A stretch of 64,000 nucleotides of DNA from Mesodorylaimus sp. YZB2_4. Its lineage: Eukaryota > Nematoda > Enoplea > Dorylaimida > Dorylaimidae. A program made the translations under genes and the position numbers. Below, in pieces: positions 1 to 64,000 of the stretch; positions within the stretch are counted from its first letter, which is position 1; the number at the start of each line of letters is the position of its first letter. The stretch lies in contig JASANH010001278.1 in NCBI GenBank assembly GCA_030248295.1, forward strand, positions 1,047,501 through 1,111,500. The letters run 5' to 3'. The notes beneath the pieces were generated by a model that was not told the DNA's origin, made no database searches, and saw nothing but the letters and a program-made list of their open reading frames with translations.

Positions 1-600
1 GCGTCATTACTACGAGATCAAAACGCGATAAAGACAGCGGCTGCAAAGTGGAGTCGGAAGGGGGTATCGCGGACAACCAAGCCCCTCTGGACCTACTGCT
101 TTTGGTGAGATTCGACCCGCTCTTCTTTATAATAAGCGCATATTTGAAACCTCAAGCCGTGGGTCTGCATGACAGCGCCACCTAGCGAACTACTGTAGGC
201 CTGGGCACGGGTAGCCCCAGCCCGGCCCGGCCCGGACGGGATTTTGGGCCGGGTCGGGGCTTGGGGCTTGGCTAAGATTTTGGAGATGGAAAAGGCAGTA
301 AGAATGCACGAATTGCCATGATAGACAAGGTTCAGTCAGGTAGCGGACTCACTTTCTTCCATGTTTTTTTGACAAAATTTCAAGTTTTTCCCGTATGATT
401 TTCACGCCTCTCGCACGACGACTCAAATAATTTCAAAAACTTTACCGACTGCCAGCATGATCAGCAGGTACAACGAAAAGGCGTGTGATGCAAAATTGGA
501 ACCTTAAAAGGCAGCCTCTCAGTTTTCACTGATTTTGGCTCAAAAAGACTGGCAATGCTTCTTATAATATTATTATTACACTGCCAAGTTTCTCATTCAC
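1..600. other. No gene seen; GC-rich GGCCCGG patch
   Basis: I see no coding sequence here. Around 200-285 there is a short patch of repeated CCCGGCCCGG/GGCCGGGTCGGGG. It resembles the degenerate GGGTCGG-type tracts found elsewhere in the window (12.1, 13.1, 18.6 and 45.9 kb). The rest is AT-rich and unremarkable. Confidence 0.5.
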
Positions 601-614
601 AAAGTTAACGCACA

Positions 615-1075
615 AAAATTCGGGACTGGGTCCCGCGCCGCCCCAATTCCCCACGGGACTTCCAACCCGGTTTGCCTATAGCCGGCCAGCAGTCATGATA
701 TGATAAGCGAGGCCGTGAGGTGACCATCTGTCATGCCAGCGTCCCTCTGCGCGTCTCCACTAGGAACACCTCCACGCGAGGGCATCCTGGACCAGGCACC
801 GACTTCCTCAGACGATGGCGGGTGGGCTTTGAACCCTGTCGGTGTTCGACAGCCGAGACTGTCTACTCGTTTGGCTTCCGTCTCTCCACTCGGAGCACCT
901 CGGCGGTACTGGGTGAGTCACCCACGGCCTGGCGTGCAAGGTCAGCGAACGGTTCGCAAACCGACCTCCATCACCAAGGATCGAGCCCGGGACGAGTCCA
1001 GCCACTCGCTCCCAGGCAATACGGGGAGACAAATGCCGAACCGCTGCACCACCGCGGCCGCAGCAAAGTTTTCTT
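615..1075 (-). repeat. tRNA-derived SINE, family 2 (copy 1)
   Basis: Read on the minus strand, the right end carries a tRNA-like head with a box A-like TGGTGCAGCGGTTCGGCA followed about 50 bases later by a box B-like GGCTCGATCC. The body continues leftward for about 400 bases. The same head and body recur at 34612-35035 (plus) and 18154-18388 (minus), so this is a dispersed family. Several open frames cross it, but they are fortuitous: they run on both strands and lie entirely inside the repeat. Confidence 0.75.
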
Positions 1076-1079
1076 ACTA

Positions 1080-2073
1080 GCAAGCTCTTTTTGTAATTTT
1101 CCATCTCATTTATGTGGCCAGATCATCAACATTTCCAGAGTCTCTCATTCACCCCATCCTCGTCTTGGGCGGGCACTCCTCACAGTGGCTCGATGATGTG
1201 GCAGACAAATCAGTCAGACATCCGTCTAATTCTAGAAAGCCTACAATTTAAGCAACTTCCTATTAAGGGTCACTTTCGTGGCAGCTACGGGGTACCTACA
1301 GTATGATCGCACGCATCATAGCTGCTGTAGAGCAGAGCTTTCACCTCTGAATTAATGATCCTGACGAATTTCTGAATTTATACACGTATTAGTGCAGCAT
1401 GCACTTTGAAGGTTGAATGATTTTTTGTTAATTTAAAGCTTAAATTTTTTCTCAAAAAACCTATGATTTTTGATGATGTTTTAATTTTACTCGCCAATCT
1501 CTTCACAAACTGAAACAAAGTGCAAAATATTTTCATACGGACTCCCATTAAGTGCGCTACTTTTGCGTTTGTAAGTCGAACGAACGATTTCAGTTTACCG
1601 CACCCATCGCCTGTTTTTTAACTCTGATGCGTAGACAGCCGCGACAGGCGTTTGCTGCAAGCCTTCTATTGCCTCTTCCGACTTCCGTGCTGCTTCGAAC
1701 CGTCAAAAAAAACTGGCATTCCCTACCTTCACTGCCTTAATACCTAAAGATAGCGATAACAATCTTTGCCCATGGTGACCCTAAGTTTTATGATCGTCTG
1801 AATACTTGTGGCCATTTCTGTCAAACAAACTGCTTACTTATTTTAGCTATCAGTATAAACAAGAGTTAGCATTGATTCGACTAACCAAAGTGATAAGGGT
1901 ACTTTGGAAAACTCCAACGCATTTCTCCAGGCACGTACTATCATCTTAAAAAAAGTTTTCTAAGATTACAAACGTCAGTGACAAAAGTTGTTATCTACTA
2001 CATTTGAAACCCTTAAAAAGAGACTAAAACTGTGACCTGAAGAGCCACAACTTTTCTAATCGACCTAGCAAAG
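1080..2073. other. No gene seen
   Basis: AT-rich intergenic sequence between the SINE and the next gene. I could not support any coding region, RNA gene or repeat in it. Confidence 0.4.
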
Positions 2074-2754
2074 ATGAAGACCATATTCGCCCTGTTCTCG
2101 TTGGCGGTGATATGTCAAGGCAAGACCATAATGAATGGAAAACACCTAACATTCGACCGCCACGATAACGAAATGGACTGGCCACTTCCGAATGTGTACA
2201 ATTCTGGCGAGCAGATCATCCACGGACGCCACTGCTACAAGGAAATCCAAGATACGTTCGACGCGAGTGATGACATGAGCCTGATGCATCAAGAGCACTG
2301 CCGGGCCATCATCGAACATATCCTCAACTGGTTGAAAGCCCATCCCAAGTTCAACGTGGACGATCTGATATGCCAAGCCATTACATCCCACGGCGAGCAG
2401 ACGTCGCCCTTCCAGGCACTGCGGGACACGCAACTGGAACCGCAAGTCGATGTCTACAAACGAATCAAGTACGGACGGAAGAAACGATCGGCCATGATGA
2501 ACATGAATGTGGACCCGACCGGCACTCAGAATGCTGTTTATATGGCTTTGGAAGGACGTAATTTGGGCACCGTCCTTCTGAGAAACTACACGTCACCCGA
2601 ATCCTTGAATCCAACCGAGCGTTTCTATGTTGACCAATGGCTGAGCGAGAAATCCATCGCAATGGGAGCAATGGGCGTCTACTGCAGAGTCAATGGCGAC
2701 CTGTCACTTGTGCAAAAAGCTTTGGATAATTCGCCAAAATGGAAGAAAAATTGA
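2074..2754 (+). CDS. Orphan secreted protein with furin-like site
   Basis: A single-exon gene for a 226-residue protein that I do not recognise. The first ~16 residues (MKTIFALFSLAVICQG) form a signal peptide, so the product should enter the secretory pathway. At about residues 134-138 there is a GRKKRS stretch, a typical furin or dibasic processing site that would separate an N-terminal part from a C-terminal part of about 88 residues. Four cysteines outside the signal (three in the N-terminal part, one in a YCRVNG context near the C-terminus) could form disulfides. The start is supported by the signal peptide immediately following it. An AATAAA lies 120 bases after the stop. A processed prohormone or effector is possible; no known domain is visible. 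Confidence 0.7.
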   Translation: MKTIFALFSLAVICQGKTIMNGKHLTFDRHDNEMDWPLPNVYNSGEQIIHGRHCYKEIQDTFDASDDMSLMHQEHCRAIIEHILNWLKAHPKFNVDDLICQAITSHGEQTSPFQALRDTQLEPQVDVYKRIKYGRKKRSAMMNMNVDPTGTQNAVYMALEGRNLGTVLLRNYTSPESLNPTERFYVDQWLSEKSIAMGAMGVYCRVNGDLSLVQKALDNSPKWKKN

Positions 2755-2873
2755 GCAGCGAAATGAATTTTGTGTAGGATCAACCTAGTGCCAGAAAGAT
2801 AATACAGACTGCATCAGACACAAAATCTGGCCTGATAGTTTATATCCTAGGACGCCAGGACACTCATATTTTA

Positions 2874-2879
2874 AATAAA
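2874..2879 (+). terminator. Poly(A) signal AATAAA
   Basis: A canonical AATAAA lies about 120 bases after the stop codon of the orphan secreted gene, on the same strand. Confidence 0.6.
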
Positions 2880-3322
2880 TGGAAGAAAAGAAGCTTTTGG
2901 GTGAATGGTAGGCAATTCTCTGAAGGTGCAAAATGCCGTATAGCTAATTAGTGCTTGTCCCAAGACACCCTTCGACAAAGTTCGATGACGCAAAGACGCA
3001 AGTTGCCACGTGTTCGATGCCTCACACACCAATGCTTACAAAAAACATTTGACGCTGTCTGGAGTCAAACACAAACAATGACAGAAACAAAACACCCCTT
3101 TGGCAGTGATTCGTGGTCACACTTTCGTAAGTACCGCAGCTTTACTGCTAGCGAAACACCACAAATATATGTAGTGTACTTCAACACTCACAAAAAAGCT
3201 AATTCTGTTCCATCTCTGCTGTAGAAGCACTGATTTGTAAAGATATATATAAGCAACGAAAACACAAGGAATCGCACTGAGTACGTATATAAACGATCTG
3301 GTTCCATGGACTCGCAGGGTCA

Positions 3323-3490
3323 CCATGTCATATTATGAGTCATACTTTGTCCTTGGCCAAGCATTATACAGCCCACTCGAGGGACACATATTTGACATTG
3401 ATTTTATACCCAGGCGGGAGTCGAACCCTCCCCTGTCAGTGCGCACCCAACGTGAGAGGCAAACGCCTTGAACGCAAGGCTGCAACCTAG
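3323..3490 (-). repeat. tRNA-derived SINE, family 1 (copy 1)
   Basis: Minus-strand SINE. The plus strand reads GGGAGTCGAACCCTCCC, the complement of a box B, and the tRNA-like head is at the right end. The left end is the 3' tail, here a decayed ATGTCAT-type repeat. The head is diverged (GCCTTGAACGCAAGGCTG where other copies have GCCTTAACCCGCTAGGCC). Related copies lie at 16565, 21792, 22603 and 32507. Confidence 0.75.
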
Positions 3491-4060
3491 CCGAATTTGA
3501 TGCTGTTACTCTCAGAAATAAGACACTAGAACTCACTAAAGCAGCAAAACTTTTTAGTTAGTGACTCTTACTTGTAAATCTGGTACATTTGATATTTTTT
3601 ATATTCACTACAAAAAAAAACAAGGAAACGCCCGCTGCTATACAGTCCTACATGGTTGGCACATATGCAGTGTATGAGAAGCAGCTGGCGAGTCTCTCGC
3701 TCATATGTGGGCTACATGCCACCACCATCATTTAAGCGTGCCCAAGGTCACGCTCGTCTAGCGTGTGCTCTCTTTGTATCACTCTCTGTTGGAGTTGTCG
3801 ATTTATATCGGACTGCTCAATATCATCATCATCACTACTGCACTGCCCATGGAATCATTCGGCTGTGCATGGTTTTTTGTACGACTACTCAATGTGATAA
3901 CGATGAAGGGATGAAGCGAGTGAGGAACGTACTCAAAGCCAAACTGCCTTTGACATTTATTGCGATCAATATGACTATGACCGCGTGAAAAAATTAAGAC
4001 ATCACGCTCAAAGTCATAAAGCAAATAGATCAAGGAAAAAGAATATTTATGATAGCAGGT
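3491..4060. other. No gene seen; candidate minus-strand poly(A) signal
   Basis: No supported gene. A short CAT microsatellite lies near 3822-3840. TTTATT near 3957 reads AATAAA on the minus strand and could serve the GPCR gene ending at 4182. Confidence 0.4.
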
Positions 4061-4072
4061 TTCCCATTTTTT

Positions 4073-4124
4073 GCACAGCAGCACTCCTTCGCAACTAAAA
4101 CGTAGCGAAGGAGTGCTGCTGTGC
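4073..4124. repeat. Perfect 20-bp inverted repeat with 12-nt loop
   Basis: Positions 4073-4092 are perfectly complementary to 4105-4124, around a 12-base loop (AACTAAAACGTA). Pairing continues outward through T and A runs with one interruption. The hairpin lies 58 bases downstream of the GPCR stop, in its likely 3' UTR. It may be a structural RNA element, a microRNA-like precursor or a remnant palindrome. The perfect stem is unlike most microRNAs, which have bulges. Confidence 0.8.
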
Positions 4125-4181
4125 GAAAAAAAGAGACAAAAATGCGACTCATACAGCTTCCACAAAAACAATCTGCCGACT

Positions 4182-5189
4182 CTAAGTATTCGCCTGCGTC
4201 ATGGTAGCTCCATTAGGATTCTCTGTTTTCATCATTTGTCTAACACACTGTCGAAATTGTCGACTTCCAAAAGCGAGCCCTACAATTTCGGCCAGTGATG
4301 CTGAAACCTTCACAACACTCGCGTGATAGAAAAATCGTGGTAAATATGGTCTGAACGCATCCGATGAGGACATTATTGCCACACCGATCTCTGGTGCCGC
4401 GGCAGTGATCATGTAATACGCCATCATCAATTTGACCATGGGCATACAACTCATTTGCTGTTTCATGAACGCCTGACTGCCACTGTCGCTCGTCGAGTTT
4501 GCCAATCGACGACGCCGCCATTCGAATGTCGTCAACATGACTCCATACAAAAGGACGCCTATGGCGGAAAAACATAGGTTATAACTACCATAAAATTTTA
4601 GATAGCTAGGTGTAAATGGACTGAAGAATACTGTGCATGTTACCACGTCACTCAATGCATACCCGGGAGTACCATCACTAAAAAACCCTCCAAAAGCAGC
4701 CAAAGTGGCGTAAGTGTAACAAAATGCTAAACACGAGTAAGCATATCTCTTGCCCAATTGCCTGTATTTCATTGGTTTGAGAATACTTATTAAACGATCG
4801 AGACTAATGAAAGCCGTCACCATCGAACTGGCCTCTATGCCCCACGCCAAGCATAGTGGCTTTGTAAGGAAACATAAATATCGCACACGATCCTCAGGGA
4901 TGATTCTGGTGAACTGCAAAGATTCCTCGATGGCATTCTCAAAAAAACCACCAGCTATAAAAAGTGAGCATATGCATTCGCCGGAAATGAGAAGGAAACA
5001 GGGTGTTTGCAATTCCTTGTATCTTCTCATAACCACGAGGATAAACGTGTTGCCTACCAGGCCAATACCACCAATGATCAGCAGGGCCACAATATTGTAG
5101 ATGACATCGCCCGCTTGAACTTCAGCCGATGGTGGCGATAATGACTCATTCCCATTGACAGACATGGTCTGTTGGCTGTGATTAGACAT
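4182..5189 (-). CDS. Orphan rhodopsin-like GPCR
   Basis: A single-exon gene for a 335-residue seven-helix receptor. I chose the ATG at 5189 because the longer open frame to 5240 begins with GTG. The short extracellular N-terminus has N-glycosylation sites (NHS, NES). Helix 1 contains GLVGNTFILVVMRRYKELQT, the class A GN signature. Helix 3 ends in SLDRLISILKP, where LDRL replaces DRY. Helix 7 lacks a clear NPxxY and reads EIVGLAFGSRQFRQCV. The pattern recalls invertebrate chemoreceptor-like or srsx-like receptors; the ligand cannot be guessed. It is probably a plasma-membrane chemosensory or peptide receptor signalling through G proteins. The hairpin at 4073-4124 lies in the probable 3' UTR. 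Confidence 0.85.
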   Translation of the reverse strand: MSNHSQQTMSVNGNESLSPPSAEVQAGDVIYNIVALLIIGGIGLVGNTFILVVMRRYKELQTPCFLLISGECICSLFIAGGFFENAIEESLQFTRIIPEDRVRYLCFLTKPLCLAWGIEASSMVTAFISLDRLISILKPMKYRQLGKRYAYSCLAFCYTYATLAAFGGFFSDGTPGYALSDVVTCTVFFSPFTPSYLKFYGSYNLCFSAIGVLLYGVMLTTFEWRRRRLANSTSDSGSQAFMKQQMSCMPMVKLMMAYYMITAAAPEIGVAIMSSSDAFRPYLPRFFYHASVVKVSASLAEIVGLAFGSRQFRQCVRQMMKTENPNGATMTQANT

Positions 5190-5240
5190 TCTTAGGACTA
5201 ACACAGCTCGTGGCAGAGGCTTCTGAGGGGGAACGTGCAC

Positions 5241-7799
5241 TTTTCGTGACTAAATAGCACGCATGTCGAAGAAGAACAAAAGGAAACTTCTGCTCAAGGT
5301 TTTGAAGTGATGTGGGTTGAACAATAGGCTATTGTGGGAAGTGATCATTTTCATGAACGTTTTCGTTGTCATGGTCACAACAAGGAACTTGCAAAGATTA
5401 AAATGCTTTTTCTTTTCAACATTCTCAGTTTAAAGAAGCACGAAGAGCTTATTCTATTCGGTCTTGGACAATTAGGTGGAAATGTTGAGCGATTAGGTTA
5501 GATTTTATCATTTAGAAAACGATTCTTGTAAAAGAAAAATTTAACCTCCTTTTTAGTAGATATTTTTGAGAATGAAAACGTGAAAATGTTACTCAAATGA
5601 GAACGGAAGAGAGGACAGTGGAGTCGGTGCACTTTCTTGACCCTGCAGCAAAGCTGCTCTCTCGCTATGCTTTTTCCGCTGCATTGTTAAGGATGTCGGT
5701 ACATCGGCAAACAATGTTGGACGGAAGCATCGAAGGAAGTGCATCCATTTAGGCCGCTTCGCCTGTATGTTCACATTCGCTTAGAAGCAAGAAATAGCAA
5801 TGAGCTGCTTTGTGTCTGCAAGAACCTACTGTCCGGTACGAGTACCAGTGTTAAAAACCCGGGGGGGGAGGGGAAGCGTACGTGATGACGATAACTGCCT
5901 GACATGACTGTTTCCCTTGTGTGAACATCGCTATCAAAGGGCCCTGCAGCTTCTATGTACAAGAATATGGGGCCCACTGACACCAAATGAAACAATATTC
6001 TTTTAGCCCCTTGACCTGAGTAAACATACTGCTTTGCCTTGCAATCCCTTTTATAAACATGTGTTTCATCCTGTACACTAGATTCAAACATCCCCTAAAA
6101 ATATTGTTGTTTTGTGTCGGCTGATTTTATCAAAGAGGAAAGCCAAAAATCCAAAGTTAGAATGTGAAATCACATGCGCTGATAACATAAGATTTTCTCG
6201 CGGCTTTGTTGCCGACGTTAACTGGTCGAGCTCGTGGCCTGGAGGATTGGGCGCGCCTTCCACGCAGCGCAGGGTGTGTAGTTGCGAATGAGTGTTCAAC
6301 TCTTGGTCGGGTAAACACTTGATGTGAACTGTCCCTTCACCCTCGAATGCGCATAAGCAATTGCTAATAAGGTAAAGCAAGAACGCGAATCATTTTGCCC
6401 GCTGAAATCTCTACGATGAGAAATACGCAATGAGGCCTGTCAGACAATGTCAGGCAATGAAATCAGTCATTATCATGGTCATTTCACGATTTACACAATC
6501 ACCATACACAAGCGCACTCGAGGGTGAAGGGATACCTTTTTAAGCAAAATCACTAGCCCGATCGCGAGTCGAACACTCACCCGTAACTGCGCATTTGACG
6601 TTAAAGATGGACTGCCTTGGAGCCCATGAAAGTGCGTTTGATAAGTATCAGCTGCCCTGCTAAATGAGGATTTGGGCTGTAGGGGACTTATGAGCACAAT
6701 GTACGCCATTCCCACGTGTTATTTTACCTCACTTCTCATTTCTACTGTGGGTTCTTGATGACGAAATGAGGCTCATTGTACATGCAGCTCATCCATGCAG
6801 CTTTACAGGTATCCACGCGCCCCATAGATCCATGCCCGTCTAGGATGGATCTACATGGATCCAACATCTTTCATTTGCATCAGTTGGGAAAGATTGAAGA
6901 GAGTATGTGCAACTGCATAGATTTTGTGTGTATCGGCGACAATGTCTGATGAACTGGTGCGGATCTAAAGCTCACCCATTCCTCGCTGACATTCAGTAGT
7001 TTCGCAGTGGGTGCATATTATGAAGGGTGCGATTCCATCAAGGATCCACGTGGAATATTACCAGTGTGCGGATTCCATGTCGACAGTGGGAACCAGGTGT
7101 TTTACAACGCCTATTTTCAGGTGGGAGTCACTGCAGCGCTGCTACTCCTTCACAGCAAAATGAAATGGAGGTTTTGTCCAAAGTTCCTTCAGTACCCTCT
7201 CTGACGGCAGCAACGAAGCCGTTTTCTCAGCGGATGTAATTTTGTACCCTATGAATATTTGGAATTTTGGGCTTTTCTCTTTGATAAGCCGCTGACTCGC
7301 AATAGCCCTTTATCCGTGAAGGCGCAGAAATTGGTAATACGAGTAGAAATAAGAACGCGAAGGCTTGATTTTTCCAGTAAGGAAGAAAAAAAGAAAAAAA
7401 GATGCCCTGCCCGGTTGACAGATAACAGTTTTTCTCCGACAGGTCTAGAAGGCTGAGATAGGGTGGTACGCTCGTATTAGATGTCAGAAAACGAATCACA
7501 TACAGCGGTTATTGGTGATTATTTTGTTGCTTTAAAGTGAATACACCTCAACCCGAAGCTGCCGAGGGAAGGATTCCTCAGTGACCAGTGTCACAAATCT
7601 TTGAGGGCTACGTGCAATCTTGTCTCGGTTTTTTTTTTGTAATCGCTTACGGTTAGTCTGAATTCATGGTATCGGACTTTCATGCAGATATATGGTTTTA
7701 TTCAAGCTCCGAATCCACCATATCCATGGTCACATTGACATTCACAGGCACTCGCGCAAGTCGGTCACCTACATCTCACGATAAGCCTCACTTTGATAA
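5241..7799. other. No gene seen; decayed SINE traces
   Basis: I find no convincing coding exon. Around 6430-6610 there is a diverged family 1 SINE (CGCACTCGAGGGTGAAGG and GCGAGTCGAACACTCACCC on the plus strand), so its orientation is minus. A short C/G homopolymer lies near 5863-5872. A minus-strand AATAAA (TTTATT at 7697-7702) probably belongs to the secreted gene starting at 8219. Confidence 0.45.
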
Positions 7800-8219
7800 T
7801 TAAGCAAGGGTCCCTTGAACCCAACCAAGCACTTTATCCTTTATTTTTTGAAGATTCTCATCAATATTATCTTTCAAGCCGAGAATCTTTGCCTTGGCGC
7901 TTTCGAAAAATGCTTTCACTTCATCTCCAGCATTAGAGAAAAAATCTTTGACATCTTTCCCTGATGTTTCAAGAAATTTCTTTAATTTTTCCTTGGCATT
8001 TTCAACGTTGTCAGCAAAAACGTGGAGTATGCATGACGAAACGTTGGCGATGGCGTTTTCATCATCTTTGTGGTTAAGAACGCAGTTTTTGATACCACCG
8101 GCCGAGAACGCTAGGGTTGCGTTTATAGCTTCAGGGCGATCTTCCTCGGGCAATAACGGACTTGCTGAAAGAAGAGATGCCAGGCATCCGATAAAAATAG
8201 CGACGGTGGTTGCATTCAT
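7800..8219 (-). CDS. Small secreted amphipathic-helix protein (paralogue A)
   Basis: Encodes 139 residues in one exon. I start at the ATG at 8219, directly before a signal peptide (NATTVAIFIGCLASLLSAS), rather than at the upstream in-frame start. The mature part is almost wholly helical with a heptad/undecad rhythm. It has two cysteines about 18 residues apart (KNCVLNHKDD... SSCILHVF), then GKDVKDFFSNAGDEVKAFF, AKAKILG and a C-terminal GWV motif. Paralogues at 11227-11637 and 27999-28487 share the same order: Cys, HKN/HKD, Cys, FFxxAxxEVKxFxExAKAKI, GWV. The character is like an exchangeable apolipoprotein or LEA-like surface-active protein, but I recognise no named family. A TATA-like ACATATATTG (8281-8290, minus) lies about 65 bases upstream. 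Confidence 0.8.
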   Translation of the reverse strand: MNATTVAIFIGCLASLLSASPLLPEEDRPEAINATLAFSAGGIKNCVLNHKDDENAIANVSSCILHVFADNVENAKEKLKKFLETSGKDVKDFFSNAGDEVKAFFESAKAKILGLKDNIDENLQKIKDKVLGWVQGTLA

Positions 8220-8319
8220 GGTGAATGTTTTTATGTAGAAAAAGTTCCTTGCAGCTGAAGGACTTGGTCGCATTTCTGCACAATATATGTAGCTACTCAG
8301 TTCTAGCAAGGCTTTCAAA

Positions 8320-9535
8320 AAGACCGCTGATTCAAAAGAGCTTTTCGAAATCTATTGCAGCTTTTTTCACTGAGATATTATAATTTTTAAGTGGTTTTAT
8401 AAAATCACAGCTTCTGCTCGGTTGTCTGCCACAGTGTGTGAAGTAATTTCTTTGTTAGCAGACTGTGCTCGAAGTGCATACTTTATGCAGCTTTTTTGTT
8501 CACCACTTCAAGCGAAATCGATACAGGTTGAAGTTATAGCCACCAGATGAGCCGAGTGATCTAAGAATTCGAGACAGGCTTCCTGTAAGCTTCGACTCAT
8601 GCAAAACATAGAGACACACTACAGTTTTTGACCCCCACTTTTATGTGCGAGTTAGTTGCACCAATGAGCGGGGAGAGTGACGCAACAGTGCGTTGTTCTG
8701 AAAGCTCGTTTTAACGGAATAATAGAGAAATACGTTTTTCGAAGTTGGCTGGGCGATACTGGGCATTCCTCGCTGAGTTTTTTAATTTAGTCGACTAGCG
8801 ACAAATCAGCTTGCTTGGGAATGAGTGGGGAATCGAGGCTGTATCGAGGACCTGGACTATTTCTCACCCATCTCGAGATATTGGGCGCTAAGGTTGATGG
8901 TAACTAGAAGATAGGGTTGGCACAGCTAGCTTTCTACGTTACCCTCCCCCCCCATCGTCTGTAGTTTTGCTTTACATTTGATATCTACATATGGGAAAAA
9001 CTGTGGACAAGTACGGGATGGTTTCTTACAGAAAAATCCATTTTTGAAAATCTCATAAAACGGATCATGAAACAAGAAATTCATTTTTCGATAGAGTATA
9101 CAAAGTTGCATTGGTCTGCTCCTGTCCGGTTTAAATTCGACTTCTACTTCTAAAAATAGAGAGCAGTATCGCCACAAATTATCCAATTTCTTAACTTTTC
9201 AGACAAACTCTAATTCCAAGGACTGACGCATCCTGAAAAGTAAAAAAGCTATAAAAATGTCTCCGCAATTTCTGGGGTTAGCACGCCAAATAAGACTGAA
9301 AGGTCAGTGAGTTATGGCCTGTGTTGTGTCGCACTTTAAAAGACGGAAAAAAACTTTTTTGGAATACTCCTGAGAAAGTATTTTGCAGAAAAGGCACTGT
9401 TGGGTCACTATGGCCACTCATGAATGCATCAAATTCGCACTTGAGTGGGTGGGAGTAAAAAATTCGACCTTGTGCTTGGCTTCAGTCAGAGTTCAGCACC
9501 CACGGGGGCAGCCAAAGTCATGCTTGTGAGACGTT
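8320..9535. other. No gene seen
   Basis: Intergenic sequence upstream of paralogue A. A C-run lies near 8943-8953. I found nothing else I can support. Confidence 0.4.
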
Positions 9536-9539
9536 CCTC

Positions 9540-10400
9540 CCCACATGGTCGATTCCCCCACATGGTCTATTCCCTACCTGGTCGATTCCCCCACTGTGTG
9601 GTTTCCCCCGCCGTGCCTGATGGGGGAATCGACTCACTAAGACATGGGACCGACAATGGGACGATTTCCCCACCATGTCGTTTCCCCATGATCAGTTTTG
9701 AGAAACTGCGGCTATTCAAATTTTGAGCCTTCGCAAAGGAATAAGTGCTCATGCATAAATCTTCATCGCTTATCCTAGAAGACATAAAACATGCCTCAAA
9801 CACTTCACCAGTTTGTTGAATCATCATTCGACTGCCATGATCCAGAAGCCATGCTGCGATAGCGGCCTAAAATGCTTGCTTCACGATTGCTCCTTGAACC
9901 ACGCTCGCCTGGTTAAAGGACAAAGAAGACGAGCCTAATGTATCGTAAATGAGAAAACTGCTTTAGCAAAATCTGCAGCTGTCATACTGGTGGATTCACC
10001 CAAATCCTACTGCCTAAATTTATGTCTTCTGTTTATTACTGACTCACACACAGCGAGGTAGTCCTACATTTGGATTTGATACATTTCTTTATTGGCACAG
10101 AAAAACTGGTTCGGTCTTACATACACTCGTATTGGCAGCGTGTAAACCATTTTTCCTGCAGTAAGTTGAAAGCTCAAAAAGTTTGTAGCCTGAATACCTT
10201 CCACGTTGAGCAGCAGCAGCAAACTTGTACTTTACATCGCCCACATTCTTCAAGCTATCATCCTGCCACACACATCCTATCACACACATGCTGCCTTTTG
10301 CAACCCAGTTCGTACCTACCCGCATATCAGGAGAAAATCATGGTGGGGGAAACGACACGGTGGGTGGAATCGTCACAGTGGGGGAATCGTCACGAAACCA
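9540..10400. mobile_element. Inverted-repeat element with GATTCCCCCAC subrepeats (MITE-like)
   Basis: The left arm (about 9540-9700) repeats the motif GGTCGATTCCCCCACNNTG several times. The right arm (about 10335-10400) holds its complement (CACAGTGGGGGAATCG, GGTGGGGGAAACGACACGG). Specific pairs match exactly: CGATTCCCCCACTGTG near 9583 against CACAGTGGGGGAATCG near 10376. The ~640-base interior has no convincing coding sequence. This is the layout of a non-autonomous DNA transposon with subterminal repeats. I could not define an exact target-site duplication. Confidence 0.6.
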
Positions 10401-10419
10401 AATTTATGGCCCCCTATCA

Positions 10420-11226
10420 TTATTATTTTAGAAGTCGGAAGTCTCATTTCCTAATAATCCATATTTGCAATCAAGAATTTCGACTTTTCCTTCAAACATT
10501 GCTGTTTGAGGTCCAGAATTTTGGCTTCCCCCTGTTCAACTGCTAAATCTGAATTTCATACTCCTTTTTCAGTAATATGAGTCGATTCTAGAGTTTCCTT
10601 CTTCGAACCGGACGTTTGAACAGATACGCGATTCTGATATAGTTTCTTTTTTGGCTTATTTATCTTAAATAGAGTGGGTTTTCACTTCGGTCCACATGAT
10701 TGTAGCACACTCTGATCATGACTCTGAAAGCGCTCACTTTTGTGTCGAATTCTCGAGACTTCCGAAACTTCAGGTTACGAAAAATGGGCGACGCGCTCGC
10801 CGTTTGATTAAGAAATGCTCACGCATGCCCTAATTTTGTGGAGGCTGTTTTAGTGCAGTTAGCTAGGGAAGCATGGGTGTTCATTGTAGGCCGCCAGCAC
10901 TATCACTTGGGTACATGACATATATGGTCTTCATACATATTTGATTTAGCCCCAACATCATTGATATCGACTCACTGCATGCTGCCGCACCTGTCAAAAT
11001 ATAAGCAGCACATTCATTATAAGTTCAATGTATCGAAGATAACCAATTGTTAAACACAGACTGTGACTACATTGTAAATAGCATCTCCTGTACCAACAGG
11101 CCATCTGTGCCCACACAGACCTCGTATCCACTCACCATAAAAGACATGAAACATGTGCGATGAGCATCAGTCCAGCAGCAATCATCGACCAAGTCGAATC
11201 GTCGGTTCATATATCGTATTCTAAAC
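10420..11226. other. 5' flank of secreted gene B; candidate TATA element
   Basis: No coding sequence seen. AATATAAGCAGC at 10998-11009 shares ATATAAGCAG with the promoter-like element before paralogue C. It lies about 220 bases before the ATG, so a 5' UTR of that length would be needed. Confidence 0.4.
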
Positions 11227-11637
11227 ATGAACACGATCGCCGTCGCTGTTTTCGTGGCCTTTTTGGGCACCGTTTCGGCCGCCCCACTGTCCCACAATGA
11301 ACGTGCTTGGACGAAGGACGAAGCTTTGGCCAAGGCCAATGGTGTCAAGCAATGCATTACCGACCACAAGAACGCACCTGATGCCAATGAACAAATCCCC
11401 AAATGCATTTTGGGCGTTTTTGGTGAAGAAGTTGACATCGCCAAGCAAAGATTGCAGGCCTTTTTGAATGACGCTGGAAAGGAAGTGACCCAATATTTTT
11501 ACAATGCAGGCAAAGAAGTGTACGCCTATTACGAGAATGCCAAGGCTAAATTGGCTGGCTATGTTAGCTCTGTGGGTGAAAAGGTGGGTCAATTTTCTGA
11601 TAAGGTCTTTGGCTGGGTTGAAAAGACTATTGGCTAG
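11227..11637 (+). CDS. Small secreted amphipathic-helix protein (paralogue B)
   Basis: Encodes 136 residues in one exon. The signal peptide is residues 1-18 (MNTIAVAVFVAFLGTVSA). The mature protein has the family's two cysteines (VKQCITDHKNAPDANEQ, then PKCILGVFGEEVDIAKQ), followed by a run of amphipathic helices (GKEVTQYFYNAGKEVYAYY, NAKAKLAGYV) and the terminal GWVEKTIG. It is the cleanest of the three family members in this window. The product is secreted and its biochemical role is unknown; lipid binding or surface activity is an inference from amphipathicity only. A long opposite-strand open frame covers it but has no signal or motif. An AATAAA follows at 11695-11700. Confidence 0.85.
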   Translation: MNTIAVAVFVAFLGTVSAAPLSHNERAWTKDEALAKANGVKQCITDHKNAPDANEQIPKCILGVFGEEVDIAKQRLQAFLNDAGKEVTQYFYNAGKEVYAYYENAKAKLAGYVSSVGEKVGQFSDKVFGWVEKTIG

Positions 11638-11694
11638 ACTGAGAATCAGGTTTCTGAGAATGCTATTTGGTCGCATTCGAGAATTAAAAAAAAC

Positions 11695-11700
11695 AATAAA
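11695..11700 (+). terminator. Poly(A) signal AATAAA
   Basis: A canonical AATAAA lies 58 bases after the stop of secreted gene B. Confidence 0.65.
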
Positions 11701-11744
11701 ATTTAAAATTGCATCTGGATGGAGAGAAGTCTTCATACACTGAC

Positions 11745-13740
11745 ATGATTATTCGAACCAGGCGTTGAATCGAGGAATTTTTGATGCATTCCTCCAGTCA
11801 TTCTATGCGCCCATTAGGATGACTGGTGGAATGCACCGCTCCTTGCCAGGATCAATTTTGCCATTCTGGCTTTTGCATGGCACACAGATATAATGACAGA
11901 GAAGGCGGCAAGCTCACAGAATTGGAGCGTAGAGAGTCGCATTCTGTCATAATACCACGGCACCACCTCAAATTGCATAGATTTACAAGTTTATGCCTTA
12001 CTGTGTCTGACTCGCAGTATAGGAAATCATGACGTGCACATGTGATGCTTATGCAGCTTGAACTCTTAAATTTCCCGCTGGCGTCGTTGCGTTCTATGCA
12101 TAACACGTTAACCCAGCATCGACCGACCCACCCACCGACCCGGCCGGACCGAGCCACTGATCCGGGCCGGATCGGTTTACGGAAACCGACCCGGCCGGAT
12201 CGGAGTTTTGAATTCATGCCAAAATATCTTTTCTGGCGTCCAGTCATGTCTTCATGCAGGCAGCTAGGATCGACACTTTAACCCGCTGGACTGGCCGCCC
12301 ATGCATGACACGGCATTTTTTTGCAAGTTTTGACCTCATCCACCTTCTGTCCACATAGGAGCGCGGGGGCTGATTTGGCTTGTGAGAGGTTGATTGGGGG
12401 CAACCCCGACTGAAACGCCTCAGCTCTATTCTGGCTGAAGATGTCAGTTTAGGAAACCCGTTCTCAGAGAACTGGCTGTGGGCGATTCACCAGGAATTCA
12501 ATTGGAGGTGGAAGTGGTGCCCTCGATTGAGAAAACTGTTCCTAATTGCCAGCCGGGGCCCTCCGTTATTGCCCTCTATCATCCGGAAACGCCGATTCTG
12601 GCGCAGGATGCCCTCGGCGGTGATGCTTCAGCGGAGCAGCTCCAAGTGAGGCAGTCAGAGGGAGCCTGTCATGAAAGTTGATCGCTTCACACACGGCCGC
12701 ACTCGTCATGGCTGCTGGCTGGCAACTGGCAAAACCCATAGGAAATTGGGGTAGGTGAGGGCCCATCCCAAAAACATTTAAAAGCTGTTTTCATACCAGC
12801 CCCCTCCCACTCTAAGAAGTCAAGTCTACAAGAGAAATGTGCTGTGCTATAGGACAGTAAAAATTTGTGAAATTCTACGCTGTCGCCTCAGACAGCATGA
12901 GGCAAGGGACGAGCACGTTAACTTAGTCCTAAAGTTCTACCCCTCCTCCCCTCTCCGTTTTCGTCCGAAATCCGTCAGCCCCTTCTTTCTGACTGCGGGT
13001 GTCTGTTATCGATGGTTATCGATCGAAGAAACAATGCATCATGCCAGAAAACAAATGAGTGGGCGCAATACAACGTGGGGTCGCGTGGATCGGGTCGGAT
13101 CGGGTCGGTTTGGTGACCTTCTCTTTAATCGCCGGTTGCATATTGCAAAATTTTAATTTCGCGCGCGCGGGCAATTGATTCCGAAGAAACGCAGCCAGCC
13201 GCGCTCGCGAAACGTACTCCCACAAGACGAGTAGGGCCCAAACCGAGTTAAATGCAGTCGATGTCTGAGGCCTTCACAAAATGGGAACCAACAAGCCTCG
13301 AGAGTAAGATGCAGCAATTTCTAAAAATTTACTATCCCAAATACGAATTTCCAGCCAAGACGAAAAATCGTAACCCATGATCCGACAGTTGGCACAAAGC
13401 CAGTCACCCAAAAGCTTTGGCACAAAAGTCTCAGAAATTTTACTGGCATGGACGAAATTGCCATATCAGCCATGGCACCCACATACAGTAAAATACCTCG
13501 CCCCTTAGTTAGATGAAAAAACTCAGGCTCAAAATTCATTAGAAAAAAGCGGAATAAAAAGGGGGTGTGACAGTGGCTGCACAGCAGCCCAAAAAATTTC
13601 TTAAAACATACTCCTAGAAATGATGCAGAAAGTCTGGAAAAAAATATAAAAATATCTTCCATAAAAAATCTCTCAAAATAGCAGTCGGCTGCAAGGATGT
13701 CCACTTGCCATTCCACAATTACACGTCAGGCAGTACTGAA
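11745..13740. other. No gene seen; GACCCGGCCGGA-type tracts
   Basis: No gene found. At 12115-12205 a degenerate repeat of CCGACCCGGCCGGATCGG occurs, and at 13080-13125 GATCGGGTCGGATCGGGTCGG. These resemble the GGGTC tracts that begin the interspersed repeats at 18594 and 45846, and may be fragments of the same family. Confidence 0.45.
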
Positions 13741-13743
13741 TGC

Positions 13744-16700
13744 TCAGTCGTTACAAATTCCACGTACGCCGCACAATCCACAGATCAGGGCTGGTTTCCG
13801 AATACGAAGCGGATAACGACGACCAGTGGTTGGCAAGGGTGGAGAATCTGCCATTGATTTCAATCCGACGGTCAAATTGTTCGTTGAAGCGGCAGCTTCT
13901 GGCAAAGCGGCTTCTTTCTCTGGAATCGCGCCTGCAGTTGGTGCTTCTATCAAAATCGAATCATTCGGATGTTCATCGAGCTGGGTCAAATTTGCGTCGT
14001 CCTCTTTCTCATGGACAGATTGGTGACGGTCTGGAGAAAAATCCATGTGAAACTAATACAATCATCTGATGCTGACATACCAGCTTCAGCCAAAGGACCG
14101 AAACTAGCTTCGGCCACGTTCTCCCTCCCGACTGGTACGGCGCTATCCAACCCATCAGACGGGGATTCCGAGACTAAAAACGTCGAACTTGTGATTTGTT
14201 TCCAATCTGAAAAAAACATGTCATTCTGGGACTTTTTGTTGAGGTTAGTCACATACTTTTCATGGCCAGAGGCAATCCGATAGGCCTCAGATCTTCCGAA
14301 AGGTCATCTTCAGATTGAATGATGTAGAGTTTTTTCTTTCCTTTCGTGGCGTCCACTATGGGAGATATTTCCTGCCCATCTTCCCTCAAAAAAAGCATCT
14401 AAAATGGGAAAGTATTTAACTCGCATGTCAAGACTCGAAAATTATCTGTTGTTTACCTTCCTACTGGGACCAGCTTTTTCCCCGCGACCATCAGATTTTC
14501 CTGAAGCTATTGGCTTCTTCGAAGCATTGGATCGTTTGCTGTTTTCATCCAGCGTATTTTCGACATCATGCAGAGCTGCCGAATGATTCTGATTTTTCAA
14601 CATCGTTGGACGACGCAACGGGGGGCCACATTCTTTGTTCACTTCCTCCTTCAAATTTTCCGCATTTCTTGGAATCTCTGGCGAAACGTTGGGGGGTGAC
14701 TCAGCTGTCATTGTTTCTGAAGGTAAAATAAAGACATCTCATAGAGCTGAATATGGTCATTTGAAAAAGTTTGATCGGACAGATTGAGATATGTGAGGAA
14801 AAATACGAGGAAAAGATGGGAAGTTTGTCAAGAAGCAATTTACTCGCGACGACTCGATTGTTCACCCCCATCGGGTAGAGAACGACGAGCTCAATGGCTG
14901 AGAAAGTCAGAGTATCGACCACTAGAATCCACGTTCCAAAACAACCCTCTCAGGCATGTATGTCGTGCTCCTCCGATGCCTACAACCGCTTAGCATAATG
15001 AAATACACTAGCCTGACTGCTGGTCGAATGCACCCAGTCCTGATGCAGAGGCTCATGAGGGGGGGGGGGTGGCTCAGCTGCTGGCTCTGTGCAGAGAGTC
15101 GATTCCAGTCGATCTACACTGATCGTAGGATGCCCAGTTCCACTGTTGATTGAGCAGTGACAAAATTTAAAACTAGAGGATCCTTTACGAGCACAGCAAT
15201 GCAAGACTCTGTCTCAACATTCACAGACCTTACCCAAAGACAACACAAACCAAGCCCCATTCCAAGTACCTGCCTTGGAGTCGTCCTGAACTCTTACAGT
15301 ACCAACTAAAGGGGGCGACGACCGCAGAGGCCCCTTGAGAGTATGCTAATCCAAGCCCCGCCCACACGGCAGGCCTGCCAAATGGGATCGACAGATGCGA
15401 AGGATGGTCCCAAGACTTTAGAGTGATTCGCTGGAAACGAATCGCAAACAACAGAGAGCACCAATTTCACCTGAGGGCCTTTTATTACTCTACCCGGCTC
15501 CTCCCCACAAAGCCTGCCCTAGCCACATGTAAGAGGCGTCTTTGGCCAGTGGAGAAGGTAGTGTACCTACGGTTCTTTCCCCCTTATACGCGGAGCTATG
15601 TGATTGTCCTCATTGCCCGCTCCATACTGTACGCTCTCCTAAAGAATTCTACACGCTCTCATGCAGCAATTCACAAGTGTAACCCTTACCGTCACCGTTT
15701 TGGTCACTTCCGTTTTCACTGAAGACCATCGAAACAGGGCTGTGGTAGTTTTTCTGAAATCAAGAAAGTTGTGTCATTGTAATGGCTTCCATACGTGATC
15801 AGCGCATTTTTACACCAAGGATAATCCCCCCCCCCCCGAACTCTTGGCCCCCAACCAGTTTCCTCGCACTCTGAACCCCTAATTTGTAGCCTAAAAGTGA
15901 AAGTGAGAGTAGAATCACCCACTGGTGACGCCATCCTTGCCAGCCAGGTTGAAATCTAAGGAGTGGAGTTCGGGAGCGAAAGCCCACGAGCGTCAATCTT
16001 GATTTAAAAAATTAGGCCGAATGGATCAAGTAAGCCACCAAACAGCCCGGGGGATTCTTCACTTACGTGGTGGCGAAGCGCCTGTTGTTTCTGGATCCAA
16101 GCGGCACCGTGCACGGTGTCGTCGTTGTGATTCAAGTCCGAAACGTCAGACAATTTCAGGTCGGGATCCGTATCTGAAAAAAGAAATATTTCAGGCCTGC
16201 CACCAATTGAATGACACCGAAATCCAAGTAGGGTAAAGTGACATAGTCTAGAACACCTCGATCCCACACCTGTTCTGATGTCTTCCAGTTTTTAACGGAA
16301 TTCCCATCAGCAAAAAGGATTTTCCGTTAGCAAAACTCTTAGAATAAGTCTAGTTAGACCCCGGACCTTACAGGAGTTTCGAATTAGGCCAAAGTAAGCC
16401 TAAAACAGTGCAGTTTAACCAAAATTTACACCCGTTTTTACCTCCTGGGGGAGAGGGAGGGTGTAGTGACACATAACATTCATCCGTCATCCGCTATCTT
16501 GAAGACGGCGCAACATTTTGAATTCCCACCAATCGAAGCCAAATTTTGTTTTGGCGGAAATATATGAGGCCTGTCATGTCACGTCAAGTCATATTTTAAG
16601 CATAGGCAAGCACTATACAGCGCGCTCGAGGGCTAAGGAACACAATATACAACGACAATCATTTTCACCCAGGCGGGAGTCGAACCCTACCATCTAAGTG

Positions 16701-17126
16701 CGCACCCAGCGTGAGACACAGGCGCCTTAACCCGCTAGGCCACCACCCCCCTAGGTCGAGAGTTTCACGTACCTTCCAGCACGAATGACTCGATGTCGCT
16801 ACCGTCGCATACTTTCCTTGGCTCTTTCGACATCTGGTACTGCGCCGATTTCTTGCGAAAGTTATAGTCCCACATGGCCCTGGAAAAAGCTCATGGTCTA
16901 TCATAAAAACGGAGCGCTCGCATATTTTCACTTACTTCATGACCCTCGCCTGATTAGCCGGGTTTGTAAGCTGGGGCACGATCTAGAACGATGTTAGCCT
17001 GAATTGAGGCACAGTGAACTTTTCTTATCAACTTACTCGGCCGCGACGAATCGGCCATTTCGGCGCAGGTTTCTTGTCTTTCTCATCGTTAGCTTTGTCC
17101 GACTTCGATAATGTAGGCTCGGCCAT
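13744..17126 (-). CDS. Nine-exon gene, probable nuclear low-complexity protein
   Basis: Exons on the minus strand: 17126-17037, 16982-16936, 16879-16773, 16173-16067, 15753-15720, 14716-14457, 14398-14257, 14206-14081 and 14030-13744. All borders are GT/AG, the phases join without a stop, and the total is 1200 bases (399 residues). The start is MAEPTLSKSDK, preceded by no earlier in-frame signal. The N-terminus is lysine-rich (KDKKPAPKWPIRRGR), and a conserved-looking segment follows (AMWDYNFRKKSAQYQMSK). The middle is acidic/Ser/Asn-rich, and the C-terminus has GRRYPLRIRKP and a short CGLCG. There is no signal peptide or membrane helix. The basic C-terminal motif loosely recalls the basic motifs of shugoshin or CENP-C, but the match is too short to name the protein. 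Exon 5 is only 34 bases and is the weakest. Intron 3 (16174-16772) contains a SINE. Confidence 0.7.
16565..16752 (-). repeat. tRNA-derived SINE, family 1 (copy 2)
   Basis: It lies in intron 3 of the nine-exon gene, in the same orientation as the gene. The plus strand shows the tail (GTCATGTCACGTCAAGTCAT) at left, then GCGCTCGAGGGCTAAGG, the box B complement GGGAGTCGAACCC, and the head complement GCCTTAACCCGCTAGGCCAC at right. Confidence 0.8.
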
Positions 17127-17129
17127 TTT

Positions 17130-18150
17130 CTTGGACGCAGACGCGGACGTTGACTACCGACTTCAGCTGATAAAGCAGCCGTCCGTCGCAGTATAAAAAT
17201 TCGGAATGCGGTGTTCGTCTTGTCGTCAATTGGGATGGATGCCCCTCAATTCTGGTTTCCTGTCTGTTTTTTTCTTGACTCGGTTCGCGGCTTCCCAACT
17301 AGTTTTTCTTTCCTCTCGCAATCAGCCTCCCCTCCCCCACGAAACTATTATCCATGTCGGCCAGGTGTATCACTTTCCAGAACCGACAAGGGATCCTTCG
17401 TCCGCATCTGGTCGTTTAGCAGCTCAGCACCATGCAGAATATGTTATTTAACTTGTTGATATAGTGCAGAGTGCACCTGGATGCACTCAGGCTAGTTTTC
17501 TTGGAAACTAACTGAATTCCTCTTATCAGCGTCCGTTTTAGAACGGCACTTGGGGTGCAATGCCGACCAACAAATAACGAATGCACCTATAATACTTACC
17601 CCAATTGGTTCACTTTGCATATCACCAGGCTTCGTTGTCCTTCTGCTTCTAGAAAATTTTAGGGATGTCATCCTGATGGCATAATACTTTGATAACTGAT
17701 GGAAAAGAAAGTGCAATAGCAGGCACCGAACGGATAACACATTATCCACTGATTGCGTCTTAAGTAAGTAATTTTAGAAGGGTATCTAATAGAGCACTTA
17801 TCAGGTCATAGGCCGTATTCCAGAAAGCTCGCCTGGGTAATAGCGGCATGAAAGTAAAATTCGAGTGGGGCGAGCGAATGTGGTCTAACATGGTTCGTTT
17901 GTGCACTCGTCTCATGTGACTTGTTGGTTTCTGCTGTGGTCTAGGCTAAACAAGTCAACGATGTCATCACACCTCTCGACACCTCACCATCAGGGTTGCA
18001 CCTGCTGTTCTGTTGCTTGCACTTCACTTCATTCAGTGCAGGAAGCGAGAGAGGATTGTCGCGACGGAGCGCGATGGATTTCAAGGCTCACATTACAGCC
18101 CAGGAGAAGCATCGTCGACTTGCGACTTTACGATGTGATTCTTTCCTTTT
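17130..18150. other. No gene seen; 5' flank of the nine-exon gene
   Basis: The immediate upstream region of the minus-strand gene starting at 17126 lies here. I see no TATA box in a convincing position and no other gene. Confidence 0.4.
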
Positions 18151-18153
18151 TAT

Positions 18154-18388
18154 GTCCTGTCGGTGTTGACAGACAAGACTGTCACTCGTTTGGCTTCCGT
18201 CTCTCCAATCGGAGCACCTCGGCGGTACGGGTAAGTCACCCACGGCCTGGCGTGAAAGGTCAGCGAGGGTTTACGGTTCGCAAGCTGACCTCCATCACGG
18301 GGATCGAACCCGGGACGAGTCCAGCCACTCGCTCCCTAGCATTATGGAGAGACGAATGCCGAACTCCGCTGCACCGCCGCAGCCGCCT
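18154..18388 (-). repeat. tRNA-derived SINE, family 2 (copy 2, truncated)
   Basis: Matches the copy at 615-1075 from the tRNA-like head at right (complement of TGGCTGGACTCGTCCCGGG and of GGTTCGATCCC) to CTGTCGGTGTTGACAG at left. The 3' part present in the other two copies is missing. Confidence 0.75.
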
Positions 18389-18593
18389 TGTCTGCCATAA
18401 CTGACTTTTGCGGCACCAAGCATTTTGAATTGATGGGAAGCCACACAAGCGATTCAGGGCAGGAAAGTTCCAAGCCTACGAAGGCCACTTCAGCATTGAA
18501 GCTACTGCCATATCCAATTAGTGCAGCCATCATTTTTGTGCCTGTGCAATTACTGTACAAACAGCTTCCTGTTCATGTGTTACCACGTCTAAA

Positions 18594-19660
18594 CCCCGGA
18601 TCGGGTCGGGTACTTTTGGGTCGGATACCTTTTTTCGAAAGATCGGGTCAAACGGGTCAAAAATACAGCAATTTTGCAAGTCACCAACTACTACTAGCAG
18701 GTACAGAAACTTTCATATTTCCTTGACCCCAGGATTTGCAGGATATGACCTCGGGTACTCTTCGGCTGGGTTAGCTAAAGTCCAGGTCGAGACGGGTCAG
18801 AAATACAGCAATTTTGCAAGTTCTTATTACTTAGATTCAAAACCGAATCAACGATTTCAAAAACGTTTCAAATGTCTGTTCACCCTATGTTTTGCAACAA
18901 TTACTTTAGGCACGCATGTAACCAAGCCTGGCAGGCGTAGGAGGGAGGCGGCCGACTAAAGTCGGCGGGATAAGCCCTCCAACAGAGTCAAGTCTTGCGA
19001 CTATACCTACGGCTGAAACATCAACCCGAGGGGTTGACGTCTCCCAGCCAGGGGGAGTATCGATTACTCTCCCCCACTCGCCATGGCCTACCAGGCGGGG
19101 GGTCACATGCATAGTCTTGTATCCCACGCTTTAATTCTGCGTCCCTTCCAATAATAACAGACAGGTTGTAAACTGCGACCATGACCAATTTTTCTGATTA
19201 ATTTTTGCATAAGAAAGGGTCTGTATTAAGAGTTCTTAAGAGTTTAAACACTCTCAGCAGCTCTGACGAATGGCTGGGGCTAGCCATAGTCTGAGGAGGA
19301 GTCGATAATTTTCAGCGGGTCGTAGGAGTATCTTCAATCAAAATTGATTCCTGAATAAGACAAGTAAATTCCTGGGTATACCTGGCTGGAAAAACCTGAT
19401 GTTTAGTCTGTGCTCAAACCAAAAAAGATTTCCACACAGTTTTAACTTTGTTCAAAAGTCATAGGTACCCTCACACTCCGCCATCAGTAGCGAAGGTTCT
19501 GACAGGAGCTAGTGGCCTTTGCAAGCAATATCTTCTGTGAAGACTAGATGCAACTCTAACGTGCGGTTAATTTATATTTATGTATTTCTTGGTTTAACCG
19601 GTACAGCCTGTCTCTGACTCCAAAAGTTATGAGAGTTGTCTCTCTTATTCACGCCTATTA
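18594..19660. repeat. Interspersed ~1 kb repeat, copy 1
   Basis: It begins with CCCCGGATCGGGTCGGGTAC and GGGTC tracts. It then shares many blocks in the same order with 45846-46640: TTTTGCAAGT, AGGATTTGCAG, CCAATTTTTCTGA, CCTGGGTATACCTGGCTGGA, CATCAGTAG, GGTTCTGACAGGAGCTAGTG, GACTAGATGCAACTCTA. Relative to that copy it carries an extra GC-rich insert at about 18905-19135. No coding capacity is visible, so it is probably a non-autonomous transposon or LTR-like remnant of unknown class. Confidence 0.65.
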
Positions 19661-19699
19661 TTGGATTGGTTAAATGTTGTCTCTAGTGGACAGACCCGA

Positions 19700-20430
19700 G
19701 TCGCTTTTAGATCTACCATGGTTTTTAAAAATTATTTGACCACTACGGTGGGAAATATGAGGGAATTCTGTTTTTCAATCAAGGATTACTAAGGAATAAC
19801 AAGAAATAAAAATTCGAGCACGTAATGAGATGTCTTCATCGAAATATTTTCACACAGTCACCTTTACAGCAAAGTCAACCACATGTTCTGATAATTTGTG
19901 CGAAGTTTTTATCTCAAGGGACTTCAGCTGTTTATAAAAAATGTGGGGCAGGGACTTTCGGGTCCACCGACCTGATCCGGGTTCGCGAATTCGAGGGTGA
20001 AGAAGCACACACGGGAATTTTTGTTGGGGGTCCAGCATAGGAAGTGTCTCACTCCCATCTTATTTTACAATCTCTCACAAGATCAAACGCGTGAAGCAAA
20101 CCCAAACCATATCAACCTTATTCCAAAACAGCACAACCTTCAATTTGAACTCGTTGACAGAGTGATTGCATTTTTTTCAAAACCATGAAAAAGCTGTTTT
20201 CCACAGGATTATTTTATTAAAAGTTATTTTCAATTTTCACAAACGCTAGTTTCTCAGCAGCGGTTCACCAGTCTAGAAAATGGGAAAATCATGCAGACGG
20301 AACAAAGTTGTTCTTTTACGACCTAGATTCTTATTTATATATCGTTCAAGAAGGCTGCAGAAACTCAGTGTCAACCTGAAACTTCGATTTCCACTTACCA
20401 CGTCTAAATTTCCGAAATCCAAACTCTGAA
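19700..20430. other. No gene seen
   Basis: AT-rich intergenic stretch before the inhibitor gene. No feature supported. Confidence 0.4.
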
Positions 20431-20433
20431 AAA

Positions 20434-21541
20434 ATGGTTTCAAAAATGATTATTTTGGCTATTATTATAAACTTGATGAATCTGTATGAATCCTCAGCTC
20501 AAGGTATGATGATCTAGCAAATTTAAAATTAAAAAAAAGAGTAGATTATCAGAAAAGATGCTAGTGAAAAATAAAATGTTGACTAAATTTTTGCAGTGTA
20601 CCCAGTTCTTTCGGCCTCATTCAAAACTGCTTACTGTCCAACAGTTCCAGTGGATGCATTCAACACAATCGAGTGTATCGACGATTCTGGTTGCCCGGGC
20701 ATCGCCAAGTGCTGTCCAACAACAAGAGGCAACAAATGTCTGGTTCCTACAGGTATAACCAAATTTAGTTTTTTTTCCACCAAGCAAGTCAGAAAGTCTG
20801 TTTCAGCACAACCACCAAAAGGCACGAGTCAGCCGTGTGGTGGCTTGAACGAACAATGGGAAACATGTACTACGCCTTGCCCACCATCCTGCGAGTTCAG
20901 CAATCCCTTCGATTCGTACCCTTATCGTGTGAATAATCCTTACTTCAGCAGAAACCTGGTCGGTGCTTGTGCTGGGTGCATCGCTGGCTGCACTTGCATC
21001 TCTGGTTATATCAGGGAGCGTCTACAGGGCGGTAGCGCTTGCGTTCCTGCCGGCGCTGCAACATGCGTCGCGTCTGCTGGATATCCGGCCCCATATCCAT
21101 TCGATTTGTACAGCAGATACGGATATTCGAACCGCCTGCGTCTGCCTAGTCTTTACTGGAACACATTGTACAATCGAAACGCCCTCGCTCCAGTGCCAGT
21201 AATTGAGCCCCCTGTGCCCGCCGTTGCACCTGCGCCCGCGGTCGCACCTGTGGTGCCAGTCGCACCAGTAGCTCCCCTCGCACAAGCCGTGGCACCAGTG
21301 GCTCCATTGGTGCCTGCTGTAGGGCCCTACTTCCCAAGATATCCTTATTATTATCCCGAAAATGGTAAGTTTACTCAAAGATTTTCGATTTTCCCCAAAA
21401 AATTTATTGATTTTAGCCGCAGCAATTGCACCAGAATACTTGTTGCCCTTTGAAAAACGATCGAAAGACGACAAGAAAGATGCAAAGAATGAAAAAGACA
21501 TAAAGAAAGATAAAAATGAAGAAAAAAAGGAAAGTAATTGA
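20434..21541 (+). CDS. Secreted WAP + TIL domain protease inhibitor
   Basis: Exons: 20434-20503, 20597-20752, 20807-21364 and 21417-21541; all introns are GT-AG and each exon junction is in phase 1. Exon 1 encodes a signal peptide (MIILAIIINLMNLYESSA). Exon 2 is a WAP four-disulfide core (CPT...CIDDSGCPG, AKCCPT, KCLVP). Exon 3 starts with a trypsin-inhibitor-like (TIL) cysteine module (CGGLNEQWETCTTPCPPSC ... CIAGCTCISGY ... CVP ... C) and continues into a Pro/Ala/Val tract of PVAPVAP type ending in aromatic PRYPYYYPE. Exon 4 adds a Lys/Asp/Glu-rich tail. WAP and TIL modules are known serine-protease inhibitors, so the protein probably acts outside the cell, in cuticle, secretion or immunity. 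The charged tail and AP-rich linker are unusual additions. Confidence 0.8.
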
Positions 21542-21791
21542 GGCACACCGTGTTTGGCCATACCAATAGTTTAATCTAGAACCCCAAGTTATTTTTGAGA
21601 TTTGCATACCTTGAGTCCAATTATTTCGGACATAATTTTGTGAACTTGCAGAGCTCCTGTTTTAAATGAGTAAAATTTATTGTGGCAGACAGCAGTTGCT
21701 TGAAGATTATAATATCAGTTATTTTCTGCATTGCATATAAGATATAAGCACAGCCAGTGGAGCAGTTGTTACAAAATGACAAGGCCCACCA

Positions 21792-21935
21792 ACTCATGTC
21801 CTACTCTATCCATAGCCAAGCATGTACAGCGCACTCGAAGGCAAAGGAACACAATAAACGACAATCATATTTTACCCAGGCGTGAGTCGAGCCCACCCTC
21901 GTAAGTGCCACCTAGCGTGAGAGGCAAGCGCCTCC
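21792..21935 (-). repeat. SINE family 1, 3' part of a split copy
   Basis: The tail and body match other family 1 copies (CATAGCCAAGCATGTACAGC, GGCGTGAGTCGAGCCC). The copy stops after GAGAGGCAAGCGCCT, where the foldback element begins. The missing head piece (TTAACCCGCTAGGCCACG) is found at 24729-24746, on the other side of that element. Confidence 0.7.
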
Positions 21936-21942
21936 AAGTTAT

Positions 21943-24728
21943 CGTTCATTGTGGAGCGACCAGTTTTAGTTTTTGATGATTTTCATAACCTGCAGGGAAA
22001 GAACCACGGCGAATCAAACAAAATCAATCATTTTCATCGATATAGAGCCCCTAATTGACCAGCGGTCACTCTTTTTACAAATCCGAGTACCGACTCTTAT
22101 TGCAGGTCGAAATCGAAGTGAGCGCGGCACAAGGTAGGCAAGGCAAAACATAACAGTCCAGAGGCATGCAGGCAGCCCGGCTGTCCAGCACACGTACTGT
22201 ACGCTGATAAATGCCAACATACGCATAGTATACGTACGTACGTATTTCACCACTGTTGATCCAGTTTGTTTATTATTCTAATCTTTGAAATCCGATTGTT
22301 TCGTTTATTGTTATCGTTCACATTTCGTGAATTTGTTTCACACTCGATAGCATGCCGCAAAGGTGTGTAGCTTGGTATTTGCAGTTTTGGAAGAGATATT
22401 GGCTCTCGAACGGCTTTATTTTCATTGCTAAAGGACGACAAGCGGCGGACCACTTGGCTAAAGAAATCTGCATTAGGAAGACATTCAACTAATAAGCAAG
22501 AACCATGTTGTTGGCATATTGCATTTCAAAGATCAGTAGTACTTGGCCGAACAGTGTTACTCTTACGGGAGGATGCTGTAACGATCTGGCTGGGCCCCAA
22601 TTACCCATGTCATGTCATGTCATGTCATGTCATATCATACTTTATCCGTAGCCAAGCACCATAAAGCGCACTCGTGGGCTAAGGAACACATAATTGACAA
22701 TCATTTTGTACCGAGGCGGGAGTCGAACCCTCCCCTGTAAGTGCGCACCCAGCGTGAGAGGCAGACGCCTTAACCCGCTAGGCCACGACCCCATGCGCTT
22801 AGTCTTTGATTTTCATAGAGAGTGCGAGGAGAGGAAATTGGTTGTGGGCGCAGATTTATGTTAGACCACCATCGTTTTAATTCTTTACTGTACCTTATGG
22901 GAAGTCGTAATCAATCATGGAGTAGCGAAGCTAAAAGTATACATACATAGTACTGGAGTTACATCTGCCGGCAGACTTAAAAATCAAAAAATTCTGGGGA
23001 AGGTGCACCTTTTGCGGCGGAGCTGTTCTTGGTGACGGAGGCTCCATTTTCTCAGGATTGCCCTTACTTGGTTTGAATGATGTCATGAGCGTTAGCGTGC
23101 AGGTTATCTGATTATGAGTGCGCACAGTCTGGGGCTTCTTTGAACTGCCTCCTTCGAGGTGCAAAATACTTGCGACCGAATAGCCAAGAAATGACGGCAT
23201 GTTGTAAAGATAAATATTCATATAGGAGCCAGTACAAGCTGCCGTTGGTCAATCTAGTCAACAATCTGCTGATTCAGACGCTCAGGGCTGTTCGACTTTG
23301 ATCACAAGATCGTGCGCTGTCATGAATTCGATGTTATGTTATTCGATGTTGTCATGATTAGAATTCGATTTTCTCCTTGGGCGTGAACATATTGATGGGC
23401 TCAAAGCTTAATTGTTCACGCTTTTCCGTGTGCCATTAGTGAATCATCGGATAAAGAAAGGTTGTCGCAGACCCACTCGATCGTTCCTGCCTGAAAGCCA
23501 TTGGTCTGCCTTTGAGCGTCCAAACCGTCTGACAGTGTTGGAGCGGGACTATTGCTGATGTAGTGAGGAAACTGATGAGGTTTTCCGGACTGAGTTTTAG
23601 TAAGCTGAGCTTAGTTATTTTTAGTGCGAATCTTCTAGGATGTTCCAGTACTTCCTCCTCATATCATCACAATGAAAAATCAAGTTAGCTTTGATCAGTC
23701 TTTGTCATCATCCCAATTGACATTGAGCGCTCCCTTATCTACACTCGCGTGATCCCAGGTGGGCGCAATCCTTTTACGGCGCATCACAAGGATTCCCAAG
23801 CCTACAAGAAATAACACGAGCAGGAAGGTTTCGTCGAGGTCTCACCTGTCGAACTTCTTTCACAATGCACGAACAAAGGGGCATATCGCTCTCGAAGTAC
23901 TTTGGCCCTCCCTAGCATTTTCTGTAAAAGAAGAAGAAAACCGGGAGTTCGCCATTTCGTCAAGACATTGGGGAGGAGGGGATGTAAAAGGTCAGAGATA
24001 AAGAAAAAAAAGTTTCGCGGCCTCTTACCTGCGGTGCCAAGCCTCGTTCGTGTAAGAGCAGCATCGATGATGCAGTGTTTATGAGGCGATTGTCATCAAT
24101 TCTTGCACACAGTACATCGTTTGTCCGGTGGGAAAACTAACTTCACGTAATCGAGAAAGCTGTTGATGAAAACAAAAATGCAGACTTAGTCATTCACCAG
24201 TGTTTCGCAGCAAACCGTCTTCTCCTCTCATCCAGCAGTTGCCATGAGCGTTCATTTTCCCCTGGAGGCTCGAGCTTATAAGATTCTCCAGCGAAAGATG
24301 ATGCTGGTTTGGCACCTGCATGCCCTCTGAAATTTTCGTTCACATCGACGTCCATTTTTGTAAAGCATCAATACTGTAGTTTTCCAAGAGCTTGGAAAAG
24401 AATTTCAGAGCGGAAATCGATATTTTTTCGAAATGCGAAATCAATCGCACCTCGTAAGGTACGTCACTTATCAGTAATTTCGCTGAAAAGAAGGAAGAAG
24501 ACAGACAGACAGCCTGGCTACCTTGTGCCGCGCACACTGGCTTAATTCGATTTCGCATTGCAATAAGAATCGGTACTCGGATTTGCAAAGAGTGACCGCT
24601 GGTCAATTAGGGGCTCAATATCGATAAAAATGATTGATTTTGTCCGATTTGCCATGATTCTTTCTCTCTAGACTTTGATAATGATCGGAAACTGAAACTG
24701 GTCGCTCCACAATGAACGATACATTTAA
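21943..24728. mobile_element. Foldback element with ~190-bp terminal inverted repeats
   Basis: Positions 21943-22130 and 24540-24728 are inverted copies of each other. Outer ends match (ATCGTTCATTGTGGAGCGACC), as do inner blocks (CCCCTAATTGACCAGCGGTC, CAAATCCGAGTACCGA). The interior has no transposase-like coding region. The element sits within a SINE, whose two pieces abut its ends. It carries a second SINE copy at 22603-22795. No clean target-site duplication is visible. Confidence 0.7.
22603..22795 (-). repeat. tRNA-derived SINE, family 1 (copy 4, best preserved)
   Basis: The left end is (CATGT)n, reading (ACATG)n on the SINE strand, the 3' tail. Then come GCACTCGTGGGCTAAGG, the box B complement GGGAGTCGAACCC and the head complement GCCTTAACCCGCTAGGCCAC. 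On the minus strand the head GTGGCCTAGCGGGTTAAGGC fits box A of a class II (Ser/Leu) tRNA. Confidence 0.85.
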
Positions 24729-24755
24729 CCCGCTAGGCCACGCACCACCCACACG
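24729..24755 (-). repeat. SINE family 1, tRNA-head fragment of the split copy
   Basis: TTAACCCGCTAGGCCACGCA is the complement of the SINE head. It directly abuts the right terminal repeat of the foldback element and completes the copy broken at 21935. Confidence 0.65.
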
Positions 24756-24897
24756 CACCACCAGTCACCACTATGGTAATAGGGTCACTAATTCGCCATT
24801 ACACTGATAAGACATCACTGGCCGGACTACAATAATAAGATATTACGAGTTCTTAGATAGTCAAAAAAGGAATATCACTAGTACAGGCTGCAAAAAG

Positions 24898-25914
24898 CTA
24901 TAAAATGAATTTTTTTATGCACGGAACCGCATCAGCTACCATCTGCCTAAAATGACTGCTAACCGCAAAAACCACGTAGAAATCGCAAATGTCAAAAATT
25001 TCCACCAAACCGTCAACTAAAGACGCATAAAAGTTACTGTAACATTCAAAAAAATTAGGTACAATATAAGCTGCCGCATAAAACATGCTAAGTTGCACAA
25101 CAGACAAAAAGTTAAAGATTGACTCAGATAAAGTCAATAAAAGCAAAATCTTTTCGGACTTTTTTTTTGTTTCAGCTGACATAGATGAGACTACTGGTTT
25201 AACTTTGATTAGATACTTGCGATAATTGATGACCATTAGCACGTTCATAATAATCAGTGCAAATATGGCGGCTAAACGAATAGCATTGCGCAAGTGTGAA
25301 AAAAAGTTGGCTTTGGCTCCTAGAGCATAATCCAAATCTACGGCTAAATTATACACACCTAAATCTTTATCCAGGAAAGGATAAAATCGAAAACAATCAA
25401 AAATGCTACTGGTTATTCCCACGCTCAATGAACCGATGCCAGTAAAGATTTGATTGCGTTTATGGTTCAGATTTTTGTACTTGAAGGGGTATGCTAATGC
25501 AAACGCTCGATCCACAGAGATCGATAGATTCAATGAAAGCGAAGTGGTTATGAGCATGTTGACTAATGGGATTGATAAGTGAGCCGTGAACCACATGCAA
25601 ACGAAACTAGACCTGAACCAAGACACGCCTGGCATTCCGCCGGATCCAGACAACATATAGAATGTAAGAATATAGAGGGAGTATGAGATGACTTCCATTG
25701 TCTGACTGACACAAAGTATAAGCTGATAAGAAAAAGCTGATTCCTTGCTGGCTTTTTTATAGAAAACGATAAAACACAAGCTATATCCGAATACACCACC
25801 AACAAAATGTAGTGGCATTATTGCAAAACCAGCGATCGAAGTTCCAATATGGCCAGCATTTAGAAACCACGGGCAGGACCCAGTATCGGTAATATTTCCG
25901 GTTGAGTTTTCCAT
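24898..25914 (-). CDS. Orphan seven-transmembrane receptor
   Basis: A single-exon gene for 338 residues with seven hydrophobic segments. The N-terminus has N-glycosylation sites (NST, NIT) and no cleavable signal. Helix 3 ends in LNLSISVDRAFALAYPFKYK, in the position of DRY, as in many invertebrate class A receptors. The third loop carries Lys-rich KPVVSSMSAETKKKSEK. Helix 7 has DICDFYVVFAVSSHFRQ in place of NPxxY. The first GPCR in this window has a different helix 3 and helix 7 signature, so the two are not close paralogues. The role is probably chemosensory or peptide reception at the plasma membrane; the ligand is unknown. Confidence 0.8.
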   Translation of the reverse strand: MENSTGNITDTGSCPWFLNAGHIGTSIAGFAIMPLHFVGGVFGYSLCFIVFYKKASKESAFSYQLILCVSQTMEVISYSLYILTFYMLSGSGGMPGVSWFRSSFVCMWFTAHLSIPLVNMLITTSLSLNLSISVDRAFALAYPFKYKNLNHKRNQIFTGIGSLSVGITSSIFDCFRFYPFLDKDLGVYNLAVDLDYALGAKANFFSHLRNAIRLAAIFALIIMNVLMVINYRKYLIKVKPVVSSMSAETKKKSEKILLLLTLSESIFNFLSVVQLSMFYAAAYIVPNFFECYSNFYASLVDGLVEIFDICDFYVVFAVSSHFRQMVADAVPCIKKFIL

Positions 25915-25919
25915 GATTT

Positions 25920-27655
25920 GGGGATCATATGAGAAGAGAGAGCGACCCGTCGTCCTGGGGAATACGTTTTAGCTACAGTAGTCTGACTGAGAGGTCAGTT
26001 GAACGGAGCTCGTAACGCAAATTCTCCTTTAGCCAGAATTAATCTATTGCCATTGTTTCTATCGCATTGCTGGTGATGGTCTCCTAGCACACCCCATTGG
26101 CTGGGGGCCGGCAGGTGCATAAATGACCTTAATTAGAAAACGGTTTCTCAGGTTTACCATACAACGATGATCAAAAGTATTGGACAGCGTAGGATGAAAT
26201 GTACTTAGCTTAGCATCATGCCTCTTCATTCCATTAAGTCCGCCTCCGACCTCGAAAAGAAATGGAAGTGTAGGCGACTGCTGGCTAATGAGATATTAAG
26301 GCATCGATCGAGGAATCATCCGTCAAGATGGTGAAATTTTGTATCTTTTCTCGGCGTTGCCCTAAAATTGTTTCAATGAAGAATTGGAAAGCCTATCAAT
26401 ATTTTTCTACACATTTTTGACAATTCTTTCATCGCTGAGAAAAGTAAATTACAATAAAAATCATGGATGACCAGGGAAGCTGTTCGCCACAGATGGCGCC
26501 TGCAAAGATTGGCCTTATGGTTGGTCTCTCCTCTGTTGTACGACAGGCGCATGTGCGCCAAAGTCGTGACATTTTCCTGATAGCCTAAGTTGATGTCAGC
26601 AACGCTTTTGTAGAGAGAAATTCGCTAAATCAAGCAGATACGATTTTCGAGGATCGATTTCTCGTATTCAGTTTTTATCGATGATTTTTCATAATTTTTT
26701 GCAATTTGACTGGAAAAAATTCGTTATAATAAGCGGTAAAAGCAAAACAAAGACAACGCACATCTTTTTCTACAAAATTGTCGCTGTCATCAACACAGGT
26801 TGTCGCTGAAGATTTCGAGAAAAATTGGCTGGAAGCGGCGAAGGTGAAAAAAACGCAGTTTGATTGGCATGTTTGCGCCAGGCTATAAAACCCCGATAAG
26901 TTATTTTAAACGATAAGGTATTTCAGCACATTCTCGCTGAGCGCAAAGTATAATAGATCTTGTTTTCTCTTGGATTCAAAGTCCATTCGCAAAAGTTTGC
27001 TGCGAAGCAAAACGCGCAAATTATTACTGAAAAAATCTGTTATCAGACAACGAAAATGTTGGCCCAGGCTTTGTACTCCAAGCAAGTGCAACGCGAGACA
27101 AGGGCTAGACTCTCTCGGCGACCCATGCCTGCAGAGTGGTCTAAACAGTACTTTTCTAGACATTATATACGGATCGTATTCACGTACGTTCAGGTTGCCT
27201 TCAGGGCGGCCCACCATCGTTCGCCCAAATTCATTCGTAATGCAGGCCTCTGTGATTGGTGCATCGAAAAGTCATGGGGTCGATTTCCTATGGGATTTTA
27301 TACTATCTCTTTGATGATACACTTTTGTTCTCTTGAACCTATCATATTTGGGAAGCAGTGAGGTTGCATATGTCGCGAGAGGGTACGAGTACTGTAGCTG
27401 TACCTACCCAGTGACACTATAACAGGAAATTCAAATTATGTGGAGACAGCATGCTAAGGCTCCTCGCAGACGTTCAACCTCTTGCAATAGAACTAACTAC
27501 TGGCGGTCTTTTGTGTTGCCATCTTGCCTGAATGAAATGGCTGAGGCAGGGGACGACATTTTTTTCTCCAGTATAGGAATTCTGTTTAATCACACTTTGT
27601 CTAACTCCGCCGAGGGAGCCAAGCCAATCTAGCCTCACCTTAAACTTCATTTTCA
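25920..27655 (+). other. No confirmed gene; TATA box and a weak open frame
   Basis: TATAAAA at 26884-26890 is preceded by a heat-shock-element-like TTCGAGAA at about 26814. An ATG at 27056 opens a 101-codon basic frame to 27361 (starting MLAQALYSKQ) with no recognisable domain. This may be a small gene or a first exon, but I cannot confirm it. Confidence 0.2.
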
Positions 27656-27715
27656 TGTTTTACCACATCACCAAACGCTTATGCGCACTCGAGGGTAAAG
27701 GGTGAACTTGGTTAG
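27655..27715 (-). repeat. SINE family 1 fragment
   Basis: TATGCGCACTCGAGGGTAAA matches the central body of family 1 SINEs. Head and tail are absent. Confidence 0.4.
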
Positions 27716-27998
27716 GGTAGTGGCTGGGCTAACCTTTTTCGTTGTCTGATAACGGATCTTTTTGGAAATCCTGCTACTCTTTCGCAGCCGTATTCTAGCT
27801 GGAAATTCAAAATAGACAGAACGAATTCGTCGTCACCCCTCCTGAGCTGACCTTCTCAGTTCGAGGTCTAAACAGTGTTTGAGCGCGTGTGGTAATGCGA
27901 AGGCATTCGAGGCTTGTGGACAGTTTCAGTGGATATGCATATTTTCCATCACAAAACATAACATTGTGACTTATGCATAACGAACGGCTCTTTGAAAT

Positions 27999-28487
27999 TT
28001 AACCAAAGATACTAGTCACCCATCCATGAACCTTAGTGATCACAGCGCCAGCAATGCTGTGCAGCGTATCGCCAACAACACCAAATATTTTTGCTCTGGC
28101 AGTTTCAATGAAACCTTTCACTTCCGGACTTGCACTCGAGAAGAAGCTATCGAAATCGAAACCTTTGCTTTTCAAGAAATCTTCGAACAATTGCTTGGCG
28201 ATGGCCACTTCTTCGTTGAAAAGATTCAAAACGCATCGCGAGACTTTTTCATTGGAATCGGGCACATTTTTGTGTGTGTTGACGCATTCTTCGATGCCGA
28301 TGGCCTTTTTGGTTGCCTGCAGCAACAAAGCACGTTCTTGCAATGCACGCTGTTGCAAGGCGCGATTGATCGAGCTGCGTTCGGGTTCGAATGCGGGCGG
28401 AGCTGGGTCTGAGTCGGAATCCGGCACTGGAGAGGCCGAGATCACGGCAGAGAGGGCGACGGAGATAGCGACGACCAAAAGGCTCAT
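27999..28487 (-). CDS. Small secreted amphipathic-helix protein (paralogue C)
   Basis: Encodes 162 residues in one exon. The ATG at 28487 precedes the signal peptide (MSLLVVAISVALSAVISAS); a longer frame to 28508 begins with GTG. Between the signal and the family core is an insert absent from A and B: an acidic/Pro segment and a Leu/Gln/Arg helix with a near-repeat (ALQQRALQERALLLQ). The core has the two cysteines (IEECVNTHKNVPDSNEK, SRCVLNLFNEEVAIAKQ), then FFSSASPEVKGFIETARAK and the terminal GWVTSIFG. It is clearly homologous to A and B by motif order and spacing. The ALQQR repeat could form a coiled coil. Confidence 0.8.
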   Translation of the reverse strand: MSLLVVAISVALSAVISASPVPDSDSDPAPPAFEPERSSINRALQQRALQERALLLQATKKAIGIEECVNTHKNVPDSNEKVSRCVLNLFNEEVAIAKQLFEDFLKSKGFDFDSFFSSASPEVKGFIETARAKIFGVVGDTLHSIAGAVITKVHGWVTSIFG

Positions 28488-28558
28488 GGTTTGGCGAAAT
28501 GAATGCACTCGGATTGGATGGAATGGGAACGAATGACTAAAGCACGGACATAGACTGC

Positions 28559-28566
28559 TTATATGG
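28559..28566 (-). promoter_or_regulatory. TATA box of secreted gene C
   Basis: The minus strand reads CCATATAAGCAGTC about 72 bases before the ATG. ATATAAGCAG is shared with the sequence at 10999-11008 upstream of paralogue B. Confidence 0.5.
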
Positions 28567-29039
28567 AAAACTATTATCTTCGCCAGCTTTAGCAGAATGA
28601 TGAGCCCTGATCAAACGCTGTTGAACGTTGTTTAATTTGATTACCCTGCATGACAATCATTAAGACAGTTTCATAATAAGTAGTAAAACGGAGCTGATGT
28701 AGACTGGTTCAAGTTGGCCAAGGACGAATGAGCAGCTGTGATTACATACTCACTGCTGTCGTGGGTACGGTATGACCATCTGACGACTAGACACTGCACA
28801 GCTGTCGTTCTTCATGGCGTTATTGGATGAGAAAACAGATTGTACAGCATGTCTCTGCGAATACTAGTTTGGAAGTATGAAGGAAGCGATTTCAAAAGCC
28901 AGCCCTTCTGAGGCAACGTAAATCTGGAACGTGCATCGAGGACATCTAATTTGCATTATCAAAGACATGGAGGACAGGAAGAATATCGTATCATTTTAAT
29001 CATGTGCATTGGCTTCAATCACGAAGCAAAATCAGGGAA

Positions 29040-29224
29040 GGTTTCTCGCGTGGGTTGAAGGTCTCACGCGAAAGAATAACTTATGGCATCATACACAGGT
29101 TAATAATCAAAGTGACAGCATAACTCGTTCCTTACGTCCGTTTCTCGCGTGGGTTGAAGGTCTCACGCGAAAGAATAACTTATGGCATCATACACAGGTT
29201 AATAATCAAAGTGACAGCATAACA
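29040..29224 (+). repeat. 99-bp direct duplication
   Basis: An ~84-bp block starting GTTTCTCGCGTGGGTTGAAG occurs twice without visible change, separated by about 15 bases. Because the period is a multiple of three, a 127-codon frame crosses both copies, but nothing else supports a gene. The short inverted pair TTTCTCGCGTG/CACGCGAAA within each unit could form a hairpin. Confidence 0.75.
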
Positions 29225-29709
29225 TTCGATTCAACTTTAAGCGTACGCGTTTACTTACCACTCTTAACCCGAAGAATCCATTGCTGGCCAACATTTCTCT
29301 GGTTCTTTCATCCGCTAGCTCCAAACACGCCTTGTTCAAATCAGGAATCGAGCACAAACTGGCCACAGCGTAGATTCGACAAAACTTTTTGACGCTTAGA
29401 ATCTATCGTATGTAGTTAAGTGATCAGAGAGGGCTGCCTGAAAATCAGTGACTAGATATTTGCTGGTGTCGCATGTCAAACCACCCTTATGTCAATGTAA
29501 CCGGGAGGGATACTTTGACATGGATATTTGCCTGTGTCAAAGTAACCGAGGTCATGTCAAAGTAACCGCTGGTCATTAGCCGACCCAGGCCAGCATTTCC
29601 GTCCTTTGTTCTATAAAGTAATGCCACGTGAGTTGTCGGATGGCCAGTGGGCAATTTTCCGCTCATCCATGCGGTTGGTCGCAACTTACATTTCAAATTT
29701 CACTTTTTC

Positions 29710-31421
29710 ATGGATTCGAAAACGCACAACGAGATTCTTGCGAACTTGATTGATGGTCAATATCCGAATGGATTCAACGATAAAGCAAAACGGGCACTGC
29801 GGCAGCAAGCGGAGTCGTTCGTGGTCAAGAATGGACGGGTCCTTCATCATCTAAAAGATTTAGGTAAAGGGGTGCAAAAAACTCGAGAGGAGAAGATCAC
29901 TGATGCCCAACTCGTAATCGTTGGCGACGATTCAAAGCGAAGCATTTTAAAAAGCATGCACGCTGATCTGGATGGCGGCCATTTTGGGATGGAGAAAACC
30001 CAACAGTAAGTCTGTGACTTAGCCCCTTCTGCTAAGACTAAACTAAAACTCGTATCACTTATTCCATCTGCGCAGGAAGATTGCAGCGCAGTACTGGTGG
30101 TCAGGATTCTGGTGGTCAGGTCAGGGTCCGTTAGTACATACGAGAGTGCGAGCGGTGCCAACTAGCCAATCCAAATAATCGCCCATGTCCAGACGTACTG
30201 CATCCAATACGAGTCACATCAGAATTAGGATATCGATGATGTGTCGACTTGGTTGGGCCGTTGCATGAAACTGAGAACAAGAACAGGTATGGATTAAGAA
30301 TATAGGGTACGTAGGTACTGAGCTGAGCGTAGGAGCGAGGGACACAGGATAGATTAATACCACAGTATCCAATGTGTCCACAGTCCAGGATATTAATTCA
30401 AATGTAACAGTTTATTTCTTTAGATATATAGCAGTGGCCATTGAATATTTAACGCGATTTGCAGTGGCAAAGCCGATTTCGAACAAAGATGCGGAAAGTG
30501 TCGGCAGATTCATATTCGAGGACATTATCTGCATGTTTTTGTGTGCCAAGAATCCTCCAGCACGATCAGGGACGAGAATTTTGCAATGATTTCGAACGTT
30601 ACATGTGTGAGAAGCTCGGTATCAAAGAAGCTATTTCGACAGCATATCATCCGCAGACAAATGGTTTAACGGAACGGTATGATCAAATACTTTTTTAACC
30701 CTTACAAATGGATCGCACACTGTAAAATGGAGACCTGTACATATATGCGCGCTAGGTACGTGTGTCTGCTTTACTCTGCGCTTGTCTACGCGTAGTATTT
30801 CTTGTAGGTTCAATCAGACGCTTGTAACGCAATTGATGAAGGTCACGAATCCGAAGTGCAACGATTTGGATTTGCATATCCAGCCAATATTGTTCGCCTA
30901 TCGAATTTCTCCTCAAGCATCTACGAAAAAGAGACCATTTGAAATGATGTTTGGGGCTGAGCCACGCAAGCTTACAAAGGTTCAGTTCGTGACACACGAT
31001 GACGTCGATCATGCAGATGATTACGCTGCTTCAGTGGCACGGAGGATGTTGGACATATCAGAAAAACTCGTAAAGACTCGATTGGACGGACTTGCTAACT
31101 TGGAAGTGGCTTAAGATCGCCAGAAAGCTCGCTACGATGCCAAACATCAAGGAACATTTCATGAAGTTGGAGATGAGGTGACATTGCCTTTTTTGGAAAC
31201 CATTCTCACTCCACTCATACCTACTCATACCTTTCCATGTCTAGGATCTAAAATACGATCGCCGGAGGGACACGCGGCAAGGCGATAAGGTGAACCCTCG
31301 GTATGCAGGCCCTTACCGAGTTCACGAAGCATTGGGTAAAGGCGTTTACAAATTTGAAGACATCGAAAGTGGCCGTATACTGGCACAGAAGGTCAACAGT
31401 GCAAACCTGAAGCGGTCAAAG
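29710..31421 (+). pseudogene. Ginger integrase-like transposase, disrupted
   Basis: Inferred exons: 29710-30005, 30076-30286, 30424-30676, 30808 to about 31190, and 31245-31421, with GT-AG borders. The start is MDSKTHNEILANLIDGQYP. An H2C2 zinc-binding motif follows (HADLDGGHFG ... CERCQ), then the integrase core (CVDLVGPL, LQHDQGREF, YHPQTNGLTER) and a GPY/F-type module (NPRYAGPYRVHE). Inactivating changes in this copy: an in-frame TAG at 30132, a TGA at 30237 just before the first catalytic Asp, a frame change near 30540 before the second catalytic Asp, and a TAA at 31111 before DRQKARYDAKH. It is therefore not functional as it stands. The intron positions (for example between codons of EKTQQ/KIAAQYWW) show that it is not a retrotransposon copy. 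Confidence 0.75.
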
Positions 31422-31689
31422 GTATGCATTGGCTAGTTGTAGCCATTCTATGTACTTCCACACATGCTATGCCTACAATTTATAGCGGCCTCAGACGGTC
31501 AATGACGGGGAGTCTGAGCACCCACGAAAGTTAGCGAAAACCCAAGCCGCATCTTGTCTCGGACAATAATCAAGGAGCTAACGAAACGAAAGGTGAGAAA
31601 AACGGACCAACAAAACACTTTGACTAAGTCATCTAATGAGCCTGTGAAACTCTGTCTCAACTTGCTTACTCTACTTTCTCGTACAGGTA

Positions 31690-32243
31690 GCGGTTTCCAG
31701 CCTATCGAAGAAAAGGATAATGTATGTGGATGCGGAAGAAGTCAAAAGAGCTAGGAATCAACAGTCATGGTGTCAGAAGAAAAGTCAGGAGCCAAACACG
31801 ATCCGCCATCGATTCTCCCCCGAAGACAACTACAAGTATCCGTGGAGATGGCATATGCTTGTTCCGCAGCGTGAGCCACGTCGTATCGAACACGGAGGAC
31901 CACCAAGCGAAGATACGCGCGATATTTTTACGAGCAGATCAAGAAGGCAGAAAATCGATGCGGCGGAAGATCGGCGGATGCGTATATCAGGTTCAGTCAA
32001 ATGGACCAGCAATGCTTCTGGGGAACCGACGTGGAGTTACAAGCTACCGCCAACGTTCTGGAAACGCAGATTTGGTGCTATGCTCTTCAAGGAGAACGTT
32101 GCGTGTGGGTTCCGTTTACACCAAAGAAATGTACATCTGACGAAGCTATTTTCATTGTGAACAGAAACCAACATTTTGAGCCCTTGTATAAATGGCAGGC
32201 TTCACTCCGAATTTTTTGCCCTTATTCCTCAATATTTAAATAA
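31690..32243 (+). pseudogene. OTU-family cysteine protease domain of the Ginger element, frameshifted
   Basis: The segment RGDGICLFRSVSHVVS matches the OTU catalytic Cys motif (GDGNCLFRA in active members). In another frame follow FWGTDVELQATANVL, the central OTU block, and FIVNRNQHFEPLY with the catalytic His. The two parts are in different frames; the change lies near a T run at about 31925-31930. OTU proteases remove ubiquitin, and in transposons their role is not established. The domain lies after the integrase on the same strand and inside the TIRs, so it belongs to the element. Confidence 0.7.
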
Positions 32244-32506
32244 CTGAACATGAACTGTGCGTTCTGTGTCTTCGCTGACAAAGGTAGTGCTTGTTGGAAA
32301 GAAATATCAGGTCTCAAATATTTTGCAACTTCAAGAATTAAGCCCGGATACTTTGACATGACCCCGGTTACATTGACCGGCCGGGTACTTTGACACAGGC
32401 GTTTGCCCATGTCAAACTACCCCGGTTACTTTGACATGTGACACCGGCCATGACTAATATTTCCAACACATTTTCGACGATAATTGCTATCTGATGTTGG
32501 ATGACT

Positions 32507-32683
32507 GTCATGTCATGTCATGTCATGCTTTATCCATAGCCTAGCAATGTACAGCGCGCTCGAGGGCTCGGGAACAAATATTTGACAATCATTTCGTACC
32601 GAGGAGAGAGTCGAACCCTCCCCTCTAAGTGCGCACCCAGCTTGAGAGGCAGACGCCTTAACCCGCTAGGCCACGACCCTGGC
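32507..32683 (-). repeat. tRNA-derived SINE, family 1 (copy 5)
   Basis: The left end has the (TGTCA)n tail (GTCATGTCATGTCATGTCAT). It is followed by GCGCTCGAGGGCTCGGG, the box B complement GAGAGTCGAACCC and the head complement GCCTTAACCCGCTAGGCCAC. It sits about 60 bases past the Ginger element's right end. Confidence 0.8.
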
Positions 32684-32689
32684 AAGAAC

Positions 32690-33387
32690 CCCAGTGAGTT
32701 AATGACATTCTTTCCAAAAGCAAACACCAGTTCTCCTATTAAAGGTACATACATAAAATGTCAGCCATCAATAACATATTAGCTCCCGCTCCCGAATGCC
32801 TTTGCGTCGCAGATTCCTTATTGATGTTTTTCACACCTCAACTGCCAGTTGTGTCGAGTGCTCCTCCCACGCTCTCATCAAGGCGATGGGGTTACCAAGC
32901 AGCGTTTAAAAATTGCAGTAATTTAATTCAAGACTCATTTTTTGGATTATAAATGGGGCACTAGAATTTACAACAGTTCTGAAAAGCATAAACTCTTTTT
33001 TCCCCGAAATACCTAACTGATTTTTTTAATTTCCAAATCCTAGTCAAGCTGGAAAGGTTTGGTCACACACGTTCACATCTTAAATTCGAAGCCTCCTTTT
33101 TTTTTCTAGGTCTTGCGATCAACCATCCCACACATGTTCCTTGTAACAATAGGGTACAAATGATCAATATCGCACGTTTTAAATATTCAGATCAAACAAT
33201 TGTCGTCTATTGAAATCAGCACAACAATACAAGTAATATTGATATTTCTTCGACAAGCGTCTTTTTGCTTCTCAGCGTTGCTGATGGAGCCATCGAAATT
33301 ACTCAAGTAGGCAGAGGTGTATGGTCCGTGGACGGGCTGACGAGACGAAGTGTGATCCATCGACTCGACCATTCTCATTCTCTTATA
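32690..33387. other. No gene seen; 5' flank of lectin gene 1
   Basis: AT-rich intergenic sequence leading to the first exon at 33388. No TATA box in a clear position. Confidence 0.4.
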
Positions 33388-36302
33388 ATGTTAGCAGCCT
33401 TTCAGATTTCTTTGTCACTGGCACTATTTGGGATGTGTTTTGCAGGTGACAAGGGGGCTCTTTTCTGTTCAGTCTGATTATTGGTCATGCTTTTGCAGGT
33501 CAGAAATGCTATTCATCGCAGACGACATTCATAAACGACTGCGCAAGCACATATAACGGTGTTGTGAATGGCGGTCGTTGCTTTTATCTGGCGAAAGTTC
33601 CAGGCCAACCTACCAAGCTGTTGGGCGGAGAGCCATACACTGTGGCGAAGTGGGACGACTCTTTTCAGTTGTGTCTTCTCACTGGTGGCTCGTTCGCTCA
33701 AATTCACAGCCAAAGCGAAGCCTTGTCCATACAGAAATCGTTTGGGGTAAGATCTACGTGGCGTACCATCTAGGTATAAACCTGAGACAAACATGCAGAC
33801 ATGATTTAGATTCTTATATTTCGCAAAAATATAGAGAAGGAGGAGCAAAAACTCAGTTAAAGAGCCGCTTGCGTGCGGGGCCCAGTTTGGGGTTCTGCTA
33901 GTCAAACGTCGGCTCCAGGGTGGCATCTCGCCTAGATTGCCATTGTTACCTTGAATGAACGGCCCGTGGAAGTGGAAACCACGTGGTGCACCCTCAAATT
34001 CGACAGTTAGTGGCTTTTATAGCTGCTGGGCTCTCTCAATCGCAGTTCATCTGCCTGGTCAGTGCTGCCGCTCTCTCCAGCACTGACGTCGCATCATGAA
34101 CAATAGACTAATGATCAGGCGCAGGTGACATCATGACGTGACAACTTGGCAACTACGCTAGCCAAATAAGTCCCCCGCTGTGTCCCCTTCGCCAAACTTT
34201 ACGACGACCTGATCATGTGCAAAGACACGCCAGAAGCCAATCCATGTCGCACTAAAATCTTTGGTACCGTTTTCTTCAGATGGCCAATATAAAGGCGCAT
34301 TTTTCTGGCGTAACCATGTGGACCAAGAATGAGTAACAGCAATGATTAGTTCGCGCTTTGTTAATGGTTTTCCCTCTGACCGAATCTAGTCCTTTAGCTC
34401 GTGCCACAGCATTTCAATAGGACTTGTATCTGGGCTCTCAGCTGGAGTTAAGCGCCAAATAATGCCACTTGATTTTATAAACGGAGTATTCGCGGATATC
34501 AGCACCTAAAGACCCTTTAATGCAGGCGCTATGAGATTCTAACAGGAAAGTACACGGCTCTGCTTAAGAATCATTCACTTCGACAACGATTAACTTTAGC
34601 AGCCTGATAGCAGGCAGCGGCCACGGTTGTGCAGCGGTTCAGCATATTGCTTGGTAGCAAGTGGCTGGACTCGCCCCGGGTTCGATCCCGTGATAGAAGT
34701 TGGCTTGCGAGCCCTAAACCCTCTCTGACCCTGCACGCCAGGCCGTTGGTGACTCACCTGGTACCGTCGAGGTGCTCCCAGTGGAGAGACGCAAGCCAAG
34801 CGAGGAGATCGTCTCGGCTGTCGAACACCGACAGGGTTCAAAGCCCGCCCGCCATCGGAGGAAGTCGGTGTCCTGTCCAGAATGCCCGTGTGGAGGTGCT
34901 CCTAGTGGAGACACGCAGAGGGATGCTACTGTGTGAGCTGATCCCCGTACAGCCCTGATTATAAGGTTTGATTGCTGGTCGGCTAGAGGCAAAACGGGCT
35001 TCGGCCCACAAAAACGAAAGAAGAAAAAGAAAACCTGATAGCAACGTAATCTTCGAGTGTACATGGGTTTAGAACATGCAGACTCAAGTCCGAGGGGTCA
35101 GATCGTGGGTCAGATTGGGAAACGCATGAATTATTAGAACTTGGTCCACCGAATAAATGTTCAAGTTATTCAAGTTTCCCCGCCGCACGCCTAGACTCCA
35201 CGTCAATGTGTGGGGGATACGCTAGCAACATGGTTAGCTCGGCTGGATCGATGCGGACTCGCCTTGCAACCTGTCGGCTTGCGCTGCGCGGAACAAATTT
35301 TTTGAAAATATAAAGCACGCCAGACTGATCCGCGCATTTTGGATTTCCGCAGGGCTCTCACATTTGTCGCAATTCCAAATTTAGGCTCTCAAAAGACAAA
35401 GGGTTGATTTGGGAAGATATTTAGGTATATTGCAAATTTCATTGGCAGACACTACTGTGCGTGACCATTGGTTTTTCAAGTGGTGAAACGAAAATGAGTA
35501 AGACAGTAAATCTGTTAACTTAGGTTTTGTTTCAGGGAGGTAGTGTCTTTCCCTTAGTTTTTGTGCCACCTGTGTTTCGGTGATAAGCAACAGTATTTTT
35601 TTGCAATATTCCCTGCCATTCAGGCCATACCGTCGCTCAGGGCGTCGTATTGGTTACTCTATTGCATCCATAAAAAAGCAATCCATGAATAGTCACAAAC
35701 TCTTTCAGTATCTGGCACGAGTACATTGTGCTTGTTACTTTCAGAAATATTTCAATGCTTCGACGCAATCTTGGGCTTGGGTAGCAGCCAAAGGAAACTC
35801 TGAGGGACTGGATAATCTGCCGAATGTGCGATGGTATAGCCAGAACGCTGAGCCGGACCTGGGCTTGACGGGTGTCAATACTGTGATAAGAGACAGATCA
35901 ATGGGCAATGATAGCTTCCCAAATGAGCTTTGCGTCTTCATAAGCAAGGCATTCTCTCGTTTCTTCGATGACTTTTCGTGCGCTAACAACCTTTTCGTAC
36001 TCTGCACTATTTACCGTAATTTTTGTTACGCAATCGAAAACTTGATGTTAAATTTTGGTTTTTTAGGTGCGGAGCAACAGTTTTTCCATATTCCAGGGAA
36101 ATGCATGAACGAAGAAGTGATCTTGTCTCTAAGTAGCACATCGATGCAGGACTGCGCCAATCAATGCGCCGGATACATCTGGTGTCGCAGCTTCAATTGG
36201 TACCCATGCACTCGAAAGTGCGAGCTTTTTCCATGGTATAGCCCCGAAGCTTCGATGTTTAAAGATGATCAAGGCTGCGCGCATTTCACATATGTGCCGT
36301 AA
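33388..36302 (+). CDS. Secreted C-type lectin-like + PAN/apple protein (gene 1)
   Basis: Exons: 33388-33445, 33499-33746, 35745-36015 and 36067-36302; intron phases 1, 0, 1. Exon 1 is a signal peptide (MLAAFQISLSLALFGMCFA). Exons 2-3 encode a C-type lectin-like domain: GQKCYSSQ, VVNGGRCFYLAKVPG, WDDSFQLCLLTGGSFAQI, WAWVAAKGN, then CANNLFVLC. No EPN/QPD calcium-sugar motif is evident. Exon 4 is a PAN/apple-like domain (GKCMNEEVILSL, DCANQCAGYIWCRSFNWYPC, CELFPW) ending HFTYVP. The exon 2, 3 and 4 sizes nearly equal those of gene 2 (248/271/236 against 248/268/236). It is probably a secreted recognition protein binding glycans or proteins. The 2 kb second intron contains a Tc1-like relic and a SINE. 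Confidence 0.85.
34080..34500 (-). pseudogene. Tc1/mariner-like transposase fragment
   Basis: The minus strand encodes the C-terminal catalytic part of a Tc1-type DDE transposase: WRLTPAESPDTSPIEMLWHE corresponds to the usual SPDLNPIENLW region, with the catalytic Glu in PIE. It then meets an in-frame TAG and continues as IRSEGKPLTKRELIIAVTHS. The N-terminal part is missing. It lies inside intron 2 of lectin gene 1. Confidence 0.65.
34612..35035 (+). repeat. tRNA-derived SINE, family 2 (copy 3)
   Basis: The head at left has a box A-like TGTGCAGCGGTTCAGCA and a box B GGGTTCGATCC. The body matches 615-1075 in inverted orientation throughout, including CACCGACAGGGTTCAAAGCC and GGAGGTGCTCCTAGTGGAGA. 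It ends in an A-rich AAAGAAGAAAAAGAAAA tail. It is located in intron 2 of lectin gene 1. Confidence 0.8.
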
Positions 36303-37007
36303 GGAAGCTTACATTGCGCTTTGATGCACTTCGTTTGTCAGGAAATACTGGACTAATAATAATCATTGTAGTTACTCGTGCTTGCGACCCTTACGAGCGC
36401 TGTTGTCTACCTAGAACTGCACTTTAGTCTCTCGAAAACGAGCAAAATTTCCCTGCAGACCTCCAGAACAAGATCACCGACAAGTGTCAGGCCTGCAGTA
36501 GTGGAGTCGACCAGGTGGGTGTCATGGTCATTGATCACGCGGGACTAAGGATTGCCTAGGTGCCAGCCAGCAAATATATTCAACAAATGTGAATGTCTTC
36601 AGCAATATGGCCCACCCAAATATTCATTGCGAAACGCTCCGTGTAGTTCTTTTGTGTGACAGATGCACTGTCATGAACAGTATTGCTGGCAAAAGCCAGG
36701 TCCGACAATGGTCTCACAGCTCGACTTAAGCAGAACCCAAAAATTTTCAAGTTGAACCCAACCCCAAACCCATTTTTTATAAGTCAACCCCGACCCATAA
36801 AAGCCCACATTTTCTTAAAAAATGACTAAGGCCCACAAAAAACCAGTTTTATTCAGTGAAGTATAAGTATGACGCATATTTTTGTGAAAATGCTATCACT
36901 CTTTACTTAGCGACCTGATCGTGAGGGAAACCAATCTGGGCATGGCGTCTATAATCGAACGTCTTCCCTGAGAGAGAACTTGGGAGGTTCGTGAAAGAGC
37001 GAAGCAC
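36303..37007. other. No gene seen
   Basis: Between lectin gene 1 and the MULE. At 36740-36830 there is a short degenerate CCCAACCCC/CCCGACCC tract. Nothing else supported. Confidence 0.4.
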
Positions 37008-38613
37008 GACAAAAGACCGCGCGACATATGACCGCGGTCAAAAGACCGCGTGCAATATGCCCGCAGACACAGAAGACCGCGTGCGAAAAAAGACCGCATT
37101 TATATTTTGTCATTTATGCACGCTTAATATAACACGAGCATACATTGAACAGAAAAATGTGCAACTATGCGTTAGTGACTTTGTCATCATGAATCAACAC
37201 AGTAAGTTGTTAACGTCAATACTGCAGCATAAAAGAGCCTAGAAGTTATAGTTATTGGTGAGACCTCTCAAGTAGTCCATTACATCGCGGTTACCGTAAT
37301 TTTGAACGATTCTCTCAATTCTCGCAGCGATTTCACGATGTTGGCGACGACCTTGAGCTGGACGCTGCCCCGCGATGAACTGCTCTACTTTGGTTTCGTT
37401 CAAGCTTTGCTCTCTTTTTGAATGACTGATGAACTTGAAGATTGGAGGGTGATGTGCACCCACTAACTAGTTCCAAAAACCCGCGGTGCTAACCCTCGAC
37501 AGAGTTATTGGTTTTGGCGAAACCATCATTGATCGCTTGGTAGCAATTCCACAAAGAAATCGAAAACATCGGGGCCCGTCCAGCACCCCTCCGATTAGGA
37601 CGGCCCTATCCACGTATCCTCGAAATAATCGACAACTGGCTGCGCTTCGGCTGGCAAAGCATCAGCCAGTTGTTCAAAGGCGCCAACGACATCAGGAATC
37701 GGAACGAAAGCCAGCGCTGGCAGCATTCGCGGTTGAAGACCGAAATCTGCATCGTTTCCATAGCGAGCCTGGAGACCAATGGCTTCAATCTGGCGCCACA
37801 GGCACTGAGAGAGGTGAAAAAAGCAGCCCCTCCTAGTAGTCTGCGGGCGCCGTCTTGAAGGTTCCGTCAGCATACCAATGCTGGCTACGCGACAGTACTT
37901 CCAGATTGAAAAATTTAATGAATGAATGCTGGCCAGCTTCTGCCAGCTTGTATTCATGAGGAATGATTAGCTCATCCAGCGACCGCGGACTCGCAGAGCT
38001 CCATTCTCTTGATGCCCCGTTCTTGCTATAGTACGTTGTAACGACGAAACTGACGGCAGTGCGCCTTTTACTGCATCTGATAATCCAACAGTTACCACTG
38101 CAACAATTTGATGCGCTGATTCTTGAGAAGCAAAAAATTAGTCTTTCATTTCCAACACGATACTTTTCACCTTTGTTTTTAACTGGGTCAGGAGAGTGCG
38201 AAGTATCACCAGACTCCTTCGTGACTGCGTTGTTATCCGTCTGCACCCGAGCAAGGCACTTCACCTCCTTATAAAATGTACATTTCCAAAAAATCTTGCC
38301 TTCTTTTTCTTTCTCCTCGACGAACAGGTATCCATGATAAAGCAACAAATCATGATCTTTCTGACTCTTGATAAACGTCAAAGGCATTTCACAACTTATT
38401 TCAGGTGCGACAACGAGATCGAAGAGATACCAGACTCTCAGATCGAAGAAGTAGCAACACAAGTGCCCTCTGACCCTTCTTTGTTCACACACTTTCGGCC
38501 ATTTTGTGTTCGGTCTTTCTTACACACGGTATTATGACCAGTGGTCATATTGCCTCGCGGTCTCATCTCGCCGCGGTCTTTTGGATGCGATGTTTTGTTG
38601 GCGGTCTTTTGTC
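37008..38613 (-). mobile_element. MULE-type DNA transposon with AAAAGACCGC terminal repeats
   Basis: The left end starts GACAAAAGACCGC (37008) and repeats AAAAGACCGC about four times within 100 bases. The right end mirrors this with GCGGTCTTTTGTC ending at 38613 and further GCGGTCT units inward. Between them on the minus strand is a FLYWCH/MULE transposase gene. The 1.6 kb length and missing catalytic core indicate an internal deletion derivative. No target duplication is obvious. Confidence 0.7.
37239..38492 (-). pseudogene. MULE transposase with FLYWCH finger, internally deleted
   Basis: The N-terminal segment has a FLYWCH-type zinc finger (HGYLFVEEKEKEGKIFWKC ... CLARVQTDN). Then comes the transposase start (RSQHWYADGTFKTAP). 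After that about 80 residues expected in MULE transposases, including catalytic acidic residues, are missing and the frame changes. It resumes with RGCFFHLSQCLWRQIEAIGL, RMLPALAFVPIPDVV and VVDYFEDTWIG, then in another frame LWNCYQAINDGFAKTNNSVE. The C-terminal part HPPIFKFISHSKREQSLNET ... RDVMDYLRGLTNNYNF follows (stop at 37239). The order fits known FLYWCH-MULE proteins. At least two frame changes and the deletion make it non-functional. Confidence 0.7.
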
Positions 38614-39753
38614 ATGTAACCGTGGAAGAGTCTCCCCTGGTACAGATTTCACAAAGTTACACTCACAATCAGTGTAAAAGTTACAAGCTCACAAGTTACG
38701 AGTTCACAAGCGACTCGCGTTTCACCAAAGTGAATGATCCATTGACAGCTCCATTTTGAAACTGGCTAGTGTTAGTTAACCTTTTGTGGATTTTTTTTGT
38801 AAGCATGAGTCATCAATTGGGTCTGCGCCTCAAATCGGCTGGTCTTAGAGCTAGCCTTTCTTTCAGCTGCACAAACTGCGTTATCCTCGAAATCTTTTTG
38901 TCAAGCTTTGGTTCAGCGCTATCTGTACGTTTTACCTGAGATGCCTGTTTAGCTAAGTTTCATGGCTCCTATTTTGTACACTGGTACCGGATTTTTAATT
39001 GCACGAGTTATGAGCTGCGGTAGCTTATATGCCAGGGTTTTGCCCTCTGTCAACCACTTTGGCAACATGCTCGCACCATAATTTCTGTCAGTTAACTCAC
39101 TTTCTCCTTGCTTATTAGACCGGAGGAAACGGATATCGTACATAGGCACTAACATAAAAGCTAGCTCACAAAATATCGAGCAGCCGAGCTCGTTTGTCAC
39201 GGTGAATGAAATGAACAATAACGCCTCCGTTCAAGATATTGGGCCTCGGCGTCTTGGTTACATATCGGAGCCTAACAACAGAAGGCCAATATTGGTGGCC
39301 ATGGCCATTGACGGACAGTGCACCTACGTAGTTACCACTCGACCATAAAGCTCGCCCGCGCTAATTATTCTGTGCCTACATAGCTCTATCAAGCCTACAA
39401 CTATGCATTGTTCTCGCCAAGAATGTTCCCTTGGTAGAAGCTGTACTTGGGCCGCAAAAACGTGCCCAATCGTTTATGTTCATTCAAGTGTGCACCTAAA
39501 GATCAATGTAGTGTGAACTGAGGGGGGTAATGTTGGCCATGTGGCAGACTCCATGTACACTGGTTTCCTAGACTCGTGGTCTCGGTGATTCCTTATTCTT
39601 TCTTGAGCAGGAGACGTCTGCCCTTCTGTGTTTTTCTTTGCGGGTGAATGAGGCATCTGTTTTGTTCAGCTGATTTGACTCCTACATGCTCTTTTAGGCC
39701 TTGCGGAAGAAACCCTGCTTTCCAGACCACCTATTGACCAGGTGCGTGACTAA
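38614..39753. other. No gene seen; 5' flank of EF-hand gene
   Basis: No coding exon could be supported. The EF-hand gene's 5' UTR and any upstream exon may lie here; an acceptor-like TTTTAG occurs near 39697. Confidence 0.4.
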
Positions 39754-42546
39754 ATGGACGAGCAATTGCCCAACGCTGTCAACCATCCTAATTCGTCCGA
39801 CTGTCCGCCCATGTATAAAAATCATTTAGCCACTGGCTCGAATGCGTCTCTGAATGATTCGACCAAACCTACTCTCTCCAAGAAACATAAGCACACGACC
39901 TCGTCAATTCCTGTAGACCCCCGACCATCGACCCCTCCAGTGCACAGAAAAGGACAAGCACGTATGGCCGCGTATTCGAACACACCTGCTTCCGAGCAAG
40001 TTGCTACGAAGCTAGAGGTGCAAGAAATCGAACAGACTGAACAAAACGAGATGGAAACGACGGCCAAATACGTCCGAGTGTGCCAAGAAGGACAATACGA
40101 ATTGAGTGAAGAAGATTTCGAACGTTACGAAAAAGCCTTCCGACTATTCGATCACGATGGTGCAGGTTTTATCACATGCAGCGAACTGGGACGTGTTATG
40201 AAATCACTAGGTATGGAACCCGATGTCGATGAACTGCATTTCATGATCACTTCGGCTGATTTAAATGGTAAGTCAGGGTCCACGATTCTGACCTCAAAAA
40301 CAGTTTTCAACCTGATCTCTGAAGGATAACACGGTTTGAATAGATTCCTCGAACTGAAGTTCTTGCGATCTCACGTAAGATAAGAACTAAAAACAAGAAA
40401 AAAGTGAAACAAATTGATGAGCCTGCCCAAACTGGTGACTGCTGTAGTCCACATCCCTTGGCACAATTTTTAAAGAGTACATCGCTGTTACCTCCTACGG
40501 ACTGGGCTTACGAGGAAACCTCGCGGATTATATTATTGAATTCGATATTGACAACTTTCTTAGAGCACACCCTGGGAAGTTTGGTCAGGACATGCGATAA
40601 GGAAATGAGTTTTCCTGAAACCATGGCCGAATGACAAGCGACTGCCGTGGATTAACAAGAAATTAATCTTTTTGCGCGGATTGGCCACTCACTTTTGAAA
40701 CAGTTAGGTTCTTTAGCGTGTACACTGACTGTGAGCCAACTGTGCAGTGTTTGTGGCTTGTGCATCGCGGGTGCCGCACACCGAAATACTTATTGCGCTT
40801 CACAAAATGTGTTTTATGGCGAGCTCCTTGATTTTGGCGTTTGTCCAAATATCAAATTCGAAACACGCTTTGCGCGGTTTTCTTGTAAGTTAGGCGAATG
40901 CCTCAGCTAATCTTTGGGCTCAGGTTTTGGCGAAGACCGTTCTGGCTTGTGCAAGGACCATGATGGGCCCATAATGATTTCTTAGGGCACGACATTGGAC
41001 AATGAGTGCATAGCGACCACTCTCGATGACGGCAGTTGGACTGGTTACCGTCTTAAACAACGCACGCACGCACACAACATTCCCCGCACGATAGCACTCA
41101 AGCGCGTCTTCAACACATAGACAAAACAAGCAGCTAGAACACATGAAAAAAGAAATGTGTCGTTTCAATCTTTCTGTCATTTTATGTATCTACAGGGTGA
41201 TCTCTACAGTCGAACTCAAGTGGCACTAACTCGGCATACTGCTGTAGACTACCGTGGATATCTGCTATAATTAGTGATCTTAGCAGGCAGGACCTGCTGA
41301 CAAGATAGGAGTACAGTAGGTATTCGCACGCCAACAGGGAGACCGAATCCACAATGCTCGAAGACACGAAGTATACACTTTGGACTCCATGTCGTAGGAT
41401 TGAAAAGAGACTGTTATATTCAGATTGAGCACTCGCGTTTTTTTTGGGGGGGGGGGGGGAACACTGGTAATCTAGAATTTGGAATTTTGATATGAACTGG
41501 GGATCCAGAATTTTGGCTACCCCAACTAAAACATGGGTGTTGAACCTGAATATCATATTCTTTTTCTAATACCGATATCGCTTCAACAGTGCACTTCGTC
41601 ATGACTGCCATATACGGTGGAATAATGCATCGATTGAAAAAAATACCCGTAATCCAATTTGGCTTTTTGATGTAATATGCTGCAGTGGCGGCGAAAGAAA
41701 TAACTGGGGCTTGCAGTATTTTATACCTCTTTTCAAATGCCAATTTCTTAAACACAATTTACACTGTACACATTTTATGAGGCGGTTTTGAGAAACGACA
41801 AACTCAAGGCATCTAAGTTCCCCCTTTTTTTACATGGCTCTGAGAAACCACTTGTTTCAGGCACTGGCACAGTTGAATTCGAAGAATTCGTTCAACTGAT
41901 GAAGAATTACCGCGAAAGACATCATCAGGAAGAAGATGAGGAGGCATTGATTCGAAAAGTCTTTCAAGTACGTGCCTTGGTCATTTTTTCAACGATCCAT
42001 TCTGTCTGACGTAGACAGCTAAGCAATTTGCTATGGCACTAGACTATTTTTTATGAACCTTTCTTCGAATAAGCGACACACCATGGGTGCGGGATGGCTA
42101 TGTATAGGAATGGGTACTTGCATCCTAGCAACTGAGCATATTAAAACAGTTTTCCAATCCGTCAGGGCGACTGGGCCTAGATGACTGCTGCTCATTTTAA
42201 ACATCGGACAAGAAAGGCTTATGAGAGGCTTGGCACAAATCCAGTTCGGATATGTGATTAAGTGAGTACAGTACTTGTTGTTCTGTGCCGACAGGTTTTC
42301 GATCGAACAAATGACGGATATATTAGCGGACATGAACTTAGGAGTGTCATGAACCAATTAGGAGAAAATTTGACTGAAGAAGAAATCCAGTCCATGCTCA
42401 ACTGTGCCGATACTAATGGCGATGGCACTGTTACTTTTGAAGGTAATCACACTTATTGCGATCCTTGCTAAAGGTTGAAAATTTTTCTAATTTTAGAATT
42501 TCGTAGTATTTGCGCCTCAGATCTGTCAAAAATGCCAGTTATATAG
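39754..42546 (+). CDS. Calmodulin-like protein with four EF-hands and long N-terminal extension
   Basis: Exons: 39754-40267, 41861-41967, 42295-42442 and 42497-42546, joined in phase with GT-AG introns. Residues 1-~115 are a hydrophilic Thr/Ser/Pro/Lys extension (STPPVHRKG, KHKHTTSS). Four EF-hand loops follow: DHDGAGFITCSE, DLNGTGTVEFEE (completed only across the first intron), DRTNDGYISGHE and DTNGDGTVTFEE. All four retain the position 1 Asp and position 12 Glu, so all may bind calcium. The linker RERHHQEEDEEALIRKVF matches the central helix of calmodulin/troponin C. The C-terminus is EFRSICASDLSKMPVI. It is a cytosolic calcium sensor, and the extension suggests specific targeting. Troponin C-like is an alternative reading. 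Confidence 0.85.
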
Positions 42547-42549
42547 ATT

Positions 42550-44007
42550 CGATAGTTGGTTTCCTAGTATTATTTTCGAATCTGACTTTGCGAGCAGTCC
42601 AGCAGCTCATGACAAATATATCACAAGCGTCAAGAATAGAGTAATTTTAAAGCATAACTTTTTTGCACTTTTTATTGTGAATTTCATATAAAATTGTGGT
42701 GAAAGTCTTTTAATTGGAAGATATGGCATGCACTTCATCAAAATCGGTTTCAGATGTACTGAATATTTGAATTTTTTCAAATAAATTCTCTGGCTTTATG
42801 TTCAGGCACTTAATGCTGTTTTCAGAAGCCTGTTAGTGTCAGATTTATCAGGCAGACGGAATTAAGTTTCCTTCAAAAAAGTCAATGACTGGCTGACAAA
42901 TCGCTTAGCGCCAAAACTAGGAGAAAACAGTTGACATTTGTCACATTTTATTGCATCTCGATCCAACTGCGATCCGTTAAAGCGCTGATCTTGCATTTTA
43001 GCAATCTTTCTGTTACTTAATGCGGTCGAAAATCTTTCGCTATAAATCTGCAGGAAACTTGAAAGTTTAAGGCGTTCTGCTTTGGCACAACGGCGGTAAT
43101 TAACTTAGGATGGTTGAACTCGCCGTCGTTTCCTTCAGGTCCAGGTCATTGGCGTTTACAGCCCCGTCGTGTTGCTAACTGTATTTCATATGCCCTGTAG
43201 TTTTGATATGGATATCAACCTCAATATCTAAATCCAATTAATGTTCGTATCTTTTCAGATATAAATATCAATTCGTATCTGTATCTTTTCGCAAATAAAT
43301 ATCAACACTGCGCCCTGTCTTCCTCACGTCTCCCGCATGCCATCCTCGCCGATATGATTCCTTCAACGCTAAGCGGTTACCTTTTCACCAGAGATATTGG
43401 CTAGGATAGAATAGTTTTTGGCAGAAATTCAGTCTCGGTTCTGGCTAAGCGACTGTGTTCTGATTCTTCAAACTGTTCTGAAAACGAGGCATAAACATCC
43501 CATTCCTGTAATCACTATCGCTTCCGATAATCTATTGTAAACTATCGTAATTACTATCGCTTAATGAAGATGTCCAGTTGCTTACATACTCACGACACTG
43601 TTTTCCCAAGGGTCTATAACCTCATTTTTGACCCGGAATTTCTCAATACCCTGGCCTCAATACCCTGGCCTCAATACCCTGGCCTCAATACCCTGGCCTC
43701 AATACCCTGGCCTCAACACCCTGGCCTCAACACCCTGGCCTCAATAATCTATAAAACCTTGTTTCCGCATAGTAAGTGTGTGGTGCTTGTAAACCTTCCG
43801 CAAGTTCCGCCTGAACTACGTGATCCATATGTCAGAGGAGCTAAAATTAACTGAGTTTGGGAGTTTGTCGCAACTGATTACACAATCCAGATGAACAAAC
43901 ACAACGCAAAATTTCTTGAAAACCAATGACAGGAACTAGAGCATTCCATGATTCCTAGCAGACCACACTCTACTGTAAATCCCCAACTAAACTGTCATCC
44001 GTTGATC
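42550..44007 (+). other. No gene seen; contains a 14-bp minisatellite
   Basis: Apart from the minisatellite at 43649-43746, no coding or repeat feature was supported. Near 43235-43310 a short ATATCAATTCGTATCTGTAT-type repeat occurs. Confidence 0.4.
43649..43746 (+). repeat. 14-bp tandem repeat (AATACCCTGGCCTC)n
   Basis: Seven tandem units, the last two with the change AATACC to AACACC. The array is noncoding by context; a 96-codon open frame across it is incidental. Confidence 0.9.
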
Positions 44008-44690
44008 ATGCCAGTATGCAGCCCTCTTCTGCTCGTCCTGATGTCTCTTGGTCAGTCGCAACAATTGAGCGAAGGAAAATACGGAGTGAAATAACCCAAA
44101 AACCAAGTGGAATGACGCTGCTTCGTGTTTTCCTTTGTTCAAATAATCATTCTGACAACGATTCCCAATGTAGCTTGATCAGTTTTTACAAATCGCAGTT
44201 TTTCAGTGTTGTCAGACAATTTAGTGGGTGGCCGAGTGAAGCAACGTGTGGAATCTGATCAGCCATTGTCCACGCCCAACCAGAGTTCTTCTTCAGAAGA
44301 GTTTTGGTTCCAAAAATATTTGGACCGCTCACCATTGAAAAAAATTTTAGCCAGAAAAGGAAAAAGTAGACATCGTTCAGGTGATGATGCCCAATGCCAC
44401 GTGTGCAGTATCCTGGCCAACGCCATACAGGATGGATTGATGGCTGGACAGAGCCAAGTACTTGTTCAAGTATGCTTTTAGAAATAAATTACACCCTTAC
44501 TATTTGTTCTTGTACTTTTTAGACAGAAATTATTGCCAAATGTAAAAGAATTTGTGAGTCTCTTGAATTCCTTTCCGGCATGTGCAAATTGATGGTGTCG
44601 CAACACGGCGTGGATTTGATAAATATGATATCACAAGGAGCATCGCCCGAGCAAGCATGCGTCAAATATTCTTTTTGCACAAGCGCTTGA
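44008..44690 (+). CDS. Secreted saposin-like (SapB) protein
   Basis: Exons: 44008-44050, 44207-44469 and 44523-44690 (157 residues); phases 1 and 0. Exon 1 and the start of exon 2 make a signal peptide (MPVCSPLLLVLMSLVLS). A basic, Ser-rich pro-region follows (LDRSPLKKILARKGKSRHR). The C-terminal ~80 residues form a saposin B-type domain: CHVCSILANAIQDGL, AKCKRICESLEFLSGMCKLM, HGVDLINMISQGASPEQAC, YSFC. The Cys pattern C-x2-C ... C ... C ... C ... C fits the three-disulfide fold, with one extra Cys. Saposin-like proteins bind or perturb lipids; roles range from lysosomal lipid presentation to antimicrobial activity, and which applies here is not shown. The donor GTCAGT at 44051 is non-consensus. 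Confidence 0.75.
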
Positions 44691-45300
44691 ATAATTTGCT
44701 CAGTTGACTATGATTATGATGCGCTTGGAAGACCTGGATAAAAGATATGCCATAAGAGGTCATTTTATGCAGATATATACAAATGGCACAGCAGCATGAG
44801 AGCTGAATCTCAATTAGCAGAGTGCAAGCAGAGTGATTCACCTAGTTGAACTCAGGAAACGGCTAGGTAATTGGAAAAAGGTGCAACACAATAATCTTTG
44901 CGATCACTTGTGGCAAGCATAGCTGTTCTCGATTTCCTACGCACGTCTCGCACTTCCGTCAATTTTTCGCAAAGGTCAACGAAAAGAAGGGTTAAAGCGC
45001 TATAACGTGCTGTAACGAAGTCTGCGGGAGAATAAAAATGTTCAAACTGGCAAAAACCGTAAATTGAGTTTTGCAACAGCGTTATTATGAAAATGGAGGG
45101 GGAAAAAGCAATGGTTTAATTGTTCATGTCGAACGCGATTCAGTTTCTAAAAAAGATTTAGTTTCAGTTTCACTGAAGTTAGGGTAGATTCAGTTTTAAT
45201 TGCACTTAACTTCATCTTCAAAGATTCGGCTGACTGAATTCAAGCTGATCTCGCTCCACTCAAGACTCTTTCGCTCGGCTCTAACGTAGCCAGTGTTGCC
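44691..45300. other. No gene seen
   Basis: Intergenic; nothing supported. Confidence 0.4.
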
Positions 45301-45324
45301 AACCTGGAACAAGACGACCGGCGA

Positions 45325-45428
45325 AAGTTCACTCAAGAACCGGCGAAAAATCAGCGACAAAATATCAAACCGGCGACGAAAAATCAGCGACAAAATATCA
45401 AACCGGCGACAAAAAACCGGCGATAACA
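45325..45428 (+). repeat. 33-bp tandem repeat around AACCGGCGA
   Basis: About three units built on AACCGGCGA, AAAATCAGCGAC and AAAATATCA, with internal half-unit variation. Noncoding by context. Confidence 0.8.
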
Positions 45429-45845
45429 AAATGCATCAAAAACACAATGCCATTGTACTTTTATTTACTCGTGCAACATTCTTACAACGAAATACTGCAC
45501 AAATAGAAACATCGTCTCCTGCCGCGAACCCATGTCTCGTTTTTAAAGTGGCGGGAAATTCAAAATGTGGGATTCAACACTTCTTGCACATTTTGAAAGC
45601 TGTCTCAGCACAAGAATGACGATGACAGTTATACCTGAAAAATAAAACAATACTAGAAAACAATTTAAACAAGGCGCGAAATTCGAATTAAAAACAGTGG
45701 ACTGCAAAAACGGTGTTTTACACAGAAAAGGCGTAATATGAAAAAGTGAATGACAATAACAGCGGACGTTAGAGGGACCGGTTTGCGGAAGCTCGCATCT
45801 TTGCCTCATACTTTTGCGACTTAGGCCGCAAAACAGGATCGCTGC

Positions 45846-46640
45846 TAGACCCCGGATCGGGTCAGGTACTTTCGGGTCGGGTCGGGTCGGGTCGGGTCAG
45901 CAAAATTTCGGGTCGGGTCGGGTCAAAATCGGGTCAGGTCACTTTTTTGAAAAATCGGGTCAAACTGGTCAACAAAAAAGAAATTTTGCAAGTTACTACT
46001 ATTAGCAGCTACAGAAACCTGTTCGTAGTTGTTCGACTCCAGGATTTGCAGTATATGCTTCATGCATGCATGCACAAAGTCTTTCATTCTGCGTTCTCAT
46101 TCTGCGTAATTTCCAAGAATGTGAGACGAATTATAAGCTGTGAGAATGACCAATTTTTCTGAGTAATTTCTGCAAAGGGAAGGGGTCCATATGTGAGAGT
46201 TCTCATAAACATTCTTTTCAACTCTGATGAATTAGTGGGACTAGCCACACTCTAACATAAGAAGGAATTCATAACTTTAAGCAAGTCGTAGGGGTATATA
46301 CAATCACATTTAATTCCTGAATATGACATAACTTCCTGGGTATACCTGGCTGGAAGAGCAGTATAGTCTGTACCCAAACACCAAATATGTACCAATGATA
46401 GCCCCCTTGACCACCATCCATGTTACCATTGCCAAACACTTTGCTGTGCTCAGAAGTGATAGGTACCCTCACATCTCTCCATCAGTAGTGGAGGTTCTGA
46501 CAGGAGCTAGTGTCCAGTACAATATGCCTTGGTGAGCAATATCTTTTATAAAGACTAGATGCAACTCTAGCGTGGCGTTCATATATATTTAGGTATTTTT
46601 TTGTTTAACCAAGGATAAGCTGTCTTAGACTCCGAAAGTT
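45846..46640. repeat. Interspersed ~1 kb repeat, copy 2
   Basis: It starts with CCCCGGATCGGGTCAGGTAC and a longer (GGGTC)n tract than copy 1 at 18594. It then shares ordered blocks with that copy (CCTGGGTATACCTGGCTGGA, GGTTCTGACAGGAGCTAGTG, GACTAGATGCAACTCTA). It lacks the GC-rich insert of copy 1. No coding capacity. Confidence 0.65.
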
Positions 46641-46764
46641 ATGACAGAGTTGACAGATTTTCCTGTATTTGTAAATGCCAAATAAGTCGTTGAACTGATA
46701 GCTGATTGGACTGATAACATTTTCACGTGAACATAAACCAAGTGATTAATATAGCCGATACCAA

Positions 46765-47000
46765 AAACTTTGCTGGCACTTTTGCTGTTTGGTCCCCAAC
46801 ATGGGTTAGCTTAGGTTGGTATTAGGCTTAGGCTAAGGCTTAGGCTGGCATTTGACTTGGGCTTAAACTGATACTAGGCTTAGGCTTAGGCTTAGGGTTA
46901 GGCTTAGTCTGGTATAAGAATTAAGCTTAGGATGACATTAGCTTCCAGCCAGCCTTATACCAGCCTTCGCCTGGGGACCAAACGGCAAAAGCGCCAAAAA
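46765..47000. mobile_element. MITE with ~30-bp TIRs and TTAGGC-like interior
   Basis: The left end (GGCACTTTTGCTGTTTGGTC then CCC) is the inverted counterpart of the right end (GGGACCAAACGGCAAAAGCG). The 170-base interior holds several TTAGGCTTAGGCTTAGGC tracts. The second half also contains CCAGCCTTATACCAGCC, partly complementary to the first half, so the whole can fold back. Confidence 0.65.
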
Positions 47001-47004
47001 GGTG

Positions 47005-47656
47005 AACTAGAAAACTAAAAAAACCAACTTACTGATTCCAACAGCAACAAAATATGGAGCGCTGATCGAAAATGGCTCAACAGATTTAAAACAAAAATTA
47101 AAATAAAATGTTGTAAAATCGTATTTGTTTATTTGCCTTGTGTTCACCCGACGCTGGCCCTGAAAAAATGAGGTTTAGATTCTGGATATATAGTTATAGT
47201 TACGCGTCCTCCACTGCGCCACGAAATGGAGCTCCACTGCGCCACGAAATGGAGCTCCACTGCGCCACGAAATGGAGCTCCACTGCGCCGCGCTAAATGG
47301 ATGCGCCACCTACCTGGTATTTTTCTAATGTGGGTCTCGTGGGCGTGTATTGTCCAGGCAGGTTTCCCGGCTAGGAGAATGTGCAAATCGGGAGAGGTCT
47401 TGATTCTTTGTTTAGAAAATTATTTTGACGAAATCATAATCGCAAAATTTTGAAAAATTTTGAGGAAATGTACACTGTGCACATGATATGTTGGATTATT
47501 AGCCCGTGGTCGCTGGTTGCTAAAATACCTAGATGTATGATTAGATGCACGGCTTTAGCACTATTTAGGGCAAGCCATTTTGGGATTATGCCGAGAAAAT
47601 ATGTCGAGTCATGCTATGTTCTCGGTTTTTCTGATGTGATTTTTCTTTTTTAGATT
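47005..47656 (+). other. 5' flank of piggyBac gene; 23-bp tandem repeat
   Basis: At about 47205-47290 a 23-bp unit (CCACTGCGCCACGAAATGGA, then GCT) is repeated about 3.5 times. A TTTCTTTTTTAG just before the ATG at 47657 may be the acceptor of a 5' UTR intron. No upstream exon could be identified. Confidence 0.6.
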
Positions 47657-50586
47657 ATGGATAGAAAACAACGGCCCAAAAGGTCTGTTGCGGCGGCGAC
47701 TGTTCTCAACGACATAAGCGCCGGCTCGGACTCATCTTCTGAGGAGAGGGATGAGCCGAATGCAAACGAAAATCTGCAACCGTTCCGTGGTCGACGAGTT
47801 GGACAACCTCCAATTGCCGCGAGTAAACCAGTCGTTGCAACGCCGTCGAAAAAGAAGAGACGTTTGCAGAAAGTTATGTCGGACTCGGGCGACGATTATC
47901 AACCAACACCAACACCGACTCGAAAGAAACCGAAATTGGCTGGTCGGAAACTGGCCGTGTGGAAGGCGAATGCAATATCTTCTACGCCAAAAGGAAAACA
48001 AACGGCGAAAAAAACGACGTCGGCATTTTCTCCAGGCGCGTCTGACTTCTCCGATTTGGAAGACCAGAATGACCGTGATCCGGTAGAACAGGACGGCGAG
48101 GACGATGATTCGTTCCTCGATAGTGACGTGGGCGGCGGAAGCTCCGGAGACGAGTTGGAGAGCTTAGCAGATCTTGGCAGTATCGACAGCGACGGCGATG
48201 TCGATCTCGACGACTTAGCCAATATGGATCCAGAGGATCTATGGGAGAAGATACAGGTAATTAGGTTCTGTGACTCTTATTTTCCTTCTGATCCAAGTAC
48301 GGGCAAGGGGGGCCGTCCCCCTGTTGTCCCGGTCGGGACACTGAACTCACCTTCTCAGTTTTCCCCCTCTCCGCCCCAGGTTCAGCAGCAAGAAAGAAAA
48401 GGAAGGAAGCGATAGCGATCAAATTGTACCTGGGCTGGACCTACTCCCCACCATTTCCCAGCCGACCTTGTCCATGCTTGGTCTGATCTAAGCTTCATGT
48501 AAGAGGGATAAGCCCCTCGTACAGTTTATTGCAAATGCATCTTGGCTGTGTATTTAGAATGGCGAGATGCCTCCACTGCCAGAGTTAGTGGAGCGCAACC
48601 ACATGCCCAAGGAGCCTGCCGGGTATACTGCGACTTTCGAATCGGTTGGGGAAGACGGCAAGAAGACGCTGAAAGATATCGAATGGAGCGTTGGTCCATG
48701 CTCCGATGGCTCCACTCGAGCGTGCGATTTCGGCGATTTGCCAACTTTGTCGAATGATTGGAAGAAGTTGGAAGGCAACGATGATCCAGAAGCGTTCATG
48801 CGGGAAATAATCACGCCCGACATCGTCGAAATGTGAGTGTCATCCTTTTGTTGTGCCTACTTGCAGTTTGACTGTCAGACAGATATAGGAGCAGCGCGCA
48901 GCTCAAAAAACCTGCTTTATACGTGTCCAGTAATTACAAGGCGAGAGAGTCGGACAAAAGTCTACCCCCAGGTTTTTGGTGAAAGGCAGGATTGATTTGT
49001 GAGTGGCTTTTAGTTTTCACGATTATGTCCCTAATCGCGGGGCAACGAAACAAGTACTTCCAAATTTGGCTTGAGTTGTGGCTTCAGTTTACGTTTTGGT
49101 GATGACAAATTTGGCCTATCGTAAATATGCGTCTTGCATTTAGGGTGGTGAAGTATACGAACATATCCGCCGAACACGATTACAACGTGCGTTTCGAAAA
49201 GTTTATGAATGACCCGAACGGGAATGGGCCGGAGCCGAAGAAATGGAAAGCGGTGGATGCCACGGAGATATGGGCTGTAAGAGTGCGAAGATTCAAAAGT
49301 TTCAGTTGTTGAAATCGATTGTGTTATTTTCAGTTTTTCGGAATTTTGATCTACATGGGCGTCGAGCGTCTGGGCAACAAGTCGTCGGCGGATATTTTTG
49401 GACATAACGGACGCACGGCGCATTTGCTCGTTCTGCAGTCATTTACGCGGGACAGGTAAATTATTCAAATTTCTGTCCTGTCCTTAGAGGGTGATTGAAC
49501 AGTGTGGGAGCATTCTGCTTCACTTTTTTGCACCAACCCTGTGGAAATGAGCAGACTGTATTGTGCGATAACGACAACTTTTCACCTAGATTTATGGCCA
49601 TCATGCATTTCATCCGTTTCCACGATCGCGTGGTCGAGCCTGGAAAAGAAGCGCAGCAAAATAAACGAAGAAAAATTCAAGAATTCATCGACCCGATATT
49701 CGCGAATTGTCGGAAGGGCATTATTCCTTCGAACACCATAACTGTCGATGAAAGTTTGCTGTCCTTCAAGGGTCGTGCAGGATTTGTTCAGTATTTGCCG
49801 AACAAGCCGGACAAGTAAGTCATCTTTTGTATGTGCGCACCTCAAAATCTGCAATATATAGATAATCTGCAAAATCTGCTAGCTTACTTTCAAAACTGAA
49901 ACGGTTTTTCTTGCAGATATGGTCTGAAGTTTTTTACGGCGTGCGATGCGCCATCGGGAGCTATGCTCAACGCGATTTTTTATGTCGGTATGGAAGGAGA
50001 ACAGCGCGAAAGTGGTCAAAATACGCGAGTCGTTCTCGACTGTGTCAAACCCTACGCCAAGACTGCACGATGCGTAGTCACTGATCGTTACTATACGTCG
50101 TGTCAACTGATGGACGCGCTGGATCGTATGGGTTTGGACTGCGTTGGAACGACTCAAGCTAGTCGAAAAGGCATACCGAAAGAATTCGCCGCGGTTAGCC
50201 TTCATCCGAAAAATTCGTCGAAGGAGTCGAAAAAGACGAAGAAGTCGAAGACGCGCCAAACGGGAATCGAAAAGACGGTGAATAAAGTGGTGGAAAAAGA
50301 ACAAGCGGCAACAGGTATGGCCGGGTTTCTGCACAGCGAAAAAGCGACTTTGGTGAAATATGAACCAACTGCCAACAAACCTCCCGTGTACCTGATTTCG
50401 ACGCTGCATCACAAGCCGACGGTTGCTGTGAAAGATGGGAAGCCCGAAGCTGTCCTGTATTACAACAGGAAAAAATTTGGCGTCGACTTGCTCGATCAAT
50501 TGGTCAAGTCGTTCTCGACGAAACGAACCTGCCGTCGTTGGCCCATGCGCATATTGCAAATACGCCCATGCCCATGCGCAAAATAG
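47657..50586 (+). CDS. piggyBac-type transposase, intron-bearing, 3'-truncated
   Basis: Exons: 47657-48256, 48558-48832, 49144-49276, 49334-49455, 49590-49814, and 49917 to about 50545 (open to 50586); all GT-AG with matching phases. The N-terminus is basic then acidic (DSSSEERDEP, DGEDDDSFLDSD), as in piggyBac proteins. The DDE core follows: IWAFFGILIYMGVERLGNKS, TVDESLLSFKGRAGF (first Asp), YLPNKPDKYGLKFFTACDAP, CVVTDRYYTSCQLMDAL (second Asp), FGVDLLDQLVKSFSTKRTC then RRWPM (third Asp). The protein breaks right after RRWPM, losing the usual C-terminal helices and zinc finger. Helicase sequence begins there. Five introns with intact frames could mean a domesticated gene or an intron-bearing transposon. 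I see no TTAA-flanked TIRs. Confidence 0.8.
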
Positions 50587-53500
50587 CACTGCAAGATAAT
50601 TTATCGTTGAAAGTCATCATAATGTCGGCGACGATGAACGCGTCTAAATTCATGGTGAGAGTTGCTTCTTTCCAATTTACTTCTTGATCGCGACGATGCG
50701 ACGCTTTCAGGAATTTCTAACCATTCCGTCTCGGCCGCCACCTGTGCATATGCGACTCAATGCACCATCGCCGTTTCCGGTGAGAATTTTTTACGAACCA
50801 TTCATTTGGAAGAAGGCAAAATCTGCTAGTCGTGACCCCGCGGAAGAAGAAGGCCTGACATCTGCACCTGGTCCGTCGGCCGATCTCGGCGCTGCACAAG
50901 CTACGGCCGCACAAGCCACTGCTCCAAAATCGTGTCCCGGCTCGTCGGCTGCGTTTGCAGCAGCCAGCAATATCGTTGACGAAGACTATCAGGATCGTCA
51001 ACAGTTGAAAGTCTCGAAGAAGCTGGACGCCTTCTGTCGGCACGCCGCTACCGTGGCCAACAAAGCAGTCGAGGCCGGAGAAAGAGGAAACATCCTCATA
51101 TTTATGACTGGATTGCAGGTACGCTGACACAACTGATCAAACTATGTGCTTGTAGTGTTGGGCCGCCTAGTATTCCGAGAAGAGGTTCCCAGAGTCCTAA
51201 CTTTGTCCCTGACAACTTTTCACATTCCTTTGCGGTTTCATTTAGGACATCGAAACAACAATCAATTATTTGAAGCGGATGCCTGCAACTTCCAAAGTGC
51301 CGATTTATCCGCTGATCTCGTCCCTGACCAACAAGGAAATCGATCACGCCGTCTATGGTCGAGGGGAGCAAAGACGCATCATTGTCGCTACGAACATCGC
51401 CGAGAGTTCGCTCACCATTAGCGGCATATCACTGGTCATCGATAGCTGCCATATGAAAGTGAAGGTATGAGATGCTCTGCCTGCACCCCAAATATCGGCT
51501 TGCTCGGGTTGGGGACGTTTGAAAGGAAGGGTTTAGTGTCCTGACCGGCCCCACAGGTCAGGAGGGGAGCCCCCTTTTGGCCCCTTGCCCACACTTGCTA
51601 AGCAACAAAAAACTGTGATTTTAGAGTTTCGAAAGTTTCCGCGAGATCGATCGTTTGGATCGTCAGCTCATTAGCAGATCAGCGGCCGCGCAACGCGCTG
51701 GAAGGGCCGGCAGGACGAACGAAGGCCGATGCATTCGGTTGTGCAGCGAAGTCGAGTTCGAGAATCGCGGACCTGGCGCAACATTCCACGACGACAGCAC
51801 GCCGGGAATCCTTCGCGATCGATTGGAGCCAGTATTACTGAAGGTTCTCCTTCTTCGAATGGATTTGGACGGAATGGTTGATGGGGCGGTGACCGCCCAA
51901 CTGAACATGGCCGCGGCGGAGCCGCCGCCGATGGACCTGCCAATCGTCGATCTCGGCTCAGACAATATGGTTTCCGAACCAATAACGTCGTCGGCCGCGG
52001 AAGCATCGGCTTCTGAATTCGGAAAGACAGAAAAGAGCGAGGAGCCCGAAGTGATCGTTTTCAGCGGCCCGCCAACCGTCGTCGCTGCTCCACTTGCGTC
52101 CCAAACGCCTGCGACAGAGCAGGAGTTTCCGTTCGTTGACCCTCCGAGTAAGCTGCATGCAAATACTTTTATTCACGCGCCCACTTTTCCCCTTTTTTGC
52201 AGGTCGGGATCAAGTTGTTTACGCGGCGTCGGTTTTGTTCTGCTTGGATGCCGTGAACATGGACGGAAAGTTGACGGAGATGGGCCTGAAAATGGCTCGT
52301 TCATCGCTCTCGGTGCCGATGGCTCGGTCCTTGTTTGCGGCGCACGAACTGTGGATTGTCGAGGACTTCTTGAAAGTGGCCGCTATGTGCTCAGGTAAGG
52401 TCACCCGAGTTTTTAGATATATTTGCACCCTTTCTCCTTGCACTAGTTTATTTTCGCTGACACTGGTTACTTTTGCAGTGCTCCCAGTAATTCGTCTGCC
52501 ATTCGATCAGGAAGAACGATTCGCAAGGGCTGAGCAGCATCGCGAGCGCTACGCAGACTTCACATCCGACCACATGGTGCTGCTGGACATTTTCGAAAAG
52601 TTCGATTATCACTGTAAGATCGTTTTTTGGTAGACCCCTTCAACCATTGACTAATTCTATTGCTTTGTAGACCAGCGTGACGACATGGAACAAGCCAAAA
52701 CGGTTTGCAAAGAAAGGCAAACAACTTTACTCGTGATGGATCGAGCCGTCAAAGTTTACGATAAACTTTTGTACAAAACGCAGTTCGAGCTGGGGCGTTG
52801 GACGGTGACCTATCATGGCGATCTCGCCGAGGCTGCTAATCGCAATCGATTGCAACCCAACCTTATCAAGGTTCTGGCGAAGGGCAACTTCCTGCAGGTA
52901 ACTTGGCGCTATCGCAATCTTCACCTAGTGCATTCATACTGTTTTCAGGTCGCACACCTGGGTTCGTCTGGGTACCTGCTCGCTCGGAATCGTTTTGTGC
53001 CAGGCGGTTTGCAAGTTCCCTGTAAAGTCTCCATGACTTCGGTTTTGCGCGGGCACACGGAGTATAAAACCGTGATTTTCGAATCGTGCCTGAACCAAGT
53101 GCTCGACGTCGTGTCGATTCTGAAAGTGAACCAGTAAGTTCGTTTCTTTTTGATCTCCCATCCATTTTCTCCGGGTGATAACTAGCGACATCTCCTAACT
53201 TTTCCTCTGTACTTTTGCAGATTGCCAGCGGGTTCGATTACGCGGCGCAATATCGAGGATCGCATGGCCCATGTACGGTATTCGCTTTACTCAGCTGCCC
53301 TTTCCTCAATCGCTTTCCCCTTCGGTTTTTAGAACATCGGTCAAAAGTACAAAAAGCTGCGTTTAGCTCCGATTCCAGAGGGTTGGTCCAGCGGAGACCT
53401 GATGCGGTTGCTAAACGAAGAATATGGCCCCGGTTCTGGCTCGGGACACGATTACGATTTCGTGACCGATTGGAATAGACCATTCGAACAGCGAAGACTA

Positions 53501-54130
53501 ATCACGGGATTGTACCCGACGTTTCATCGCGGGCGCATGACGTCGGTTTTGATGGTGTTGCGCAGCAGCAACTGCGGCCGACTAATTTTGGATTTATTCC
53601 GAACGGGCCATGATGTTGGGGGTAAGTAGTATGGATATAGGGGTTAGGACATTGATTGGGGACCATACAAATAGGACGTGGTGCCCCAAGGGGGGGCGAG
53701 TCTAGTGCACTACGGACAGCTTACGTTGGATGCAGACGGGCCAAGAAGCGGGTTATGAGGTCAAGATGCAGCAGAGATTTGACAAAGCTGACAGAATTCG
53801 AAAAAACAGCATTCCGAGTGACCAAATTTTCTCGAGTGCATTTTACAAGATGCTTAGTAACAAATGTGCTTGTCATAACACCCGAGGAGTACACCGTTTG
53901 CTGCTTCAGGTAAAGGACGACCGGAACATCGCGTCTTTGCCAAATGCGAGGATCAACAGGAAGCCGTTGCGGAAAGGCTGGACGAGGAAGATAAGGAGGT
54001 CGACGACACCGACGTTTGGGAACACGCGGAGGAAGAAGAGGTGGGAGAGGAGGAAGAAGAGGTGGGAGAGGAGGAAGAAGAGGTGGGAGAGGAGGAAGAG
54101 CAGTTCGAAGGTCACGATAGTTGGGAGTGA
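50541..54130 (+). CDS. DEAH-box RNA helicase, 5' part missing at the piggyBac junction
   Basis: Exons: about 50541-50654, then 50711-51118, 51246-51464, 51625-52147, 52203-52394, 52479-52613, 52671-52897, 52949-53133, 53221-53272, 53333-53621 and 53910-54130. All phases agree and no stop interrupts. Motif III is VIIMSATMNASKF, motif V IIVATNIAESSLTISG, motif VI QRAGRAGRT. A winged-helix/ratchet region follows (MDGKLTEMGLKMARSSLSVP), then an OB-like part and an acidic tail with three GEEEEEV repeats. Motifs I, Ia and Ib (ATP binding) are absent, and motif II lies at the breakpoint, where the frame reads LAHAHIANTPMPMRK. As it stands it could not hydrolyse ATP. The flanking exon chain upstream is piggyBac in another frame. 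Confidence 0.75.
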
Positions 54131-54299
54131 TTTTGACGATTTCAGTTGATTTGATTCGATTCCGATCTCGGGTTTTTTGCACTTTGCACTTTGCACTTTT
54201 TCCTTTTTTGGTCATCAGGCACCGTTTTTTTCCCGATCTCGGACGTTTTTTTTCTAACATTTGAAATATAAAAAACTGCACCATTTTTCCTTGCTGGTG

Positions 54300-55235
54300 C
54301 CAAAGTGGTGCCCCAATCCATGTAAGTCCTATCCTCACCACGGGATGCCCCAACCAGTGTAAGTGGTGCCCCAGTCCATGTAAGTCCTATCCTCACCACG
54401 GGCTTGCCCCAACCCTTGTAAGTGGTGCCCCAGTCCATGTAAGTCCTATCCTCACCACGGGCTTGCCCCAACCCTTGTAAGTGGTGCCCCAGTCCATGTA
54501 AGTCCTATCCTCACCACGGGCTTGCCCCAACCCTTGTAAGTGGTGCCCCAGTCCATGTAAGTCCTATCCTCACCACGGGCTTGCCCCAACCCTTGTAAGT
54601 GGTGCCCCAGTCCATGTAAGTCCTATCCTCACCACGGGCTTGCCCCAACCCTTGTAAGTGGTGCCCCAGTCCATGTAAGTCCTATCCTCACCACGGGCTT
54701 GCCCCAACCCTTGTAAGTGGTGCCCCAGTCCATGTAAGTCCTATCCTCACCACGGGCTTGCCCCAACCCTTGTAAGTGGTGCCCCAGTCCATGTAAGTCC
54801 TATCCTCACCACGGGCTTGCCCCAACCAGTGTAAGTGGTGCCCCAATCCATGTACGTCCTATCCTCACCACGGGCTTGCCCCAACCCTTGTAAGTGGTGC
54901 CCCAGTCCATGTAAGTCCTATCCTCACCACGGGCTTGCCCCAACCCATGTACGCGGTGCCCCAATCCATGTACGTCCTATCCAATCCACGTTCGTCCTAT
55001 CCTCACCACGGGCTTGCCCCAACCCTTGTAAGTGGTGCCCCAGTCCATGTAAGTCCTATCCTCACCACGGGCTTGCCCCAACCCTTGTAAGTGGTGCCCC
55101 AGTCCATGTAAGTCCTATCCTCACCACGGGCTTGCCCCAACCCATGTACGCGGTGCCCCAATCCATGTACGTCCTATCCAATCCACGTTCGTCCTATACT
55201 CACCAGGGGCTTGCCCCAATCCATGTAAGTGGTGC
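54300..55235 (+). repeat. 59-bp minisatellite, about 15 copies
   Basis: A regular 59-base unit (containing TTGCCCCAACCCTTGTAAGT, GGTGCCCCAGTCCATGTAAG and CCTATCCTCACCACGGGC) runs with few changes. A larger variant block (CCATGTACGCGGTGCCCC ... CCAATCCACGTTCGTCC) occurs twice near 54950 and 55140. Each unit carries GTAAGT twice. It begins 170 bases after the helicase stop, so it may be in the 3' UTR or downstream. Open frames across it on both strands are incidental. Confidence 0.95.
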
Positions 55236-55789
55236 CCTAAACCAAGTACCGTGCAGCAGCGACACCTGTCGAGGTACGCCTTTAATGGAGAAAAAGGCGT
55301 AATGGCGAAATATAGGCGAAAAGTGGGTCCTAATCAAGAGGGTCTGGAGCCTTCCAGGAACATATTTGAGAGGATTCCTGAAGGATTTCGAGAGATTAAA
55401 TGTTGCGCTATCTCGCTGTGGCATTGGCAACATTATAACCCCACTAATTAGTGTGCTAATTAGCGCCAAAAAGTGGTGCACGGTGCACCATTCCATTCGT
55501 AGTCGAAGTGTTTAATTTCTTCCAAGTGACGATACAGCGTCGCTAAGATGCCTCTGCTGGTAACTTGAGGACTTTTATTGGTTCAGAATTGATTGGGCGA
55601 ATTATTTAAAGAAATTCTGGCACAATTACATATTTAAAAAAGGTTTTTGCTCATGGTTCCAGAAAAAATTTTATCTCCTCTCAGAGCGGGTTTCGAAAGC
55701 GCTTAGCACGTTTTCGCCGCTACTCACAATCAGAGCGCTCTCTCCGCCCTACAGTTCAGTTCTGTCTACCGCTTCATGCAAACACACAG
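55236..55789. other. No gene seen
   Basis: Between the minisatellite and the 3' end of lectin gene 2. No supported feature. Confidence 0.4.
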
Positions 55790-58703
55790 TCACGGCACAT
55801 ATGTGAAGTGCACGCAGTTCGGATCATTCTTGAACACGGTAGCTTCAGGGCTGTTCCATGGAAATAACTCGCAGTTGTGAGTGCATTGATACCAATTGAA
55901 ACTGCGACACCAAATGTAGCTGGAGCATTGATTGGCGCAGTCTTGCAGCGTAGTGCTGTTCAGAGACACTATCACTGCTTCATCCATGCATTTGAATGGC
56001 AAGTGCGAGAATTCTTGCTCTTCGCCTTAACGAAATTCAAACGGTTATTGATTTCTGACAGATTTTTCATAGGAATACAGAGAGCTTACGGTGGATACTG
56101 CAGAGCACAAAAAGATCGCTGTTGCAGTCGTAGTCGCCAAATATGCGTTCTGCAAGTTTCTTCATCATAACACAGCTTTGATTTAATTTAGTATCTCCAT
56201 TAGATTGGTTTCTCAGCAAAGTATTGTTTCCAGCCAGGATCAAATCTCTCTTTGCATTACCGTTGTACCAACGAGTCCGTGGCAGATTTGCTAAACCTTC
56301 CTCATCGCCTCTTGCCGCTACCCACGCTAAGGATTTGCTGTTGAAATCAAAGTATTTCTGAAAGCACTAGGCGTAATGAAGGATAATTAGCGGGGTAAAC
56401 TATCAGCAGGGTCGACATGTTCTAAACTGCTTAGGCTAGACATGGAAACCACAGAGATGGTCAATTTTCAATATGTTTTAGTATGAAGCGTTTATGTCCA
56501 CAATCTTTCCAAAATACATAACGTTATTTTCATGCAACTAAAGAAATAGTGGAATGGAAATTATCCCAACGGAAACAGCTTGTAGTTAAGACTGCAAGAG
56601 AGGAAAACTTAGTAGGCTAAAGCTACAGTATATTACCCGGAGTACACAGATTTTCTGTAAGGCTCGACCTAGGGACGACCACGCGTCGCGTAAAAAACCG
56701 TTTGTTTCCGAAGTGGCAAGCGATATTGCCCTACTGTAACTCACTGCTTTTCGATCAACGACACATCAGCACGTTTGAAAATACATGAGTTCGAGAATCG
56801 AATGTCATTCGCGAAAAGTTTACTGTCCCCCCCCCCCCGCTTTAGACCCCGAACTTCTGACAAACGAGAAGCTCCGCCAAACTTTCCTGCAATTCTGATG
56901 TGCAGCGATATGCAGGACACTCTGATGTATTGCGCGACTGCCGCTATTCACATGCTGCATGAAATATATACTTTTAATTCAAAATCAGTAGCTTTTTTTG
57001 AAAAGTGAACAAGAATAAGGCCGATTCATCCAGGGAATAAGTTTGAATAGCGTCATTTGCAGATGCTCTTCACGTATTTTCAAATGATCCAGCAATCAGC
57101 TAAGCAGAATAGAGCAATCAGCCTAGGTGTAAGGTCCGCTGTTATTGCCAGTAATACTCCATCAAACGCTTTTCGTCTACAAATTCTGTTTCTATAAAAA
57201 TTTCTAATATTGCATTGCGCGCATTTCGAAGTTTTCAAAGATCATTTCATCCTTCAAGTTTAATAATCATCGCAATTCTTATGCAGAGACAGCTTCGAGA
57301 TGCGCAAAAAGTCTTTAATCCCATATTCTGCATTTATTGCTATTCTAATCCAATCGCACTGCAAACTTCTACTAGTATTGGGTGCCCAGATTACCTCCGA
57401 CGTTAAATTTTGTGGTCTGATAAACTGTCTGAAGTCATGCTTCTTTAATAATTGTGAAACAAGATAAGACCTGTTTTAGGACGACCCTATATATCTAAGG
57501 ACAAGGCGCCTCTAGGACAACTATTGTGAAACGTCCTAAATTGGTGTCTCAGCGTTGTCCCAAGTTGTCGTCTAATAGGGCCCCGAATTCGTACTGTGAA
57601 AAATTAGGATCGCACTGCGAAGCTGGCCCCAGCTGAGTGTGGGTCTTGTGCTATTGCAGTTGTCTTACTCGTGCAGTACCCTACCAGCCCAGCTGACGAC
57701 TCTGTGCCAGCGTGGTGTGCGCTTGCGAATGCCATCCATCCGTGGCAAAGCCATCCCTTGTGTATCTCTTCCTATTCGTTCTTATCCAAGCTCGACCGCA
57801 TTGGCGCAAGATATCCTGGCTGTACCAACCACTTCCAGCCTGGTAGAGCGCCTTTTCTCGGATTACGGAGAAAAATAAATAGATTATCGGGCAGACAGTT
57901 GGAACAGGAATTGATGTTATAATAAATGAGATCTATTTTTGATTTTCAGTGGGTGTAAACTTCTCTAGTTTTCTAAAAGCCATGAAAACAGCTTTGCATA
58001 TCATTTTGAGCTTGAAAAAATTTTATTTCTTTGGCTGCCTGTGAAATTTCATGTAATGCCAGGATATTGTCAGCTGTAGTGGAATTTCTCGGTAAAATTG
58101 CAAACACAGAGAAGCTTTGTTTCCGGTGCCGATTATAAGCAACATTTTTTGTTCGAGCATAGTCAAAGTCAGAGCCAGAAAATTTACAGTTCCTTGCTGG
58201 TCAATGGTAAGGTAAGAAAGTTTTTTGAGAGGTCGCTTAAGGTCAGGGTCAGGGTCAGGTCATACAGTGAAAAACCCAGGTCATTGGAACACTAATTCTG
58301 CTATAGGTTGTCTTAAACATTTGCTTTGGCTTACCCCGAAAGAGTTGTAAATTGACAGGGCTTCGTTGTTGGTGTGAACTTGTGCTAGAATGCCACCTGT
58401 GAGCTGACATACATTGAAAGCATCGGCCCAGTTTGACACAGTGAATGGGACCCCGTTCAAGGTCATGGTAGGTTTGCCTGGAACCTGTGCCAAGTAAAAA
58501 CAACGACCACCATTTGCGACGCCGCTATATTTTGTCGTGCACTTGTCGACGAAAGCAGTCTGGGATGGAAAACACTCGTTGCCTGCATGGAAAATCAACG
58601 GTAAATCGGATTTTTAATCTCTAAATCCTCTCTCACCTGTTTGTGCAATAGACAAGCCGAAAAGGGCGACTGTAACGCAGAAGTAAAGGCTCTTTGATAC
58701 CAT
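55790..58703 (-). CDS. Secreted C-type lectin-like + PAN/apple protein (gene 2)
   Basis: Exons on the minus strand: 58703-58637, 58582-58335, 56357-56090 and 56025-55790; intron phases 1, 0, 1 as in genes 1 and 3. The signal peptide is MVSKSLYFCVTVALFGLSIA. The lectin-like domain has VANGGRCFYLAQVPG, WADAFNVCQLTGGILAQV, SLAWVAARGDEEGLANLP and CNSDLFVLC. The PAN domain has FKCMDEAVIVSL, DCANQCSSYIWCRSFNWYQC and CELFPW, ending HFTYVP. It is the closest paralogue of gene 1 and shares WCRSFNWY and CELFPW with it exactly. The final intron is only 64 bases; the second is nearly 2 kb and holds a hAT relic on the opposite strand. It is a probable secreted recognition protein. Confidence 0.85.
57630..57922 (+). 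pseudogene. hAT transposase dimerization-domain fragment
   Basis: The frame encodes DILAVPTTSSLVERLFSDYG, the hallmark C-terminal hAT dimerization motif (usually P-x-T-S-x-x-x-E-R-x-F-S). A one-base frame change in the A run follows, then KINRLSGRQLEQELML and a stop. The N-terminal domains are absent. It lies inside intron 2 of lectin gene 2, on the opposite strand. Confidence 0.65.
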
Positions 58704-60445
58704 GTCAAGACGTATGACCAACGAAGTATATTTTTCTGAGAGTGTGGGAAACAGAGTATACTTTAAGAGCTTTTGAACCTTTTGACCAGTTCCTAAACGA
58801 GAACAAAATATGACAACCATTATTCCTTCAGCCAGACTGCACCCACCATCCATAAAATGCTCAATCGATTTCTCGTGCTCTACTGTCTACAGGGGGCGAA
58901 ATCGATTGTATGATTTCCTCGAAGGTGGCTGCTTAATCGCCTTGCGTCGGGCTAAATATTTCAACACCAAAATCGATTTCACCGAGGGAACATTTGTTAC
59001 TACGGGACAATGTACTCGTTTCGTACACCGCACCTGTCCTACCTCGCGATCACGCGGTTGAGAATGCGATGAATCACAAATTCGCGCCAGGAGCAAGACA
59101 GCTTACTGTACCCTTGAGCTGGTGTCAGAGTGGAAAACCATGTGGATACACCTCACATCTGTCGTGCGATTATAAGCACAGATCCGCCTCCACCATGATT
59201 CCACTCTAGCAATAGTTACTCGAGATTGAAAAATTCTAAATTTAGCCAAGTCTTCACTCGACGCCCAGTGGCGCAGCCAGTCAGTACACTATTCCCATAA
59301 CCCGATCTCCTTCATCGTATTTCTACAGCTCTAGCCATACTGCCAGTTTAAAAAGAGTCTGTTATGACAGACGCACAACTTTTGGACCAGCCAATGCACA
59401 CAGTGAAGAACCAGGGCTCAGGATGCCTGGTCGACCCGGCCACTGCAAACCGCAGCCTTTATCGATTGAACGTGCTCAAGCAGAGGCTGATTTTGCTTTT
59501 TCTTCATGAATATCAGCAGCATAATTACTCGTGAACAAGAGGAGGGTCATTAAAAGATGGAGCTCGTGGTCTACGTAATTGGCTTGGAGTGGCTGTCTCT
59601 CGGGCTGGGTGCGCAATACTGGCGAGTGTCCTACTACCGGCTCGGTAAATCATTTCGTTTATTTTCCGTGTCATACTATCTGTTTTTGGGAAATGTACAG
59701 TACATATACGCAGTACAAGGCGACGGGCGTGTACATTCCCAAAGACATTGGATACGTACAGATATACCCCGCAATATTGCTGATGCGGTAAAGCATGAAA
59801 ATACTGTAATGCAAAACTGTAATACAAGACGATTAGCCCAGCCATGACCGTCTTGACGTGTCCCTCCATCCTCAATTGTGCCGTCGCTGATGAGGTGGAA
59901 GATAAGCATGAAACAAAAGGTAGGGAAAGAAGAGGAAAAATTTTTAAGTGTGTCCTTAGGCGAAGACATCTGAGAGATGCCATTTTGCTCGCAATGGCGC
60001 GGGGATAGTCTAGAAGTGTATGTTTATCCACCGATTTAGCATATTCAGGTTGCACGTGTAGAAAGCTTGTTGAAACAGCAGCAGTACAGAGCGAATTGCA
60101 ACCTTAATGCTGACATCAGAATGCATGTGGGGTCCTCTTTTTGTGTGGCCGAATACATAGAACAGCCATCCTGCGCCCTGGGTGTCCACTGTGTGCATTC
60201 ACTTGTCCAGAAGTTTCGAGTCCGTCATAACTGATTTTTGAAAATCACAGGGTCGTTTCTCGCCTTTGATCAAGAAGTCAGCGAAGAAAAGTCTGCAACT
60301 CTCAGGTTCTATCTTCACTAACTGCTACGCCTCGAAAAACGAGAACGTTGAATTTTTCGCATATACGCCCACTTCGGATCTTCCTAACGCCCACTGGTCG
60401 ACATATTCCATTCTGGTGACTGAATTCTTTTTTAAAAGATGTTAA
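58704..60445. other. No supported gene
   Basis: 5' flank of lectin gene 2 and intergenic sequence. Open frames on both strands at about 59525-60055 overlap each other and show no domain, signal or splice structure. Confidence 0.4.
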
Positions 60446-60449
60446 TAAG

Positions 60450-61452
60450 CGGCGCCAAGTAGTGTTGTTGAGCGTTAACGCTATTAACGATATTTAACGC
60501 GTTAACGACATCGTTTTTGGCTAACGTTATTAATGGTAACGATAACGATATCTATTTTCAGAGAACGCGTTATAACGGTAACGGTATCTTTTTGTGTCGA
60601 ATAACGCGTTATTTGTGCATACACTACTATAGCGCCAAATTTAAAATCTGCCCTTGTTCCCACCTTTTTTTCGCTAACAGCAATATACAGTCGAGTCCAC
60701 TTATACATAGTCACACCGGATAATGTCACACTCCGGTTATTATCACAGGTTTTCAAAGTCCCGAATTTCTTCCCTATACTTTGTGTGCATATTGAGTTCG
60801 CTTATTATCACGCTGAATTTGCCATACTCCACTTACTGTCAGATAAATTTCTTGGCCAAGCGAAATAAGTATGAGAAAAGAGTCACATTTTCACTCCTTT
60901 CAGTCTGAAACAAATGCAAAATCGTCAAAAATTAGGATTTCTCTCGAGAAAACGCTTGCATGAAGGCGCATGGCACCTTTATGCTTCAGCTTTGATCTGA
61001 CTGATCCTCATATTTTGGATTTCTTTGGATACAAAAACTTTTGAAAAAGCGTTTCGTCTTTTAAAACGCGAGAAATATATGAAAATGATTCGAAATGGCG
61101 ATAAAACGCAAAAAAGTAAAATTTTGGAAATTTTAGAGTGTACTTCGGTTTTAGTCACGGATATTGTCACATTTTCTTCCCGTCCGGAGCTGGTGATATT
61201 AAGCGGACTCGACTGTAGCATAAGATGTCTGCTACTGGGGGGGGGGGGGGGGGGATTTTTCCGCATCCGCAGACAGAAAGTGTGAGTGTCAATGCTGGGT
61301 TGATAATAAAAAAACGATATTTAACGCGTTAACGATATTTTTTAGAACGCGTTAACGATTAACGGTAACGATATCTTTTTGGCAGGATATCGTTAACTGT
61401 AACGATAAACGATATCTTTTTCGCTAACGATATCAACACTAGCGCCAAGATA
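60450..61452. repeat. TTAACGATA-type quasi-palindromic arrays around a nested element
   Basis: At 60465-60620 and 61310-61440 the sequence is dense in TAACGATATC, AACGCGTTAACG and CGTTAACG motifs, many self-complementary. The outer borders are inverted: GGCGCCAAGTAGTGTTG at 60452 and CAACACTAGCGCC at 61435. It is probably one foldback-type element split by the pogo-like MITE at 60688-61215. Confidence 0.6.
60688..61215. mobile_element. pogo/Tigger-like MITE with TA target duplication
   Basis: The left end CAGTCGAGTCCACTTAT is the inverted counterpart of the right end (complement CAGTCGAGTCCGCTTAAT), and TA flanks both ends. The TIR type CAGT...CTTAT is typical of the pogo/Tigger group of Tc1/mariner elements. 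The 528-base interior has no transposase. A 16-base or longer G run lies at about 61237-61253, just outside. Confidence 0.75.
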
Positions 61453-61893
61453 CGTTTGCTAGCGTCTTGACGACTATTATCTGTTCGGAAATAATTGAAA
61501 CAAAGAGATAATTTTATCGAACTACAGTATATCTCTTTTCCGTTTTTCGAGCTCCCAAAAGTTCTCTCCCCCCTTTTAACATACTTGGTCTTAAACTGCG
61601 CTCGCACAATTTCTTGCTGGTAGCCAAGTGCTCTGCTTCTTCTGACTGCAGCAGATATACCCGTACATACATACACTAAGCATTTTTCTTAATTTCAATC
61701 CTTTTTAATGCATGAGAGGACCACATGATTCACACAGCACATGTCTCGAGCAAAACTACATGCTTCTATTTCCTTTTTTCACCATGGTACCAAGATTGAT
61801 CATAAAAATTAAATTGTGCGAAACCCATTACTTGAAATCATATCCAGCTGTTAGTTTTTCCCGATAACGAAAAATCTCACAATCATTGCTGGA

Positions 61894-63480
61894 CTATGGA
61901 CTGTAACTGTAGTAATTGCATCCAGGTTGAGGGACGACTACGCCTTGTTTTGAGCCGTCCGCATGGTCTAGGGCAAAAAGTTCGCAATCGTTATTAAAGT
62001 TCCAGTTAAAACTGCGACACCAGGTTCTTTTCGCGCAGTGAGTGCAACAATCCGTCAAATTGGTGATAGAGGTTATTCGATCGACAACCACGCTTTGATT
62101 CATGCACGAGCTTGGAAAATGATCAAAGTTCTGCAGGTCGTCTGCATACAAGAAAACAGATCGCGTTGCTAAGTTTTCAATGCAGACTATTCGATTTGTG
62201 CGAATTGTTATGTGGTGCATAACTTACTGAAAACAGTGCACATAATGTAATAAATTCCGCCGCAGTGTTCATCGCCGAAATTTTTTGCTTGTATCCAAAG
62301 ATGCAGGCACAACGCGTTGCCAGTGTATCCATCATCAGCGAGATGCCCTAGCAGGAAGGTGTTGCTAAAAGACAAGCTTGCCTCAGAAGTATTGGTGTCA
62401 GTATGGAAGCGAGTGAGAGAGTTGAATAACTGTGTTGCTGTTGCCTGCCCATGGTTTTTAATGGCTACCCATATCCACTTGTCACCAATATTTTTCTGAA
62501 GATGATAAAGCGGAAATATCAGAAATGAAGTTAGAAAAAATTGGTTTTAACATGCCATGATGTAAGTCGAAATCGTTGCCAGTTCGCTATTTGTGAAAAC
62601 TTGCGTGAACGCCGCGTTTTTGCTTCGGCAGATGTCAAATGCATCGTACCAACTACCCGTAACATATTGGCCAATTTTATCGCGCGGCAAAAAAAAACAG
62701 CGGCCTCCGTTCACGACCCCGCCATACTCGTTCAAGCAGGTTTGTTCAAAGTCAACTGAATTGAGGCAGCTTTGACCTGGAACAAGTGAGAAGATCAGTT
62801 TTGAGGTATAGAGAACAAATGGTTTACAGGTTCGGAGCTAACATCTGGGCAAGGTCTTTCTCAGCAGTGTGAAATCCTTGGCTCGGCCTTGGGCTGTCTA
62901 GGGCTGACCAGAGGATGGCTCAAGCCACAGGAACAGTCCCGAGCAGCCACAGACACCTCGTGTTATAGTTTATTAAACCACACCACGAGGGCCGTTTAGA
63001 CTCTTAATTCTGGGAGCAGCCGCACGTGCCGGCCGTCAAAGTGGAGTGCTTTTATTGAGCAAATCCAGACCAGGAACTCTTAACTAGTTCTCAAACGATG
63101 CCTGCAACCAAACCAGACACTTTACCTCGGTCTTGTGTTGGCCCTGACTCCGAAGAGGCGAACTGGCCCCACCGAACTGGTTCCCAACCAGTGCATCGAT
63201 AGGCCAGAGAGCATGGCGTATGCCTAGTCCATGCCTATGGCAAGTGAAACTGCTTCTAATGAGTCAACATACAGTACATGCTCAGGTTTGATTTTAAAAC
63301 CATCTCAGCTAGCATTTTCTAATCGACCAGCCTGTTCAAATTCTTTGAATGAAGACAAGCGTCCCCCCAAATATCCTGACTACTCATAGTTTTTGAAGTC
63401 TATGAGAACATTCTGGCATCGCTCTTACCTCTTGCGAAGCAGTGACCCACAGCGATCACAATTATCACATGCCGGATCAT
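61894..63480 (-). CDS. Secreted C-type lectin-like + PAN/apple protein (gene 3)
   Basis: Exons on the minus strand: 63480-63429, 62776-62556, 62495-62228 and 62141-61894; phases 1, 0, 1. The signal peptide is MIRHVIIVIAVGHCFA. The lectin-like part has GQSCLNSVDF, VVNGGRCFFLPRD, WYDAFDICRSKNAAFTQV, KWIWVAIKNHG and CGGIYYIMC. The PAN part has SSCMNQSVVVDRI, DCCTHCAKRTWCRSFNWNF and CELFALD, ending YYSYSP. It is more diverged than genes 1 and 2, but the exon plan is identical. The donor after exon 2 appears to be GC (ATG|GCATGT) rather than GT; without that intron a stop follows at once. It is a probable secreted recognition protein. Confidence 0.75.
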
Positions 63481-64000
63481 GATGAAATCCTAAAAAGACA
63501 ATAAGCTTTCTTAGCAGCGTTCAAAATTCGTTTCATCGTCAGCGAACGTGGTCACTCAGCCAAAACTGTCAAGGACTTTTTTTGCATAGCAGGCCGAGGC
63601 TAAAAACTAGATACATATCGTTCTTGAGATCATCTTACTTTTAACTCTTCACAAGTTATATCCAAAGAGCAAATAATTGCCCTAAACTTGGAAATCTGCT
63701 TGACAGCTGGCTCGAGAAGATGTCAAACGTCGAACTGGAATTCTACTCCTGTCCTGTCCGGCTCGAGAAGATGTCAAACGTCGAACTGGAATTCTACTCC
63801 TGCCCTTCATGTAAAATGGCGCCACTCTGAAGCATACTTGTCACTCTTTGGAATTCACAAAAGGCCTTGCTATCGTGATTAGTAATTTACAAGCTGGCCG
63901 AGAAGTTTAAAAACGTGACAATGCTTCAAACCTTCCAAATCACTTTGTCTCCTTTGGTGACGAGATTCGCCTCAGTTTAAAATGAGTGCGATAACGATTT
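63481..64000. other. 5' flank of lectin gene 3; 51-bp duplication
   Basis: At 63711-63806 a 51-base unit (CTCGAGAAGATGTCAAACGT, then CGAACTGGAATTCTACTCCT) is present twice in tandem. No gene supported. Confidence 0.6.

What the first reader, a model, noticed from the sequence alone, without database searches (positions are those of the whole stretch)
50500..50660. piggyBac transposase runs into a DEAH helicase exactly at catalytic borders of both
The piggyBac frame is intact through the third catalytic Asp and RRWPM, then stops matching. Within a few bases the next frame begins a DEAH helicase at or just after motif II (LAHAHIANT...KVIIMSATM). Both halves are otherwise open through many exons on the same strand. 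This could be a recent fusion gene, a transposon that deleted the helicase 5' half, or an assembly join. The junction region carries a short repeat (GCCCATGCGCA twice), which could have mediated recombination.
Basis: partly seen in the sequence, partly recalled or inferred. Interest (0 to 1): 0.8.

Follow-up and report, generated by a model that had tools for sequence, protein, structure and literature searches.

The report
Deletion scar in helicase-carrying piggyBac transposon
What looked like a fusion between a jumping-gene enzyme and an RNA helicase is a damaged copy of a nematode transposon that carries both genes side by side; the deletion is ordinary, but a piggyBac transposon with its own DEAH-type helicase gene is unusual.

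Summary
In detail: an intron-bearing piggyBac transposase frame ends at window 50552 and a DEAH-family helicase resumes at 50578, out of frame, across 25 filler bases. It is not a fusion gene, and no host helicase was hit. Both genes belong to one dispersed repeat in what appears to be a nematode genome. Other copies continue the transposase to a cysteine-rich C-terminus; in four of them the helicase start lies 245-247 bases downstream on the same strand. Copies that keep the helicase 5' part have GTGKS and DEVH. The element has short inverted tips, TTAA beside 6 of 11 tips, and 59-bp repeat arrays. Of 17 contigs first read, 8 hold pieces of both genes and none holds both whole. The window joint is one of several private internal deletions; its filler and that of C221 look templated. 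A divergent subfamily keeps the gene order, and 4 of 13 helicase comparisons, the most diverged long ones, show fewer amino-acid changes than neutral simulations. The helicase therefore looks like a long-standing second gene of this piggyBac lineage. Seven literature searches showed no precedent. Its role is unknown; my guess is help with the element's expression or escape from silencing.

The parts
47319..55510 (+). Truncated, internally deleted copy of the two-gene piggyBac element; left end lost at 47319, right terminal inverted repeat kept
   Evidence: Alignment to dispersed copies on other contigs
47657..50552 (+). piggyBac transposase gene, exons 47657-48256, 48558-48832, 49144-49276, 49334-49455, 49590-49814, 49917-50552; native C-terminus deleted, frame now stops at 50586
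   Evidence: GT-AG models, Pfam PF13843, PDB 6x67, divergence point
50553..50577 (+). 25-base filler at the deletion joint, partly like the neighbouring piggyBac sequence (GCCCATGC)
50541..50580 (+). Span holding the two GCCCATGCGCA copies (50541-50551 and 50570-50580)
   Evidence: Read directly from the sequence
50578..54130 (+). 5'-truncated DEAH-family helicase gene: 50578-50654, 50711-51118, 51246-51464, 51625-52147, 52203-52394, 52479-52613, 52671-52897, 52949-53133, 53221-53272, 53333-53621, 53910-54130; motifs III, V and VI and HA2 kept, motifs I, Ia and II lost (motif labels recalled)
54303..55249 (+). 59-bp subterminal tandem repeat array of the element (right side)
   Evidence: Tandem Repeats Finder; arrays on both sides in C399 and C162
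55496..55510 (-). Right terminal inverted repeat tip (CACTTCGACTACGAA on the minus strand)
55512..55515 (.). TTAA next to the right tip
   Evidence: Read directly from the sequence

Best explanation
The junction is the scar of an internal deletion of roughly 1.5 kb inside one copy of a multi-copy nematode piggyBac element that encodes two genes in tandem: an intron-bearing piggyBac transposase and, 245-247 bases downstream on the same strand, a DEAH-family (PRP43/PRP16-like) RNA helicase. The deletion removed the transposase C-terminal cysteine-rich part, the gap between the genes and the first helicase motifs. It was probably sealed by templated end joining after a break or an interrupted gap repair during transposition. 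This copy also lost its left end, so it is a non-autonomous relic. Shown: gene order, termini, copies and deletion points. Inferred: the repair pathway, that the element moved as a unit, and the helicase's role.
For: Transposase copies on other contigs leave the window sequence at the joint and continue into a C-terminus; helicase copies on C1 and C938 leave it at the joint going 5' and continue into DEVH and GTGKS. Of the 17 contigs first read, 8 hold pieces of both genes: C535, C875, C377, C162, C221, C209, C39, C809. The gap from stop to helicase start is 247, 246, 245 and 245 bases in C399, C377, C875 and C535. CACTTCGAC..CGAA tips occur at 11 ends, with TTAA within 6 bases outside at 6 of 11 against 1.05% of window positions. 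C221, C162 and C875 have their own deletion joints, C221 with templated-looking filler. A divergent subfamily on C104 and C823 keeps transposase then helicase on one strand. Helicase amino-acid changes are fewer than neutral in 4 of 13 rows, L035, L039, L040 and L041 (0, 0, 1 and 0 of 1000 simulations at or below observed).
Against: No copy with both genes whole was found in the stretches read, and the transposase and helicase copies used as references (C399, C1) are themselves rearranged, so the complete element is inferred from several copies. Five of 11 tips lack TTAA; only C39 shows it at both ends, one of them at the first bases of the contig. The window joint has no read support here. 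Filler templating is unremarkable when 170-bp flanks and both strands are allowed (912 of 5000) and rare only with 20, 30 or 40-bp same-strand flanks (166, 222, 362 of 20000). Nine of 13 helicase rows show no significant depletion, and noncoding divergence is lower than dS in the diverged pairs, so selection is not well measured. The C46 relative has no helicase in the 3.6 kb fetched downstream.
Confidence: 0.9

Rival explanations
1. Expressed chimeric (fusion) gene of transposase and helicase.
For: Same strand; both sides are open through many exons.
Against: The piggyBac frame stops at 50586 and the helicase lies in another frame. The remnant helicase lacks motifs I and II. None of the 5 other matches covers the joint. 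Splicing around the joint was not modelled.
Confidence: 0.03
2. Assembly artefact joining two copies of a repeat.
For: Multi-copy repeats up to 99% alike invite misjoins; several contigs with this element are short or rearranged.
Against: Twenty-five filler bases partly like neighbouring sequence are not what an assembler makes. C221 has an independent 24-base filler of the same kind, and C162 and C875 joints show microhomology by eye. The window lies inside a 1.17-Mb contig.
Confidence: 0.06
3. A piggyBac transposon inserted into a host helicase gene and deleted its 5' half.
For: Adjacent genes on one strand.
Against: The helicase is itself dispersed with the element. Outside the element family, matches of more than 60 residues in this genome are at most 45% identical; one 43-residue match on C165 reaches 58% and was not examined. 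Gene order is the same at other places.
Confidence: 0.01
4. The helicase is a passenger that hitch-hikes in the element, or was joined by duplication or nested insertion, without a function for the element.
For: No complete two-gene copy was found; recent copies show no constraint; C46 has no helicase in the stretch read.
Against: Conserved order and gap length, the same order in a divergent subfamily, common termini, and depleted amino-acid changes in four diverged helicase copies.
Confidence: 0.15

Closest known systems
piggyBac superfamily DNA transposons
   Same: DDE_Tnp_1_7 transposase with the DDD residues, short inverted tips beginning CAC, TTAA beside 6 of 11 tips, cysteine-rich C-terminus in C399
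   Different: Second gene (DEAH helicase), five introns in the transposase, 59-bp subterminal arrays. [quoted passage not shown]
Teratorn (piggyBac fused to a fish herpesvirus)
   Same: A piggyBac-type element that carries extra genes (PMC6431247, passages seen)
   Different: Here one eukaryote-type intron-bearing helicase; no viral gene among the frames scanned; the C162 copy is about 10 kb
DEAH/RHA helicases PRP43/DHX15 and PRP16/DHX38
   Same: Motifs I, II, III, V and VI and HA2; best PDB matches ddx-15 (8ro1) at 3.7e-35 for the window part and PRP16 (5lj5) at 4.1e-20 for the C1 5' part
   Different: DEVH in place of DEAH, a long insert before HA2, no Pfam OB-fold match, acidic repeat tail, carried by a transposon
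Helitrons (Rep-helicase transposons)
   Same: A eukaryotic transposon that encodes a helicase (PMC6431247, passages seen)
   Different: Helitron helicase is joined to Rep for rolling-circle transposition; here the helicase is a separate DEAH gene beside a cut-and-paste transposase

Membership tests
piggyBac superfamily | DDE_Tnp_1_7 catalytic domain with the three Asp positions | tested here: met
   Pfam 1.3e-55; alignment to 6x67 through TVDE, VTDR and GVDLLDQ (which Asp are catalytic is recalled)
piggyBac superfamily | C-terminal cysteine-rich domain | tested here: met
   Seen by eye in the C399 copy; lost in the window copy
piggyBac superfamily | Short terminal inverted repeats | tested here: met
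   CACTTCGAC..CGAA at 11 ends, left and right; the C191 right end is altered
piggyBac superfamily | TTAA target site duplication | tested here: inconclusive
   TTAA within 6 bases at 6 of 11 tips; both sides only in C39; C162 has it on the left only, C1 on neither side
DEAH/RHA RNA helicases | Walker A, DExH, SAT and QRxGRxGR motifs | tested here: met
   GTGKS, DEVH and SAT in C1; SAT and QRAGRAGR in the window; labels recalled
DEAH/RHA RNA helicases | HA2 domain | tested here: met
   HA2_C 27 bits, above its cut-off of 21.3; HA2_N 20.8 bits, just below its cut-off of 21
DEAH/RHA RNA helicases | C-terminal OB fold (OB_NTP_bind) | tested here: inconclusive
   No Pfam match at E 0.01; a diverged fold is not excluded, as the ddx-15 alignment runs to the region before it
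Teratorn-like piggyBac-virus hybrids | Herpesvirus gene set | tested here: inconclusive
   No viral family among 7 proteins scanned, and viral-contig scans with one piece of each gene found no relatives; not all frames of the element were scanned

The most novel reading that the evidence does not exclude
This piggyBac lineage is a dicistronic, nematode-operon-style transposon. Its second cistron, a DEAH helicase released by trans-splicing at the AG that lies 23 bases before its start, is a selected accessory of mobility that helps splice or translate the intron-rich transposase RNA, or counters small-RNA silencing.
Probability: 0.25. Interest if true: 0.75.

Novelty: new variant of a known kind. 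Interest (0 to 1): 0.5.

Why it matters
Cut-and-paste transposons of the piggyBac type are generally described as one-gene elements. A lineage that kept an RNA helicase gene through subfamily divergence would show that such elements can acquire and maintain accessory functions. It would also give a testable case of a transposon handling its own RNA or host silencing. The window joint itself matters less: it is a well-preserved deletion scar.

Tried and rejected
Fusion gene: rejected on frame and because the joint was seen only in the window copy (counts of repeats there are lower bounds). Host helicase hit by an insertion: rejected because the helicase disperses with the element. Virus origin: viral-contig scans with the C1 helicase 5' part and the C399 transposase C-terminus found no relatives. 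Rfam (gathering thresholds) and ARAGORN scans of the window were empty. A guess that the frame at 58284-58613 is a C-type lectin got no Pfam match. Simple dN/dS was replaced by codon simulations, because noncoding divergence was lower than dS in the diverged pairs. The filler test with wide flanks was unremarkable, with narrow flanks positive; both are reported. The gap length was first measured with an offset slip (244-246) and measured again (245-247). Literature, judged from listings only apart from the papers named: searches (10 papers listed of 10; 3 of 3; 14 listed of 15; 20 listed of 494; 0; 0; 10 listed of 26) showed no piggyBac element with a DEAH helicase; subscription papers and Repbase are not covered.
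Full report
What is there. The window is part of a 145-Mb genome in 1067 contigs. I take it for a nematode from 133 matches to the cuticle-collagen N-terminal domain, a family that I recall as typical of nematodes; the species is not known to me. At 47657-50552 lies a piggyBac transposase gene in six exons with GT-AG introns (Pfam; best solved match 6x67, 2.1e-39). At 50578-54130 lies a DEAH-family helicase gene, open for 842 residues over 11 exons, with Helicase_C and HA2 matches and PRP43/DHX15-type relatives. Between them are 25 bases that belong to neither. The frames do not join, and the piggyBac frame stops at 50586.

What the joint is. Searches of the genome returned 10 places for the transposase piece 49900-50540 and 6 for the piece 50541-51120 (the tool calls such counts lower bounds). 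Of the 6, only the window itself covers the joint. Transposase copies on C399, C191 (two), C535, C875 and C377, and the more distant C46, continue past the joint; in C399 the last exon ends in a cysteine-rich stretch. Helicase copies on C1 and C938 continue upstream into DEVH and GTGKS. The lost stretch is about 1.5 kb by comparison with C399 (685 bases of transposase and 247 of gap) and C1 (593 bases of helicase). C399 and C1 are rearranged elsewhere.

The element. I fetched 20 regions from 17 contigs; a weak match on C500 and other small ones were not fetched. Eight of the 17 (C535, C875, C377, C162, C221, C209, C39, C809) hold pieces of both genes by tblastn; C809 holds short fragments. C399 holds transposase and, after it, the helicase start only. 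The other eight show one gene. In C399, C377, C875 and C535 the helicase start lies 247, 246, 245 and 245 bases after the transposase stop; in C377 the start codon reads ATT and the helicase frame carries stops. None of the stretches read holds both genes whole. The C162 copy spans 108011-117970 between its tips. Tips CACTTCGAC..CGAA were found at 11 ends; TTAA lies within six bases outside at 6 of 11, against 1.05% of positions in the window. C39 has TTAA at both ends, one of them at the first bases of the contig; C162 has it on the left only and C1 on neither side. The window copy keeps its right tip at 55510 with TTAA at 55512-55515, and departs from the other copies at 47319 on the left. 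The left part of the element was not found elsewhere in the window.

How the deletion arose. The window filler shares the 8-mer GCCCATGC with the last 20 bases before the break; 166 of 20000 random window stretches do as well or better, 222 with 30-base and 362 with 40-base flanks. The C221 filler shares a 9-mer (67, 98 and 132 of 20000). With 170-bp flanks and both strands the window value is unremarkable (912 of 5000). C162 and C875 joints show microhomology by eye, untested. In C. elegans germ cells the error-prone part of transposon-break repair is attributed to polymerase-theta end joining, and 24% of the deletions studied carried templated inserts; most such breaks are thought to be repaired without error (PMC4490562, passages seen). 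I infer the same route here; it is not shown.

Is the helicase a real gene of the element? Three lines say yes. First, order and spacing are conserved. Second, a divergent subfamily on C104 and C823 (95.8-97% alike over their two long blocks) has the same order on one strand: in C104 transposase pieces at 46-66% protein identity, then helicase pieces at 32% (E 5.6e-4), 40% (E 3.4e-12) and 36% (E 0.03); in C823 one transposase piece at 63% and a helicase piece at 40% (E 5.9e-12). Third, against simulations that place the same base changes at random, four diverged helicase copies have fewer amino-acid changes: L035 100 observed, 126.6 expected; L039 56, 70.4; L040 59, 72.1; L041 58, 73.1; at most 1 of 1000 simulations as low. 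Stops are also fewer in L035, L039 and L040 (1, 0 and 0 observed; 6.5, 5.3 and 5.0 expected; 13, 0 and 6 of 1000 simulations), not clearly in L041 (1 against 3.9; 86 of 1000).

Results that do not help. The other nine of 13 helicase rows (L026, L027, L030, L033, L034, L036, L037, L038, L042) show no significant depletion (74 to 812 of 1000); they are young or short comparisons. Of ten transposase rows only C46 is extreme (0 of 1000), C377 and C809 are modest (18 and 41), and the rest are not significant. Rows with under 40 codons or under 15 changes were dropped by the script. Noncoding divergence is lower than dS in the diverged pairs, probably because only alignable introns enter, so I do not lean on dN/dS. 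Outside the element family, helicase matches longer than 60 residues in this genome are at most 45% identical; one 43-residue match on C165 reaches 58% and was not examined. So I see no sign of recent capture from a gene still in this assembly, but I built no tree.

Mechanism. The likely working form is a two-gene transposon whose transposase cuts and pastes at TTAA. The helicase start is preceded at 23 bases by a T-rich run ending in AG in C399, C377, C875 and C535, and the transposase ATG by a similar AG at three bases. In a nematode this suggests trans-splicing of an operon; that is inference from recalled nematode biology. The helicase may assist expression of the element or counter silencing. 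No step of this role is shown.

Known and new. The piggyBac features are met except that a TTAA duplication is only partly seen. A 2023 survey states that the piggyBac transposons it detected in small animal genomes contain single ORFs (PMC10813416, passages seen). Seven literature searches, judged from listings, showed no piggyBac element with a DEAH helicase; two of them list only part of their hits, and the library is open-access only. I rate the window joint ordinary and the element a new variant of a known kind.

Noticed in passing
L029 (G000:C46:246500-256499), 756-6381: piggyBac relative with about 65% protein identity in its conserved parts, no stops in the aligned codons and strong codon constraint (122 amino-acid changes against 218.7 expected); no helicase match in the 3.6 kb fetched downstream. 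Possibly a domesticated transposase.
   Followed up: partly
window 46767-47003: 32-nt inverted repeat arms (84% complementary) around TTAGGC-like repeats resembling the nematode telomere unit (recalled); looks like a small non-autonomous element.
   Followed up: partly
window 47209-47293: Tandem 23-bp units with partly self-complementary sequence lie just left of the point where the element copy breaks off at 47319.
   Followed up: no
L034 (G000:C938:5662-15661), 613-3103 and 6988-9483: Large inverted repeats (96%) with frames of unknown family beside the helicase 5' part; similar sequence lies next to the C1 copy. May be another element inserted into this one.
   Followed up: partly
window 54028-54099: Perfect 21-bp repeats in the last helicase exon encode an acidic GEEEEEV tail.
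   Followed up: no
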